64,000 nucleotides of DNA from Haliclystus octoradiatus (taxonomy: Eukaryota; Cnidaria; Staurozoa; Stauromedusae; Haliclystidae), in assembly GCA_916610825.1 (NCBI GenBank), contig OU744448.1, positions 22,795,032 through 22,859,031 on the forward strand. The letters run 5' to 3'. Below the pieces are notes generated by a model. The model did not search any database. It saw nothing but the letters and a program-made list of their open reading frames with translations, and was not told the DNA's origin. Of the stretch, positions 1 to 64,000 are shown piece by piece (position 1 is the stretch's first letter; every line of letters begins with the position of its first letter). A program made the position numbers and the translations under genes.

Positions 1-187
1 TGTATTTGATAACGTGTATGATGTGAATATTTTTTAATATTGAATTCAGGTCCAATTTACGCATTTCAAAAAAAGTCGTATTCAGCTGGCTATTAAGTCG
101 AATTGTCGTTTGCCCACGCATCCAACAACGTTCGACTTTTGCATACGACAAAGTCGAACCAACAAAGTTAGATCGTTTGCTCAGGCC

Positions 188-440
188 TAATGCATCTGTC
201 GTTTTCAAGTTGAGAAAATATAAAGTTACATATAAGCTATTTATACAAAATATCATGGAAATTTTAATAAAGGCTTAAATTATGTCGGTTTCATCACCCG
301 CTGGCACGAGTATTATTCAGGCATTGAGATATTGAGGTAAAAATTATAATATGTATATGTATATGTATGATATTTTGTATAAATAGCTTATATATGTAAC
401 TTTCTTATTTCTTAACTTGAAAATGGCAGATGTATTAGAT
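188..440. repeat. Imperfect inverted repeat (MITE-like hairpin) in a LYST-like intron
   Basis: The arms at about 188-256 and 366-438 are reverse complements with a few mismatches and indels; the core is TACAAAATATCAT against ATGATATTTTGTA. The spacer is about 110 bases. No clear target duplication was found, so it may be a decayed miniature DNA transposon. It lies upstream of the 612 acceptor. Confidence 0.6.
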
Positions 441-611
441 GTCGAAGCGTCGTTCGAATTAATAGAAAACAATTACGGTTGCCCTTGACCTTTACGCCTA
501 CAATTTGGCTTTACATTTTGTCTAACGAATGTATATACCTTGAAAAAACTATTGACCTACTATGTCTGCATTCGTATACTATTTGTGTTTTGTGTATTAC
601 TCTTTACTTAG

Positions 612-1130
612 AGATTGGAAGTTGTTTAAATCTGTGGACAGTCAATGCACGATTTGTTGGCTCTGTTAATACTGACTGGCCTATTAATTGCCTTGATTTC
701 TCGTGTGCCGTTGAAGGCTCAGCTGTTAATGTTATTGCTGCTGGCATGCATAATGGATCCATCAGGTTTGATTTGAATCTTTTTTACCAACAAGAATTGA
801 TCCCCACTTGTCAAGACGATGATGTATAATAAGGGATTTTAGACCCACGAGTTCCCTAACAACAAGCGAGAAATCCATATCGTGAACGAGGCCGCATCAA
901 AAACTGTTCTTTTATAATATGCTCTACATAAGTGATTATAAGTATTACATAATCTTTATATTCTGTATTTGGCTATATATCATTCATTATTATATAATTA
1001 TCAGTGGTATAAAGAGATTTCCGTCACTGAGAAAAGCCATATATTCGAGAAAGTTGTTATTTTCACTGTAAAAACCAATCAGTGAACTCCATTTATTGCC
1101 CTAGCAACAAATTTCTTTTGATTTTACTAG

Positions 1131-1161
<31 letters not shown>

Positions 1162-1860
1162 CAAAAGGACTTCAATACAACTTTGCGCTCGTAGAGCCTC
1201 GTTTGTGAGATATCGCTTTGAACACTCGTAAAATAAATCCCATCCCATCTCCGCGCGCCCATGAAATACTATCTATATATTATCAAATATACTAATCAAA
1301 TCACATCAAAATAATGATATTGGCTGTTTGTTTTCTAGACTGTGGAGCACGTGGAATCTAATGCCTGTGACTGAGTTGTCATGGAAACATACCAATCCAA
1401 TCACATGGTATGTCCATATTAATTATTGATATTACCAATGTTGACGGTAATAATGATACAAATTGAAACCGAGCAGGATGCAGGAATACTGCGCAAGTAT
1501 CACTTTTAACTCAGTGAACTCCCATTTGAAGCATGATAGCGTGGATTTGATTTCTTATCCCTTTTCTGACGCCCGATTTTGGAAATATCCCATTACTAGA
1601 GTGTATATATAATCCTGGCCTGCTTTGTTGTAGAAAATATGTGTTTGCCTTTTCTGGTAAGTAAATGGTCTATTTCTCATTTTAGTGTTACGTTCTCTCT
1701 ATGGGATCCAATGCATTTGTTCACATGTGATTCAGAAGGCAATTTACTTCTGTGGGCACCATCATCATTAAGTCTCAACAAATCACCAACATTTGTATAT
1801 TTTGCATCGGAAAAAGCTAAAAGAAATCGTAAACGAAGCAGTGTTTTGGATCATTTTTGA
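612..1860 (+). CDS. LYST-like: LYST-like BEACH/WD40 protein, last three coding exons
   Basis: Three exons join in phase: 612-765, 1339-1407 and 1686-1860, giving the last 131 residues of a larger protein whose upstream exons lie before the window. Introns have GT-AG ends (acceptors ending at 611, 1338 and 1685; donors at 766 and 1408). The peptide is a run of WD40 blades: NLWTVNARFVGSVNT, NVIAAGMHNGSIRLWSTWN, then a final blade ending in GNLLLWA. From memory this order and wording match the C-terminal WD40 region of LYST (lysosomal trafficking regulator), a BEACH-domain scaffold acting on lysosome-related organelles in the cytoplasm. As in LYST, the protein ends shortly after the last blade. 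NBEAL or WDFY family members are the alternatives, but the LWSTW motif favours LYST. The second intron is short and the genomic stop is TGA at 1858-1860. Confidence 0.8.
1134..1161. repeat. (TA)n microsatellite
   Basis: An uninterrupted TA dinucleotide run of about 28 bases lies in the intron between the first two LYST-like exons seen here. Confidence 0.9.
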
Positions 1861-1882
1861 TAATCAAGATTTTGGTGAAATT

Positions 1883-1888
1883 AATAAA
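1883..1888 (+). promoter_or_regulatory. Possible poly(A) signal of the LYST-like gene
   Basis: A canonical AATAAA lies 22 bases after the LYST-like stop codon, in AT-rich DNA. A second AATAAA follows about 45 bases later. Which of them is used cannot be told from sequence. Confidence 0.35.
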
Positions 1889-2947
1889 ATTCCACTAGAT
1901 TTTCTAGAATTCGAATAGAATAATTTAATAAATTTCTCATACATTTGCAACAATTACATTTTTGATATGGTTTTGATAAAAAAATACATTGATATATATA
2001 TATCTTCTCTATATAAATATAAATATATATATAATGTAATATGGAAAAATACAATATATTTCATAATGTACACAAAATCTATATATCTATTTAGTTAATT
2101 CAAAACATATTTTATATTATGAAATTTTCATTTAAAAATATAATAATTAAATGTTGATTCATGAAATGTGCTTCGTCTTTATAACCATCACCGACTGATC
2201 ATGTTATGCTGGTAGGCTACTTATCTTGGCCTTATATTGTAATATACATTAGCATAAAGCACGGGCAAAATGCTGGCTTCATTTGACATCCCAGCCAGCT
2301 TTTTGCAAGCATTTACACAACATTGAGCGAAATTTTCATCAAATGCTGGCAAAATAATGCTTCATTTTGTCACCACAGCCAACAAATTTAAAAAATTACG
2401 GCGTTGGATTTGTTCGGCTGGCATTTATACCGTAAAGTTTCACGAGAACTGGAAGAGATACCCGTTAAACCTTTAGAAGTTTCTGAGATTATGACGGTGT
2501 TTTAAGATGCAAACTCTGCTTCTCAAAAATTCCGGTGTCTGTGAAGTGAATAGCTCACTCCATCAGACGTCTGACCTTCATATAATTATATTTATACATA
2601 TAATATATATTTTTGTCCAACGGGCAGGTGTATTGAAAAAGGAGTGGACAATTATAAATATTACCTGTAATCAACAATTGACTAATATGTTAAGATTACA
2701 GTTTCTAGAACCGTGAATGGTAAATATACTTTCTTCATAATGATAGCTATGGTTTTACATAGAATCTACGTCCAAACAGAATTGATTACAGTATATGAAT
2801 TATGTACGATTTAATGTTATTTCGTGGTACAGTATATGGACTGCACCTGGTTTCTTTAATCGCAGCTGTAGCTCTTTGAAGTCTCACTTATGACTTCTTA
2901 GCAAAGGGACTTATTACATGTAAGTTAAAGCTTGATAGTAGTTCTCT
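1889..2947. other. Gene-free AT-rich stretch
   Basis: No coding signal, RNA gene or repeat structure is recognised. The stretch is very AT-rich with short TA runs around 1990-2035. Short open frames here have no recognisable domain. Confidence 0.5.
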
Positions 2948-3118
2948 GCTGTCACGGTCCCAAGCTAAGAAGTCACCCATCCAATGACAAATGAGAATAA
3001 CCATTTGTGGCACCATTCCCTTGATGTTGCTAGAGCTGCTCACGCTGTAAAGACTGACTAGACATGCATGCATGTGCACATATCACCTATGACTTCTTGG
3101 CTTGGGACCATGACAGTC
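2948..3118. repeat. Short inverted repeat
   Basis: About 28 bases near 2948-2976 (containing GGTCCCAAGCTAAGAAGTCA) recur as a reverse complement near 3088-3118 with two or three mismatches, and part of the motif (GACTTCTTAGC) also occurs at 2892. It looks like the remains of a small foldback element. Confidence 0.5.
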
Positions 3119-3159
3119 TAAGTTTTTATTTTATTTAAAAAAATAGCTCCGCTACGCTC

Positions 3160-3432
3160 GGACTCATGGTGAATAATATAATAATTAAAATAAACGAATT
3201 GAAATCAAATTCAATAGAATATCAAATCAATCAAATCATCATGCAAAGAAAAATCAAATCAAATCAAGTTCAAAAAAGTAAATCAATCCAATCGAATGAT
3301 ATAAAAATCAGATCAAATAAAAAAATCAACTTCAATCAAATAAAATAAATTATAACAATATCCAAATAATATAATAATATAAAGAAAAATATATCCAAAT
3401 AATAAATCAAAGAAAAAAGAAAAAAGAAAGAA
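3160..3432. repeat. AAATC-rich low-complexity tract
   Basis: Irregular repeats of AAATC/AATCA type followed by A-rich DNA. The open frame running through it is lysine, asparagine and isoleucine repeats and is not a gene. On the minus strand it directly follows the tRNA-like sequence at 3440-3510, as the tail of a tRNA-derived SINE would. Confidence 0.55.
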
Positions 3433-3439
3433 AACGTTA

Positions 3440-3510
3440 TGCAGACCGAAGGGATTGAACTGAAGACCCCGCACGCCTAATGCAAACGCTTCACCACTAG
3501 ACCATACCAA
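3440..3510 (-). tRNA. tRNA-Pro-like sequence, probably pseudogene or SINE head
   Basis: Read on the minus strand it has an A box like TGGTCTAGTGG and a B box like AGTTCAATCCC at normal spacing. The anticodon arm folds (TTGCA against TGCGG) with a seven-base loop TTAGGCG, whose anticodon AGG would specify proline. The T stem does not pair properly and no clean acceptor stem is visible. A TTTT pol III terminator follows within ten bases. It is therefore a degenerate tRNA gene or the head of a tRNA-derived SINE, not a confident functional tRNA. Confidence 0.4.
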
Positions 3511-3726
3511 GATGAAGTGATGTAGTGATTTTCACTACTTATAATACAGGTGTGAGTTGTAAATGACGTGCGAAATTGTCTCTTCTTAAGGTGATGTCGC
3601 AGCAGAATTAAAACATTTTATTAAACCAAATAAAACCATGACGCCTGGCTTAGCAGTTTGATGTAATAAATAACTTCAGAAAACAATACAAACAATAAAT
3701 ATATAATACTGTCTTGTCTAAGCCCC

Positions 3727-3931
3727 TGTAGTAGGCATATCAATAACGACAGAACGATTCATGTTATTCTGTTTATTGATATCTGTAAAAATATATAACT
3801 GCCTCTTAGCTTAAGCTTACATCGACTGACCTCAATCAACTTGGTCAGCTATAATTACATTATATGTGTTAATTAATTGTTATACGAGGCTAATGTACTA
3901 ATATGGAAACGAGGCTGTTTCCAGCACTACA
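3727..3931 (-). repeat. 3' LTR of the CsRn1-like element
   Basis: 205 bp, terminal TGTAGT/ACTACA inverted hexamers, apparently identical to 8361-8565. The sequence just inside it is only weakly purine-rich, so the polypurine tract is not obvious. Confidence 0.95.
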
Positions 3932-4083
3932 TGTGTCCGCCCAACAAAGACGGAGTCATAATCAACTTCGTTATGAATTATATGTTTGTAAAATAGAATA
4001 AAAGTACATCATTAACACTAAGGCATTGTAAAAAGTATAACATTTTATTTTAGTAAGAAAGAATCGATGTTTATCAATTAAAG

Positions 4084-7000
4084 TTATCTATCTATGCTTG
4101 TGCAGACTATGCAGTCAAAATGTATATATATTTTTTTTTCAGCTAATAAGTAATGATAATCCGGAGAAAGGTTAAATTTAAGAGTTCGTCCAGATCTAGA
4201 TGTTTTCCGAAGCAAAGAACTAGTATTTGTTGTAATAGAAGGTATATTGTGTAATCCTGATTGGTTTGGCGAGTTTTTGTCATCCACAGTCGACAACAAA
4301 GGCGCCGATGACGCCGATGCCGAAGATAGTGACGGAGATGTATCGGAGTTCAACAACTTTGATCGCGCCAAAGACGCCGTCAAAGGAGTTGAACTCTCGT
4401 ACACTGGCTTCAATCGATCAACTGAGATTGTATCAGATGTGGTACCTTTCTTGATTGTAAAATATTTCGAAGTTCTTTTGAGGACTTCATAAGGTCCTGT
4501 ATAAGGCGCTTCCAACGGTCTTTTTGGTCGATCAACACGTACCCAAACTTGGCGACAGGTGCTTAAATCCTTGGGCACAAAAGACGAAACTGATTGATGT
4601 GCTGGTGGTTTGAAACGTACCGTTCTAAAATGTTCTTGTAAGGTCTGTAACAGATGACGTGAAGATAAGAGCTCTTTGTCTTCTATACAAGCACGAGGAA
4701 CCAAAGGCTTCAAGCCAGTTAATAGTTCAAACGGTGATATACCATCTAAATCCGGCCAAATACGTAATGCTAATAACGTAGACGGAAGACCATCAACCCA
4801 ATCTTGTCCCAATGTTCTAATAATCGTCTTCATTGTTCTATGCATACGCTCGACCAGACCATTCGTCTGTGGATGATAGGCAGTTGTCCGAATCTTTAGG
4901 AAGCCTATCAGTTTGGCAATCTCACTAATTAGTTCACTCTCAAACTCAGATCCACGATCTGTAATTACATATTGCGGGGCAGAATACCTGGCTACCCACT
5001 CCCTAACGAATGCCTCTGCCACCGTTGGTGCGGTGTGATCTATTATTGGAATTATTTCTACCCAACGAGTGAAACGATCAATTATGGTTAATAAGTAGCG
5101 GCAATTAGTGGATTGGTGAGTTAGTGATGAAACAGAAGGGGGGACAAAAACAATATCTAAATGAACAGTTTGTAGTCTTTCGCAAGGAATATCGTATGGC
5201 AAAGAGGGAGTTTTTGTGTGTCGTGTTACCTTTTGACGCTGGCACGCTTCGCACTGCTGCACCCATTCAGATATCACTTTTTTCATTTTAGGCCAAAAAT
5301 AACGGTCACAAATAAAACGACAAGTCGCTGCTCGGCCGTAATGGCCAATGCCGTGAATATTTGCAAAAACTTTCGGACGCAATTCTGTGGGAACAAATGG
5401 GCGAGGTGTAGGAAATGAAAGGTCACACCATAATTTACCCTCTGGAAATTGTACTTCGGATAGTCCTGCAGTCGGAACAGTGTATTTATTTTGAGCCTGT
5501 ACAAGATCAGACAATGAAACAAAACTGAGGGTGATAGAATTGACAGAATCAGAAGTGGGATTTTTGACAATGTCACGCGAAAGTGTATCAGCGACTATGT
5601 TTAAATGTCCTGGTACATGAATAATGTCGTCAACAAATTCCGAAAGAAAACTAAATTGCCGAGTTTGGCGAGGTGAACGAGATGAATTAGGAGTGGTTGA
5701 TTTAAATGCAGCAGCAATGGGCTTGTGATCCGTAAATACAGTTATTTTAGTACCCTCGATGATAGTACGAAAACGTTTGATCGCTGCAAAAATAGAAAGC
5801 AGTTCCCTATCAAAAGTGGAATATTTTTGTTATGTCTGAGGCAATTGTCTAGAGTAAAATGCTAGCGGTGCTTTTTGTCCGTTGTGCTCATGCAAAACTG
5901 CACCTATTGCGTGGCCTGAAGCATCGGTTGTGACAGAATAAGAAGAACACTGCGGATTAGGATGGCAAAGTGTTACACAGTGATTGATTGCATTTTTAAG
6001 ATAGACAAACGCGGTTTCATGTTTATCAAGCCAAACAAACGGTTCAACTGGTTTTTCTTTGCGTTGATTTTTCGAAGGCGGTTGAGTTGAACGAGCTAAA
6101 TCTTGGAGAGGACAAACAAAATTAGCATAATCAGGTATAAAACGCCGATAAAATGAAAACATGCCAAGTGAACGACGAAGAGATGCATAATTAGATGGAG
6201 ACGATAAATTTAATAAGTCTTCCTTTGATTTTGTTTTTGGAGAAATACCTGATTTTGAAACTGTAAAACCAAGAAAATCCACTTCAGTAACGCTAAAAAG
6301 ACACTTTGATAAATTAAGACGCAAATTATAAGAAGCAAAACGTTCAAAAATTAATTGCAATCGATGATCATGTTCAGCTTGAGTGGCACCGTAAATTAAA
6401 ACATCATCAATATAAGCGAAAGAGGGAATACCACGCAACACGTCATTGATGAAACGGGAAAAGGTAGCAGCACTATTTTTTAAACCCATTGGCATACACA
6501 AAAAACTGAAAGAACCAAAAGGGGTTGTGACAGTAGTTTTATCAATGTCATCAGCATGTATAGGAATTTGATAATAAGCCTTGGTCAAATCTAACCGGGA
6601 AAAAACAGTAGCTCCGTAAAGTTCATGATGAAATGACTGAATATCCGGTAACGGATAGCGATCCGGTTTTGTGATGCGATTGAGCGCCTGATAATCCCCT
6701 ACAGGTCGAAAAGAGCCGGAATCTGACTTTGGGACGAGATGTAATGGGCTTGCCCAAGCTGAATTTGCAGGACGAATAATGCCAGCTGCCAAAAATTTTT
6801 CAAATTCAGCGCGTGCTATGCTAAGCTTTTGTGGGTGCAAACGTGTAGGCTGACAGAAAGGAGGGCCACCAACAGTTTCAATACGATGAACCACCTGATG
6901 TGGGGGCGTTTGAGAAATTGTGAGTGGTGAAAATAAAATTTGAAATTTGTGAAGTAATTGAGATAATGACTGTGATAAATGTGTAGGAAAATCGAAATGA

Positions 7001-7401
7001 GTTGATTCTAAAGACACTTGACACGAGCGCAGTGGGGTCGAAATAGACGTGTGCGTGTCGGTCAAAGTACTATCAGAACAATTTAATAAAATTTGGTGGC
7101 GAGAAAGAAAATCTATACCCAATATTGGCTGTGTTACATCAGCGATGACAAATTCATGTTGGAAACGACGATGTAATTTTGGAAGACTGATTTCAGTTCT
7201 CAATTCACCGAAAACAGAAATACTTTTACCAGAAGCAGAAATGAGTGACAATATTGAGGATGACACTGGGAGTTTACTTTGTTTGACGATAGACGTGGGT
7301 ACAAGTGAAACAGCCGAACCAGTATCAATTAAAAATGCCATAGAAGGTAAAAACGGAACATTACCGGTAATAAATAACAAAGAACCACGTTGAGAATTCA
7401 C
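4084..7401 (-). pseudogene. pol: Pol polyprotein (PR-RT-RH-IN) with one in-frame stop
   Basis: This is one reading frame with a single TAA at 5830-5832. Before the stop are an aspartic protease (LIDTGSAVSLVP), reverse transcriptase with the catalytic box FAYIDD at 6403-6420 and the start of RNase H (TTDASGHAIGAVL). After it come the rest of RNase H, the integrase zinc finger (H-x3-H, C-x2-C in CEAC), the integrase core with aspartates in LDIV and ITDRG and glutamate in GLVERMH, and a C-terminal GPY/F-type module (GPYEVLKR). No other stop lies between 5829 and 4084. The frame enters from upstream of 7401, where it overlaps gag in the -1 frame. The products would copy the element RNA and insert the cDNA. 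The stop inside RNase H should prevent a full-length product unless it is suppressed or a sequencing error. Confidence 0.9.
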
Positions 7402-7415
7402 ACCCCCAACGTGGC

Positions 7416-8396
7416 TTAACGGTTTTCCGGAACCGGAGAAGTAGAACGTGACTGTGCTGGAGAATTTCGAGTGGTACGAGTAGAAACGTGACTGGGTTTA
7501 GTAGCAGGCCATTGACACCACGCTTTGCATGATCTTGCGTCGCCAGCGTAAAAAATGTGAGCACGACAAATTTGTGGAGGTTGGTTTTGGTGAAAAGCCT
7601 TTACAACATACAATTCATTAGAGTTATTATTGAAATTGTTAGAATTAGAATAATTGGGTTTGCTATTAGTGCGACGGTTAACATTACTAACTTCAATAGC
7701 AGATTCATCAGATGTACTAGCTATAACCTGAACTGAGGGAATAGAATCTACTTTAGTAGCACCCCAAACGGTATCAGCAATCGTCAAGAATTGGTCGGAA
7801 GGCAAATGTAAATGTCCTAAGAGAAGATCACGGACCTTAGTGGGCAGAGCATTCATTAGGCGGTGATGAACCAGGTTTTCATGGGCAGGGATACCAGACA
7901 TTGAAAAGGCTTTCTTAATTTTTAAAGCACAAACACTTGGTTTAAGACCGTCAAGAGATACCTCACCTAATGCTTCCTCAAGGCGTTGTTGTTCAGTCTT
8001 CTGAAAAAGTTGTATTGTTTTTATCTTGATATCAGTATAGGGCGTAGCAGAGGCAAACAGTTCCGGTGTGACTACCAAATGTCCAATGTCTGATGGTAAT
8101 TCAGCTACGATGTATTGGAATCTTGTTAGTTCTTTTATAATCCTTCGTATTCCAAATAAACACTCCACTTGGTAAAACCAAAATACAATTTGTAATCGAT
8201 GAAATGGCGGTAGCTTAATAGTTGCTGTGGAAATTCCAGCAGACGAAATGCGGTCGTCATCTTGAAACGTTTGTATTGGGCGAGGCAGAGGAGTCGACGT
8301 AGTAGATATTGATGTATTCATATTGTGAGAAGGCAACGGGTTATTCTCGGGGTCACCATTTGTAGTAGGCATATCAATAACGACAGAACGATTCAT
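7416..8396 (-). CDS. gag: Gag-like protein of the CsRn1-like element
   Basis: This encodes the capsid/nucleocapsid polyprotein that packages element RNA into cytoplasmic particles. The frame has 326 residues from an ATG at 8394-8396 inside the LTR; ATGs at 8370-8372 (still in the LTR) and 8319-8321 (internal) are also possible, and the last is the more conventional start. Residues from about 60 hold the capsid-like region beginning with LPPF and containing VRDLLLG. Near the C-terminus C-x2-H-x9-C-x3-C (CRAHIFYAGDARSCKAWC) fits the unusual CHCC motif described for CsRn1 Gag instead of a CCHC knuckle. The frame is uninterrupted. Pol lies in the -1 frame relative to gag and overlaps its end, which suggests programmed -1 frameshifting. 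Confidence 0.85.
   Translation of the reverse strand: MNRSVVIDMPTTNGDPENNPLPSHNMNTSISTTSTPLPRPIQTFQDDDRISSAGISTATIKLPPFHRLQIVFWFYQVECLFGIRRIIKELTRFQYIVAELPSDIGHLVVTPELFASATPYTDIKIKTIQLFQKTEQQRLEEALGEVSLDGLKPSVCALKIKKAFSMSGIPAHENLVHHRLMNALPTKVRDLLLGHLHLPSDQFLTIADTVWGATKVDSIPSVQVIASTSDESAIEVSNVNRRTNSKPNYSNSNNFNNNSNELYVVKAFHQNQPPQICRAHIFYAGDARSCKAWCQWPATKPSHVSTRTTRNSPAQSRSTSPVPENR
8347..8358 (-). promoter_or_regulatory. Primer-binding site, tRNA-Trp type
   Basis: On the minus strand TGGTGACCCCGA lies two bases after the 5' LTR. It is complementary to the 3' end TCGGGGTCACCA that I recall for animal tRNA-Trp. CsRn1-clade elements are known for tRNA-Trp priming, which agrees with the protein features. 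The gag frame reads straight through this site. Confidence 0.7.
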
Positions 8397-8565
8397 GTTA
8401 TTCTGTTTATTGATATCTGTAAAAATATATAACTGCCTCTTAGCTTAAGCTTACATCGACTGACCTCAATCAACTTGGTCAGCTATAATTACATTATATG
8501 TGTTAATTAATTGTTATACGAGGCTAATGTACTAATATGGAAACGAGGCTGTTTCCAGCACTACA
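8361..8565 (-). repeat. 5' LTR of the CsRn1-like element
   Basis: 205 bp, same sequence and ends as 3727-3931. The gag reading frame is already open in the last part of this LTR. Confidence 0.95.
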
Positions 8566-9150
8566 CCCCCAACCAAATGATGAATTGTCGGTTCAAAAGT
8601 TCTCATGGTCAAAACACAACAATAATTATCTTCGAAGTTTCACCTAAAATAGTGATGTTACAGAACGATTAAAATCTTTCATTAACCATTTCAAATGACG
8701 AGAAGAAGAAAACAATCATGTGTTCTACCAATGAAGAGATAATCACGATGTAAACTAATCCAGGAGTATTAGAAAAATTTCATTTAAAAATGTAATTGTA
8801 ATCTCGCTAAGCTGTGAGTCGGCCATCATGGCGGGCAATGGAAAAAAATTTTTGTCAAAAAAATTTGGCTAAAAATTTGGAATAATCACACAGCATGCCC
8901 ATTGTAATTTTAACAATAAAATGGTGTTTCTTGCGCAATCGTTTTTTGTTCATCCTTTGTTAGCACGCAAAGCAGTGTGTTGAACGTTATTTCAAAAGAA
9001 CAATAGATTTAGCCAAAAATGAAATGAAATGAAATGAAAACGTTTCCACCATGACAGTATAGACTCAAGGTCACTTACGTAACCATGAGTCAAAAAAGTT
9101 GTTGTGCATGTATGTCTAGCTATCAAGCGTTTTGGTATTAGGACCAAATC
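8566..9150. other. Gene-free flank of the gypsy element
   Basis: No gene is seen. A short (ATGAA)n microsatellite, four units, lies near 9020-9038. Nothing else is recognised. Confidence 0.5.
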
Positions 9151-9198
9151 AATAAGTGTCCCTTGCCAATGATTGGCTGACGCCTATTGTGCCAATAT

Positions 9199-9574
9199 CC
9201 CCGGGGGTAACTCCAAGTGCCGCATTGACGGGGGGGGGGTGCCACTTTGGAAAAATGTGAAGTACCCGAAAAGTCCCAAAAATCCTTCAAAAGCTACCCA
9301 AATAGTTATAAAAAGTCGTGAAAACGCTACCCCAAAAGTGCAGAGAGGGTACTTCCAGATATAGGCTCTATGCGGGGATGTTCCATTTTTATTGGTAAAA
9401 ATTCAAATCCAGTTTTCAGTTTTCAGCCTTCAAATTCTCTAGAAAATCGAAATGGGACCCAAAACGTTTGATATTGTAAAATTTCCTACCCAAAAACTAT
9501 ATTTCTCAGCTGGAATATAGACCCAAAAAAAGTGGCACGTCCCCGTAGAGCAAGAGTATGGGAGTTACCCCCGG
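9199..9574. mobile_element. MITE, G-rich TIR family, copy 1
   Basis: A 376-bp element with terminal inverted repeats CCGGGGGTAACTCC / GGAGTTACCCCCGG and 8-bp target duplication GCCAATAT (9191-9198 and 9575-9582). Copy B (13208-14278) has GCCAATAT once at the same place. The interior repeats TACCC(A)n-type motifs and encodes nothing. The 8-bp duplication fits hAT-type mobilisation, but the terminal sequence is not one I recognise. Related copies are at 49273, 62317 and about 62840. Confidence 0.85.
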
Positions 9575-9761
9575 GCCAATATCGTATTATTATCATGCAT
9601 GAAATATGTAATAACCTGGCAGTTGCTGTGAGAACCGGTCGAGAGTGTAGATGGTTTTGAATGAACAACATCTCCCTCGTTGCTTTAATCGTATTCTTTT
9701 ATCATTAGATGTTATATTTTATTCACTAAGTATATATACTCAATTAAAAGTCGTCCTACTT

Positions 9762-11299
9762 GATTTGATTTTTTGATTTGATTTATTTGTCATAAACAAT
9801 GACTGGCAAATACAGGGAGTATACCACTACAGTAACTTCACTTATATGCAACCATTTACAGAAGAAGAAAATTAAAATTAAAATAAAGCTATTGTAAATA
9901 CATCAGATGATGAGCAGTAATTACGATTATAGTTAAGGAAATAATTTACAATTAGAAGATAAATCTAATTTGTGCAGTGATGTCTGGAACCCATGGACTG
10001 TTTTAGAATTGACGACAGACTCTGATAAAGAATTCCACCAAGGGATCACTCTGTTAGAAAATATATGTTTGGAACTGTTCAACCTGCCTTTCTGCAGTGA
10101 ATACAGTTTAAATGAATGTCCACGCATGGAATATTTAGTTACAGCATATTTACAATTAATTGATGAAAGGGATAAATCTACTAGATTGTGTGTTATTTTG
10201 AACATCATTATCAAATCTGACTTCATGCGCCTTGATTCTAATGACTCGAGATTGAGGTGATGCAGACGGTCGTTGTAATTATTGAAAAATATATTAGCTG
10301 TTTTACAAACAAATCTTGTAAAATGACGTTGAACTTTCTCAAGAGCTTCTATGTCTTTTAGTGAACAAGGGTTCCATACGGGGGAACATGTTTCTAAAAT
10401 AGGTCGTACGTAAGTTGTAAATGAGTTGACAAGCAGATGCGGATCTCTCGATGTATAACTTTTCATAATCAAATATGAACGAGAATATGCCTTTGATGAT
10501 AACATGGAACACTGGACAGAAGACTTGAGATCACCAGTAATAATAACACCAAGGTCTTTTATCTTGTTAACAATTGGCAGAGTACATTGGTTTAGTTTGT
10601 ATATGTGTTGGAATTGATTATTTGATTTGTTCGTTGTGAAAACTGAACACTTTTCATAGGCGATCTTAAGTTGCCATTTTGTTGACCATTCGCAAAGATT
10701 TTGTAACGTTTTTGTGAGATTTTCACTGGATGATTCATTTTTACCGGTACAGCAGAATTTTGCATCGTCAGCGAATAATTTTACCTTGCATTCGTCTTCA
10801 AGGCATGTGGCAATGTCATTTATAAATAAAATAAAAAGTAACGGCCCTAGTACGGAACCTTGTGGCACGCCACTGAGAACTTCAGAAGAATTTGATTTGG
10901 AACTCCCAACAGATACACATTGCGTACGACCAGTGAGAAACGATGATATCCATGTAAGTAATTCGAAGTCTATTCCATAGCTTTTCAACCTAATTAATAA
11001 TTTTTTGTGACAGACCGTATCGAAAGCTTTGCTGAAGTCTATATAAACCGCATCGATTTTTAAATAACTATTGATTGCTGCACTCCATTCTTGTAAAGTG
11101 TCTAATAATTGGATCGTAGTAGATCTGCGGGCAACAAAACCATATTGTTCCTTAGAAATAATATTGTTCGCTAATAAATGATTACGCATCTGTAAATTGA
11201 TGACGGATTCCATAACTTTACATGTAACACAAGTGAGGGAAATAGGGCGATAGTTTTGCTTCATAGAAGACTTGCCTTTTTTGAAAATCGGTACAACTG
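9762..11299 (-). mobile_element. 5'-truncated CR1/Jockey-like LINE
   Basis: A minus-strand LINE carries only the 3' part of ORF2. Its 3' tail is AAATCAAATC-type DNA at about 9762-9790, typical of LINEs that end in short repeats instead of poly(A). Its 5' break at 11299 is exact, because copy B has unbroken flanking DNA at this point. No clear target duplication is visible. Confidence 0.85.
9933..11297 (-). pseudogene. Reverse transcriptase, C-terminal part of LINE ORF2
   Basis: About 455 residues of non-LTR reverse transcriptase without an internal stop. Visible motifs in order: VPIFKKGK, NYRPISL, YGFVARRST, IDFSKAFDTV, SGVPQGSVLGPLLF, and the catalytic box FADDAKF. A thumb region and the LINE C-terminal segment follow (YVRPILE, LESLESRR). 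The endonuclease and ORF1 are missing. The in-frame ATG at 11322-11324 and the first eight residues come from flanking host DNA, not from the LINE. CR1 or Jockey clade is suggested by the motif wording; the exact clade is uncertain. The truncated protein cannot support its own retrotransposition. Confidence 0.85.
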
Positions 11300-12150
11300 T
11301 TGACGTATGTGTAATTACTTTCATAATATAATTTATTGAAGGTAACTTTTCTAATACGGCATATCATATTGATTAGATGGTGTCGACGTCAAATTATTAT
11401 TACAAGAATACTATATTATAAGTATTATAAGCACTAGTAATAAATACATTGATGTAGGTCTTACGATCGACCAATGCCTTAAATTACATTACTTCAAATT
11501 CTTTAGATAAATTAAGACAATGATATTTATATGGGTGGCTTCGTCTCAAAATATATACATGGCGGGGTGTCTTTCACTATATGCAAATCTTTAATCGAGT
11601 GAATTGTTAGATTTATATAGGTACTCTTCTTCATTATAAAAAGCTATTGTATTTGTGCCTTCTTACGCGACTTAAATCAAAATTGACTTATTTCGACCCA
11701 TTTGAACGTTTATGAGTTGTTAGTTCATCTCGGTTGCTGTAAAAGCAGAAAAACAGGTAAGAATCGAACCTATAATTACGTAATTAACTCTCTACATGCC
11801 TGTAATGGAGATTTCTCGTATAGTCCATATATTGTACTAATTAGCAGTAATCTAGTCCAAAATCATCCGATCTTTGTTTGATTGGTCAATGTTTAAAGCA
11901 GTTTATTTTTCAAGTTTCAAATCCTGAGAGCAATTTACGTTTGAAGTATCATTATTGGGATGTGGACTAAATGTTTGTTATGTAATCTTCACTCGTTAAC
12001 CCATTTAACCTTCCCAGCCTCTTTTGTTCCAATTTTCAATATTCAGTTTGAACGCAACTCGATCTTTCACAACAACTCAAGCTCGAGTCTATATATAAAT
12101 AAATATGAAAAAGATCACAGAAAAGTGATCTTCACACTGCCAATATCTGG

Positions 12151-12912
12151 AAATCGTTCAATGCTGATGTTGCTTGTTATGCGTGTAAAACAAACAGAAT
12201 TATGAACTGTTTATAATGATCCGCTGATGAAAATTATAATGAACTGGATACCCTACTGTGAATAAGCAAGTGATTATAATGTCTATTATAAACATGAGAG
12301 TAATTTAAACTAAGTTAATTAGATTAGCTCTGTCGATTACACAGGAAGATCAATCCATGTCAGGGAAGGATTTTCTTAAAACAAGAAAATAAATGGTGTG
12401 CATGTTTCATGAAGAATATATTTAATATTAAATCTGCTAACATTATTGAAAATTTATAGAATATAGAGTATGATCATTACTATTAAAATTAGCCCTATAG
12501 TATACTTCAATGATGGCTGGCTCGCTGAATATTGCAGCTAAAGGTCGAAGCTCAGAAAAAGGAACGTTGCATACCAAAAATTCAGCTACGGAGATCAACT
12601 TGGCTGAATATACTCGGCATATATATTGGAAAACTGATAAGTCTGCTGATATCAATCATAGTTAGAAATGTCTTATGGCGAAAATCGCAGTTTCGAGTTG
12701 CATAATTATCTTAGTTCTAATTGTAATATCTTGGTTGAACAAATCCTCAAAATTTACAATTTTTAGGAATCAATGCAAAATCTAGCTCACTTTCAGCCAA
12801 AAATAGCTCAGCTATCTGAAAAATTTTAGTCGATGAAAGTTCATTTCCAGGATTTCTTTTGCATTACATATTATATTTTGCAGGTAAAAAATCGATTCTT
12901 CAAAGCATCAAA
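12151..12912. other. Region upstream of the claudin-like gene
   Basis: No separate gene is recognised. An acceptor-like TTTTGCAG ends at 12883, 29 bases before the claudin-like ATG, so a 5' untranslated exon probably begins at 12884 and an earlier non-coding exon and promoter lie upstream. No TATA or initiator element stands out. Confidence 0.4.
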
Positions 12913-15900
12913 ATGAAGATCAAATATGTTGCTATGACTGTCCTGCTTGGTTTATCAATAGTGATCACAGTAATTGCAGCAGCCTTGAGGCCGTGGTCAT
13001 CAAGGGATACCAACGTATTGGGTTCACAATTGCAAGAGGAATTCGGCCTATTTTCAGCGTGCAATGATTTAGTCACTCTGGTAGGCCCAGTTAAAGTCTG
13101 CACTACTACTGCTTTAGGTAAGTTTAGGCTTTAAAGATTTAACAATATTTTGCCATTTTCACATCTATTTTATACATCAGCATTGAATTGAAGGTAATTG
13201 TGGAGCAAATAAGTGTCCCTTGCCAATGATTGGCTGACGCCTATGGTGCCAATATCGTATTATTATCATGCATGAAATATGTAATAGCCTAGCAGTTGCT
13301 GTGAAAACCGATTGAGAGTGTAGATGGTTTTGAATGAACAATATCTCCCTCGTTGCTTTAATCGTATTCTTTTTATCATTAGATGTTATATTTTATTCAC
13401 TAAGTATATATACTCAATTAAAAGTCGTCCTACTTATTGACGTATGTGTAATTACTTTCATAATATATTATTGAAGGTAACTTTTCTAATACGGCATATC
13501 ATAATGATTAGATGGTGTTGACGTCAAATTATTATTACAAGTATACTATATTATAAGTATTATAAGCACTAGTAATAAATACATTGATGTAGGTCTTACG
13601 ATCGACCAATGCCTTAAATTACATTACTTCAAATTCTTTAGATAAATTAAGACAATGATATTTATATGGGTGGCTTCGTCTCAAAATATCTACATGGCGG
13701 GGTGTCTTTCACTATATGCAAATCTTTAATCGAGTGAATTGTTAGACATACATGGATACTCTTCATTATAAAAGGCTATTGTAATTGTACGCGATTTAAA
13801 TCAAAATTTGTCTTATTTCGACCCATTTGAACGTTTATGAGTTGTTAATTCATCTCGGTTGCTGTAAAAGCAGAAAAACAGATAAGAATCGAGCCTATAA
13901 TTACGTAATTAACTCTCTACATGCCTGTAATGGAGATTTCTCGTATAGTCCATATATTGTACTAGTTAGCAGTAATTGAGTCCAAATTCATCCAATCTTT
14001 GTTTGATTGTTTAACGTTGAGTTGAAGCAGTTTATTTTTCAAGTTTCAAATCCTGGGAGCAATTTATGTTTGAAGTATCATTATTGGGATGTGGACTAAA
14101 TGTTTGTTATGTAATCTTCATTCGTTTAACCTTTCCAGACTCTTTTTATTTGTTCAACTTTCAATATTTAGTTTGAACGCAACTCGGTCTTTCACAACAA
14201 CTCAAACTCGAGTTTATATATGAATAGATATGAAAAAGATCACAGAAAAGTGATCTTCACATTGCCATATATATCTGGCAGTCGTCTAGAGCATTGAATT
14301 CACGAAATAGACAATACAGTAAATAGGACCCTGTTAAACAAATACTCTTTCTGGTAATTACTAACATTCGTTCTAACAGGAGAGAACAATTATGAAACAA
14401 ATTAATTAACCTGTTTAGCTGTGATCAGGTGTATTATTTTCATAACGCAATATCCGGTTTTGACACCATAACATAATCCGAACATAATCAAAAACAGATA
14501 AAAATAAAATAAAACAGGAATATAAAGTTATTCGAACAAATTTTTAAAAAAGAATTTGAAATAAAAGTCAATCTGAAGTTTTCAGAATTAACAGAGCGCG
14601 GTCACGTGATCCATATCTCAACGGGAAATAATTATGTCCCCGGTTAAAAAGTCACTAACCGCAGCTAATAATTCACAGCTATTCAATACTAAATCACCGT
14701 TGCAAAAGTTGTTGTACATCATCTAATTAGTCAGTTGAAGCTTAATAATGAAGAGTGATGAAAAAGGTTTTCCAGTTTGGAAGCGTATAAGTGGAGATAT
14801 TTTATGCTGAAAGTAGGCTATTTTCGATCATTCACCTTTTTCCAAACTCGGAACGACAGTCGGAAGGACAAGAATGCTTACTATAGGAAAAAGGTGAAGT
14901 CGGAATTATAAAAATTCGCTTCTTCTTTAATGCGAAATCAAAGCTTCTCATGTCCGAGTCGGCTATGCCCACACCCTTTTTTGCTTTTGCTTGAAATGTA
15001 TATAACTTATTTAGAAATACATGCAATATCAGGATTTAGTTGTTGGATTAACTTTTTCTCCAAAAAAATGTGCCAATCATCCTCCGTGGAGTGTTATCTT
15101 GACTATGCACCGGCTTGTTTTGCCAGGTGTTTGAGCTACAAAAAAAACGCTATTTTAACTACTAAATACCCTTTTACCTCATGTATCTCTCGGCTAAATA
15201 AGCTCTTTTCAATCAGAAAAAGTGTACTAAAGGTGTGGGTATAGCCATGGTATATTCTAGTGACTATGGTGTAGCTGATTTAGACGTTAGAAGCGTTTGA
15301 TTTTGTGCGAAAGGAGATCCGATTTTTAAAGTTTTGAATTGTCCTTTTTTCTATAGTTAGAACTCTCGTTATTCTGACTACATATCGTTCTGAGTTTGCA
15401 AAAAGTGACTGATCAAAGATAGGACTTATATTTAATATTCAATAACGGCTTATACATGTCCAAATGGAAAAAACCTCTTAACCATTATTCCTCATTTACC
15501 TTCAGCTACCCAAATCTGTGTTAATTTATTTTCGTATCACGTGCACTTTACCTGTGATTTAATAGTGGTGAATTTTTCGGGTACTTCTCCTTCAACTATA
15601 CATGTTCGTAAACTATACATGAAACCATTGATATTCCAAATGGATATTCAATTTTCCATTATCAAATGTGAATTTATGAAGTTCCACATACAATTCTACT
15701 CAACATCATGTCAACATGTAGGTTGTAGATCCTTATCTATGATATGTTTTAATTTTGCCGGAAGTATAGCAATTTTGTTATGTATATGCTGCACGATTGG
15801 TGAATCTATACATGTTATAAAAATATTGCTCATACAGATTTTGAACTATAGTACAATGCTTTCTTGAAAATAATTCATCAACATGCTCGTCCTATAATTA

Positions 15901-17959
15901 ATAGACATTTACATACAAAATTAGTGTTCGTAAATAAAACCCATGATTAATTGGGGGAAAGTATTGATGATTGTCTGAGATCCAGTTAGATGCGATGATT
16001 TAATAAATATGCAGCGTTTAGATGATTTGCTGCGGAAATTAAAGATTTTTCTGCGGCGATATAACCTTTTAGCTGCGATTTATTAAAGATGTGTTTATCA
16101 GACAGTTATTGAAAGTTTATATAGAATCGTTATTGTCCTTTAATTTGCAGTTGACTGGCTCGTCGCTGTTAGCGCCCTATTGATTATTTCAGTAATCTTT
16201 GAATTGGTTGCTCTTTGCTTTTCGTTTGTTTACGTCATCAGAAACGGAGCATCACTATGCATCCGTATTGGACTCCACGTGACTTCAGGCTTCTCATGTA
16301 AGTATCATTATGGAGATTGCTAAATCATGATATGTTAAAGAAAAAAAATTATTGGTAGATTGTTTGTGACCTCCAACAATAGGCAAAGGATATTGCTTAT
16401 CGATAAATGATAAAGATATAGATTTTAAAACCACCATTTTCAAGCTTAGAACAGTAAGTTTACCAGACAGCCACATTATCCTGCAGAAACATATCTACTA
16501 TATGTCAAAAAATTTCCAAGGTTGAGGAGTCAATAGACAATGAAAGTAATTAACTTCGCTTGGAGAGGATGGGTAAGTCAGTGAACGTGCGACTGTTGCA
16601 TAGATATATCGTTAGGTATTTCCACATCTGCAGATTAATAATGACAAAGTAGTCGGGGACGTAGTTTCTAACCATTCACCTTGACACTTCTGAAAGCAAA
16701 ACAAGTGCATGCATTATTCGCGTTATTGCATTGCAAATAATTTCCCTTCGCATCTCTCGCAAGTAACTCTATTTAGCAGAGTTTTTCTTCAACATTCATC
16801 GCAACTCCCATCCATCCTCCTCGTAGATATCGTAGATGTCGCTTATTGTAGGTGTTATCTCCTATTCACTGTTAAACAGTTTGATAGGTATTTAGTTTTG
16901 GGGAAGGGTTCTCAGTACAGTAACGATGCAGAACATTCAATGACCGCCCCCAGCCTAGGTCAAGCAAATTTACTAAATTGCACCTTCTACTTCTATTTCA
17001 ATTTCATCTCCACATTTTATATCTATTGCTTCACGCGCGTGAGGAAATCTAATCAAAACATTCTATCTAATTAATATTGATTCGGTCTGGGACTTTACCT
17101 GCTTGGACATATTGTCAAGGACAAATATGATATTAACTACAAAGCAAGCAGGGTCAGCAGCAATAAAGCGGACTCAAGAAAGGTAATAAAATATACTGAA
17201 TTGTCGAAGAGTTACATTTTTCAACCAATTGGCATAGAAACGCTTGGGCCATATGGTACTCTCGCAGAGAAATTCTTGAACAAAACAATCGATAGACAAG
17301 GCGAATAGGCGATAAACAATCAAGGGCATTCCTTGCTCAAAGAATCATTGTTGCAATTCAGCGAGGTAATGCTATCAGTATACATGGGATATTGCTAAGT
17401 TTAGAAACAATAGAGGATATGTGTTACTTTAACCAGCAGGATATTGATAGATAGGTTTTCATTTTAGCTTTTAGATAGAAGAATGTATTTTTTTATTTTT
17501 ATTTTTTTTTATAGAAATCAATGTGTTCATTTATACATATTTATATATCATTAACAGATATCCATTATATAATGAAAGAGGATTTAATTAAAAATTAGAA
17601 ATGTGAAGAAAAACAAAAGTTGTTATTGTTGATATGAAAATAATTAATTTGTGAACATGGCTTTCTCCTATTGCAAGAGAGGGCTTAACACCGAGATATG
17701 TCTAATAATTGGATAATAAGCAATAGGACAGAACAAGTAACTATACAATTACAAAACCAATAAAATCCATTAAAAATCATATTTTTTATTTCAATTTTTA
17801 GTCATTTTCAATTTGATTGCGATGAGTGTATTCACGAACAGGGCTGGAAACGATAATCATACATTTGAATGGGTGTACTACTTTGGTTGGTTGTCATCTT
17901 TTATCAATGTTGTTGCTATGGTTTCTATCATCATTATATTGCAGCTATTGAAAGACTAA
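12913..17959 (+). CDS. Claudin/PMP22-like four-pass membrane protein
   Basis: Exons 12913-13117, 16151-16297 and 17802-17959 join in phase with GT-AG introns to give 169 residues and a TAA stop. Four hydrophobic segments lie at about residues 5-25, 71-98, 104-128 and 143-167. The first extracellular loop has W28, G45-L46-F47, C50 and C63, which resembles the claudin signature W...GLW-x2-C...C, with F in place of the final W and a slightly long spacing between the cysteines. Known family members are plasma-membrane proteins of tight or septate junctions, or PMP22/EMP/calcium-channel gamma relatives; which subgroup this is cannot be decided. The start is the ATG after a plausible acceptor; the upstream in-frame sequence is intronic. 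Intron 1 contains duplicated segment copy B. The introns (3.0 and 1.5 kb) otherwise hold no recognised gene. Confidence 0.8.
13208..14278. repeat. Duplicated segment, copy B (empty site)
   Basis: An uninterrupted 1071-bp copy of the segment at 9151-12150, located inside intron 1 of the claudin-like gene. It joins without interruption the flanks that are separated in copy A by the MITE and by the LINE, so it defines both insertion boundaries. It ends just after the same hairpin. Confidence 0.8.
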
Positions 17960-20046
17960 TTTCCGATATAAGTCAATGATTATATTAAATGTTAGTTATT
18001 GCTATGATGTATATATAATTATCTCTTGAAATTACTTTTCTATTTAATCTATTCCCGAATCAGAATATGAATTTTGAAAGTAATATAAACAGTAAACACA
18101 AATTTAATATGCCTGTATCTCTTATTGTCATTTTATTTGGATGTATTTGATTTTTCATTGTAAGCATCTTTCTACTGTAGATCAAATACGCACAACAAAT
18201 GCCAACTCTTGTCCTTATTTATAACTTCCCCATATAGAAATAGCAGCAGATAACAATCAAAATACGATATTAACTCCTACACCAACCAAAACAGGAACCA
18301 GACAAATTACAAAAAGAACATTACTCGAACTTTTTAGGTAGATATTGATTCACTATAATTCATCCAATAAACCATGATAAATTTATGGTAGACTATCAAC
18401 TTTAAGCTAAAACAATCATGGAAATATGCTATTCCAAAAATTTCACATTTTTCTTCAAGCTTGATGCAGTTGTGATAATGCTAATATGGAAATTAAATGC
18501 CAAGAGTATTGAGCGTACCTGATTTACTAATTGAAAGCAAATACCCTAACACAAATGGCATCAGATTAGTTTTACCATTTAATCAAAATAATACAATGGA
18601 TCTCGCTTTATATTTTTCCGTAAATTTCTTTCCGTTTTCCGTAAATCAGAAGTGCCCAACTTTGTTTCCCTATCATTCGTTTGGTCAACAGTGATAGTGG
18701 TTAATGGATGGCAGGTTGCACCACGTCTCTTTGTTTGTTCAGTAATCCTCAAATTCTATTCAAACATGCCTGTTTTATTTTCTTGTGGATTGTCGAAAGA
18801 TATTATGTTGCTTTCTTTCTGCTTTTTTATGTCACGCAAAATATTGTTCTTCGGATAAGTCTGCTCAAAAGCACATTACGAGCTTTAATTTTGTGTGCAT
18901 TATAAAATACTCTTAATCTCATAATTTTTCAGAATGGATTGAATATATAATGTATATATATATATGGTTTACGCTTATACCTTGTTCTAATAAAATTGAG
19001 TTCCAGGTTACTGAGCTGTGTTAAATTTACAAAAATTATCGCATGACAGCTCCTTTCGCTTCTCTATGATTCGGTGTCTTTTTCGATAAATTGCATTTTG
19101 GTTGCTTTTCCTTTGAATCCATTGTTTTAAAACACTTTGTAACATTTGTTCTTTTTGCTTTATGGGTATTATTTTTATAGATATATATTGATAAAAATAA
19201 ACTTTTGCATTTGCGGCACTCTTGCAGCTGTACTAGAGGGCGCTTAAAATAGAAAATAGCTTGTTTCGAATTCTGAAATTTCCTCCGTCAACAAAAATAA
19301 TCCAACAGAACATATATGAACGCTCCTAAAGAAATATAAAATTAAATGTTTTCTTGCTTGTTAAACTGTTACTGTTTCCCTTAATGCTAAGAACATGTAA
19401 CCCCTTTCTACAGTAAAACAAATGTCAGGATCAAGTTTGTTTATTTAATGGAAGGTCAAGGTCGACTGAATTCTGCATTAATGATTTTAAAATTAAATTT
19501 CAGTTCAGTACAGGGTTATGTATTTACAACGCTCTCGGACTAAATTCAAATTTCACAACATTAGTATAGTCTTATCACTTTCGTTGATATTACATGTTTA
19601 ATAATACGTTACACCTTGCAGTTCCTACTCTTCTTCAATCTTTCCGCATCTGAAAAAGTTTTATCATCAAATTTCGAATCAGTAGTTTTATAAATTTTTA
19701 TTCTCGATTTCAAGACATATATATATATGCAACAACTAATCAAATGCATTATTATGTTGGAATATGAATATTTTAGTTTCATATTTCATAATATCATAAT
19801 TCTACAGGTCTGCAATTTGTTTTTTTGTTTTTTTTGTTACGTTTATTCAGAATACGGTAAGCGTGATGCTTCCTTTTACGGCACTGACACAAAATGAAAT
19901 ATATTGAGAATAGATCTTTAGATGCATCTAAGGTTACACTAACAATCGTAATTAAGAACATTTACAAGATTTGATATTATATGAAGAATTAAGAAATAAA
20001 TGAAATATCGTTGCATGTGCTGATAAAGATGATATTGTTTTTCACA
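17960..20046. other. Gene-free region after the claudin-like gene
   Basis: It presumably includes the 3' untranslated region. AATAAA-like hexamers occur but none is clearly the signal. Short open frames around 18497-18905 have no recognisable domain. A TA-rich run lies near 18950-18966. Confidence 0.4.
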
Positions 20047-20900
20047 TCATATTGTTTTCTGTAAGTGTTCTTTCAATTTTTTCTTGAACAATTTCAAAGC
20101 AAATATTTGGATAATATCGCTGGAAAGGTTGTTCCACTGACTAAAACCACGGCCAGTCAATGACTTATGCTTTTTGCAAAAATTACCTCTTGTAGCAGAT
20201 TTTGTCGCACGATTTGGGGGCTTCATAAATAGATGCAAAGTAGGCCCATGGAGAAGTTTCTTTCTCACTTTCCACATTGTTACAAGACAATTGAATTTGA
20301 TGCAGGCAGTTACATTGAGGATATTTAAGTTTGTTAACATTACATCAACTGGGGTATCGTTCGAGCAGTTAGTGATGGAGCGCATTGCTCGATTCTGGAG
20401 GACCTGTAGGCGCTGAATGGTGTGGCTGCAACATACGCAAATGTTGGAGCAGTAATCAAAGTGAGGTAATACTATAAGGTGTTATTAGAGTGTTAACTAA
20501 CGAAAATATTTTAGAATAGATAAGCCTCTAATTACAGTAGAGACTATTCGGTTAACATGATTTTCAAAGTTTCGATTTTCTTCTATCATGAGACCGAGGT
20601 AAGGAAGCACCTTAACATTTTCTACCGAGGCATTGTTACTCGTTAAATTTAAATTCAGATTATCTTTTGAAACATTTTGCTTGGTACCAGCTATAACCAT
20701 CGACTTAGTTTTAGATATATTTATCGAGAGCTTATTGCATGCGAACCATGTATAGAGAGGTTATCTAGATCGGTTTGTTAAGATGACTGGACTTTGGTGA
20801 CAGTATCTCCGGAAACATATAGAATAGTGTCATCTGTATATAAATTTACCTTGCAACGATGAAGTGCTTGGGAAAGATCGTAATACCTTGGCAAATATTG
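20047..20900 (-). pseudogene. LINE reverse transcriptase fragment, broken
   Basis: Minus-strand pieces of a second CR1/L2-like LINE. Near 20835-20890 lies the catalytic box in VNLYTDDTILYVSGDT; then 20497-20700 carries KVLPYLGLMIEE of the thumb; then from about 20480 PHFDYCSNIC and RLQVLQNRAMRSI of the C-terminal segment, ending with a stop near 20047. The pieces lie in different frames with at least two breaks and lack ORF1, endonuclease and the fingers of the polymerase. It is a dead, 5'-truncated copy from a family different from the LINE at 9762-11299. Confidence 0.8.
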
Positions 20901-21111
20901 GCTTACAGGTTGAGGCACTTAATTAATTGAGAAGGACACCTTCTTTGGATCGCAAAACTAACAATGACATGTAACTATATGGGAAGTGAAGCAATAACAA
21001 GATGATTCGTAATAATGCCATAACAGGTTAGAAATGATCAAAACTGAGCCATTCTTAGGCATTATGATTTCATAAACTGTCATAATGCCTAAATCATTCA
21101 GAAATTGTTTC

Positions 21112-22750
21112 TTAAAGAGTTTCGAATGACCAGCAGCCTTTGCTTTATTTTGTTGTTTTGATTACAAGAAACGAGGCTAATCCTCTGGAAAGTGACGTCA
21201 GCGCTCACGTCAGAGGATTGTCCTCGTGGCTGTTGCTACGGACAGAGCCATCTATTTACAAGAGTTGGGACACGCTCTCATGTGCCGCTATCGTCTCCTA
21301 TTGGACAGATGCCATTCACGTGATTTTTTGGACGCCATTTTCGTACTTTCGGCACCAGGGTTCTTGTTCTTTTGGCACCAGGTTTCCTGTTTTGAACGAA
21401 GCGCGCGGAAAAATACAACTTTTATCAGTGAAAACAAACATATGCTATTAAATTATTAATTGTTGTGTTAATAGACGAAATAGTAATCGAAATAAAATAT
21501 TGTTTACTATTCCAACTGGGGACAAGAACTAGAAAAAAGTTGCCTTTGACTGCAAAGAATAAGCGTAAGAGAGTAAGAGATGTAGTCCATACTCCACAAA
21601 CTCCTTGTCCATTTAGCAATTCCAATAGCATTGATCTGATTTACTTTCGAGCAACATGCTGAAGAGATCGATAAGAAAGTATACATTGAAGTAAATTTTA
21701 TTCTTATTTTGAGAGTCCAGCAAATAAATATGGAGAAAGACCGTCAAACCATTTCACAGAGTTCCAAAATGGCTGAAAAAAACACAACTTTCTCTTGCAC
21801 ATGCGCACTGCTGTTAAAAACGTGCTCGGTTCCAGGCCAAAAAACAAAAATGGCACGAGTGTCCCAACTCTTGTAAATAGATGGCTCTGGCTACGGAAAG
21901 ACAAGACAGAAAATAGTCTGGTTTATCAATTTCAGTTTTGGATAAATCTCAATTCTTACTTTTCGAAACGCAAAGTTTATGGCTATAGATATCCAACAAA
22001 TGTATACGGCTCAAAAATAAATAGCGGACTGGGAGTCACACAGTCCGATTATCTGTCTGAGAAGTTTGACGCAAATCAAAGCAACTTGGATAAAATGTAC
22101 TTTCAAATCAACACTAAATAAATTCATGTGATTCTAAATTTTACAATTTACGTGCATAAATACTGCAGAAAAACAATGCAATGTGAAACATACATAGGTA
22201 TGTAACTAACTATTTTTAGACGTGTAACGTGTTTACAAATATGGTTTTGAGTCAATGATCAAAGTATCCGTATTAAAAATCGAATTCACCTGGTGTTATA
22301 ATTTCATTTTGTTTCGGCGATAAATTTCGATTTTGAATGCTAACAAATCTCTTCCTGTTCTTTCAATCCCTAATATTCTTGTATCAAGTAAACACCAACA
22401 TGAAATTTTGAATCAGTCGAGTTCAGTTGTAGCTTTCAACTCTGTCATCCTTCCTCAATTCGTATGACGCTAGTAGCAAGTGAATAGATTTTTGTGGGAC
22501 ACATTTATTCAAGCGTCGAAAGCCCTTACGATGTCCACCTCTATTGCTCTTGTAACTTTCCAAACCAGTTCGTTGATAACTTGGCAGAATGCTTCCATGC
22601 TCGTTTTACGAAATGTTTTCCAACATCGCGTGTGTGTGCAAAGGAGACACAAAGGCGGGCCGTGTATCATGAAAACGAGTGATTGAAATCTGGGTCCAGA
22701 TTTCAAAGACAAAAATATACAAAGGCTGCTGGTCATTTTATGGTCTTTAA
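21112..22750. mobile_element. TTAA-flanked DNA transposon, copy 1
   Basis: The ends carry TTAA (21112-21115, 22747-22750) and inverted repeats sharing ATGACCAGCAGCCTTTGC, with a divergent stretch between TTAA and this block. Without the nested MITE the element is about 984 bp and encodes nothing recognisable. TTAA duplications are typical of piggyBac and Kolobok elements; the terminal bases do not let me choose. A second copy in reverse orientation is at 46577-52233. This copy lacks the 4.6-kb insertion found there. Confidence 0.75.
21243..21889. mobile_element. hAT-type MITE, 31-bp TIR family, copy 1
   Basis: A 647-bp non-coding element with about 31-bp inverted repeats starting CAGAGCCATCTATTTACAAG and 8-bp target duplication GCTACGGA (21235-21242, 21890-21897). 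TTAA element copy 2 has the empty site at 52103-52110. The 8-bp duplication and CAGAG start fit hAT; P-type elements also make 8-bp duplications. A second copy is at 39188-39869. Open frames across it are not genes. Confidence 0.9.
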
Positions 22751-23588
22751 ACTCGAACGTAACATATATAGTAAAAACTACACTTTACTAGTCAACAAAT
22801 TTCTATAAAAAAATCATGGATTTGTTAATTCTTAGTGAATGATTTTCTTATATATATATAGACCAGATCTGTTAACGAGACATTTCGGGTACTCAAAGAA
22901 TCTCCACTACTATATAAAAATGTCCTTCAAAACTTTGTACGCGCTAATCTCAAAAACCATGCGAAGAAATCCTGAACATCATACATCATTCGAAAGCCCT
23001 CTTTCGTGGTCTGAACATAGGCTATATTTAATTTTGAAAAATCGACTGAATTCGGGGTAAAATTGAAAAATCAAGTTTTCCGTAAAAGATCAAAGCCGCC
23101 GCCATCCAGAGCATAGTGTTTCGAAATCTCGAACAAAACAAAAACATAAATTGGGATGATGACGAAAACTACTTTCTACTTTTGTGATTAATTATGTTTA
23201 ATTAACTGTCAGTTAAATTCTACTTTTCCACACGTAGCTCTCAGCTGAAAATCATTTATAAATTTCACTACAGAGAGTGCTATGTTTACGAAATTCAAAA
23301 CAACCTATGAATTTTAAACAATATTTGATTTCAACCGTTTGAATTGTAAAAACATCCCCAAACATCCGCCGTATCAAACTATCTATCTAAAGTATTTAGT
23401 AACAGCGAAAAGGAAAATCATGATGAGATGTAAACATAATAAATCTCAAATCTCTAAAGGCTCCTCATCCCAAGGATAATTTCAACATTTATTCAAAAAA
23501 ATTCAAGCCAACAATCAGACAAATGCAACGAAGGCGTGGCGTGGACCGTGGTAGGATTTGAGTAAACCACAGACCACGCAATAGTATT
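22751..23588. other. Gene-free stretch
   Basis: AT-rich DNA with no domain-bearing frame, RNA gene or repeat that I can identify. Confidence 0.45.
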
Positions 23589-23606
23589 AGGTTAGGGTTA
23601 GGGTTA
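23589..23606 (+). repeat. Short TTAGGG tract
   Basis: GGTTAGGGTTAGGGTTAG, under three telomere-type units, lies five bases before the BEL element. It is an interstitial motif, too short to be a telomere. Confidence 0.8.
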
Positions 23607-23611
23607 GTCCG

Positions 23612-24125
23612 TGTAGCTGCCAAATTGATTATAACGATGAGTTGGCGGTAACTTGACAGATACATAGATTGATGAAAGCGAATAGATAGACATAGAATAC
23701 TCAAGAAATAGACACAGCTTTTAACAATAACACATAACCATTGATCTCTTTGATATGTACAATATGATATGGAAACTTGTTTTAAACTATAAGATAGGAA
23801 AGGTAAAATGAGTTAGCTATATTGATTATATGAGTAATGATTAATTTAACACTAAACTAAACTAATAAATTATAATGTCATACCGTGTGTCAGCTGCTTC
23901 TTTGTTTTTCGTTGTTGATGTTAATATGATTGATGGGCTAATAATAGTATACTTTAAATGTTTATTGTAAATATGTTATTTCTACTAATATTACGATATA
24001 ACGATGTTGATGTTGATGGATTCGATTTTGTTGCCAACTGAACACTTGGTCATGAGCACGCAAATTGTATTGCTTCAGTACGCATGCGTATTAGTTAATA
24101 TATTAAGGTAATATTGGAGCTTACA
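23612..24125 (-). repeat. 3' LTR of the BEL/Pao element
   Basis: 514 bp, TGTA...TACA ends, matches 29701-30214 except for G instead of C near 23636 (ACGATGAG against ACGATCAG). Confidence 0.95.
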
Positions 24126-24324
24126 TAAGGCCTCCCCAATGTGAGAGTAAATTGAACAGTAAAGTTTATAATAATATAAAGCGACAATATAATGTAACTG
24201 CACTAATTAACGATAAAATAATATTGAATGTCTATAGATATTGCATATAAAATTATAAATGTTCCATTTTCAATGTTCTTTCATGGTAGTAAATGTGAAT
24301 ATACTTACCCAACTTCCTCGATAC

Positions 24325-27300
24325 TCACTTGGCTTCTTCGAGTATACATAATTTCGTAATTGGTCGTACCAGGGTTGAATTTTCAGTCTGAACCTTAACA
24401 GATCTGACTTTGCCATCTTGACCAGGGTAAGCATCGATGACTCTGCCAAGTCTCCACACACTTCTTGGTAGCATCTCATCAGTAAGAAGGACGAGGTCGT
24501 TGGTGTTGATGTTGCGATGTGGTTGACACCATTTTTGACGTTGTTGGAGAGTTGGAAGATATTCTTTCTTCCATCGCTGCCAGAATAGATCAGCCAGGTA
24601 CTGCGTCTGTCTCCATCGGCGTCGGACGTAGTTGTCTGAGTTGTCGTACATGCCAGTTGGTAGATTTGGTGATGGTCGTTGAAGTAAAAGATGATTTGGC
24701 GTGAGTGCCTCGTAGTCGTTAATATTATCTGATGATGCTATGATAGGACGACTATTCAGAATGGCTTCAACTTCAGTTAAGAAGGTATATAATCTGTTGC
24801 CTTGCAGATGACGATTTCCTAAGGATCCAATAACTGCTATGAGTGCCTTGCGCACACTCCTGATGAGGCGTTCCCAAACACCACTCATGTGACTGGCCTT
24901 CGGTGGTTGAAAGTGCCAGTTGATTTTTTGCTGCGACAGATGTTTAGTGATTTTTGATTGGTTTAACTCAGATAGTGCTTCCTTCAATTCTTTTCTTCCT
25001 GATGTAAAGTTGCTTCCATTGTCACTCCAAATGTCGCCTGGCTGCCCCCTTCTATTGATAAATCTTCTCAATGTGTCAATAAAATCGTTTGTGTCTGGGG
25101 AATCCGCTAGTTCTAGATGCACTGCCCTAGAAGATAAGCAAGTAAATATGCATCCCCATTTTTTTTTCTGTTTTTCTTCCGTGTTTGACTAAGATTGGAC
25201 CAAAGTAATCCAGTCCAGTATTATGGAATGGAGGGACATCATCTTGTAGTCTTGCTGAAGGTAGATTTGACATAATTTGTCTGGCGGGTGTTGCATTATA
25301 TCTGCGGCAATCAATGCAGTTCCTTACAAGTTTTTTCGATGTTGACCTTGCACCTAGTATCCAATACATTTGTCTTGACTCTGCTAAAATATGCTGATAG
25401 CCAGCGTGACCAGATTTGATGTGATGATATTGAAGAATTAATTTAGATATGTGATGTTCTTTTGGCAATATGACTGGATGTCTTGCTGCAAAACTTAAAG
25501 GTGCGTGAAACAGTCTCCCCCCAACGCACAATGTATCTTCCTTCAAAAATGGTTGTAGGTTTAATAATTTGCTGTTTTTTGATAATTGTTTCTTGTTTTG
25601 TAGAGTATTAATTTCTTTTTTGAAGTGTTGTAGTTGGATATATTTAACAATAGATAATTCTGATTTCTTTAATTCTTCATGGGTTGGCAGAGTAGTTACA
25701 CATTCTTGCTTGTTATTCAAGTATTGAAAATATCTTTTAAGCCATGTTGTCTGCCATATTAACTTCTTCAAGCTTGATGATGAATTTAAGAACCTTTCGG
25801 TTGGACTTTCAATGTCTCCTGTTGCATTAACTATGATTGCAGGTGTTTTAATTTCCACGTCGTCCTTTAGGTCTGTGTCGATCTTAGGTTTTATAGGCCA
25901 AGTTGATTTTTCTTGACTTAAAATTCCGGTCCATGAAACCAAAGTGAATTTTTTGTTAAATGTTCTGGTGTCGTACCTCTTGATGCTACGTCTGCTGGAT
26001 TTTCCTTTGTATTGATATATTGCCATTGTTCAATGTCTGATTTTTCTCTTATTTCTGTAATTCTTGTAGCGACATACGTACGAAATCTTCGAGATTCACA
26101 ATTGATATATTTGATTACTGTTGTTGAATCTGTCCAAAATGTAGTATTTGATATCTTCAAACCAATTTCATTTTGTAGTAATTCATTAACCCTGACTGAC
26201 ATGGTTGCTGTTTGTAGTTCTAGTCTAGGTATCGTCATAGGCTTTATTGGAGCCAACTTGGTCTTGCTCATGATGAAATTAGAATTTATTTTTCCCTTTG
26301 TATCAACTGAACGTAAGTATGATACTGTTGCACAGGCGTATTCTGAAGCATCCGAGAAGTGGTGTATTTCTAGTTCTGTTGAACCTGATAACTTTATTAG
26401 GCGAGGAATTGTTATTCTTTCAGCATGTTCCATGTCATTTATCCAAGATTGCCATAATTTTTATTCAATTCCAGGTACAACGTCATCCCAATCCAAGCAT
26501 AGTTTCCATAACCTTTGTACCATTAGCTTGGCTGGTAGAAGAAGAGGTGTGGCAATACCCAATGGGTCATACATTGAGCTGATACAACCAAGCATTGCAC
26601 GTTTTGTTCTTGCATCAATGTTTCGATTAACCTTGAAACCGAAAGAGTCTTCTTTTACGTTCCAAATAACACCTAAAGCCCTTTCTGAATTATCATTGCT
26701 TTTGAGTAATTCAATTGCATTTGAAGCTAGTTCTGCACCTTCAATTGAGTCAACAACTTTAGTAGAATTGCTTATCCATTTAGTAAGCTTGAAACCCCCT
26801 CTAGCCAAAAGGCTTACCAATTCCGATATCAAATTTATTGCTGTGTGTTCATTTGGAACTGACTTCAATAGATTGTCGACGTAGAAATTTTTCAGAACCG
26901 TTTCAACAGCTTCAGAGGAATATTTTGATTTATTATCCGTTGCAGTACGATGTAAAGCATAGCATGCACAGCATGGAGAGTCTGTTGCACCAAATATGTG
27001 CACTTGCATGGCATAGTCCTTAGGGGGGTGGTTGAATTCATTTTCCCACCATAAAAATCTCAATGATTGGGTGTCTTCATATCTAACATTTACTTGATGG
27101 AACATCTGTTTAACGTCTCCCAGGATAGCTACTTTCTCATGGCGAAATCTTGTTAGGACACCCAATAGTGCATTATTTAAATCAGGACCATGCAGAAGCT
27201 GATTGTTAAGTGATATTCCGTCATGCTTTGCGGCTGCATCGAACACTACTCGGATCTTCTTTTTGTTGGGATTGACAACTGCGTGATGAGGTAAGTACCA

Positions 27301-29088
27301 GATTTTTGATGATTTGAAATTCAGTTCTTCTTGAGATAATTTTTTGGCATGGCCAGACAATAGGTAGCCATTCAAAGCTTCTTTATAGGATTTATGAAAT
27401 TCTGGGTTTCTAACAAATCGTTTACGCAAACTTAGCAGTCTGTTCAAGGCTAATTGTCTGTTATTTGGTAATTTTATATTTTGATTACGCCACAGTAATC
27501 CGGTTTCATAATGCCCTTCAGTTAATTTGCATGTTGCGTTGAGTGTTTCTACAGCTCTTTTGTCCTCTATTGAGGGTTCCACCTTTTCCCTTATGCCTTG
27601 ACTGTCAATCTTCCAAAACTTCTCTAGTGTCTGATTTAGATTATCATCAGCTTCATTGATACTATTGACTGTGAGTCCCGTTCCTTCCCCGCCGCCTTTA
27701 CCAATCAAGCACCACCCAAGACATGTTTTAACGGCAATTGGTTCGTTTTTATTTCCCTTCCGATGGTGTAGCTGAATTAAAACTTCGGGGACGTCAACTC
27801 CTATTATTAATTGCACAGGCTTGTTTTCTACTAGCGGAAATGTAATACCCTTTAAATGAGCGTAGTCTTCAGTCATTAATTGAGGTGCCTTTCCAGATGT
27901 AAAAACATTTAGTTCATTGATTACGATGACCTTTGGCAAGTCGATCCAGGGATTATTATTTTCGAATGAATTTGCCATCAATTTTACCTTCTCTACATCA
28001 TGCGTGATTTGCTTGCTATTAACAGTCGATATAGTGATTCTTTCTTTTGAACCTGTAAGTCCTAAAGAATCAGCTAATGATTTAGAGCATAAGGTAACAG
28101 AAGACCCAGTGTCTAATAAAGCGTTTGCTGTAACTTCTAAACCGGATTCAGATTTAATCTTGATCCCCACAGTCTGCACCATCGCGTGCTGTGAATTGTT
28201 TTTTGTTCTCATGGCAATAACTTCTCCAGCGGCTTCGTCTGTAGCTTGAACGTTAGCAATCTGTTGCGTAACTTGTGTTTGAGTAGTTGTTTCCTGCCTA
28301 TTGTTTGTTGCTTGTTGTGTATAGTTATGCAGTAAAGTGTGGTGACGTCCGTTACATTGTCTACAATTGATTTGGCTTTTACATATTCTTGCCGAGTGAT
28401 TTATTCCAAGACAGTTAAAACAGAGTTTATGATGTAGAACTAAATCACGCTTTCCATTGTAATTTTGTTTTGTGAATTGTTCACATTTATATACCTTGTG
28501 TTCGCCGTTACAAATATTACATTGATTCTGACTTTCTGTATTTATTGCGTTTGACTTTGCCTGTATTGTATTGAGTTCAATGTTGTTTTCTAATTGTTCT
28601 TCGTCGACGGCGCCTATTACCAAACTTTTCCCGAATGTTTTTTCTGTCTTCATGCTAGCCCTTCCAAAAACAGGATCATTAAGCGTTTCGGCTTCTGAAA
28701 CAACGAATTTTGCAATGTGATCTAGTGTAGGGTGAATTGATTTATTCTTAAGCTTTGTTGCCCTTGAAGCCCATTTATCTCTTAGAAATTGTGGTAACTT
28801 TTTTATTACTTGCTTCAACGTTATGTTAGCGTTCATGTCGGATTGATACTCAGTTTTTTGCAGTGTGTCTACACAATCTTGTAGTGCATACGAAAAATTC
28901 AAGATACCTTTAACATCATCATTACGGAATTGGGTTCCTGTTGTTATTTTTGTAATGAATGCATTTGAAATTTTATAACTATTTCCAAATCGTTTTTTGA
29001 GCAACCTTAATGCGCGTTCGTAACCGTCATTGATTCCCAAACAGTTTTGGATCACATCTTTCGCTTCTCCTGTACAACTATTTTGCAA
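24325..29088 (-). pseudogene. pol: BEL/Pao pol polyprotein, broken by a stop and two frameshifts
   Basis: The frame 26461-29088 contains the end of Gag with zinc knuckles, protease (ALLDTGSSVTLC, IIGVDVPEVL) and reverse transcriptase (RVVFDAAAKHDG, VAILGDVKQMFHQV). The catalytic box reads NFYVDN (26872-26889), not YVDD. A TAA at 26461-26463 interrupts it; the same frame goes on to 25918 with RNase H (FSDASEYACATVSY). A frameshift in a T run near 25925 leads to 25127-26026 with the integrase zinc finger (H-x-K-S-G-H, CIDC). A second frameshift in an A9 run near 25155-25165 leads to 24325-25122 with WSDNGSNF and GVWERL of the integrase core, then the DUF5641-like tail (VWRLGRVIDAYPGQDG). It would encode the replication enzymes but cannot be made as one protein as read. 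Confidence 0.9.
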
Positions 29089-29671
29089 GTGCCAGAATAG
29101 TAGGTAGTCCTATTCTAGCAATCATATTACTGAGTTGGTTGCCTCGATTGAAAATGTCAATGTTATTGGATAGATTTGAATTAGTTGGCGTAAATTGTTT
29201 CTCAGGTAACGTTTCAACCCAATTGCTTACTTTTTCATGCGTGTTTAACTATTTGTTTATTATCGACATCGTTTTTAAAGCAGTGATATTGGATTTCACG
29301 TCGTCAATTTCCTGTGTTTGCACTGTGCTATGTTCACTTTCGTGATCCACGCTGTTGCTACTGCTGTCATCGCAATATTTTAGATCCAATTCAGCACGTT
29401 TTAAGTTCATGTTGACGTTTAGCATCTTCTTACTTTTTGTTAATTCTATTTCTTTATCAATTAATTTAGAAGTTTCATCCCTCTTCTTGTATTGGGCAAA
29501 TTCTAGCGCCTGCATTGCCTCTTTTCGGCGAGTCGAATTAGACGTTTTAGAATGTCTAGATGACTTAGAGCCTTTTGTTCTAGCAGAATGCTGATCTGCA
29601 TTTTTGTCAGTGTTCTCATTATATGTTCCCTCTAAGGGTGGCATAGAAGCGCCCTCTCCGTTCTTCGACAT
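28862..29671 (-). pseudogene. gag: BEL/Pao gag, shortened and out of frame
   Basis: The first frame starts at the ATG at 29669-29671 and runs 140 residues: a charged, Ser/Lys-rich start and a probable coiled coil (about residues 45-95), ending at a stop at 29249. The reading continues in another frame to about 29100 (NWVETLPEKQF, SNMIARIGLP), then shifts into the long pol frame just before LQNSCTGEAKDVI. Compared with the usual BEL Gag, the part between the MIARI-LP motif and the YLQ-x-S motif, roughly 45-55 residues, is missing. The rest of Gag (ALRLLKKRFGNSYKI and zinc knuckles CNICNGEHKVYKC, CFNCLGINHSARIC, CRQCNGRHHTLLH) follows in the next entry's frame. Confidence 0.8.
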
Positions 29672-29700
29672 GTTTTGTGATAAAAACGTTTAAAACTTTG

Positions 29701-30214
29701 TGTAGCTGCCAAATTGATTATAACGATCAGTTGGCGGTAACTTGACAGATACATAGATTGATGAAAGCGAATAGATAGACATAGAATACTCAAGAAATAG
29801 ACACAGCTTTTAACAATAACACATAACCATTGATCTCTTTGATATGTACAATATGATATGGAAACTTGTTTTAAACTATAAGATAGGAAAGGTAAAATGA
29901 GTTAGCTATATTGATTATATGAGTAATGATTAATTTAACACTAAACTAAACTAATAAATTATAATGTCATACCGTGTGTCAGCTGCTTCTTTGTTTTTCG
30001 TTGTTGATGTTAATATGATTGATGGGCTAATAATAGTATACTTTAAATGTTTATTGTAAATATGTTATTTCTACTAATATTACGATATAACGATGTTGAT
30101 GTTGATGGATTCGATTTTGTTGCCAACTGAACACTTGGTCATGAGCACGCAAATTGTATTGCTTCAGTACGCATGCGTATTAGTTAATATATTAAGGTAA
30201 TATTGGAGCTTACA
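29701..30214 (-). repeat. 5' LTR of the BEL/Pao element
   Basis: 514 bp, TGTA...TACA ends. The gag ATG (29669-29671) follows after only 29 bases of leader on the minus strand. Confidence 0.95.
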
Positions 30215-30246
30215 GTCCGACCATGGTCCGACCATGGTCCGACAAT
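30210..30246 (+). repeat. 11-bp direct repeats at the BEL junction
   Basis: GTCCGACCATG occurs twice and a variant GTCCGACAATG once, starting at the right target duplication. The array belongs to the target DNA and was split at GTCCG by the insertion. Confidence 0.75.
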
Positions 30247-31286
30247 GTCTCTGTATATTTGTGCTTTGACATTCATCAGCCAGCTTATTTAATAAAAAGC
30301 CTATTCAAAAAGTCATAACCGAAATGAAACCAGACCAACCAATTGGTTTCCTTTCCCCTGCTATCATGTGGGATATAATTATGAAGATTAATGTAATATG
30401 TGTATTATTGCTTCATCTAGCTATCCAATGAAGAAATTTATTTCGATAAAACAGTATTAACGTATTCTTTTGATAAAACGGTATTGACGTATTTTTTTTA
30501 TATATTTCATATTGAGTTAGATATCTACAGTAAAGATATATTCAGATTTGAAACATAATTTTTAAAGTTATGTTCAATGTGGTTACTACTTATATATTGA
30601 AATGGCAAATAGTGTAACTGAAATCCGTACCATGTTTAGTTTAAAAGTTTCCAAAATTCTTCAGTAATCATTGTAACATTGCAGTCATTTAATCTTTAGC
30701 AAAGTATTTTTCAACATGATATTAACTAACTGGAATCTGACGCTTTTGAAATCTTATAACATTTAAATTTTAAGAGTCAATCTTTATTATATACCGTTCA
30801 TGTTACCAGTACGTAGATTTTTGATTCTGAAATCCATACTATGTATAGAGCGAAACCCCCTCCTACGTGGAGAAAATTAAATACAGATCTCAACAGTAAC
30901 AACATTGGGCCGAAGACCACAAGGTCCTCCGCAGGAGCTAGAAAAAAGCTGCCAGAGGCAGCCTTTTTTTTCTAGTACTTCATAAGTTATAGAATAGCCG
31001 GGGAATAGCTACAACCATTCACATATTATAGCTAATGATTGTGATTGAAAGCTTCCGGTAATCATGACAACGTAAGTTGTGATTGAAATTCACCATAGCA
31101 TACATGACTTTGAATTGAAACAAATATTTTACAAAGATCTGTTGCTTATCAATAATTTACGGTGTTTAATATAGTTTACTTCCAACTGTTTGCTACTGAA
31201 CAGTTGATATTTTCATTATTTCTTTCTTCGCATTGACACGCATCGCATCATATATGTATAAACTGCTATGCCTATTCAATAACAGC
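30247..31286. other. Gene-free stretch
   Basis: No gene is recognised. A small hairpin lies at about 30937-30975 (CTAGAAAAAAGCTGCC against GGCAGCC...TTTTCTAG), preceded by GACCACAAGGTCCTCC. Its meaning is unknown. Confidence 0.45.
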
Positions 31287-31574
31287 ATGCATATTCAGAC
31301 TAAATGCCTGATATTATTATCCATAATGAGACCTATTTACTCGTTGAAAACTCAATATATTACCACACATGGTTCTGTATTAAACGAAACTGGAATTATT
31401 CTTCAAAGAAAAACTGTCACATCATCACTGCGTTGTGGGATGCTTTGCTTTGCCCATTATGATTGCAAAGCGGCGAATTACATGACTACCGATCAAGATG
31501 TCGCTGAAAATTGTGTTTTGTTATCATCATCATTGAGTGAAATTATTAATTCTTCAAATGGATCATATCTGAAG
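31287..31574 (+). CDS. PAN/apple-like domain exon, probable first exon of a secreted protein
   Basis: An open frame from ATG 31287 (another ATG at 31254) ends at the splice donor AAG|GTAGGA, exon end 31574. Residues 1-20 are hydrophobic enough for a signal peptide. Then a domain with cysteines in C-x3-C-x5-C and a later C (SLRCGMLCFAHYDCKAANY, ENCVLLSS) resembles the PAN/apple fold, which mediates protein or carbohydrate contacts outside the cell. The following exon is not clear: a mini-exon 32206-32236 (MDIGQGGGNQ) fits the phase. Frames at 31852-32165 contain cysteines but need a frame change and I do not recognise them. The gene's function is unknown. Confidence 0.5.
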
Positions 31575-32829
31575 GTAGGAAGAGTATTATTACGTTTTAA
31601 CTAGAGCGCAAATGAATACATCGCTAGTGACATTAATTAGTTTAACCATAGGGGTTTATATGGTTAAATAGACTGGAATTATCGAATCTGGCTCGAATTT
31701 GAATATTATGTTCTTCATAATTACGATAGTTATAAGCTGTCAATCAAGTATTGCAGCTGATAACATTCGTAAAATCCTCAAATATATATTCTATACAGAA
31801 TTCTAATTTTAGATTATTTCCAGTAGGATATTTGAAAATTGAGCTTTATACGTGCCACAGTCGTCAGAACGATATGGCGTATATCCAGTATCATTTGTAA
31901 GGAAATGTCCCGAAAAAAATGCTTGGTGTAGATGTCCCAATTATTTTTTAATGACGAAAATAGTAACACAAAGCAATCAGAATGTACAGCAATGTCTACA
32001 GCAAAATCCCTATACTCATTTATACACAATAGTGTATGGAGTACGTGCAATATTCCACCCCATGTAAACATTCTATTTCCATTTGGAAACAACTACATGT
32101 ACAGTACATGGTTCTGTGTAGGCGGCATAAGCCATATGATAAACACCATACCTGAACCGAGTTAAGTTATTAACCAGCTTAATATTATCTGTTTTGTTTG
32201 ATTCAGATGGATATAGGCCAAGGAGGAGGCAATCAAGGTATAGTTTTAGATCTACTTTAGTTTTCTATCCTAATTTCATCCCGAATCTGGTTAAGTTCTC
32301 ACTATATTGTTAAAAAATGAAGCATTCAATTGTCAGCATTCAACATACTGCTAGATTATCAGGTTGACCTATGCATATAGATTTAACTCCAATTGGAATA
32401 CATTCATTACAAATATAGTTCAATTCAAGTTCTAAAATGATTGAATGAATGCTATAGCGAGATGCGTGCACTCATTTTCATCATTCATAAGCCGAAACCA
32501 CACAGCAATTGGCGCAACAGTGTTGATCTAATCTCAAACTATCTTCAGGCGAGGTAAACACAGTAAAAAAAACAGTACAATACTGCGATATTTTTTGTTA
32601 CAGCTAAAACAAAGGAAAGGTTGAAAATTTCATAAACCTTAGAAAATTCGCCGTTTAGATGATCAGTTCATTTTTTAGATCTTTAAACAAGGACACTTTA
32701 TATGTTCAAATAGTTTAACAATTGCTCAATTCAACAAGCGCGGTCACGTGATCCAAATGTCAAGCACATCTTGACGCAAGATTCAAGCTCTCAATCTGTT
32801 CAATACAAACACTTGCTGTTTCTGATATG
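31575..32829. other. Downstream of the PAN-like exon
   Basis: It may contain further exons of the PAN-like gene. Frames at 31852-32067 (RKCPEKNAWCRCP) and 31932-32165 (NNYMYSTWFCVGG) overlap in two frames and could be one damaged cysteine-bearing exon. The motif GCGCGGTCACGTGATCCA lies at 32738-32755. No other feature is seen. Confidence 0.35.
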
Positions 32830-32917
32830 AATGATTTGTTTATTTCTGCATAACAGCATATAAATGTGAATTACATACAGAATAACATAACATAAATTAA
32901 CAAATGATTAAATAGTT

Positions 32918-35778
32918 TTACATAATTAAGAATTTAGATAGATTTTCATTGGAGAGATATATTTTGAATTTATAAACATTGGGTGCCTGACGTGTTTCCA
33001 GGCTTAAAGAGTTATATACATTTATGCATCTTACAAAAAAGGTTTGACGATGGCGATTTGAATGCGCCATTGGCACAACAAGTCGACCATGTGGAGTGAC
33101 AGTAATAAGGTTACTGGAGTCAATATCCACAAAACTATTAATAACTTTATAACAAAATAATAGGTCAGCAATCAATCTTCTACTTTCAAGTGTTTCGATA
33201 TTCAAATTAACGATGCGTTCTTTATAAATTAAATCATATTGATACAGCAGTGTTTTTGAAAATCATCGTTGCACAGATTCTAGCAATTTGATATCTTTTA
33301 TCAAAATTGGTGACCAGACCTCACTGGCATATTCAAGGATGGGACGCACATACGTCATAAATAGTTTGATTTTAAATGAACAATCTCTGCTATAAAATAC
33401 ACGATTAATCATTCTACTACGAATAGCTGCTTTTTTACAATTGTTGTTATATGTGTAGAAAAATTTAACGTTGATGTCATTAAAACACCTAGATCTCTGA
33501 TTTTATCAACAGATTCTAAATCTACTTCTCCAAGATGATAATTTTGCTTAGGATTATTTTTTCCCAAATGTAATACTTCGCATTTATGGCATGCCATTGT
33601 TAGCTGGTTATGAGTGGCCCACTGCAAGATGTTGTCTAAATCAGCTTGCAAGGCAATATGATCAGCACTTGAGTCACACGTAAAGAACAGCTTACAATCG
33701 TCTGCATATAATCTGATACTGCTGTGTTTTATTATATCAACAATGTCATTAATATATATCAAAAATAATACTGGCCCTAGTACAGAGCCTTGGGGTACAT
33801 CTGACTTTACGTCAGACCAGTTTGAATGGTTTCCATTGACAACGGTTCTTTGACGCCTGTTAGTGAGGAATGCTTCTATCCAGTCATACAATTTACCTTT
33901 AATGCCATGAGATTTTATTTTTTGCAGCAGTTTAGAATGTGAAACAGTGTCAAATGCTTTTGCACAATCTAAATAAATAACATCACCAGAATGCTGACGA
34001 TCGACAAGAGTAGACCATACATTAATTGTTTCTACTAATTGCGTCACAGTGGATCGCAGTGACATAAATCCATGTTGAAAACAAGATATTAATCCGTTAT
34101 CACGTAGATGATCGACAATCGCTTCTTTAATAATACGTTCCATTAGTCGACAAACATTTGATGTAAGGCTAATTGGTCTGTATAGAGTGAAATTTGTGCT
34201 TAGACTAGGTGTTTTAGAAATCGACATGATATCAGCAGATAGCCAATCCATCGGTAACTGTGACGTCTCAAATGAAACATTAAAAAGTACATATAGTGGA
34301 TAGCACAAATATTCTATATATCGCTTGATGAATACAGCTGGGATTAAGTCTGTTCCAGATGATAGCTTGGGCTGTAGTTTGATGACATTATATTTTATCT
34401 TGGCCAGGCTGAAATCAACAAACTCTAGGCTGGTTTTAACAACTTGAAGTGGTAATATTAAGGGTGTATTGTTGTCTTCTGTAAAAACAGAGACAAATCG
34501 ACTGTTTAATAAATGGGCAATGTCACTGTCAGTTTCAGCAATAATTGATCCTGGGCCATGAAGTGGTGGTATGCGTTGACGGTTACTGAATCGAGACTTG
34601 ACAAATGACCAGAAAGATTTAGAAGAGGAGAATTTAGAAATAAAACTGTTCTCTTTAGATCTCATATTATTTCGAATTAGTTTACGAAGTAAACCTTGCG
34701 ATTGCCTCCATATTGCTTTAGATTTAACATCACCAGTACTTTTATAAAGACGGTATAGTCTTCTGGTTTCTTTATTTTGAGCCTTGATTTTGGGTGACCA
34801 TGAATGCACGCGGCTTTGCTTAGTGAGAGGGATGAAGTTACTTAAAATGATAGTGTAGACAGCGATAAAGGCAGTCCAGAACTGGACAATGGTCGAACAA
34901 TGGAAAAATATTGTTGACCAATCGATATTCTCGAAAAATGTAGTAATTGAGGTGTGGTCAGTGAAATGAAAATTGTAAACTGAAGGTTCAACAGACGAAG
35001 TTCTGCTACATGGCAGTGAAGTTTCAATGTCCACAGAAGAATGGTCACTATTAGCAAACGGTGTATTTGTAGCTGCTTTTGTTACAATAGTTGAATCAGA
35101 TATAACTAAATCCAAAACATTTTCACCTCTTGTAGGCTGCAATACAAATTGTGATAAACCAGATGATAAAATAAAATATAAAAATTCTTTCTCTAGCGTA
35201 GTTGCATGTTTATGAGGAGAATAATCTGACCAGTTTATATTAGGAAAATTGAAGTCTCCCACAATCAATATACGACGATTAGTTAATAAATGAATGTTAA
35301 TAAATTTGAGAAGAGTTGCTAAGCAACCACCATTAGGTGGACGATATACATTGATAATAGTTAGCTCATAATGACAATTAATCTTCACAGTTACTGCTAC
35401 AGCTTCACATGCTGAATCACATAACGCAGAGGTTACTTTGGCAATATAAATAGACGGAACAAATATAAGAAGGCCACCACCTCGTTTTTCTTGTCGATCT
35501 TGACGAAATATATGATGAGATGTCCCTTGTAATTGTAAAGAGGCCGATGGAACGGAATCATCAAGCCATGTTTCAGTGCAACAAACTATTGTATTCGAAT
35601 AATCCGAAGACAACATAAAATTCAGTAAATCCAAGTGAGATTTTATAGATCTAGCATTGAAGTAGTGTATGGTGATCATAGATTTTGATTTTGATAATAC
35701 TGAACAATCAGTTTGGTCAACATTTTTATAATTAGGTTTAAAGAAGGAGAGTAATGATATCATTAATTTATTGTACAT
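32918..35778 (-). pseudogene. LINE ORF2: AP endonuclease and reverse transcriptase
   Basis: The ATG at 35778 opens a 789-residue frame. The endonuclease motifs in order are FNARSI, TETWLDD, KRGGGLLIF, NVYRPP, GDFNFPNINW and SDHSSVD, the usual APE-type set that nicks target DNA. Reverse transcriptase follows with YRPISL, LDCAKAFDTVSH, PQGSVLGPVLF and the catalytic box YADDCKLFF. The frame ends prematurely at 33409 because of an indel in a six-T run on the plus strand (33431-33436). The other frame continues through MTYVRPILEYASEVW, meets a TGA at 33263-33265, and ends at 32918 with LNIETLESRR and the LINE C-terminal region. The protein would perform target-primed reverse transcription in the nucleus. 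Confidence 0.9.
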
Positions 35779-35812
35779 ATGTAGATGACTTTGTGAATCG
35801 TATGAATTAAGT

Positions 35813-36506
35813 CAGGTTTCTGTAGCGGCTGATTTTGATCTTGTTAATGTTACTTGAGATGAGTCAGATGACATAGTAGAAGTTTGAACAGACTGATCCA
35901 TTGACATGTCAAGTGGTGTGATGCTGTCAAGTTTTCTGTCATCTGTCATCAACCTTAATCCCTGCCATCTGATACGCTTCCCTTGTGATTTCGCAAGTTT
36001 TACTTTTCCATATTTCTCTTTTCAATTTTTACCTTAACTGGCGATTTATCAATAACAACTGCCATCCTAGAGCCTTTTAATTTTTTAACATTACTCATAG
36101 TTGCATTCTTAAATGACATACCGTTTGTTGAGATGAGTGATGGGCGAGGTCTATAACTGCTGATTGAGGAATTTGTATTGCGCCGGCCAAGTCTGTATGC
36201 ATTCTGCAAATCAGTCTTCGCTCTTTCGCTGGACAAACCAAGCCGTGAAGACACAAAAGTAACAGCTTTTTGCATAGAGTTCTCTCCGTCTTCTTCTGGT
36301 AAGCCCATAATCAATAAATTTTGGTTTCGTACAGCATCTTGTAGTCCAACGATTGTCTCCGTTAGCGCCATGATATTGCTTTCGTAAAGTCTTGTACGAC
36401 TTTCAAGTTCTGCTTTCTAAGCAGCTACTTCTGCTTTAAAGAAAGATTTAAGCTCAGAGGTCTGAGCTGCTATTGCAGCAGTATAATCTGAAACCTTGGG
36501 AGGCAT
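35813..36506 (-). pseudogene. LINE ORF1, RNA-binding protein, broken
   Basis: The frame starts at the ATG at 36504-36506 (MPPKVSDYTAAIAAQ), has a TAG at 36417-36419, then continues 36000-36371 with a short coiled coil and NLLIMGLPEEDGENS, the RNP-like motif of RRM-type LINE ORF1 proteins, followed by AYRLGRR. A frameshift in a four-T run at 36004-36007 moves the rest to another frame (GKRIRWQGLRLM) that ends at 35813. ORF1 proteins of this kind bind the element RNA and act as chaperones. It lies 34 bases upstream of ORF2. Confidence 0.75.
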
Positions 36507-36599
36507 GATTTACTACAAAATTATAAAATGTATCCTCAGAAACTAAGCGATAGTGGAGAGTAGAAAATTCACATCCGACACCATCCGACACCGACACGT

Positions 36600-37489
36600 T
36601 ATTCACCGACACGTGATATGACCTCATTTCGGTCGATTATATAAATATGATAATAAATTTAGATTCCTAAATGTTTTACCGTATCATCACATAATTTTAC
36701 TATTATTAAATTATATTCTTGTCCGATTCATATGCTTTTTAAGTATGATGAGTCTTCTAGTCTTCTTCAAGCCGTGATCCCACATTCCATGTGAGAACAA
36801 TAGCAGCGCATGGTGAATTGATTTCGCTATTTAATAATCTGAAACTTTTGTCACTCGAGGTCCTACACTCGTTGCTAGTTATATTTATGTTATAGATGTG
36901 TCTATACTGCTGGTGGTATGCTTTGTCCTAAATACGTTTGTAGTTTGAGCACTCTGATATGACACATATGTTTTTTCTTATGACGATTTTCACAAAAAAT
37001 TGTCTAGCTCATTGAAATATTCGTTTTTATAAGAACCAGTAATACGGCTTTTTGTGCACGGCCATAACTACAATTTTCTGACCGTGGGGTAAATGTGACC
37101 GTGGGGTGAATATCACTCTTAAGATAAAATGCATAATCATTCAACAAGAATATTCAATTATCTTTATATACACATGGCTTATTACGTGAGTGTAAATTGC
37201 TTGCAAATATTTGAGTCATTGTCCACCCTTCAAAATATGTCGATTGGCCGACGTTGACAATATTTGCGAGAAAAGGACAGGTGCATCCTGTGTTTTTAGC
37301 AAATATCATAAAACCAGGTGTGATGATTAGTCCATTATCAAAGGAAGCTAGATGATCCAGAGAAAGAGTCATAAACCCCTCAAGTAAACCAACCGTCATA
37401 AACAAATTCTGCTAGGCTAAAATCAATCAGTAACAATCAAGCAATGTTGTCGGTGGTATACGCTGAGGTTAGTGACTGCGAAGGGAACA
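36600..37489. other. Gene-free stretch
   Basis: AT-rich, no recognised domain. A short direct repeat GACCGTGGGGTRAAT occurs twice near 37080-37110. Confidence 0.4.
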
Positions 37490-39187
37490 GGTGATAAATC
37501 ATTGATTCGAATGAAATTTGTACAGCTGATCTTGGTTTGGAAGGTGGAAATGCGAAGATATGGTACGAGGCTGTGAGAGAAAAGAAACATGTCGAAAACT
37601 AGTCTTCAATGTACATCTTTATAATGAATGGGATACATGTACAGACAGTATAGTTGCGTTTAGCATTGGAAAACCAAGCAGTTAACCTCTAATATGGAAG
37701 TCAGATTACTTTGAAAGAAATCCACATCTAAACACCACTGAAGGAAAAGTAGTTAAAGTAAGTGGATCAATAGATATCTTATTTGGGCAAGACAATGTCA
37801 TGAACCTTCGGTAACTAGAACAAAAAGTTATGAGGCCTATTGAACCAATGGGAATCAGATACCCCCTTGGGGTGGACTATTGAAGGACTAATCAGTGACA
37901 AAGATAAGGAGATATCATCTTCATATAACTTCATAAATGTGAAATAAGTTGAAATTATCCACGAAGACGAAAAGGAAGAAGACATTAGGAGATTGTTACT
38001 CTCAGACCAAATTGGAATAATACCAACAACATTGTGTGTTCTTGTACAGAAAAAGAATTTAAGGAAGGGCTTTTCATTAAAATGACAAGATCCAAGAAAC
38101 TATAATCAACCTACCATGGAAAGAAGAATACTCTTCTGCTATACCCAGCGATTATAAACAATCTATCAGGAGCTTAGTAGAACGACTAGAGAAAAAATTA
38201 ATGCGCCTCGGTATGGTACAATTAATGATTTAATACAGAAGCTGATGAACATGGAATTTTTGAATGAAGTTAGTTCAATTGACAACGAAAATAGGTTTTA
38301 TTTGGATATTCACACAGTTTATCGACCAGGGAACGAGTCACACCCTTAAGATAAGGAACAATGCTGCAATGTTTGTGAAATCAAATACACTTTCTTTGAG
38401 AAAGGATCGTATTTCAATAACATGTTATTTTCCTTGGCTCTAAGATGGGAGAAGATATTTATGCTATTCATAGAGATATTTCAGAAATATTTAATAGAGT
38501 ATATGTACATTCTGATAACCATCCACACCAAAGATATTGCGGAGAACTGTCTCAAATAGCCATCCAAAGGCACTACAATGGACAATGTTGATTTTTGGAG
38601 ATAAATCACCAGGCATGGCTACGGCAACCCTCAGAGAAATAGCAAACTGGCAGGGAGATGATTTAGCCCTCTCAAAAACTGTCCTGATACAAGAAACGTA
38701 TGTTGATGACTAGGCCGCATCATTCAAAACTGATTTAGGCGCTAAATAAGCAATTATCCAAGTTGCACACATTCTACAGAAAGAAGGCTTTGGAATCAAA
38801 GTATGGCTCCAATGTTGAATAAATGTTACGATGTAACGCCTATTGATCTGTAAAAATGTTGAAAAGCTTTATGCAGCATCTGTCGCAACCACTGTCCGCC
38901 ATGTAAAGTTGCTTGGTAGTCAATGGGACAAGTTTAAAGACACAAGCATAGGTTACGACAAAGTCTTAAACCTTGACCTGATGTTTAAAGAGTAACAGAG
39001 AGGTCAATAGTCAGTGCCATTGAAAGCCTATGGGACCCAATAGGAATTTTTGCTCCTGTTCTGATTGAACCTAATATTTGTCTTCGGCGTGTCTGGGAAA
39101 GGGAGAGGGAAAAGGCAATCAAGATGGATGAGGACCTACCAAACGAATAGGCAGAGCAATAGAGAGAAGACCTTGATGAACTGAAAC

Positions 39188-39869
39188 CAGAGCCATCTAT
39201 TTACAAGAGTTGGGACACGCTTTCATGTGCCGCTATTGTCTCCTATTGGACAGATGCCAGTCACGTGATTTTTTGGACGCCATTTTCGTACTTTCGGCTC
39301 CAGGGTTCTTGTTCTTTTGGCGCCAGGTTTCCTGTCTTGAGGGAAGCGCGCGGAAAAATACAACTTTTATCAGTGAAAACAAACATAGGCTATTAAATTA
39401 TTAATTGTTGTGTTAATAGGCACAATAGTAATCGAAATAAAAGTATTGTTTACTATTCCAACTGGGGACAAGAATGAGAAAAAGTTGTCTTTGACTGCAA
39501 AGAATAAGCGTAAGAGCGTAAGAGATACTCTTTTTACTCTACAAACTCCTTGTCCATTTAGCAATTCCAATAGCATTGATCTGATTTACTCTTGAGCAAC
39601 ATGCTGATGAGATCGATAACATAGTATACATTGAAGTAAATTTGTATTCTAATTTTGAGAGTCCAGCAAAAAATATGGAGAAAGACAACTCATAAATGGT
39701 TATATTACTCTTGTTAAACAATCGCAAACCATTTCACAGAGTTCCAAAATGGCTGACAAAAACACAACATTCTCTTGCACATGCGCATTGCTGTTGAAAA
39801 CGTGCTCGGGTCCAGGCCAAAAAACATAAATGGCATCAGTGTCCCAACTCTTGTAAATAGATGGCTCTG
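39188..39869. mobile_element. hAT-type MITE, 31-bp TIR family, copy 2
   Basis: A 682-bp relative of 21243-21889 with the same inverted repeats and 8-bp target duplication ACTGAAAC (39180-39187, 39870-39877). It is inserted in the BEL remnant. The frames across it are not genes. Confidence 0.9.
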
Positions 39870-39877
39870 ACTGAAAC

Positions 39878-40684
39878 CAAGATATTATAATAGAACCAAG
39901 ATAGTCTAACTCAGATTTGTGTTTTTGAGAGTTTTAAACAGGCCATAATATTATCTTACCTTTGTGAAAATCAACCAAATAAATTGTATTTAACATCCTC
40001 AAGCATTGAATAATTCAAATTTAAAAACGACGTCTTTGCCTGACATCAATAACATCCTCAAAAGTCTATCTTTGTTGACCCAATATCGATCAATTCCAAA
40101 CATTTTGATCTGTTTTGCCACGGCCTCAAAATCTATTTTAAGATCATCTCGTTTCGATGCGAAAAAATTACCGGGGCTAAGATTATCAAATAAACAAACT
40201 TACTTTCTTGTGAAAAGTAAAACATTTTTTCGCGCGGTTTAGATGAAATCATGAAACCCGGTTCTGATGACTTTTTGCCACTCGCGACATTTCAAACATA
40301 TTGAATATCAGCAATGTTTAATAAATGTTTCACAAGAAAGTAAGTTTGTTTATTTGATAATCTTAGCCCCGGTAATTTTTTCGCATCGAAACGAGATGAT
40401 CTTAAAATAGATTTTGAGGCCAATTCTCAGTGATTTTGCCGTGGCAAAACAGATCAAAATGTTTGGAAATGATCGATATTTGGTCAACAAATATAGACTT
40501 TTGAGGATGTTATTGATGTCGGACAAAGACATCGTTTTTAAATTTGAATTATTCAATGCTTGAGTATGTTAAATACAATTTATTTGGTTGATTTTCACAA
40601 AGGTAAGATAATATTATGGCCTGTTTAAAACTCTCAAAAACACAAATCTGAGTTAGACTATCTTGGTTCTATTATAATATCTTG
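39878..40684. mobile_element. Foldback element with long inverted arms
   Basis: An 807-bp near-palindrome. Arms 39878-40215 and 40328-40684 are reverse complements over about 340 bp with few mismatches and one short indel; the loop is about 110 bp. It starts CAAGATATTATAATAG and ends with the complement. It is flanked by CTGAAAC (39871-39877, 40685-40691), which looks like a 7-bp target duplication. It codes for nothing. A transcript would fold into a long hairpin. Confidence 0.9.
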
Positions 40685-40990
40685 CTGAAACCAATAAGTG
40701 ACTTCCCTACTCAAAGAAGCCTTCGGCTAACTGAAAGCATTGGCTCACCCGCAGTTGATGCTTTCTCGGATGGCGGTTTAGATACTTATGGCGCTGCAAT
40801 TTACATAAGATGGGAAATGGAAGATGGCTCCGTGTCCTGCAAATTAGTCATTTCTAAAGCGCATCATACTGGGGAGGTAACTGAAGGTCCTCTACAATTT
40901 TCTTGCAGAAAATGGAGTCAATGAATTGCTAGCATCGTGCACATTGGTAAAGAAAATTGGTTCGTGCTGCAACAATATTTAAATTATCAA

Positions 40991-41614
40991 GGATAAGTAT
41001 ACGTAGAAATAAGTAAAGTAGACATGTCAAACCCGCAGATATAGCTTGACAAGGGACGTATACTCCGACAAAATTGCATTCGTTTATTTTCTTTCATAGT
41101 TCATAGGCGTTATTTCGTAATATTTATTCACATTAACTGTCTATAGTAATCAGGCAGCTGAAAAGAATGCGCCTATGAAACATCCCTTGTGAATGCTGAT
41201 TATAATGAATTTTATACTTCGCCCAATAAAAGATTCAGGTAATTGTCACATAGTAACTACCGTCGCCATTAAAGTAGTTGTAAAAGTTGTGATTTAATTT
41301 TAAACATGGTTTTATTTACTGTTGTTCTAAGCTGCTGTTGTCAAACTGCTTTCTTTACGGAGGAACGGTGCTGTGAGGTGTGAACTGTAAACTAAAAATG
41401 AAACTATAGCAACTTTTAAATGAATTTTTCTTTCTTACAGCAATTTGCATGTTCAAAATCTGAGATCATTTTACTTGATAAAACATATTTTAAAATTTTA
41501 CTAAGTATATTTATATTTACAATTGTGCTGATCATCATTATTCCATCAGAACTTTAATTTGCTATATATATAATTAAAACAACAAAAGAAGTTATAGAAC
41601 TTTTATGTAGATAC
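40991..41614. other. Gene-free stretch
   Basis: No clear gene. An ATG frame at 41307 (MVLFTVVLSCCCQTAFF) looks like a signal peptide and ends at GAG|GTGTGA, a weak donor; it could be a first exon of the gene at 43454 but the phase does not fit simply. Confidence 0.3.
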
Positions 41615-41701
41615 AAGCCTTCGGCTTGCAGCCTGCGCCCGGGGCCAGTCAGCCTCCGGCTTCCTCAAAGAGGTCGCTTCGCTCCCGTTAGTAGCCTGCA
41701 G
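41615..41701. repeat. GC-rich patch of small hairpins
   Basis: About 87 bases are GC-rich in AT-rich surroundings. They contain self-complementary words AAGCCTTCGGCTT, GCCTCCGGC and CGCTTCGC. This resembles short palindromic repeats seen in some organelle and algal genomes, but its origin here is unknown. Confidence 0.5.
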
Positions 41702-43453
41702 TATGTCTTGTCAAAGAGAATGTCAATGAAACAAAATAGTCATGAGAAGGAATTAAAAGTGCAGAACAACACTGATAATTCATTTCAGTTTTGATAATTA
41801 ATCGTTACATACATGTAAAGCATAGTGAAAAGGAGATAATTGATACTCTATTGTACTACATATTTCAAATCAAATATATTTATAAATATGGGTTAGCCAT
41901 AAGTACATTTTATGTTGACTACATAGTTCAAATGAAATAAATATGGATTATAAGTTAGGTATTGCAGTTAATGAACTTGTTTTCACAATGAAAGGCATTG
42001 GTATGTAAATATTATTGCTGTGTCGGTTGAGTGAATCTCAGCATGAGTCATTGAGTGATATTGGTAATAACAACAGGTGATTCTGAAATTTGATACAGTA
42101 AATTACATAAATGAGAGACCCAAACTCTAATATTTTATCAACTTTAGCCAACTTCTCACAGAGAGGACACATGTCTATAATGGTCACCATTCACATACCT
42201 CATATAATAATGATTAAAGTAAACAATGTGTGGACACGATGGACGTTGTCAATGTATGGCACATTATAAATGTACATTTCGACAAAAGGATAGTAGGCAG
42301 CTAAAATTCTAATTTACAACTCCAATTTTGTATTTGTACAACTTACAACTGCTTGACGACTGAAAAGTACCATACTAATTCTCTGAATTTGTTTATTTGT
42401 TATGGTCAAATCTCTGTGTGTGCAGTGTGGATAACACTAACAGAACAGAACTGCTGACATAAAACGGTGACACAGTAAATCCTTTCTTCCGACGAAGAAC
42501 AGTTCATAACAAATCAAGCTAATATTGGCGATACAGTGACACAGTAATCTCTTCTGCCAACGACGACTTGATAACAAAGTAGGCTATTTGAGATTATGAC
42601 ACTTAAAAGAAAACTAAAAGTAACAATTGCCATCAGAGTCCTGTAAGCCCTCATGCAACAGGGTAAAAACCACGGTAAAAGTGACTTCGACAGACTTTAC
42701 ATGAAGCATTTAAACATTTAAGCTGTTTGTGATGGACCACTTCTCTTTCCAGGCATATTGGAATACTTATGCAAAATATGATAAACACTTTTACGAAATA
42801 TTGGCAGCCATTAAAATAAAGCGTGCTCTAAAATTCGTGATGTTGCTAGGCATGACGGGATACACCAAGGAAAGCATTTTATTTTCACATAACTTCCGTC
42901 GAAATATCACGATTTTGGAAATTTTAATCGCAATTTATGAGCAATTTATAGCATTTTAAACTGTAAAAACAAAACGTCGGATAGCCAAAGGCCTATAGAT
43001 AACCCAGAAGCGTATAAGAAGTTTGGAAAGTGCTCTGCGGAAAAGGAGTTTAACAATAATGAAACAATGGTGATTTGATCACCCACACGGTTTGCGTATT
43101 ATTATTATAAATTTATATACTAATGGAATCTTTTTCATTTTTGTTTGTGGAATTATTCCGTTTTGATTATATTCATTATGCAAAATAATTTTAATTTTTA
43201 TTTTTCCGTGTTTTGGTTTTGCGTGAGCCAAACAAGGCCGTTAGTCAATCAAACTGCTGAAACATCATTCGAAGATGTATAATAAATACTCTTAAGAGAT
43301 GTAGCATTTATGTAAATTTTTCTCAGATTATCCTGCCACAGTAATGTGGATTGATTTATATGAACGCTCTAAATAAAACAAGGATAAGCAAGAAGTATGA
43401 CAAATATAATAATATACTATCATATTTAGATTTTGCTTGTTTCTCTGTTACAG
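41702..43453. other. Gene-free stretch, probably intronic
   Basis: No recognised domain. An ATG frame at 42729-42959 (76 residues) shows nothing identifiable. GCGTGAGCCAAACAAGG with AATCAAAC at about 43223-43256 recurs in diverged form at 46067-46100, so an old dispersed repeat is present. Confidence 0.4.
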
Positions 43454-43854
43454 TTCTTCCCGCTGCAATGCCAGTTGTTTGTTATGGTGGGAAAGATGAC
43501 TCATTTGGCTCATTCAAGTTTGAACATAAAACAGGTTATTTTAAGTTAAAACTGCATTACAAAAATGGTGGAGTTCAATGCGGTCCTGGTAATCCTGCAG
43601 TGCCCTATGGTTGTTTGTACCCTGGATACGAAGCATTGGAGGTTGATCTCACTAACAATGAAAGAAGCCTTCTTTCCAAATTTGAATCAATTGATGGAAG
43701 AGGAAGGTACTCGGAACTTGCTTTATCAAAAGAAGCTGTTTATTTTGAAGAAGGGAAAGTCTATCGTCTATGGAACACAGAGGATCGCACGGATATTGCA
43801 GACGGAAACAACAGTGGCCTTACTTGTTCCTTTGTGCTCGTTGTTAGTGCTTAA
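43454..43854 (+). CDS. Terminal exon of an unrecognised, probably secreted protein
   Basis: A strong acceptor (TTTCTCTGTTACAG, ending at 43453) precedes an exon of 133 codons ending with TAA at 43852-43854. The exon begins with the last two bases of a codon. The peptide contains VCYGGKDDSFGSFKFEHK, KLKLHYKNGG, CGPGNP, YGCLYPGYEALEVDL, VYRLWNTEDRTD and ends CSFVLVVSA. Alternating polar and hydrophobic residues and four cysteines suggest a beta-rich, disulfide-bonded extracellular domain. I do not recognise the family. Codon usage and lack of stops make it a convincing exon. The upstream exon or exons are not identified. Confidence 0.6.
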
Positions 43855-45465
43855 CAATGATAAATAGCATGTTGAAAATAATTAGCGCTACAATTGCTAT
43901 TATCACTATACCATAAGCTTTTTTAATGCAAACCTTTCTTCACGAATGCCAGCAATGATTCATATTGATGGCTATTTAAAAACCCAGGAACAAAGGATTA
44001 GCCAGAATACTTTCCCGTAACTCAGAATTTCACGCCCTTAATTTACAACCTTCAGACGGTGCAATACTTGAACATTTCAAACTCGCAGTTATACTCCTAA
44101 TTAACAATCCATACATGGAATACCTTATCTATATACAAATGGAGCGTAAATCGCCGTGCCTGTGTGGATGTGTGTCCTCTTTTCACGCATTTATCATCCC
44201 ATGACCCAGGCAATGACGTGGGCGATTTGGCTATATGGGAACCAGGATTTATTTATATTATTAATTTTTCACTTATCATACATCCTAACATCCTGTATCA
44301 TTGGATAAATCATCATTATCGTCTTTCTTCAATGCAATGAATAGGGGTTATTAGTTTTAGCTCTTTGACAACTGAAGAAAAAATGCAATTCTTATTCTCG
44401 GATCCACCTCCACAATCGCAAATAATTTTCAACTAGAAACATTCATGCTCAACCGTAGCAAGAGCAATATGAAACCATAATTATAATGCTTTATCTTAGC
44501 TCCTACTCTTTACTTGTAATGGTTAATTACTATATTGTAATCAGTGTAGAGAACAAATCTAAATTTAAAATAAGAATATATGTATGTAGCTATCAGACAC
44601 CATTTATATGGGTATATTGATTATAAATTGACAACAATAGCAACAACGTCATTATTCTACATTAAAGAAGATCTAGGTGAGACTCTACAGATTCACTTAA
44701 AAATAATTTAATCCCGATTCATTCTAATCCTATGGTCCGATCATATTAAATTTCAATTAAAAATGAATCCAAATTTGAACCATATGTATTAATGCCACAC
44801 ACAAAATCCACTAAAGAGCATTAATCAAATTAAAACTAGATTCACATATAGAAACTTCTGCTTATTTTGTACTAAAAAATATATGGACAATGAAATACAC
44901 TCTTTTCTGAATTAGATAGACTATATATATGAAAAATTCAGCAGCATTATGAAAATTGATGAAACGATAAACATTTTATTTTCAAACCTATACCTCTCAT
45001 TGCAAGCAATAAACTTGGACTTGGCTTAACTATGTTTGTTGAAGAAATTTAGAAACAATTGATATTGAATACTATTTAGATAATGCTTTTTGCGATCTGA
45101 TTGGTCAAAAGAGTGTGCATGAAATTATAGAGTAAAACATGGCTCTGAAAACCTGGAAAACCGCAAACCTAAAAAAGTTTGATCTGAGATAAAATACAGA
45201 AATGATAACTTTCCGACAACAATCCAATAAAAATCTCAATTATGGCAACGATTTGCAAAGCGATATATAGATCCCGAATTTTATATCTATTGAAAAGCAT
45301 GATCAATGAGTTATTGGACGTGCAGCATGCAAAATGAAAACACAGAATGAAAGAGAATTTAAATCATCGAATGATTTATAGCAAGTTGAACGATCGTTGA
45401 GCGTGCAGTAAAAGTCGATGAAGGCACGCGTCATCCTATGTTCAAGAATAATCGAATGTTTCCTT
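43855..45465. other. Gene-free stretch
   Basis: AT-rich, no recognised gene. About 45380-45430 (TTGAGCGTGCAGTAAAAGTC, then GATGAAGGCACGCG) has a diverged relative at about 46155-46195, a dispersed repeat of unknown type. Confidence 0.4.
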
Positions 45466-45649
45466 AAAGGGTTACTGCACGGCATCCGTGATGGGTTCTC
45501 TGATACCTACACACGGGATGTTGGGAGACACGAGAAAGCATCAGAAAAACAAGAGCCCGTAGGGCGAGTGTTTTTCAGCTTTTGAATGTCTCCCACCATC
45601 CCAAGTGGTATCAGAAAACCCAAAAACGGCTGCCGTGCAGTAACCCTTT
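45466..45649. mobile_element. Short MITE with AAAGGGTTACTGCACGGC ends
   Basis: A 184-bp hairpin-like element. The ends AAAGGGTTACTGCACGGCA and TGCCGTGCAGTAACCCTTT are perfect inverted repeats and the similarity extends inward imperfectly (CATCCCGTGTG-like against CCACCATCCC). No convincing target duplication was found. It encodes nothing. Confidence 0.8.
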
Positions 45650-46145
45650 TGTGAAATAAAATATATTTTTACTAATTTTAAACGAGTTTAGCATAAAAGA
45701 TTTGACTGATTAGATCAATTTTCTCCTATAAATCTTCATGTCTTCGTCATATTTTGCCTTTCTTCGAATCACAGATCCAAAGTTCTACTTTCGAAACGCT
45801 TTCGATTCTTTCGAACGCTATGATTTTGATCCGTCTTGTTTCTCATTTCTGCTGTGTCGCAAGCTTTTGCCGGTTTTGAAGGGCATTTTTGTCTCGGAAT
45901 AGCCACCATAACGAAACAAATGAAGCAAAGAAGAAGAATGCCTTGAATTATACTAATGTACTCTGAAATATATATCATCAACGATGTTAATAATGCAATT
46001 TTTTATTTGCAATTATTTAGAAATTTTGGATGTTTTTTCTCTCACGATGTCTAAGTTGTTTTGGCTTGCGTGATCCAAACACGGGAGTAAGCCAATCAAA
46101 CCACTAGAACAACATTCGAAAATATATCGAGTTTTACAAAGCAAT

Positions 46146-46439
46146 TTGATAGGTCGATTAAGCGTGCAGGAAATATCGATGAATGCACGCAGGAAGTTGA
46201 AACAAGGTTTACCCCAAAACAAAACAAAATCAAGGCACCGAAATGGTAGACAAGCCAAACTTAGTAATAACTGCAACAATGGTGGCAGGTTTTCGAAGAA
46301 GATTGGCGAAGAACTCGATGATCTTTTTCTAATGTTAAATATTAAGGAAATCAAGTTCAAAAAGGCTCAAGCAATCAAAATATTCATCCAGTTCAACCAT
46401 AACCGTCGTCGTACGATTGCATCGGTCGCCATCGGTTAA
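46146..46439 (+). other. Small basic open frame, doubtful gene
   Basis: A frame of 97 residues, lysine/arginine-rich with a possible amphipathic helix near the end (EELDDLFLMLNIKEIK). No family is recognised. The first third overlaps the diverged dispersed repeat also seen at 45380-45430. It may be an exon or chance. Confidence 0.2.
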
Positions 46440-46733
46440 CATTAATTTGAACTGTTACATGATTTACCTCACACTTATCAATATAAAATAGTTCAAATGT
46501 TGTTTTTATCAAGTTAAATTAATTTATCATGATCATTTATGCAGTGTATCTTCTTTCATCTTTTATCGTCAACAGTTTAAAGACCATAAAATGACCAGCA
46601 GCCTTTGCATATTTTTGTCTTTGAAATCTGGACCCAGATTTCAATCACTCGTTTTCATGATACACCCCCCGCCTTTGTGTCTCCTTTGCACACACACGCG
46701 ATTTTGCAAAAACATTTCGTAAAACGAACATTG

Positions 46734-47290
46734 GGGACTGCCTAAAAGGGTGACCGTGACCGGTCACGTATGTCTAAAAGGGTGACCGATCGTGACTTTT
46801 AGAAAAAGGCAAAAGAAGATAGAAATAAGACATTGGGCATAACAAACACAGCTTGGCCAATTTATATGGCTAAATGCAATCCAATTATTTACTTGTTAAA
46901 GAAATTTAAGAGTTGATTTTGTCGTGTTGAGTCAATAACAAACTGGGAATTTCTGATAGGCGTCTAAACCGATGACTAACCCACGCTGTGACGGGACAAT
47001 AGAAAGTATGCTTAGAAGTGACAAAGTTTCAAACTGCGAACGTTAAACTTCAATGTTCAACGTTCGCACCTTCTTCTAAAAAAGTCCAAAACGAGACGGT
47101 AGTCTTGACGGCGGGCTAAACTTCCATGTTCACACATCAAATTTCTAAAGTTCAACGTTCACACTTTTCTGCCTTGAAATTCACAACGAGGCACAGCAAC
47201 AAGGGAACGAGTTTATTCATAAAAATCATTAATGAATAAATATGATCGAAAGTGCTCTGCGAAATAAAAACAGCGAAAATAAAATAAAAT
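46734..47290. repeat. Left long terminal inverted repeat of the MULE-like element
   Basis: About 557 bp, reverse complement of 50785-51355 with only occasional differences (one extra GGTCAT unit on the right and a longer TTTTA run). Confidence 0.85.
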
Positions 47291-47437
47291 AGTTTCAGCT
47301 TCAAATAGTCTGTAAAATAAAAATACTTCGCATATCACTATCAGTAAAGTATCGAACAAGAACAAGTGCTGTACAGGTGCAACTTGAGGTTCATTCCCGC
47401 TTAAAATTTCTAAGAAATAATGAACTTTAAAATAAAC

Positions 47438-48048
47438 GTATTCGAAATTTGATAACAAAGTTAATTGGCAACAGATTTTTATTCGTCACTACGTTTCGAC
47501 TTAACATTACGTCCTCTTCAGGTGTATAAAAATGAATTTTTATTTTACAGCGTTATATTTATATGATTAAAAAAAACTTTTAACAATGTACATTACTATC
47601 AAGGGAAAATCTAAAAACAACTGAAATATAAACTTGCTTATTACCTATGCCCAACTAAAATAGAAAATTAAAAGACCTATTTAAATTAATTGTAAAGTTT
47701 GGATTTTACGGAATCCTTTTGTGTATTTAGCGATGGTTTTAGATCTCTTATGAAGAGCATTTCATGGATCAAACAGTCAAATTTGTTTTTGCATTTTCGT
47801 AAAATTGTAAATAGGTAATAAGCAAGTTTATATTTCAGTTGTTTTTAGATTTTCCCTTGATAGTAATGTACATTGTTAAAAGTTTTTTTTAATCATATAA
47901 ATATAACGCTGTAAAATAAAAATTCATTTTTATACACCTGAAGATGACGTAATGTTACGTCGAAACGTAGTGACGAATAAAAATCTGTTGCCAATTAACT
48001 TTGTTATCAAATGTGTAAGCCATCGGCTTCTTATAAGTATTCGAAATT
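47438..48048 (-). mobile_element. Penelope-like element remnant with inverted flanking repeats
   Basis: Direct repeats GTATTCGAAATT at 47438-47449 and 48037-48048 look like a 12-bp target duplication. Inside, arms of about 200 bp (47447-47655 and 47812-48012) are inverted copies of each other and surround a 130-bp coding remnant. Both arms contain CCTGAAGA, a GAC/GTC stem and CGAAACGTAGTGACGAATAA, which resembles the hammerhead-type core (CTGANGA ... GAAA) reported in Penelope-like elements. Inverted arms flanking a truncated body are common for this class. Confidence 0.65.
47686..47799 (-). pseudogene. C-terminal GIY-YIG region of a Penelope-like ORF
   Basis: The minus-strand frame reads DCLIHEMLFIRDLKPSLNTQ followed by KDSVKSKLYN and a TAA stop at 47686-47688. 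The E-x-L/I-x5-KPSLN-Q pattern is the end of the GIY-YIG endonuclease domain that closes Penelope-like polyproteins, with the glutamate as the metal-binding residue. Only about 38 codons remain; the reverse transcriptase is absent. Confidence 0.65.
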
Positions 48049-49272
48049 ATTTGAATGTTATTAAGTTTCTTCAGGAATGACGTCATGATTTTCTCGAGAA
48101 AGGGACAACCTTTCCCTACAGCGGTTTTTCTTCAAGTTTAAAAAATTAATACATGTGTGACATTGCGTGTATGTAGTTCCGACAGAGGTCTATATAGCAC
48201 TCCTTCCCCTCCTTCTAGTATCACTGGATTTCTGATAAAGAAACGTGCATGCTGGGCGTGTATATTTACCATTGAATTGTATATTGTAGATACAGTATAC
48301 CATTACTTTTGATAGTTCTTGAATAAGTGGAAATTACTCTAAGCGTCTACTATATATATATATGTATCCACGAATTTGAGTGCATGGACCGATCTGTTGA
48401 TTTAGCATGACTAATAAACTATAGGCAGTTATAAATTCTAATTGATAATTTCATGCATACAACTAATCTGAAATTTGAGCTTATACTAATCATTTTGAAA
48501 AAACTACAATAATTTAATTGAAAAAACACTAATTAAGATGTATTTATTGTATAAATGAAACAAAGATTAGCCAAGTTTTACCGTGACTCTGAGTTTCGCG
48601 CTTGTACGCTCTCAAGACGGAATTTATTCTAATGTAAAACATAACCAGTAACTCTGATTAGTATACATGTATGAAAAATTATATTATTGATTTACACTTA
48701 GCTATATTGTATTCAATGTATTTACTTTGTATTTGTTTCCTTAAAGTTTCGCAGGTAATATTTATTTTCGTGATGGCACTTCTAATTTATTGTATGATTA
48801 TGTATATACGGTAGTATAGTTCTAGATATCGGATTAAACTTTTAAAAAATACAAAGCATAATTCGGTATTTTGCCTACTAAAAACTGTTTAGTTAATGTT
48901 CTAAAGCTACGGCCACTCCACGACCCATCGTAGTAATATATTACTCCATCTTTGCTCAATACAGCTGTGAAATGCTTGCCTCAAAGAGGGCGTTGCTGTT
49001 TCTGGCTCGAAACTATTGCCACTAAATAACGTTAACGATTTGGGTAAATTCAGGATCGATGCTGGATCATTACAATTCAACTGGATAGGCAGGATCCATG
49101 CCTCCATGGATGATTTGCAGTAAAATAGCCATGAGTCTAATCCATTGGCAAATTGCAGTCTTTGCATGATGTAATTTTAAATCAGATTTCAAAGCATTCT
49201 CCATATCTTGCGAGGAACGACATCGTACATCGTCTGCTTCGACTGATATAGCGAATGTTAGATCCAATTCTC
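48049..49272. other. Interior of the MULE-like element, left part
   Basis: No transposase is found. Minus-strand frames at 48907-49167 (LDSWLFYCKSSMEAWILPIQ) and 49070-49260 (DLTFAISVEADDVRC) look like real but broken coding sequence of unknown family; the second continues across the MITE when the insertion is ignored. A TA microsatellite lies near 48350-48364. Confidence 0.35.
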
Positions 49273-49539
49273 GGGGGGGGGGGGGTAATTCCCACATGAC
49301 TGCTAGACGCTCCACTCTTTTTAGTTCCATATTCCAGCTGAGAAAATACTTCTTTGGGTATCGCTTTTCAAGTTTTTGAACTTTTGGGTATCCTATTTTT
49401 GACTTCTTCAAAATTTTTTGAAAATTTTTTGGGTATTATTTTAAAGTTTTGAAACTTTTTGGGTAGCATCAACAGACTTCACTTTTTTCCAAAGTGGTAC
49501 ACCCCGTTCCGACTAAAGAGCTGGAGTTACTCCCCTCCG
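49273..49539. mobile_element. MITE, G-rich TIR family, copy 4
   Basis: Left end is a run of 13 G then TAATTCCC; right end GGAGTTACTCCCCTCC. The interior has the family's GGGTAT and TTTTTGGGTA motifs and the CACTTT...CCAAAGTGG block. GATCCAAT/GATCCAAG near the two ends suggests an 8-bp duplication with one change. It lies inside the MULE-like element. Confidence 0.7.
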
Positions 49540-49620
49540 GATCCAAGTTCGAAGTGGAAGGACAGTCCCATATTTTAAAGCTAGAATTTTTCAGGGATAT
49601 AAAGATATCATTATATACTG

Positions 49621-49923
49621 ATGAGCCGTGCACTCTTCATACCGAATGGCAGGGGACCTACGGTAGATCAATGGATTATTTTCATAGCGAATAAGAAGAG
49701 TAATGTGACAGAAAAGGTAAATATTGAGTATACATTGTATCGCGACGGGAAAGGGATCACCGATGATGATGGTAAAGATTGTAGTTTAATTGCTTCAAGT
49801 AGTGAAGGGGTGTACCACTGCCGCGTCTCGTGCAGGGATTCAACTTTGGAATCATCGAAAGTAACAGTTAGTTCAAGGACAATGAGACGTGTTCTATGTG
49901 TTTTCTTTTTTTTAACGTTGTAA
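49621..49923 (+). CDS. Ig-like domain fragment, possible captured gene piece
   Basis: A frame of 100 residues has EKVNIEYTLYRDGKGI, then SSEGVYHCRVSC and SSKVTVS, the strand-C to strand-G pattern of an immunoglobulin-like domain with the YxC motif; a partner cysteine lies in GKDCSL. It ends in a hydrophobic stretch (RRVLCVFFFLTL) and a TAA. The preceding frame (49530-49690) overlaps in another phase, so the piece may be an exon or a damaged gene. It lies wholly inside the MULE-like element. Chance resemblance is possible. Confidence 0.35.
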   Translation: MSRALFIPNGRGPTVDQWIIFIANKKSNVTEKVNIEYTLYRDGKGITDDDGKDCSLIASSSEGVYHCRVSCRDSTLESSKVTVSSRTMRRVLCVFFFLTL

Positions 49924-50784
49924 TATATATTAAATAATTCTTATATTTGGTTCATATATCTATAAACATGTTACTGTAAATTATGTGTCTTTAAATTTGT
50001 TATTTTCAGCCTATACCATAGGGGGACAGGGGGACTATAACACCCCCATTCGAGGATACCCAGTCGTGGAAAGGCATACTTGAATTTAGGCACACTTGAT
50101 GGCATTGCCTGGTGCATATTTTTATTGAAAGTACAGTAAAATCAATAACTATCTTCAAAACTTCGCGATGTTTTGCATCGTTATATTCATCCTAAAATGG
50201 CTCAAATTTTGACTCAAAATATTTATTACGGGGCTATGACATCCCACAGCCTATTTTAAGAGAAGTACTCCCCGGGTACTGACGTACTGACAGCATAACA
50301 AGTAAGTCTACTACAGTGTCAGTTAAACGTAATTGTAACCGGGTAATCGGGTATACTCTTTATAATAAACCGTCTGAAGAGCGTATTTACGCGATCGTAT
50401 TTACTTATTACGTATTACGCGATTTACGTATTAAACTTGTGATCTTTGATCTATTAATTTATACTGGGAAGCATTTACACGGAATAACATAATTAAGTTG
50501 ATCATATCGTTCTTCAAATATCTATCCTGGAAAGTATATTTTTGTAAAATTATAGTGTTATTTATAAATCATTCTTATTCAAGTCCTGAATAAATGATGA
50601 TGATGATGATGATATTGCTCTGCTTTCAGCATTTTGATGTTTTGCCCATGCATTTTATTTACTAACAAATAAACATTCAATCGAGAATCAATCCTGAATG
50701 AATGAAATCAGCCACAGCTTTTAATTGAGATACATACATTTAATTTATCTGAAGCATACAGAGCACTTTCGCTGATACTTATTT
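49924..50784. other. Interior of the MULE-like element, right part
   Basis: No gene is recognised. A (GAT)n microsatellite lies at about 50594-50615. A stretch near 50010-50290 contains GGGGGAC and CCCC motifs and may be another MITE fragment, not resolved. Confidence 0.35.
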
Positions 50785-51355
50785 TATTTTATTTTATTTT
50801 CGCTGTTTTTATTTCGCAGAGCACTTTCGATCATGTTTATTCATTAATGATTTTTATGAATAAACTCGTTCCCTTGTTGCTGTGCCTCGTTGTGAATTTC
50901 AAGGCAAAAAAGTGTGAACGTTGAACTTTAGAAATTTGAGGTGTGAACGTTGAAGTTTAGCCCGCCGTCAAGACTACCGTCTCGTTTTTGACTTTTTTAG
51001 AAGAAGGTGCGAACGTTGAACATTGAAGTTTAACGTTCGCAGTTTGAAACTTTGTCACTTCTAAGCATACTTTCTATTGTCCCGTCACAGCGTGGGTTAG
51101 TCATCGGTTTAGACGCCTATCAGAAATTCCCAGTTTGTTATTGACTCAACACGACAAAATCAACTCTTAAATTTCTTTAACAAGTAAAGAATTGGATTGC
51201 ATTTAGCCATATAAATTGGCCAAGCTGTGTTTGTTATGCCCAATGTCTTATTTCTATCTTCTTTTTGCCTTTTTCTAAAAGTCACGATCGGTCACCCTTT
51301 TAGACATACGTGACCGGTCACGGTCATGGTCATGGTCACCCTTTTAGGCAGTCCC
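50785..51355. repeat. Right long terminal inverted repeat of the MULE-like element
   Basis: About 571 bp, the partner of 46734-47290. Confidence 0.85.
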
Positions 51356-52233
51356 CGAACATTGAAGCATTCTGCTAAGTTGTTTATCAACGAACTGGTT
51401 TGGAATTTTTGGAAAGTTGTAAGAGCAATAGAGGTGGACGTCGTAAGGGCTTTCGACGCTTGAATAAATATGTACCACGAAAATCAATTCACTTGCTACT
51501 AGCGTCATACAAATTGAGGAAGGAAGACAGAGTTGAAACATTGAAAGCTACAACTGAGCTCGACTGATTCAGAATTTCATGTTGGTGCTTACTTGATACA
51601 AGAATATTAGGGATTGAAAGAACGGGAAGAGATTTGTTAGCATTCAAAATCGAAATTTATCGCCGAAACAAAATGAAATTATTTATAACACCAGGTGAAT
51701 TCGATTTTTAATACAGATACTTTGTTTGATCATTGACTCCAAATTATGTTTGTAAACACGTCGGTTTCGTCTAAAAATAGTTAGTTACATGCCTATGTAT
51801 GTTTTATATTGCATTGTTTACCTGCAGTATTTATGCACGTAAATTGTAAAATTTAGAATCATACGAATTTATTTAGTGTTGATTTGAAAGTACATTTTTT
51901 CCAAGTTGTTTTGATTTGCGTCAAACTTCTCAGACAGATATTATCGGACTGTCACTCCCATTCTGCTATTTATTTTTGAGCCGTATACATTTGTTGGCTA
52001 TCTATAGCCATAGACTTTACGTTTCGACAAGTAAGAATTGAGATTTATCCAAAACTGAAATTGATAAACCAAACTATTTTCTCGAGCTTTCTGTCGTGTC
52101 TTTCCGTAACAACAGCCACGAGGACAACCCTCTGGGCAATGCGCTGACGTCACTCTCCAGAGTATTAGCCTCGTTTCTTGTAATCAAGACAACAAAACAA
52201 AGCAAAGGCTGCTGGTCATTCGAAACTCTTTAA

Positions 52234-53591
52234 AGAAGTTACCGTACTAAAAAATAATGGCGGAATTTTCTGCACTGATCATGAGGCGTTTATTCAGACC
52301 ACGTCACGTGATAAAACTCGCGATTCTGATTGGGTCAACTTTTGTTCGATTCTTCGTGAGTGAAACAGACAAATTTTGTTGATAAAAATTTAGAACTGCG
52401 GAGACCGATTAAATAGGTATGTTACGTTTTCCTTTTAGTAAAGGGTTCATGCACGGATTGCCATGCTGCATTGTTTCGTTGTAATACATGAAAGGTTCTT
52501 TAAAATGTCTAATCCACCCATAAGTAGTTTTTGAGAAATAAGCATTTGAAAAATGTAGAATTTCAAATCTTGAAAAACGGAGAGTGAAAGGTAAATGACG
52601 TCATACTGTAAAAAATCCTATCACCATGAAGGAGAGAGATAAGATCACAACAACTATCAAGTATTCGTTCGCAACAACAGCATGATTTTTAAATCTTTTG
52701 TTCTTATAAAATAATGCAAAATTGCTGTTTTGATCTGAAATTCAAAGTGGGGATAAAACCCAGACTACCTTTACATATGTAGTAGAACGGATGTAGAACC
52801 CGACGTGAAAAAAATTATATCTTGATGAAATATGCCTTCTAAAGTGATGTTTTGACCTAAATGTCGCTGAGAAAATAAAGGGATTGGATCTAGCTTTATG
52901 ACGACAAAATCAAAAGTTGTGTTGTTTGTCTAGTAGCAGAGCTAAGAGTGGACTGATCACGCGACATTATACTTGAAGTGACGTATGTTTCTTCAGGGTC
53001 TAATTTTTCTTGCGAGTAAGGATGAATCAATTGCAGTGTAGGTAAAAAAACGAATACCAATGTTTCCAAAGTCTTGATTATTTTCTTAATATTACAAGTT
53101 TCCATACAAAGTTCAATGCGTTAATTTATCTAGATCGTTTTGAACGTTTGATCCCATACTGATTAATAATTGTTAGCTACGTCTATTTATCTACATTTGA
53201 TTCATGATTCAGCAAATTGATACTTATGATATACTCAGCAAAACAGTTAACAAATTGTTATCGTATGCTAAAAGTTTACAATAGAAAGGCTCGTTAAGCG
53301 AAAGTTATTATTTACGTAGTTTGTTTACATCTGAATTAAGCTTACGCGTCTGAAATATATTTAGCACAATCATCTATTTCTAATTTCTAATTTAATATGC
53401 TAATACTTATACATAACCATTACATCTAATTCTTATAATAATGACATAAGATGGAAATACTGTTAATACGGAAATACTTTATTTAATAGAAACAATATTG
53501 AATAATTAATTCTAAGAAATTCATAAAACACTCCCTCCTAGTGACTTTACTTTTATATACTTCAAAGTTCTTGAATGATATACTTGCTCAA
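52234..53591. other. Gene-free stretch
   Basis: No recognised gene, RNA or repeat. Frames are short and without domains. Confidence 0.4.
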
Positions 53592-53884
53592 TCAATATTG
53601 AATTTCTGCAAATATTTCTGCGGCTCCTTTAACTGCTTTTTCTTCTATTTCTTCTTTGGTTGCAATAAGCATTAACTTGGGAATGGTCTTTTGTATGTAC
53701 CTGTCTTTGATTTAATAGTTACTTTTCTTACAAGACCATCTGTTCTTTTTTCTAAGTTGGTTATGATAGCTAGAGGCCATATTGCTCTCGGTGCATTACC
53801 ATGGATACCAGCTTTCTTCTCCAGGATGAGGTCGCTAAGATGGAGGTTTCTTGATGTTGTGTGTAGTGCAACGTGATTAGTCAC
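53592..53884 (-). pseudogene. BEL/Pao fragment, C-terminal DUF5641-like domain
   Basis: The minus-strand peptide reads NLHLSDLILEKKAGI, PRAIWPLAIITNLEKRTDGL and VRKVTIKSKTGTYKRP, the RNA/DNA-binding C-terminal tail of BEL integrases. A one-base frameshift near 53680 moves the last part (IPKLMLIATKEEIEEKAV) to another frame, ending at TGA 53592-53594. Nothing of the rest of the element is seen. It directly abuts the gypsy LTR-like sequence at 53887. Confidence 0.75.
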
Positions 53885-54392
53885 GTGTTTTATGTATTTG
53901 TTTGAGTGCTAACACAAAGTTACCTCAGTCGAGGTGTGGCTGAACTGTTGATAGCGTGTTCTCTGAGTTATGTAAATCATATAGTTGAGGACACTACATT
54001 TGGCGACGAAAATGGAATCTATTCTTCTTTTATCATCAATGTTTAAAGACCAAGCGGTTATTTTCTGTAAAGAATGGGGTTTCTCTCACGAGGGAACCAA
54101 AGACGAGCTTATCGGACGACTCCGACAAGGGCTAATTGCTGTTGGCATAAAACCTACACTTTATGATTTTGAATGGTCACAATTGGTACCTCAAAGTGCT
54201 ATTATTCAACCAACGAATAATTTTTCGCTTTCACTGGATATACCAGCTCCGCAGCAGTTTGAGTTATCACCTTCTGCAAATGTTGCTAGTCGTTGGGAGA
54301 AGTGGTTACGATGTTTCGAAGTCTATCTTAGTTGCATTGGGGATGAAATCAATCCAAATCGCAAGTCTTCATTACTGTTACATGTCTCTGGT

Positions 54393-57300
54393 CATAGGCG
54401 TAGGGGCATGCTTCCAACGGGGGGGGGGGGGGGCAGAAATAGTTTGCCCGAAAAATTTTCCTGGAAATTCCAAATCAAAATAATTTGTTTCCATGCAAAA
54501 CTTCAAACACGTTAATGGTACTTATAAGGTGGTATTCTATCGATGCGGTACTGAATTTTTGGTATTTTCTTATTACGGAATGGTAGTGATAGTAATATCG
54601 GTTAGTACTCTTATACTATTAGTACTATTATTGTATTCTGATGTGTCTTGGCAAGTATATTTCTAAGTATGAATAAACCGTCTAAAGAGCGCATTTAAGC
54701 GAAACTCAGATTAACGGACAAAACTCGTAATCTGTGGGTTAATATCATTATATGTATATATATATTGAGAACAGCAAATAATAATTACAAAAGTAATATA
54801 TTTTAAAATCCGAATTTTAAAGAAAATAGTCATCTCGTCCATTCCTTCTCCCAAATATATCAATAATATCATCCATACAATTTTCTGCAATGTCATTGGC
54901 AAAAGTTCTCTCTATATTGATCACAGCGACATTGTTCAATCTAACTTGTCCCATGGTACTTCTAAGATATGATTTTATTCTTCTGAGACTGCTGAATGAT
55001 CTTTCCGCTGTGCAAGATGTCGCAGGTATAGTTGCCAGTATTTGCGCAGCTTTGTAAAAAATTGGAAGTACAATATCTTGTCCAGTATCATACATATCTT
55101 GTACAATTTTTGAACCAGTAATCGGTTGATTACTGTTTTCATTTCCATCCATTAAAGCATAATTGGTATTGATATTTTTTTCTGAATTCAGAAGATCTCT
55201 ATCTAGACCGTAGTGGCTACAGACTGCGTCAAAAATTTTCTCCTGCGGCTCCTCGTTAAAAGTAACATCACCAAGGGAACATAGAATGTTTTGATCGTTG
55301 CTACTAAATCTTGATTCGAGCTCCGATACAGCACGAGACATACTTGGATAGAATGTTTCAATTCGATGGCAATCTTTTGGTGATTCATAGATCAAGGCAT
55401 CAGAGACAGAAGAAGACTCTCCAACCAATACTTGCGACCGTCGAGAAGGCTGTTTAGTCCTCGGCAATCTAGCAGCATTAACAGAAAACTCAGTGCCTTC
55501 AAGCTTTTCCATCATTATTGTAGTCAGATTTTCTGCAGTTTTCCATACAAGATCAAAAGAATCTTCTGTTCTACATTTTTTTAATGTCATTATGGTCGCG
55601 TCAGCTGTATTCTTGGCAGTGATGACATCTACCCTCTTCCCTTGCAGAAATTGGCTAAGGCTGCTTGTGTTTGATAAATAACTTTCAGGGTGATAAGGCC
55701 AATTACAAAATTAAAATCACTTATTGCCGTGAGCAAGCAACGACTTTCTGAATATATCTTGCTATCCTTGTCATTTGTCAGTACAAGCAGTGCTTGGATA
55801 ATGTTTGGCAGTTGCCCAAGTACTGCCCGGACTGCTTCCCATCTACATGTCCATCGTGTGACGCTCTGAGATTTTAGAGTGCAGCACAAAACTTGTCCCT
55901 CCATGCTTGTGCTGTTGAAGAGGGCGTGTCTCTTTGGGCTTGCCTCGAGGAAGTTATAAATTGTTTGCACTGTTCCTAGTGCATTTCTCAGTGGCTTGAT
56001 ATCAATTAAAACATCTTGGATTGCAAGATTAAGCAGATGCCCATAACAGTGAACATACACAGCTAAAGGCGAACTTTCCTTTAATCTTGTCGATAGGCCT
56101 TTGTGGATTCCACTCATGCTAGCTGCACCATCAAAGCACTTTCCTACTACATCTTTCATATCCAAGGACAATCTTATAAATACATCTTTAACAATTTTGT
56201 ACAACGTTTCACCCTCAGTTGAGGATGTACTGTAGAATCCAAGAAAAAATTCTTTTGTGTGGCCATTGAAGACATATCTCAAGCAAATTGATACCTGTTC
56301 TATTCTGCTTATGTCGGATGTTTCATCTACAATGATTGACGTTGATTTGCTATCTCTTGCTTCGCTAGAAATCTTTTTCACAACCAAATCGGCTATGATT
56401 TGGAGCAATTCATTCTGTATGTCAGGGGATGTCCATTGTGCATGCGCATTTAGTTGGGTCTTTAACTTTTGCGACAGCCATGAGGTGTCCTTACATCGCA
56501 AATGCAAAAGCTCTAAAAAATTCCCCCTATTAATATCCGATACATAGTCTAAATTTTCTCTCTCTTCTGCGTGACCTCTTTGTGCAATATTTTGCTGTGC
56601 TGTAAAGAGAAGACATTCAATTATGATCTTCAAATAACTTCGATTCTTAGCTACTTTCTCACGATGTGATTCATTTAGCTACTGCAAAATTGATGTTTTA
56701 TTTTTTTGCAATGACACATATCCCATCCATTTCGCCATTGCCAGCTGGTGATTTCTGCTTTTTGCGTGCTTCTTAAGTCGCTCAGGTTTCTTCCAGTTGT
56801 CATATTCAAACGAGTCATCCCCCATGAACTTTTTGCATGCAAAGTACTGAAATTTCTTGTTCTCGCTCTTATAGGTAAGCCAAGAATATAATCTGTACAA
56901 TTCATTGCTAAAATCTCTGGTATCAGTTTCTTTCGAATATATCTTTGGGTTATATTGGTTTTGCAATGGTTGAAACGGTGACGAAAAGTAATCATCTGAC
57001 TGTACAGTTTTAGTTTTAGCACTGTCATTAACTTGCGATACAAAACGATCTTTACTGGGATTAACATCGGAAGATGTATCCTCTTTGCAATTCATATCAT
57101 CGTCTGATTCACTGGTAGAAATATTTGATACTGAACCTTTCACATCTAGAAACAATATCACAGTTATATTATAGCACTTACTATTTTAATTGGGATAATG
57201 ATATTCAATGTTCCCTATATATATGTGCTGTAATACTTTGCTTAATAGATAGTGCTCAATGCTATGTAGCAGAGCGTGCCATAGTATTGAAAATAGTCAG

Positions 57301-58773
57301 ATCATTAGGCAATCTATTAATGTGCTATCATGTATAAACTTATTTATTGCAATACCTTCAGATGTTCAATGAACATAACTATCACCGTCACTTAATAAGC
57401 GAGATTATTTCATAGGAGAAATGATTGCATAAAGATGTATTTCACAATAATAAGTTATTGGCTTGCTACCCCTATACTGTGCAAAACGAAACTGAAAAAC
57501 CGTTTAATAGCTTATTCGTTAGCAAAAGCCAGAAATCAAAACATATCAGCATTTTTAAGGGGAATAGTATTGCCAGTGGAAAGTTGGAAACACTATTAAA
57601 CTAAACAAAGTATTTTAATTTAAATGTAAACCAATTGAACAATCAATCAACGTACGTACCTGTTTCCATATGTGATTCTTCAGGTGCTTCATTATCATTT
57701 GAGCAAGCAGTGGATATTATTTCTTCTGTTGCTGAATTACCTGTTCCTGGAGAAGTTGCTTTATTACAAAAAATTCCGCTAAGCAAAGTTTGATTACTTT
57801 CTACCACAACCGTAAACTTAACAGTGCATTCAGGATGTTGTTTAGCATATTTATCTTGATAGTCAGAATCAATCTCCTTCGAACATTTATTACATTTGAC
57901 GCGTTGTCGATATGCTCTTTTTCGAGGTCTTGTCGACATTTTGTTAAGATCATAAATTAAAACTGAATGAATGTCTCATGAATTAAATATTGAAAAAATG
58001 AATGGATGATGAATTTTTTGTTCCTGTGATATCCTGATTGAATACATTTCTTTTTATAAAACATAATGATCGTATATGTCATATGTGCTACTAACAGAGA
58101 GGAAACGTCACAATATTTCAGCATCAGAAACTTTAATAGGCGTTATATTTAAATGGAATTAAATTTCCAAGGAAAATTAGACCTTTTAAGACCTCCAAGT
58201 GCTATAGCTTTTGATTTTAATTTAAAAAAAAAATTATGACCTTATTTCTACTTGAAAAACGGTCTGTAGAGCAGTTGTTGCCAAGAAATTTGAATACAAT
58301 TTGACTGCGTCATTGGCACTATTTCATACCATACCATTGTTAATAAATTTTCGGGAACTAACTTTAACTAATTTTAACTAAGTACTGTAGATGGAATATT
58401 TGACTTATAAAGTAATCTTCTTAAATAGTTTACTTTCAAACAAAATATTTCTTTACAATGTACGATGCTCAACCAACCAATCATATTTGCCTTGATTGAG
58501 AAGTTCGTTCGATTATTCCCGAAATTTTATAAAGCCTAATAAATATTTAATAAATTATACAATTTAAATGAGAAAATGTGAATAATCTACATAACACAAG
58601 TTATTTTACTGACAAAGCATTAAGTAGATGATAAAAGACAACAATCCTGCCAATAATCCCGAATAATTCCATGCCGAAAGACATAAGAGAGGAATTAATT
58701 TTGCCCGAAAATTGCCCGAAAAATTCTTCTCAAAAAATTTTTTCCCCCGGCCCCGCCGCCTCCTACGCCTATG
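54393..58773 (-). mobile_element. hAT DNA transposon with damaged transposase
   Basis: A 4381-bp element ends in CATAGGCGTAGG inverted repeats (12 bp), followed inward by G- or C-rich runs and GCCCGAAAAATT blocks on both sides. The flanks TCTCTGGT (54385-54392) and TCGCTGGT (58774-58781) form an 8-bp duplication with one mismatch, as expected for hAT. The only coding content is a minus-strand hAT transposase with one intron. A run of 15 G lies at 54419-54433. It inserted into gypsy gag. Confidence 0.9.
54817..57939 (-). pseudogene. hAT transposase (TTF-type zinc finger/hAT dimerisation), broken
   Basis: Exon 1 (57660-57939) starts MSTRPRKRAY and has a C-x2-C finger (KCNKCSKEID). An intron with GT-AG ends (57146-57659) joins in phase to exon 2. 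Exon 2 has a TTF-type finger region (FQYFACKKFMGDDSF, HAKSRNHQLAM), then a TAG at 56679-56681, then the catalytic core: DETSDISRIEQVSI, CFDGAASMSGIHKGL (second acidic position), HCYGHLLNLA and RWTCRWEA. A one-base indel near 55648 shifts into 54817-55625, which contains the C-terminal dimerisation block CTAERSFSSLRRIKSYLRST. Otherwise all blocks are in order. The intact enzyme would excise and reinsert the element in the nucleus. Domain wording resembles ZMYM/TTF-type hAT proteins. Confidence 0.9.
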
Positions 58774-59800
58774 TCGCTGGTCCACAAATTCTACATTTGG
58801 TGGATACATTTGATTTAGAGAGAGATGGAGATTACTAAAAACAGTTGGTAAAGACCATCACCGATTATTTTCGCCCACGGAAGAATAAACATTATGAAAG
58901 GTTTTTATTCGGGCGGTCAATTCAAAAAGAGCACGAGTCCTCTGATGTATATGTGACAAGATTACGGGAATTGGATAGTCATTGTGAGTTTACATGTAGT
59001 AAAGATAATCGTAAACAAAATTTACCGGAAGAAATGATTACTGACCAAGTGGCACAGAAATGCTATTCGACAGACTTACGGAAAAAGTATTTACGCGAGG
59101 AAAATTTAACTTTAAATAAAATATTGGAGATTTCCAGAAGTTAGGAGGCAGAATTTCATCAAACCGAAAGTATGACAAAGTTTCAGCTACCTGATAGTAG
59201 CTCTAGTTTGGTACAAGCTATCAGGGGTAATAAAGAGTTTAAAAGTTCAAAAGAGAACAAGAATGAAAAGCTCTGTTATTTTTTTGAAAGTTACCATGTT
59301 TTTGATAAAATCTAATTGCCCTGCAGGCAATGCGGTTTGTCATACTTGTGAAAAGGTGGGGCACTATGCTAGATCACGGAAATGCCAAAAGAAGCAAAAG
59401 ACTGTAAATACTAATCGGCAAGGCGTTAGAACAGTCGAAGTACATAATGATAACGAGAACGATCCAGATTGTCTTATAGTCATATCAAAGTTGAGTAATA
59501 ACGATGGCAATAGTGGCACTATATTTTCAACTCTTATTGTTGCTAGAAAGGAAATAAAGTTTTTACCTGATGGTGGCGCCACAGAAATATCAACTCAGTT
59601 AGTACAAGTAAAGATTTAAAATTACATCAAATACTGGTAACATACGAAGATATTTTTGGCAATGACTTGGGGCGCATCAAAGGCTTAAGTGTGCAAATTA
59701 ATCTCAAAGACGATTCAACACCATCATTCGCTCGAGCAAGAACGGTTCCATTTGCGTTAAGATCTGCCGATTGCTTATTTTGTTATTATGCTTGTAGTCA

Positions 59801-60159
59801 GTGCAGCAGTTTTTTCAAAGTATCTGCATATTTCTGGGTTGTCCGCAACTTATGTACGTCTCAATGGTGAAACAATACTGAAAATATGTCGTCGAGAAAT
59901 TATGCAGACATTTGTGTCGAGATAACCCTCTATAGAGTAAAATATTTGTTGTATGAAATTCATGATTTCTGACGTAGTTGAAAAAGGAATCCTCCGTTGA
60001 TATATTATAGTATCATCTTATTATCTTATTAACAAGTTTAGAGATTGGCTTGGCTTGAAAGGGAAATTGAAATCTTGTACGAATCTATATTTTGTTTTGA
60101 GTGTTAAGCGGTGAAAGAATTATTACGAAAGAGTAAAAAATCTATTTAATTATTAGAAA
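59801..60159. other. Gene-free stretch
   Basis: No recognisable coding remains between the two gypsy fragments. Confidence 0.4.
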
Positions 60160-61508
60160 CAAAAGATGATGAATGAGACAATGGATTAGTTCATTTGGGA
60201 CAACTTCAAACGATATAAATGATGAAGCAAAATATTTAGAATGATAACGGTTAGTTTGATATATTAGAAATCCTAACGTTCTGGATGCTTTAGAAAGACA
60301 AAGAGCTCATCAACTATTAGTCAAACCGGATAGTACTTGGTGTCAATGATGTTGAAATTACACGGAAATGGTTAGAAGTGCAAGACACTAGCAAATATAT
60401 TTGCCCTGTCTCGCACTCAAGAACTTGTTCAAAACGACTTTACTAAAATCTTTGCAAAGAAACCCATTTGCAACCTCAATATCATCAACGAAAAACATCA
60501 ACCAAAACCGAGAAACAAAAACCCAAAGCATATGGTTACTTTTGTGCAACACATCAATCTGGAAAATGCAAAGTGTTTGGGAAAACCTGCAACAAATGTG
60601 GAAGAAAATCATTTTAGAGCTGTATGTAGAAGTTCATACCAATCCTCAGTAAATGCTATAGAAGATCATTCGATCAAATTGATGATGGTCGTGCATCAAA
60701 GTGTTTGCAAACTTGACAGCATGTACGTATTCCAATGTCTAGTGGTTTCGGTTTAAAAATTATCAATAAACGTCTTGTACCCTTTAGCACAAAAATAAAT
60801 TCTAATGTAGCTCTTTTTAAATTTTGGTATCATGACTTCGAAAGATATCCAGGTACAGCCGCGATGATAAACCCTAAAACCAATCCAAGACTTGATTTAC
60901 TCTTCTAAGATTTTATAATAATCAAAATATAAATAGCAATATAAAACTCAATTAACGTAGATTCAATTTTTATTCCTTCAAGCAATAATGTAAAAATAAC
61001 CAATTAAATATATAAACTTAATACAACATATCCTTTCAACAACTTCAAAATAAACTCAATAATATAAATGTCAATACCAAAGTCTTTAATCGTAATCACG
61101 TCTTCTCATATCAACTCTAAAACATAAAAACATACTAATAAAAATCAGCACTTGCAAACCAAATCAGCCACACCCAAAAATGGATGTTAACAATAAACAG
61201 GAACTAACGCCTAATACAAACATCATTACTAAATAAGGTAACAATTCAAAATCACACATGGTCATAAAATGAAAATGATATCGATCCACAGAGACAATAT
61301 CCATGCACGTTCCGCGATCACGTCAATGACGAAAGAAACAGCTCACTCTACATATGATGATGTTTTCGATGATGCAATTGGCACGCTCACTGACATTTAC
61401 AATTTAGAAACAATTTCAGATTCAGAGCTTTACATCAACCCTGTTCGACGATTTCAGATTGTACTCCACCACAATGAAAAAGAAAAATTGAACATACCTA
61501 TATCATGA
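60160..61508 (+). pseudogene. Third gypsy remnant (gag knuckle and RT start)
   Basis: Near 60255-60310 NPNVLDALERQRAHQLL looks like gypsy capsid. At about 60535-60625, in a frame with shifts, CATHQSGKCKVFGKTCNKCG and CRSS form a nucleocapsid zinc-knuckle region. At 61342-61495 YDDVFDDAIGTLTDIYNLE and RRFQIVLHHNEKEKL correspond to the beginning of gypsy RT (DVF-x2-GIG ... PRRVP). The parts between are unrecognisable. It is fragmentary and non-functional. Confidence 0.6.
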
Positions 61509-61669
61509 AGATAGATGGACACGACGGACTGAGCAACATATTATACAGTTGGGGACCATAGTGTTATCTCTGAAGAAGATCTCCAACAACAGAAATATGA
61601 TATTGACATTGCAGTGTTTTGTGTTATGTTATGCTATGTAACTAGTTATGTATTAGTGCCCAGGATTAA

Positions 61670-61990
61670 TTGGGGCTCCTGGTGGTTATGCTGAAGAACT
61701 GGTTGATGCAAAGGCAGTTGAGGATCCTACATTGAAACTAGACACAGCTGAACAAGTACTACAAACACTGGAAGGATGCCTAACTCATTCCACATCTTTT
61801 AGAGAAGCAATGAAAGACTTCTTCAGAATTACTCAAAAGCAAGATGAGAATGCTACTGCCTATTATGCAAGACTAAGGAAAATTTTTCGACAAGCCCGAT
61901 TCTCAGCTAATCTGACTTACTAATAGTAGACAAGCTAATGGATGAGGAGCGGCAAATCTTCAAACTGCAAGACGCAAACCAAATTTACCC
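61670..61990 (+). pseudogene. Retrotransposon gag-like fragment
   Basis: The reading SFREAMKDFFRITQKQDENA, TAYYARLRKIFRQA is a capsid-type pattern (F-x3-Q-x3-E-x2-T-x3-RL). The frame starts upstream of the first ATG, near 61680, and ends at TAA 61921-61923; a following frame (KLMDEERQIFKLQDANQ) lies in another phase. The lineage cannot be assigned. Confidence 0.45.
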
Positions 61991-62316
61991 CCACACCAGC
62001 CTATCTACTACACAGAGGACAAGAGTAACAACTGGAAATATGAGTTTTCATTGCCAGGACCTACACCTGGATTCTTATTTCCTCATGAACGAACAAAACA
62101 GGATCATTAGAAGAAACAACAGTGATCCGAAACCCCGAAATCCCCTCCCTGCCTCATTTCCAGTAATAACGCAAACAACGTTTGGAGATTCAGAGCCTAT
62201 AGGCACCACCCAACCTGTAACAGCCCCAATAGAAGCACCACATGCAGTACCAGGTGTGAATCCTGAGTCAACTGGAATCACAGAGGGCACAGTTCATCTG
62301 GGACTTGCTCACAACC
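61991..62316. other. Proline/threonine-rich open frame, doubtful
   Basis: An open frame at 61938-62327 encodes a low-complexity P/T-rich peptide (PIGTTQPVTAPIEAPHAVPG) that ends in the MITE. It may be the rest of the gag-like fragment. No family is recognised. Confidence 0.25.
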
Positions 62317-62645
62317 CCCAGGGGTAACTCCAGCTCTTCAGGAACAGGGAGGTGCCACTTTAGAAAAAGTGAAGTACCCAAAAAGGTTCCAAAATTTCTG
62401 TTGATGCTACCAAAAATATTTCAACAGTTTAAAAATGCTACCCCAAAAGTTCGAGCAGGTTGATTGATTTTAAGTAAATACAAAAAAAGTAAATTTTTTC
62501 AAAAATTCTTGAAAATTTCAAAAATAGGATACCAAAAAGTTCTAAAATTTGAAATCTCATACCCAAAAAGATTTTTATTATAGAATATGGACCCAAAAAA
62601 GTGGCACGTCCCCGTATATCCGTCATATGGGAGTTACCCCCCGGG
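62317..62645. mobile_element. MITE, G-rich TIR family, copy 2
   Basis: 329 bp, starts CCCAGGGGTAACTCC, ends GGAGTTACCCCCCGGG, with a perfect 8-bp target duplication TCACAACC (62309-62316, 62646-62653). The interior has the family's TACCCAAAAAG and GTGGCACGTCCCC blocks. Confidence 0.9.
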
Positions 62646-62839
62646 TCACAACCGCAACCAGTACACAAAGAGAAGCCTGCTAATACATAGATACCACAGA
62701 GATAAGAAGACAGATACACCGCTCCAACAAGAACTCTAATGATGTTTATCAAGATCAAATTATGTTTATCTTGACTATCCATAAGATAGCTATGTTTTGA
62801 ACATATTACTATCAGCTTAAGAGGAGCGATGTTGCGTTA

Positions 62840-63290
62840 TGCCCAAATTGTTTTAAAAACTTGAAAATGCTACCTAAAAAGTACAGGGAGGGTGTTATAT
62901 TACTGAGATATAATATTTGATAATCAATGAAAGACAACAGTATTTGTTATGTCTATATTCAATGTGATCACATGATTGACTGATAACCCTTTAGTAGCCT
63001 CCTACTGATACTATAAGGGTACTATACTAAACGAGGCTAATTATGCATTATTAACAGAGGGCTCTATGCGGGGATGTTCCATTTATGGGTAAAAATTCAA
63101 ATCCAGTTTTTAGTTTTTAGCCTTTTAAATTCAGTTTTTTTCCAAACTCTCACGAAAATCAAAATGGGACCCACAACATTTAATATTCCAAAATTTCCTA
63201 CCCAAAAAGTATATTTCTTAGCTGGAATATGGACCCAAAAAAAGTGGCACGTCCCAGTATAGCAGCAATATGTGAGTTACGACCCCCCAC
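62840..63290. mobile_element. MITE, G-rich TIR family, copy 3, damaged
   Basis: About 62855-62895 (GAAAATGCTACC, CAGGGAGGGT) and 63061-63285 (CTCTATGCGGGGATGTTCC to GTGGCACGTCCC and GTGAGTTACGACCCCCC) align with copy 1. A stretch of about 160 bases (62895-63055) between them is foreign. The left end is not clear. Confidence 0.65.
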
Positions 63291-64000
63291 TGTTAACCCC
63301 GCGGAAAAATATAAAAATAAGAATTAACTTTATAAATAGTGAAAACTAATCAGTGATGAGCTATCACACATGTATGCATATGTAAATACAAACAATGCTG
63401 ACAACAACTTCAACACCAACACAGTAACCAAACTAAAGGATTGTAAATCAGAATAGCATGAAATATTGTTTTCAAAATTGTTGCATTAAAATAAATAAAA
63501 TGTTGAGGTATTACTAATGAACAATTACTCAAACGTACATTTTTCCAGTTTCAGTATGGCTATTATTGCCAATTTAATTTTGGCCGTAATCTTATTGTTA
63601 TGATCAAAGCGTATAATAAAATGTTGATGAAGTTACCATAAAAACATAATTAACAGGTACAGTTGCTATATTTTCTATTCTTCATTATCTCTCATTTTTA
63701 TCTCATCGACATTGCTTATACCTCCGAAATACAACAAAACTATACGCATTCAGGCTTATAAATGCATTTCGCATGAGATTTATCATCTCTCTCTCTCATT
63801 CACTGCTTACCTCCAATCATGATATGTGTGTTTCACTGTTACATTGCCATTTTTGAGAGTTTCCCCATTGACTTTGTGTATTAATTTAGAGGGGCATTGA
63901 GCTCCCATTTCCAAATACTTTTTTGACTCAAATTTTGAACTTATGAATTCTTACCCACTAGAGCAATAACATTGAGAATGCAATTCAACTTTCAAACTTT
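63291..64000. other. Gene-free end of the window
   Basis: AT-rich, no gene or repeat recognised; a short (CT)n tract lies at about 63787-63799. Confidence 0.4.

Follow-up and report, generated by a model that had tools for sequence, protein, structure and literature searches.

Positions 46734–51355 of the 64,000-nucleotide window analysed here (Haliclystus octoradiatus, contig OU744448.1) are one complete insertion, probably a non-autonomous, foldback-type cut-and-paste DNA transposon with a captured piece of a host gene that was later broken. The family is new; its type is already known, including from animals. The window copy is laid out as follows.

46725..46733, no strand: left 9-bp target-site duplication CGAACATTG (sequence, measured duplication)
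46734..47291, plus strand: left terminal inverted repeat, starting GGGACTGCCTAAAAGGGTGACC (blastn self-match, end-motif scan)
47438..48048, no strand: nested insertion, not seen in the other 24 copies of the same subfamily (family A), with two 202-bp inverted arms (47447–47648 and 47811–48012), enclosed by a 12-bp duplication, GTATTCGAAATT (47438–47449 and 48037–48048)
48065..48554, plus strand: interior region 1, first part, matched at 77–78% by related but diverged elements at C10 (9.12 Mb) and at C1 (19.53 Mb), and partly by C10:14.728 Mb
48548..48781, no strand: dispersed repeat nested in family A, with genome copies elsewhere 85–92% identical
48814..49220, plus strand: interior region 1, second part, with 82–84% matches at C1:19530081-19530454 and C10:14729265-14730584
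49233..49267, plus strand: captured gene fragment, piece 1, ~30 bp of it aligned to the frame of subfamily B
49268..49539, no strand: insertion dividing the captured gene, with 7-bp GATCCAA repeats at its borders and related repeats elsewhere
49540..50075, plus strand: captured gene fragment, piece 2, and 3' flank; frameshifted, containing the open frame 49621–49923
50785..51355, minus strand: right terminal inverted repeat (blastn self-match, end-motif scan)
51356..51364, no strand: right 9-bp target-site duplication CGAACATTG (sequence, measured duplication)

An Rfam search of 46500–51500 gave no match up to an E value of 1.

The ends given in a preliminary description of this DNA, 560-bp terminal inverted repeats (TIRs) with a 9-bp target duplication, are borne out. 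When the region was compared with itself by blastn, 46751–47291 matched 50785–51326 in inverted orientation over 542 bp at 98.5% identity, and a 23-bp terminal match lies beyond, so the arms (~560 bp each) extend to 46734 and 51355. The duplication CGAACATTG is perfect on both sides. Perfect target duplications were likewise seen in all 21 elements with both ends, 9 bp long in 12 and 8 bp in 9 (this count required both ends, with at most one mismatch, within a single scanned locus). Allowing at most two mismatches, the 22-bp end motif has 68 matches in the 262-Mb genome versus none for the reversed control; with one position free and up to three mismatches, the numbers are 75 and 1. This pattern of ends plus duplications is not due to chance.

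At least 25 copies of family A are spread over eight contigs; 22 of the 25 are unbroken and three contain an insert of ~125 bp. As in foldback elements, very long inverted arms form a large share of the non-autonomous element (2 × ~560 of ~4,000 bp). Median pairwise divergence among the copies is 1.4% (0.0139; interior, 300 pairs), and hence the burst looks recent. All 25 have one interior in common, indels and nested inserts aside; they are therefore not a set with different cargo. The preliminary description had proposed a search for many copies with different cargo, and had named a shared interior as evidence against a gene-carrying element. We looked for the former without success in A. 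The latter holds for the window's subfamily (25/25) but not across A, subfamily B and an older relative, L054, whose interiors differ, and multicopy cases such as Ssk-FB4 (see below) need not vary in cargo.

The frame at 49621–49923, described earlier as Ig-like, does exist, but in the window copy and its sisters the Ig piece carries a frameshift and an internal deletion. The first ~27 residues of the frame, up to the deletion near 49701, are off the ancestral frame. About this position piece 2 lacks ~220 bp and with them the beginning of the Ig domain, and the same deletion runs through the Ig piece in 25/25 family A copies. The matching frame of copy L031, rather than the window's own, matched Pfam Ig_2 (E 3.3e-4) at 21.3 bits, short of the 27 bits set as the curated cut-off; a typed composite gave the same score. 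The missing ~220 bp are retained in L051, L052 and L053 and mostly retained in L054, and L055 carries a separate deletion of its own. Read by eye, the relatives' extra stretch continues as protein. We therefore take the gap to be a deletion in A and not, as it first appeared, an intron missing from a processed copy. Recurrent Ig-like frames in the H. octoradiatus genome can be transposon cargo rather than genes.

A broken minus-strand coding stretch had also been proposed, at 48907–49260, and here coding is not supported. The frame is open in parts of the window copy, its final ~30 bases run antisense to the captured gene on the plus strand, and its protein is not clearly conserved in diverged relatives. 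The second part of region 1 (48814–49220) showed no clear conservation at the protein level on either strand.

Subfamily B consists of three copies (L051, L052 and L055) with arms of ~1 kb and the same gene piece as A, present in each as an open frame of 168–202 aa. Paired arm segments span ~980 bp (in L051, a 3,283-bp element, they lie within 3015–3996 and 5142–6297), and the interior holds little beyond the gene piece. L054 has a longer 5' portion of the gene, from which B departs at a 5-bp overlap. Over 84 codons, B and L054 show 9 synonymous and 7 non-synonymous differences (dN/dS 0.19). Differences within B are few (1 synonymous and 3 non-synonymous for L051 versus L052, 1 and 0 for L051 versus L055), and as judged from these comparisons there is no sign of constraint. 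There is a slim chance that subfamily B still holds a working gene, either the 202-aa frame or the longer L054 version, kept by selection within the transposon. If so, the element would be a vehicle that copies and disperses a host Ig-domain gene, and family A a relative of it that has decayed and been mass-produced.

Homologues of the cargo gene are found without these ends at C5, C7, C15 and C10. In tblastn searches, C5 scored 59.3 bits versus at most 24.3 in 50 shuffles, and C7 41.6 bits versus at most 21.9 in 50 shuffles. No end motif of the 75-match set lies within 1 Mb of the four homologues; the nearest is at 1.12 Mb, and there is none on C15. At C7, a 9-kb stretch has three open homologous frames, and no end motif lies closer than 4 Mb. 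The search for a parental host gene, suggested at the outset, thus yielded homologues lacking the ends but no close intact parent: those read are distant (C5 and C7, ~30–34% identical in protein, the former with a stop) or degenerate (L063 and L053). C10:14.74 Mb was rejected as an intact parent, as the 1,201 bases examined (L063) from this ~10-kb cluster are rearranged and stop-filled. A Pfam scan of pieces from B, L053, L054 and C5 matched no family.

Gene sequence that is probably not of transposon origin lies between the ends in A, B and L054. Most likely, the cargo derives from a host gene family with an Ig domain: a fragment was captured and had been broken by the time family A spread; we infer a single capture, from host to element. 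Alternatively, the Ig-type gene could be a native accessory gene of an autonomous ancestor, the paralogues at C5, C7 and C15 being domesticated or old relics. The gene is present in all of A, B and L054, and in L053 without the ends; a locus at C10:14.73 Mb holds it together with region 1, that is, both interior parts of A; and the low dN/dS between B and L054 points the same way. However, a diverged 11.4-kb element, C10:9114787-9126201, matches region 1 with no Ig-gene match beyond its arms, and the C7 cluster of open frames stands remote from any end motif. We consider an accessory origin unlikely and favour capture from the host. The differing interiors of A, B, L054 and C10:9114787-9126201, together with short paired occurrences of this end motif, could also reflect a Pack-MULE system in the full sense, with many different host genes carried between one set of ends. 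Such a system is quite improbable, as the 25 A copies have one interior and, in the interiors read, no gene-like piece other than this gene was found.

The interior had been described as having no transposase, and no transposase domain was found in the interior frames submitted to Pfam; frames of at least 75 aa were listed for 20 loci. Autonomous relatives with a MULE transposase, which the preliminary description suggested seeking, did not emerge: no transposase was tied to these ends, and three candidates were ruled out. Among 80 matches of one MULE-domain protein query, a single match lies within 25 kb of any of the 75 end motifs, and copy L040 holds it in a nested insertion. This insertion, of an inferred ~10.8 kb, sits within one arm, and its MULE-domain frame is found again at C5:28421582, where the closest end motif is 54 kb away. 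In L039, a PF20700 transposase belongs to another element, nested there and flanked left and right by TTAA. L053 carries the Ig-type gene with no arm match and no end motif within 1.8 Mb; the transposase-like frames beside its Ig piece match no Pfam family at E 0.1, and 9 kb of sequence contain no long terminal inverted pair. We infer mobilisation in trans.

Long inverted ends and 8- or 9-bp duplications agree with the proposed MULE-like identity, but they do not establish it, since Merlin elements have the same duplications and GG ends. The Merlin transposase family is DDE_Tnp_IS1595 (PF12762). For MULEs, target duplications of 8–11 bp are given, with arms of 14–500 bp in one survey's set (PMC6446971); for Merlin, 8- or 9-bp duplications, ends with GG and arms of 24–462 bp (PMC8101967). 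The duplications seen here (9 bp in 12/21, 8 bp in 9/21) fall in the MULE range and are compatible with Mutator-like and Merlin elements alike. Membership of the Merlin rather than the Mutator superfamily, a question separate from the origin of the cargo, is possible though doubtful. The mixed duplication lengths and GG-starting ends resemble Merlin (PMC8101967), whereas the arms (~560 bp in A, ~980 bp in B) exceed the range quoted for it, and most foldback elements are said to be Mutator members (PMC4079207). Because the MULE set is also quoted at 14–500 bp (PMC6446971), arm length is a poor discriminator.

Our favoured account, a foldback-type element with host cargo, would run as follows. 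The ends (~560 bp; ~1 kb in B) would be recognised by a transposase made elsewhere, generating 8- or 9-bp duplications. An ancestor element may have acquired part of a host gene, one of a multi-copy family that bears its Ig domain at the C terminus. This cargo would then have been truncated in B, and in A deleted, frameshifted and hit by other repeats, all before the spread. One A master copy could then have reached about 25 places, the window copy later gaining its private nested insertion. Because 28 copies in two subfamilies, plus the older L054 with its longer gene piece, are kept in one genome, the order of capture, truncation, decay and burst appears legible.

The family did not turn up in the open-licence literature that we searched on gene-carrying and Mutator-like animal elements and on Merlin-like duplications. 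For animals, few multicopy TIR transposons with gene cargo are on record (PMC8277862). The element had been called Pack-MULE-like and of a kind not often described for animals; a gene-family piece does lie between its ends, but gene-carrying TIR elements of animals have been published, namely 370 Pack-TIRs plus the multicopy Ssk-FB4 (PMC8277862). Beyond Ssk-FB4, that survey counts four multicopy cases, from frogs and alligators; in its 100 reference genomes it found no Pack-MULE (PMC8277862). Since such elements are known from animals, ours is a useful example rather than a new kind of thing.

The closest known case is Ssk-FB4, the Drosophila foldback FB4 with the Snakeskin gene, which has been termed a Pack-MULE (PMC8277862). 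It resembles family A in its arms of ~700 bp, its 9–10-bp duplications, a transposase that is not known, and one captured gene in several copies with differing duplications (PMC8277862). In Ssk-FB4, however, Snakeskin is almost wholly captured, the parent is known and a functional protein family has been argued (PMC8277862), whereas in family A the gene is broken in 25/25 copies and no close parent was found. Plant Pack-MULEs likewise have gene sequence between MULE ends and target duplications (PMC8277862); here a single family, whose assignment to a superfamily is tentative, bears just one cargo. Tetris and related foldback elements differ in that Tetris arms contain ~220-bp tandem repeats, and the cited passages mention no captured gene (PMC4079207), but they share with our family a non-autonomous structure, long composite arms, 8–10-bp duplications, a transposase that was not found and a short relative with the same ends (PMC4079207).

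The window element (46734-51355) is a complete transposon insertion. Its terminal inverted repeats, or arms, pair at 98.5% identity (46751-47291 versus 50785-51326), reach the element ends at 46734 and 51355, and start with the sequence GGGACTGCCTAAAAGGGTGACC; a 9-bp target duplication, CGAACATTG, lies on both sides. With up to two mismatches allowed, this end motif occurs 68 times in the 262-Mb genome (36 forward, 32 reverse), compared to 0 for the reversed control, and a looser form gave 75 matches versus 1. All 21 elements with both ends in one scanned locus, 18 from the window's own subfamily (family A, arms ∼560 bp) and 3 from family B (arms ∼1 kb), are flanked by a perfect target duplication, of 9 bp in 12 cases and 8 bp in 9. 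This count omits seven A copies without such an end pair (L022, L030, L036/L037, L040, L057, L059 and L061) as well as loci L053 and L054.

Mobile elements are abundant in the window (4084-11324, 24325-29088, 33409-35778, 54817-56633). They include integrase and reverse transcriptase frames, a LINE-type frame with endonuclease and reverse transcriptase, BEL/Pao-type retrotransposon frames, and hAT-type frames (Dimer_Tnp_hAT, DUF4371); names such as BEL/Pao-type and hAT-type are in part presumed from the domains. Retrotransposons of the BEL/Pao type are typical of animals, in line with the host's being called an animal in the preliminary description.

Genome queries built from the left arm, from the Ig region or from the interior all returned the same set of elements. 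Twenty-five copies of family A were fetched from 8 contigs (the window copy and 24 others); some of them are incomplete or run off the fetched stretch. A partial 26th lies at C6:27086124-27086856; copy counts are lower bounds, because the genome searches score only the best candidates. One interior is common to all 25, indels and nested inserts aside, and over 300 pairwise comparisons the median substitution distance is 1.4% for the interior and 1.2–1.4% for the arms. No transposase was found among the interior frames given to Pfam, and the Ig frame of one copy (L031) matched Ig_2 at an E value of 3.3e-4, under the curated cut-off. Next to another A copy lie frames (L038:4785-5510; C2:411 kb) that by eye resemble MORN-type repeats.

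Features within the family A interior
48548-48781, dispersed repeat
49268-49539, insertion between 7-bp repeats, splitting the gene piece
47438-48048, nested insertion in the window copy alone: a pair of inverted arms of 202 bp each (99%) plus a short unique tail, bounded by a 12-bp duplication

The arms of the nested insertion carry a CTGAAGA...GAAAC motif, which we take to resemble the hammerhead-like motif of Penelope-like elements; an Rfam search gave no match up to an E value of 1.

Family B (L051, L052, L055) has ends about 91.5–97% identical to those of family A, and its arms, nearly 1 kb long, consist of paired segments 87–99% complementary with small gaps. Almost all that it holds between them is the gene piece as one open frame; two copies have 202 aa, and the third, with a deletion not seen in the others, has 168 aa. 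About 220 bp, including the start of the Ig domain, is absent from A and present in L051, L052, L053 and most of L054, and the A gene piece is frameshifted ahead of this gap. The open frame at 49621-49923, put forward as Ig-like in the preliminary description, is therefore a hybrid: its first ∼27 residues lie outside the ancestral frame, and the remainder is the latter half of an Ig domain.

L054 is an older relative, with arm pieces 90–92% like those of B and a longer 5' part of the gene. B departs from it at the joint between arm and gene. The two L054 matches there have 5 bp in common, and L054 contains an additional ∼3.6 kb. By eye, this extra sequence carries a LINE-type reverse transcriptase frame, and so the overlap could also be explained as a duplication made by this insert. 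The dN/dS ratios are 0.19 for B versus L054 (84 codons, only 16 differences), 0.40 for B versus L053 (78 codons) and 0.39 for L054 versus L053 (54 codons); no constraint is apparent in the 5 differences within B.

A minus-strand coding stretch had also been proposed (48907-49260), and here our reading differs. The overlapping segment 48814-49220 matches C1:19530081-19530454 and C10:14729265-14730584 at 82–84%. Protein matches of its diverged copies show 55–74% identity on the plus strand (n = 6, four with stops) and 48–67% on the minus strand (n = 6, three with stops). By plain comparison of percentages, protein identity is lower than DNA identity on both strands, which argues against clear protein-level conservation on either, and the window's 89-aa minus frame is interrupted near residue 70 in nearly all other matched A copies. 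We take the segment to be non-coding interior that also occurs in older relatives (C1:19.53 Mb, C10:9.12 Mb). The other three minus-strand matches, open across 46–65 residues, argue mildly against this reading.

A genome search with the B frame found homologues with no end motif inside 1 Mb.

Homologues of the gene piece
C10:14734767-14744563, tandem cluster (1.2 kb examined, degenerate)
C5:18217119-18217691, homologous frame with one stop
C7:15770476-15779415, three open homologous frames of 243–276 aa
C15:258697, homologue

Bit scores are 59.3 for the C5 match and 41.6 for the C7 match, whose shuffled controls (50 per match) reached at most 24.3 and 21.9, respectively. By eye, a motif like W..A(Y/F)......Y.....YYPL is common to the C5, C7 and element frames. 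These results favor a host gene family as the source, short of proof because the nearest homologues are either degenerate or distant.

No autonomous partner of families A and B was found. A single MULE-domain protein query gave 80 genome matches, one of them within 25 kb of an end-motif match, inside the nested insertion of the L040 copy.

Related and nested elements
C10:9114787-9126201, 11.4-kb relative whose ends have diverged; arm pieces resembling those of B lie at 9117530 and 9125033, and region 1 of the A interior lies inside
C2:47446-48103, C1:6137997-6138436, C4:5186961-5187297 and C1:39318427-39319049, pairs of the same or a similar end motif, 337–658 bp
L039:3694-6632, element nested in an arm of the C8 A copy, ends GGTCACTCTCTAGTCTAA, TTAA on both sides
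L040:1-2115 (C10:16079000) and C5:28421582, 1,435-aa frame with ZSWIM1-3 RNaseH-like, MULE and SWIM domains

The 11.4-kb element, whose ∼7-kb interior gave no Ig-gene match in the B-frame search, is the best remaining candidate for an autonomous form, or for other cargo. The four short pairs are possibly miniature versions with the same ends. In the L039 element, a frame of 616 aa hits the Pfam family PF20700, named 'Mutator-like transposase', at E = 5.3e-82; TTAA is typical of Kolobok, and thus the Pfam name may mislead. The 1,435-aa frame, with a PHD match under the cut-off, is identical in its two copies across the 333-aa query, and the one in L040 sits within an insertion of ∼10.8 kb that interrupts the arm of an A copy; it likely belongs to a recent MULE-type element of a different family.

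The A/B family is newly found but of a type already known, its superfamily (MULE or other) being unproved. Its course would be Pack-MULE-like: one capture, then decay, then spread. MULEs are given duplications of 8–11 bp, with arms of 14–500 bp quoted for that paper's own set (PMC6446971). For Merlin elements, the figures are 8- or 9-bp duplications and arms of 24–462 bp, with GG ends (PMC8101967); the A and B arms exceed both ranges as quoted there. An animal survey of 100 genomes counts 370 Pack-TIRs, describes four multicopy cases and reports no Pack-MULE among its reference genomes; it argues that Ssk-FB4 is a Drosophila Pack-MULE (PMC8277862). Families A and B fit the description of foldback elements such as Tetris (PMC4079207) and FB4: long arms, 8–10-bp duplications and no transposase.
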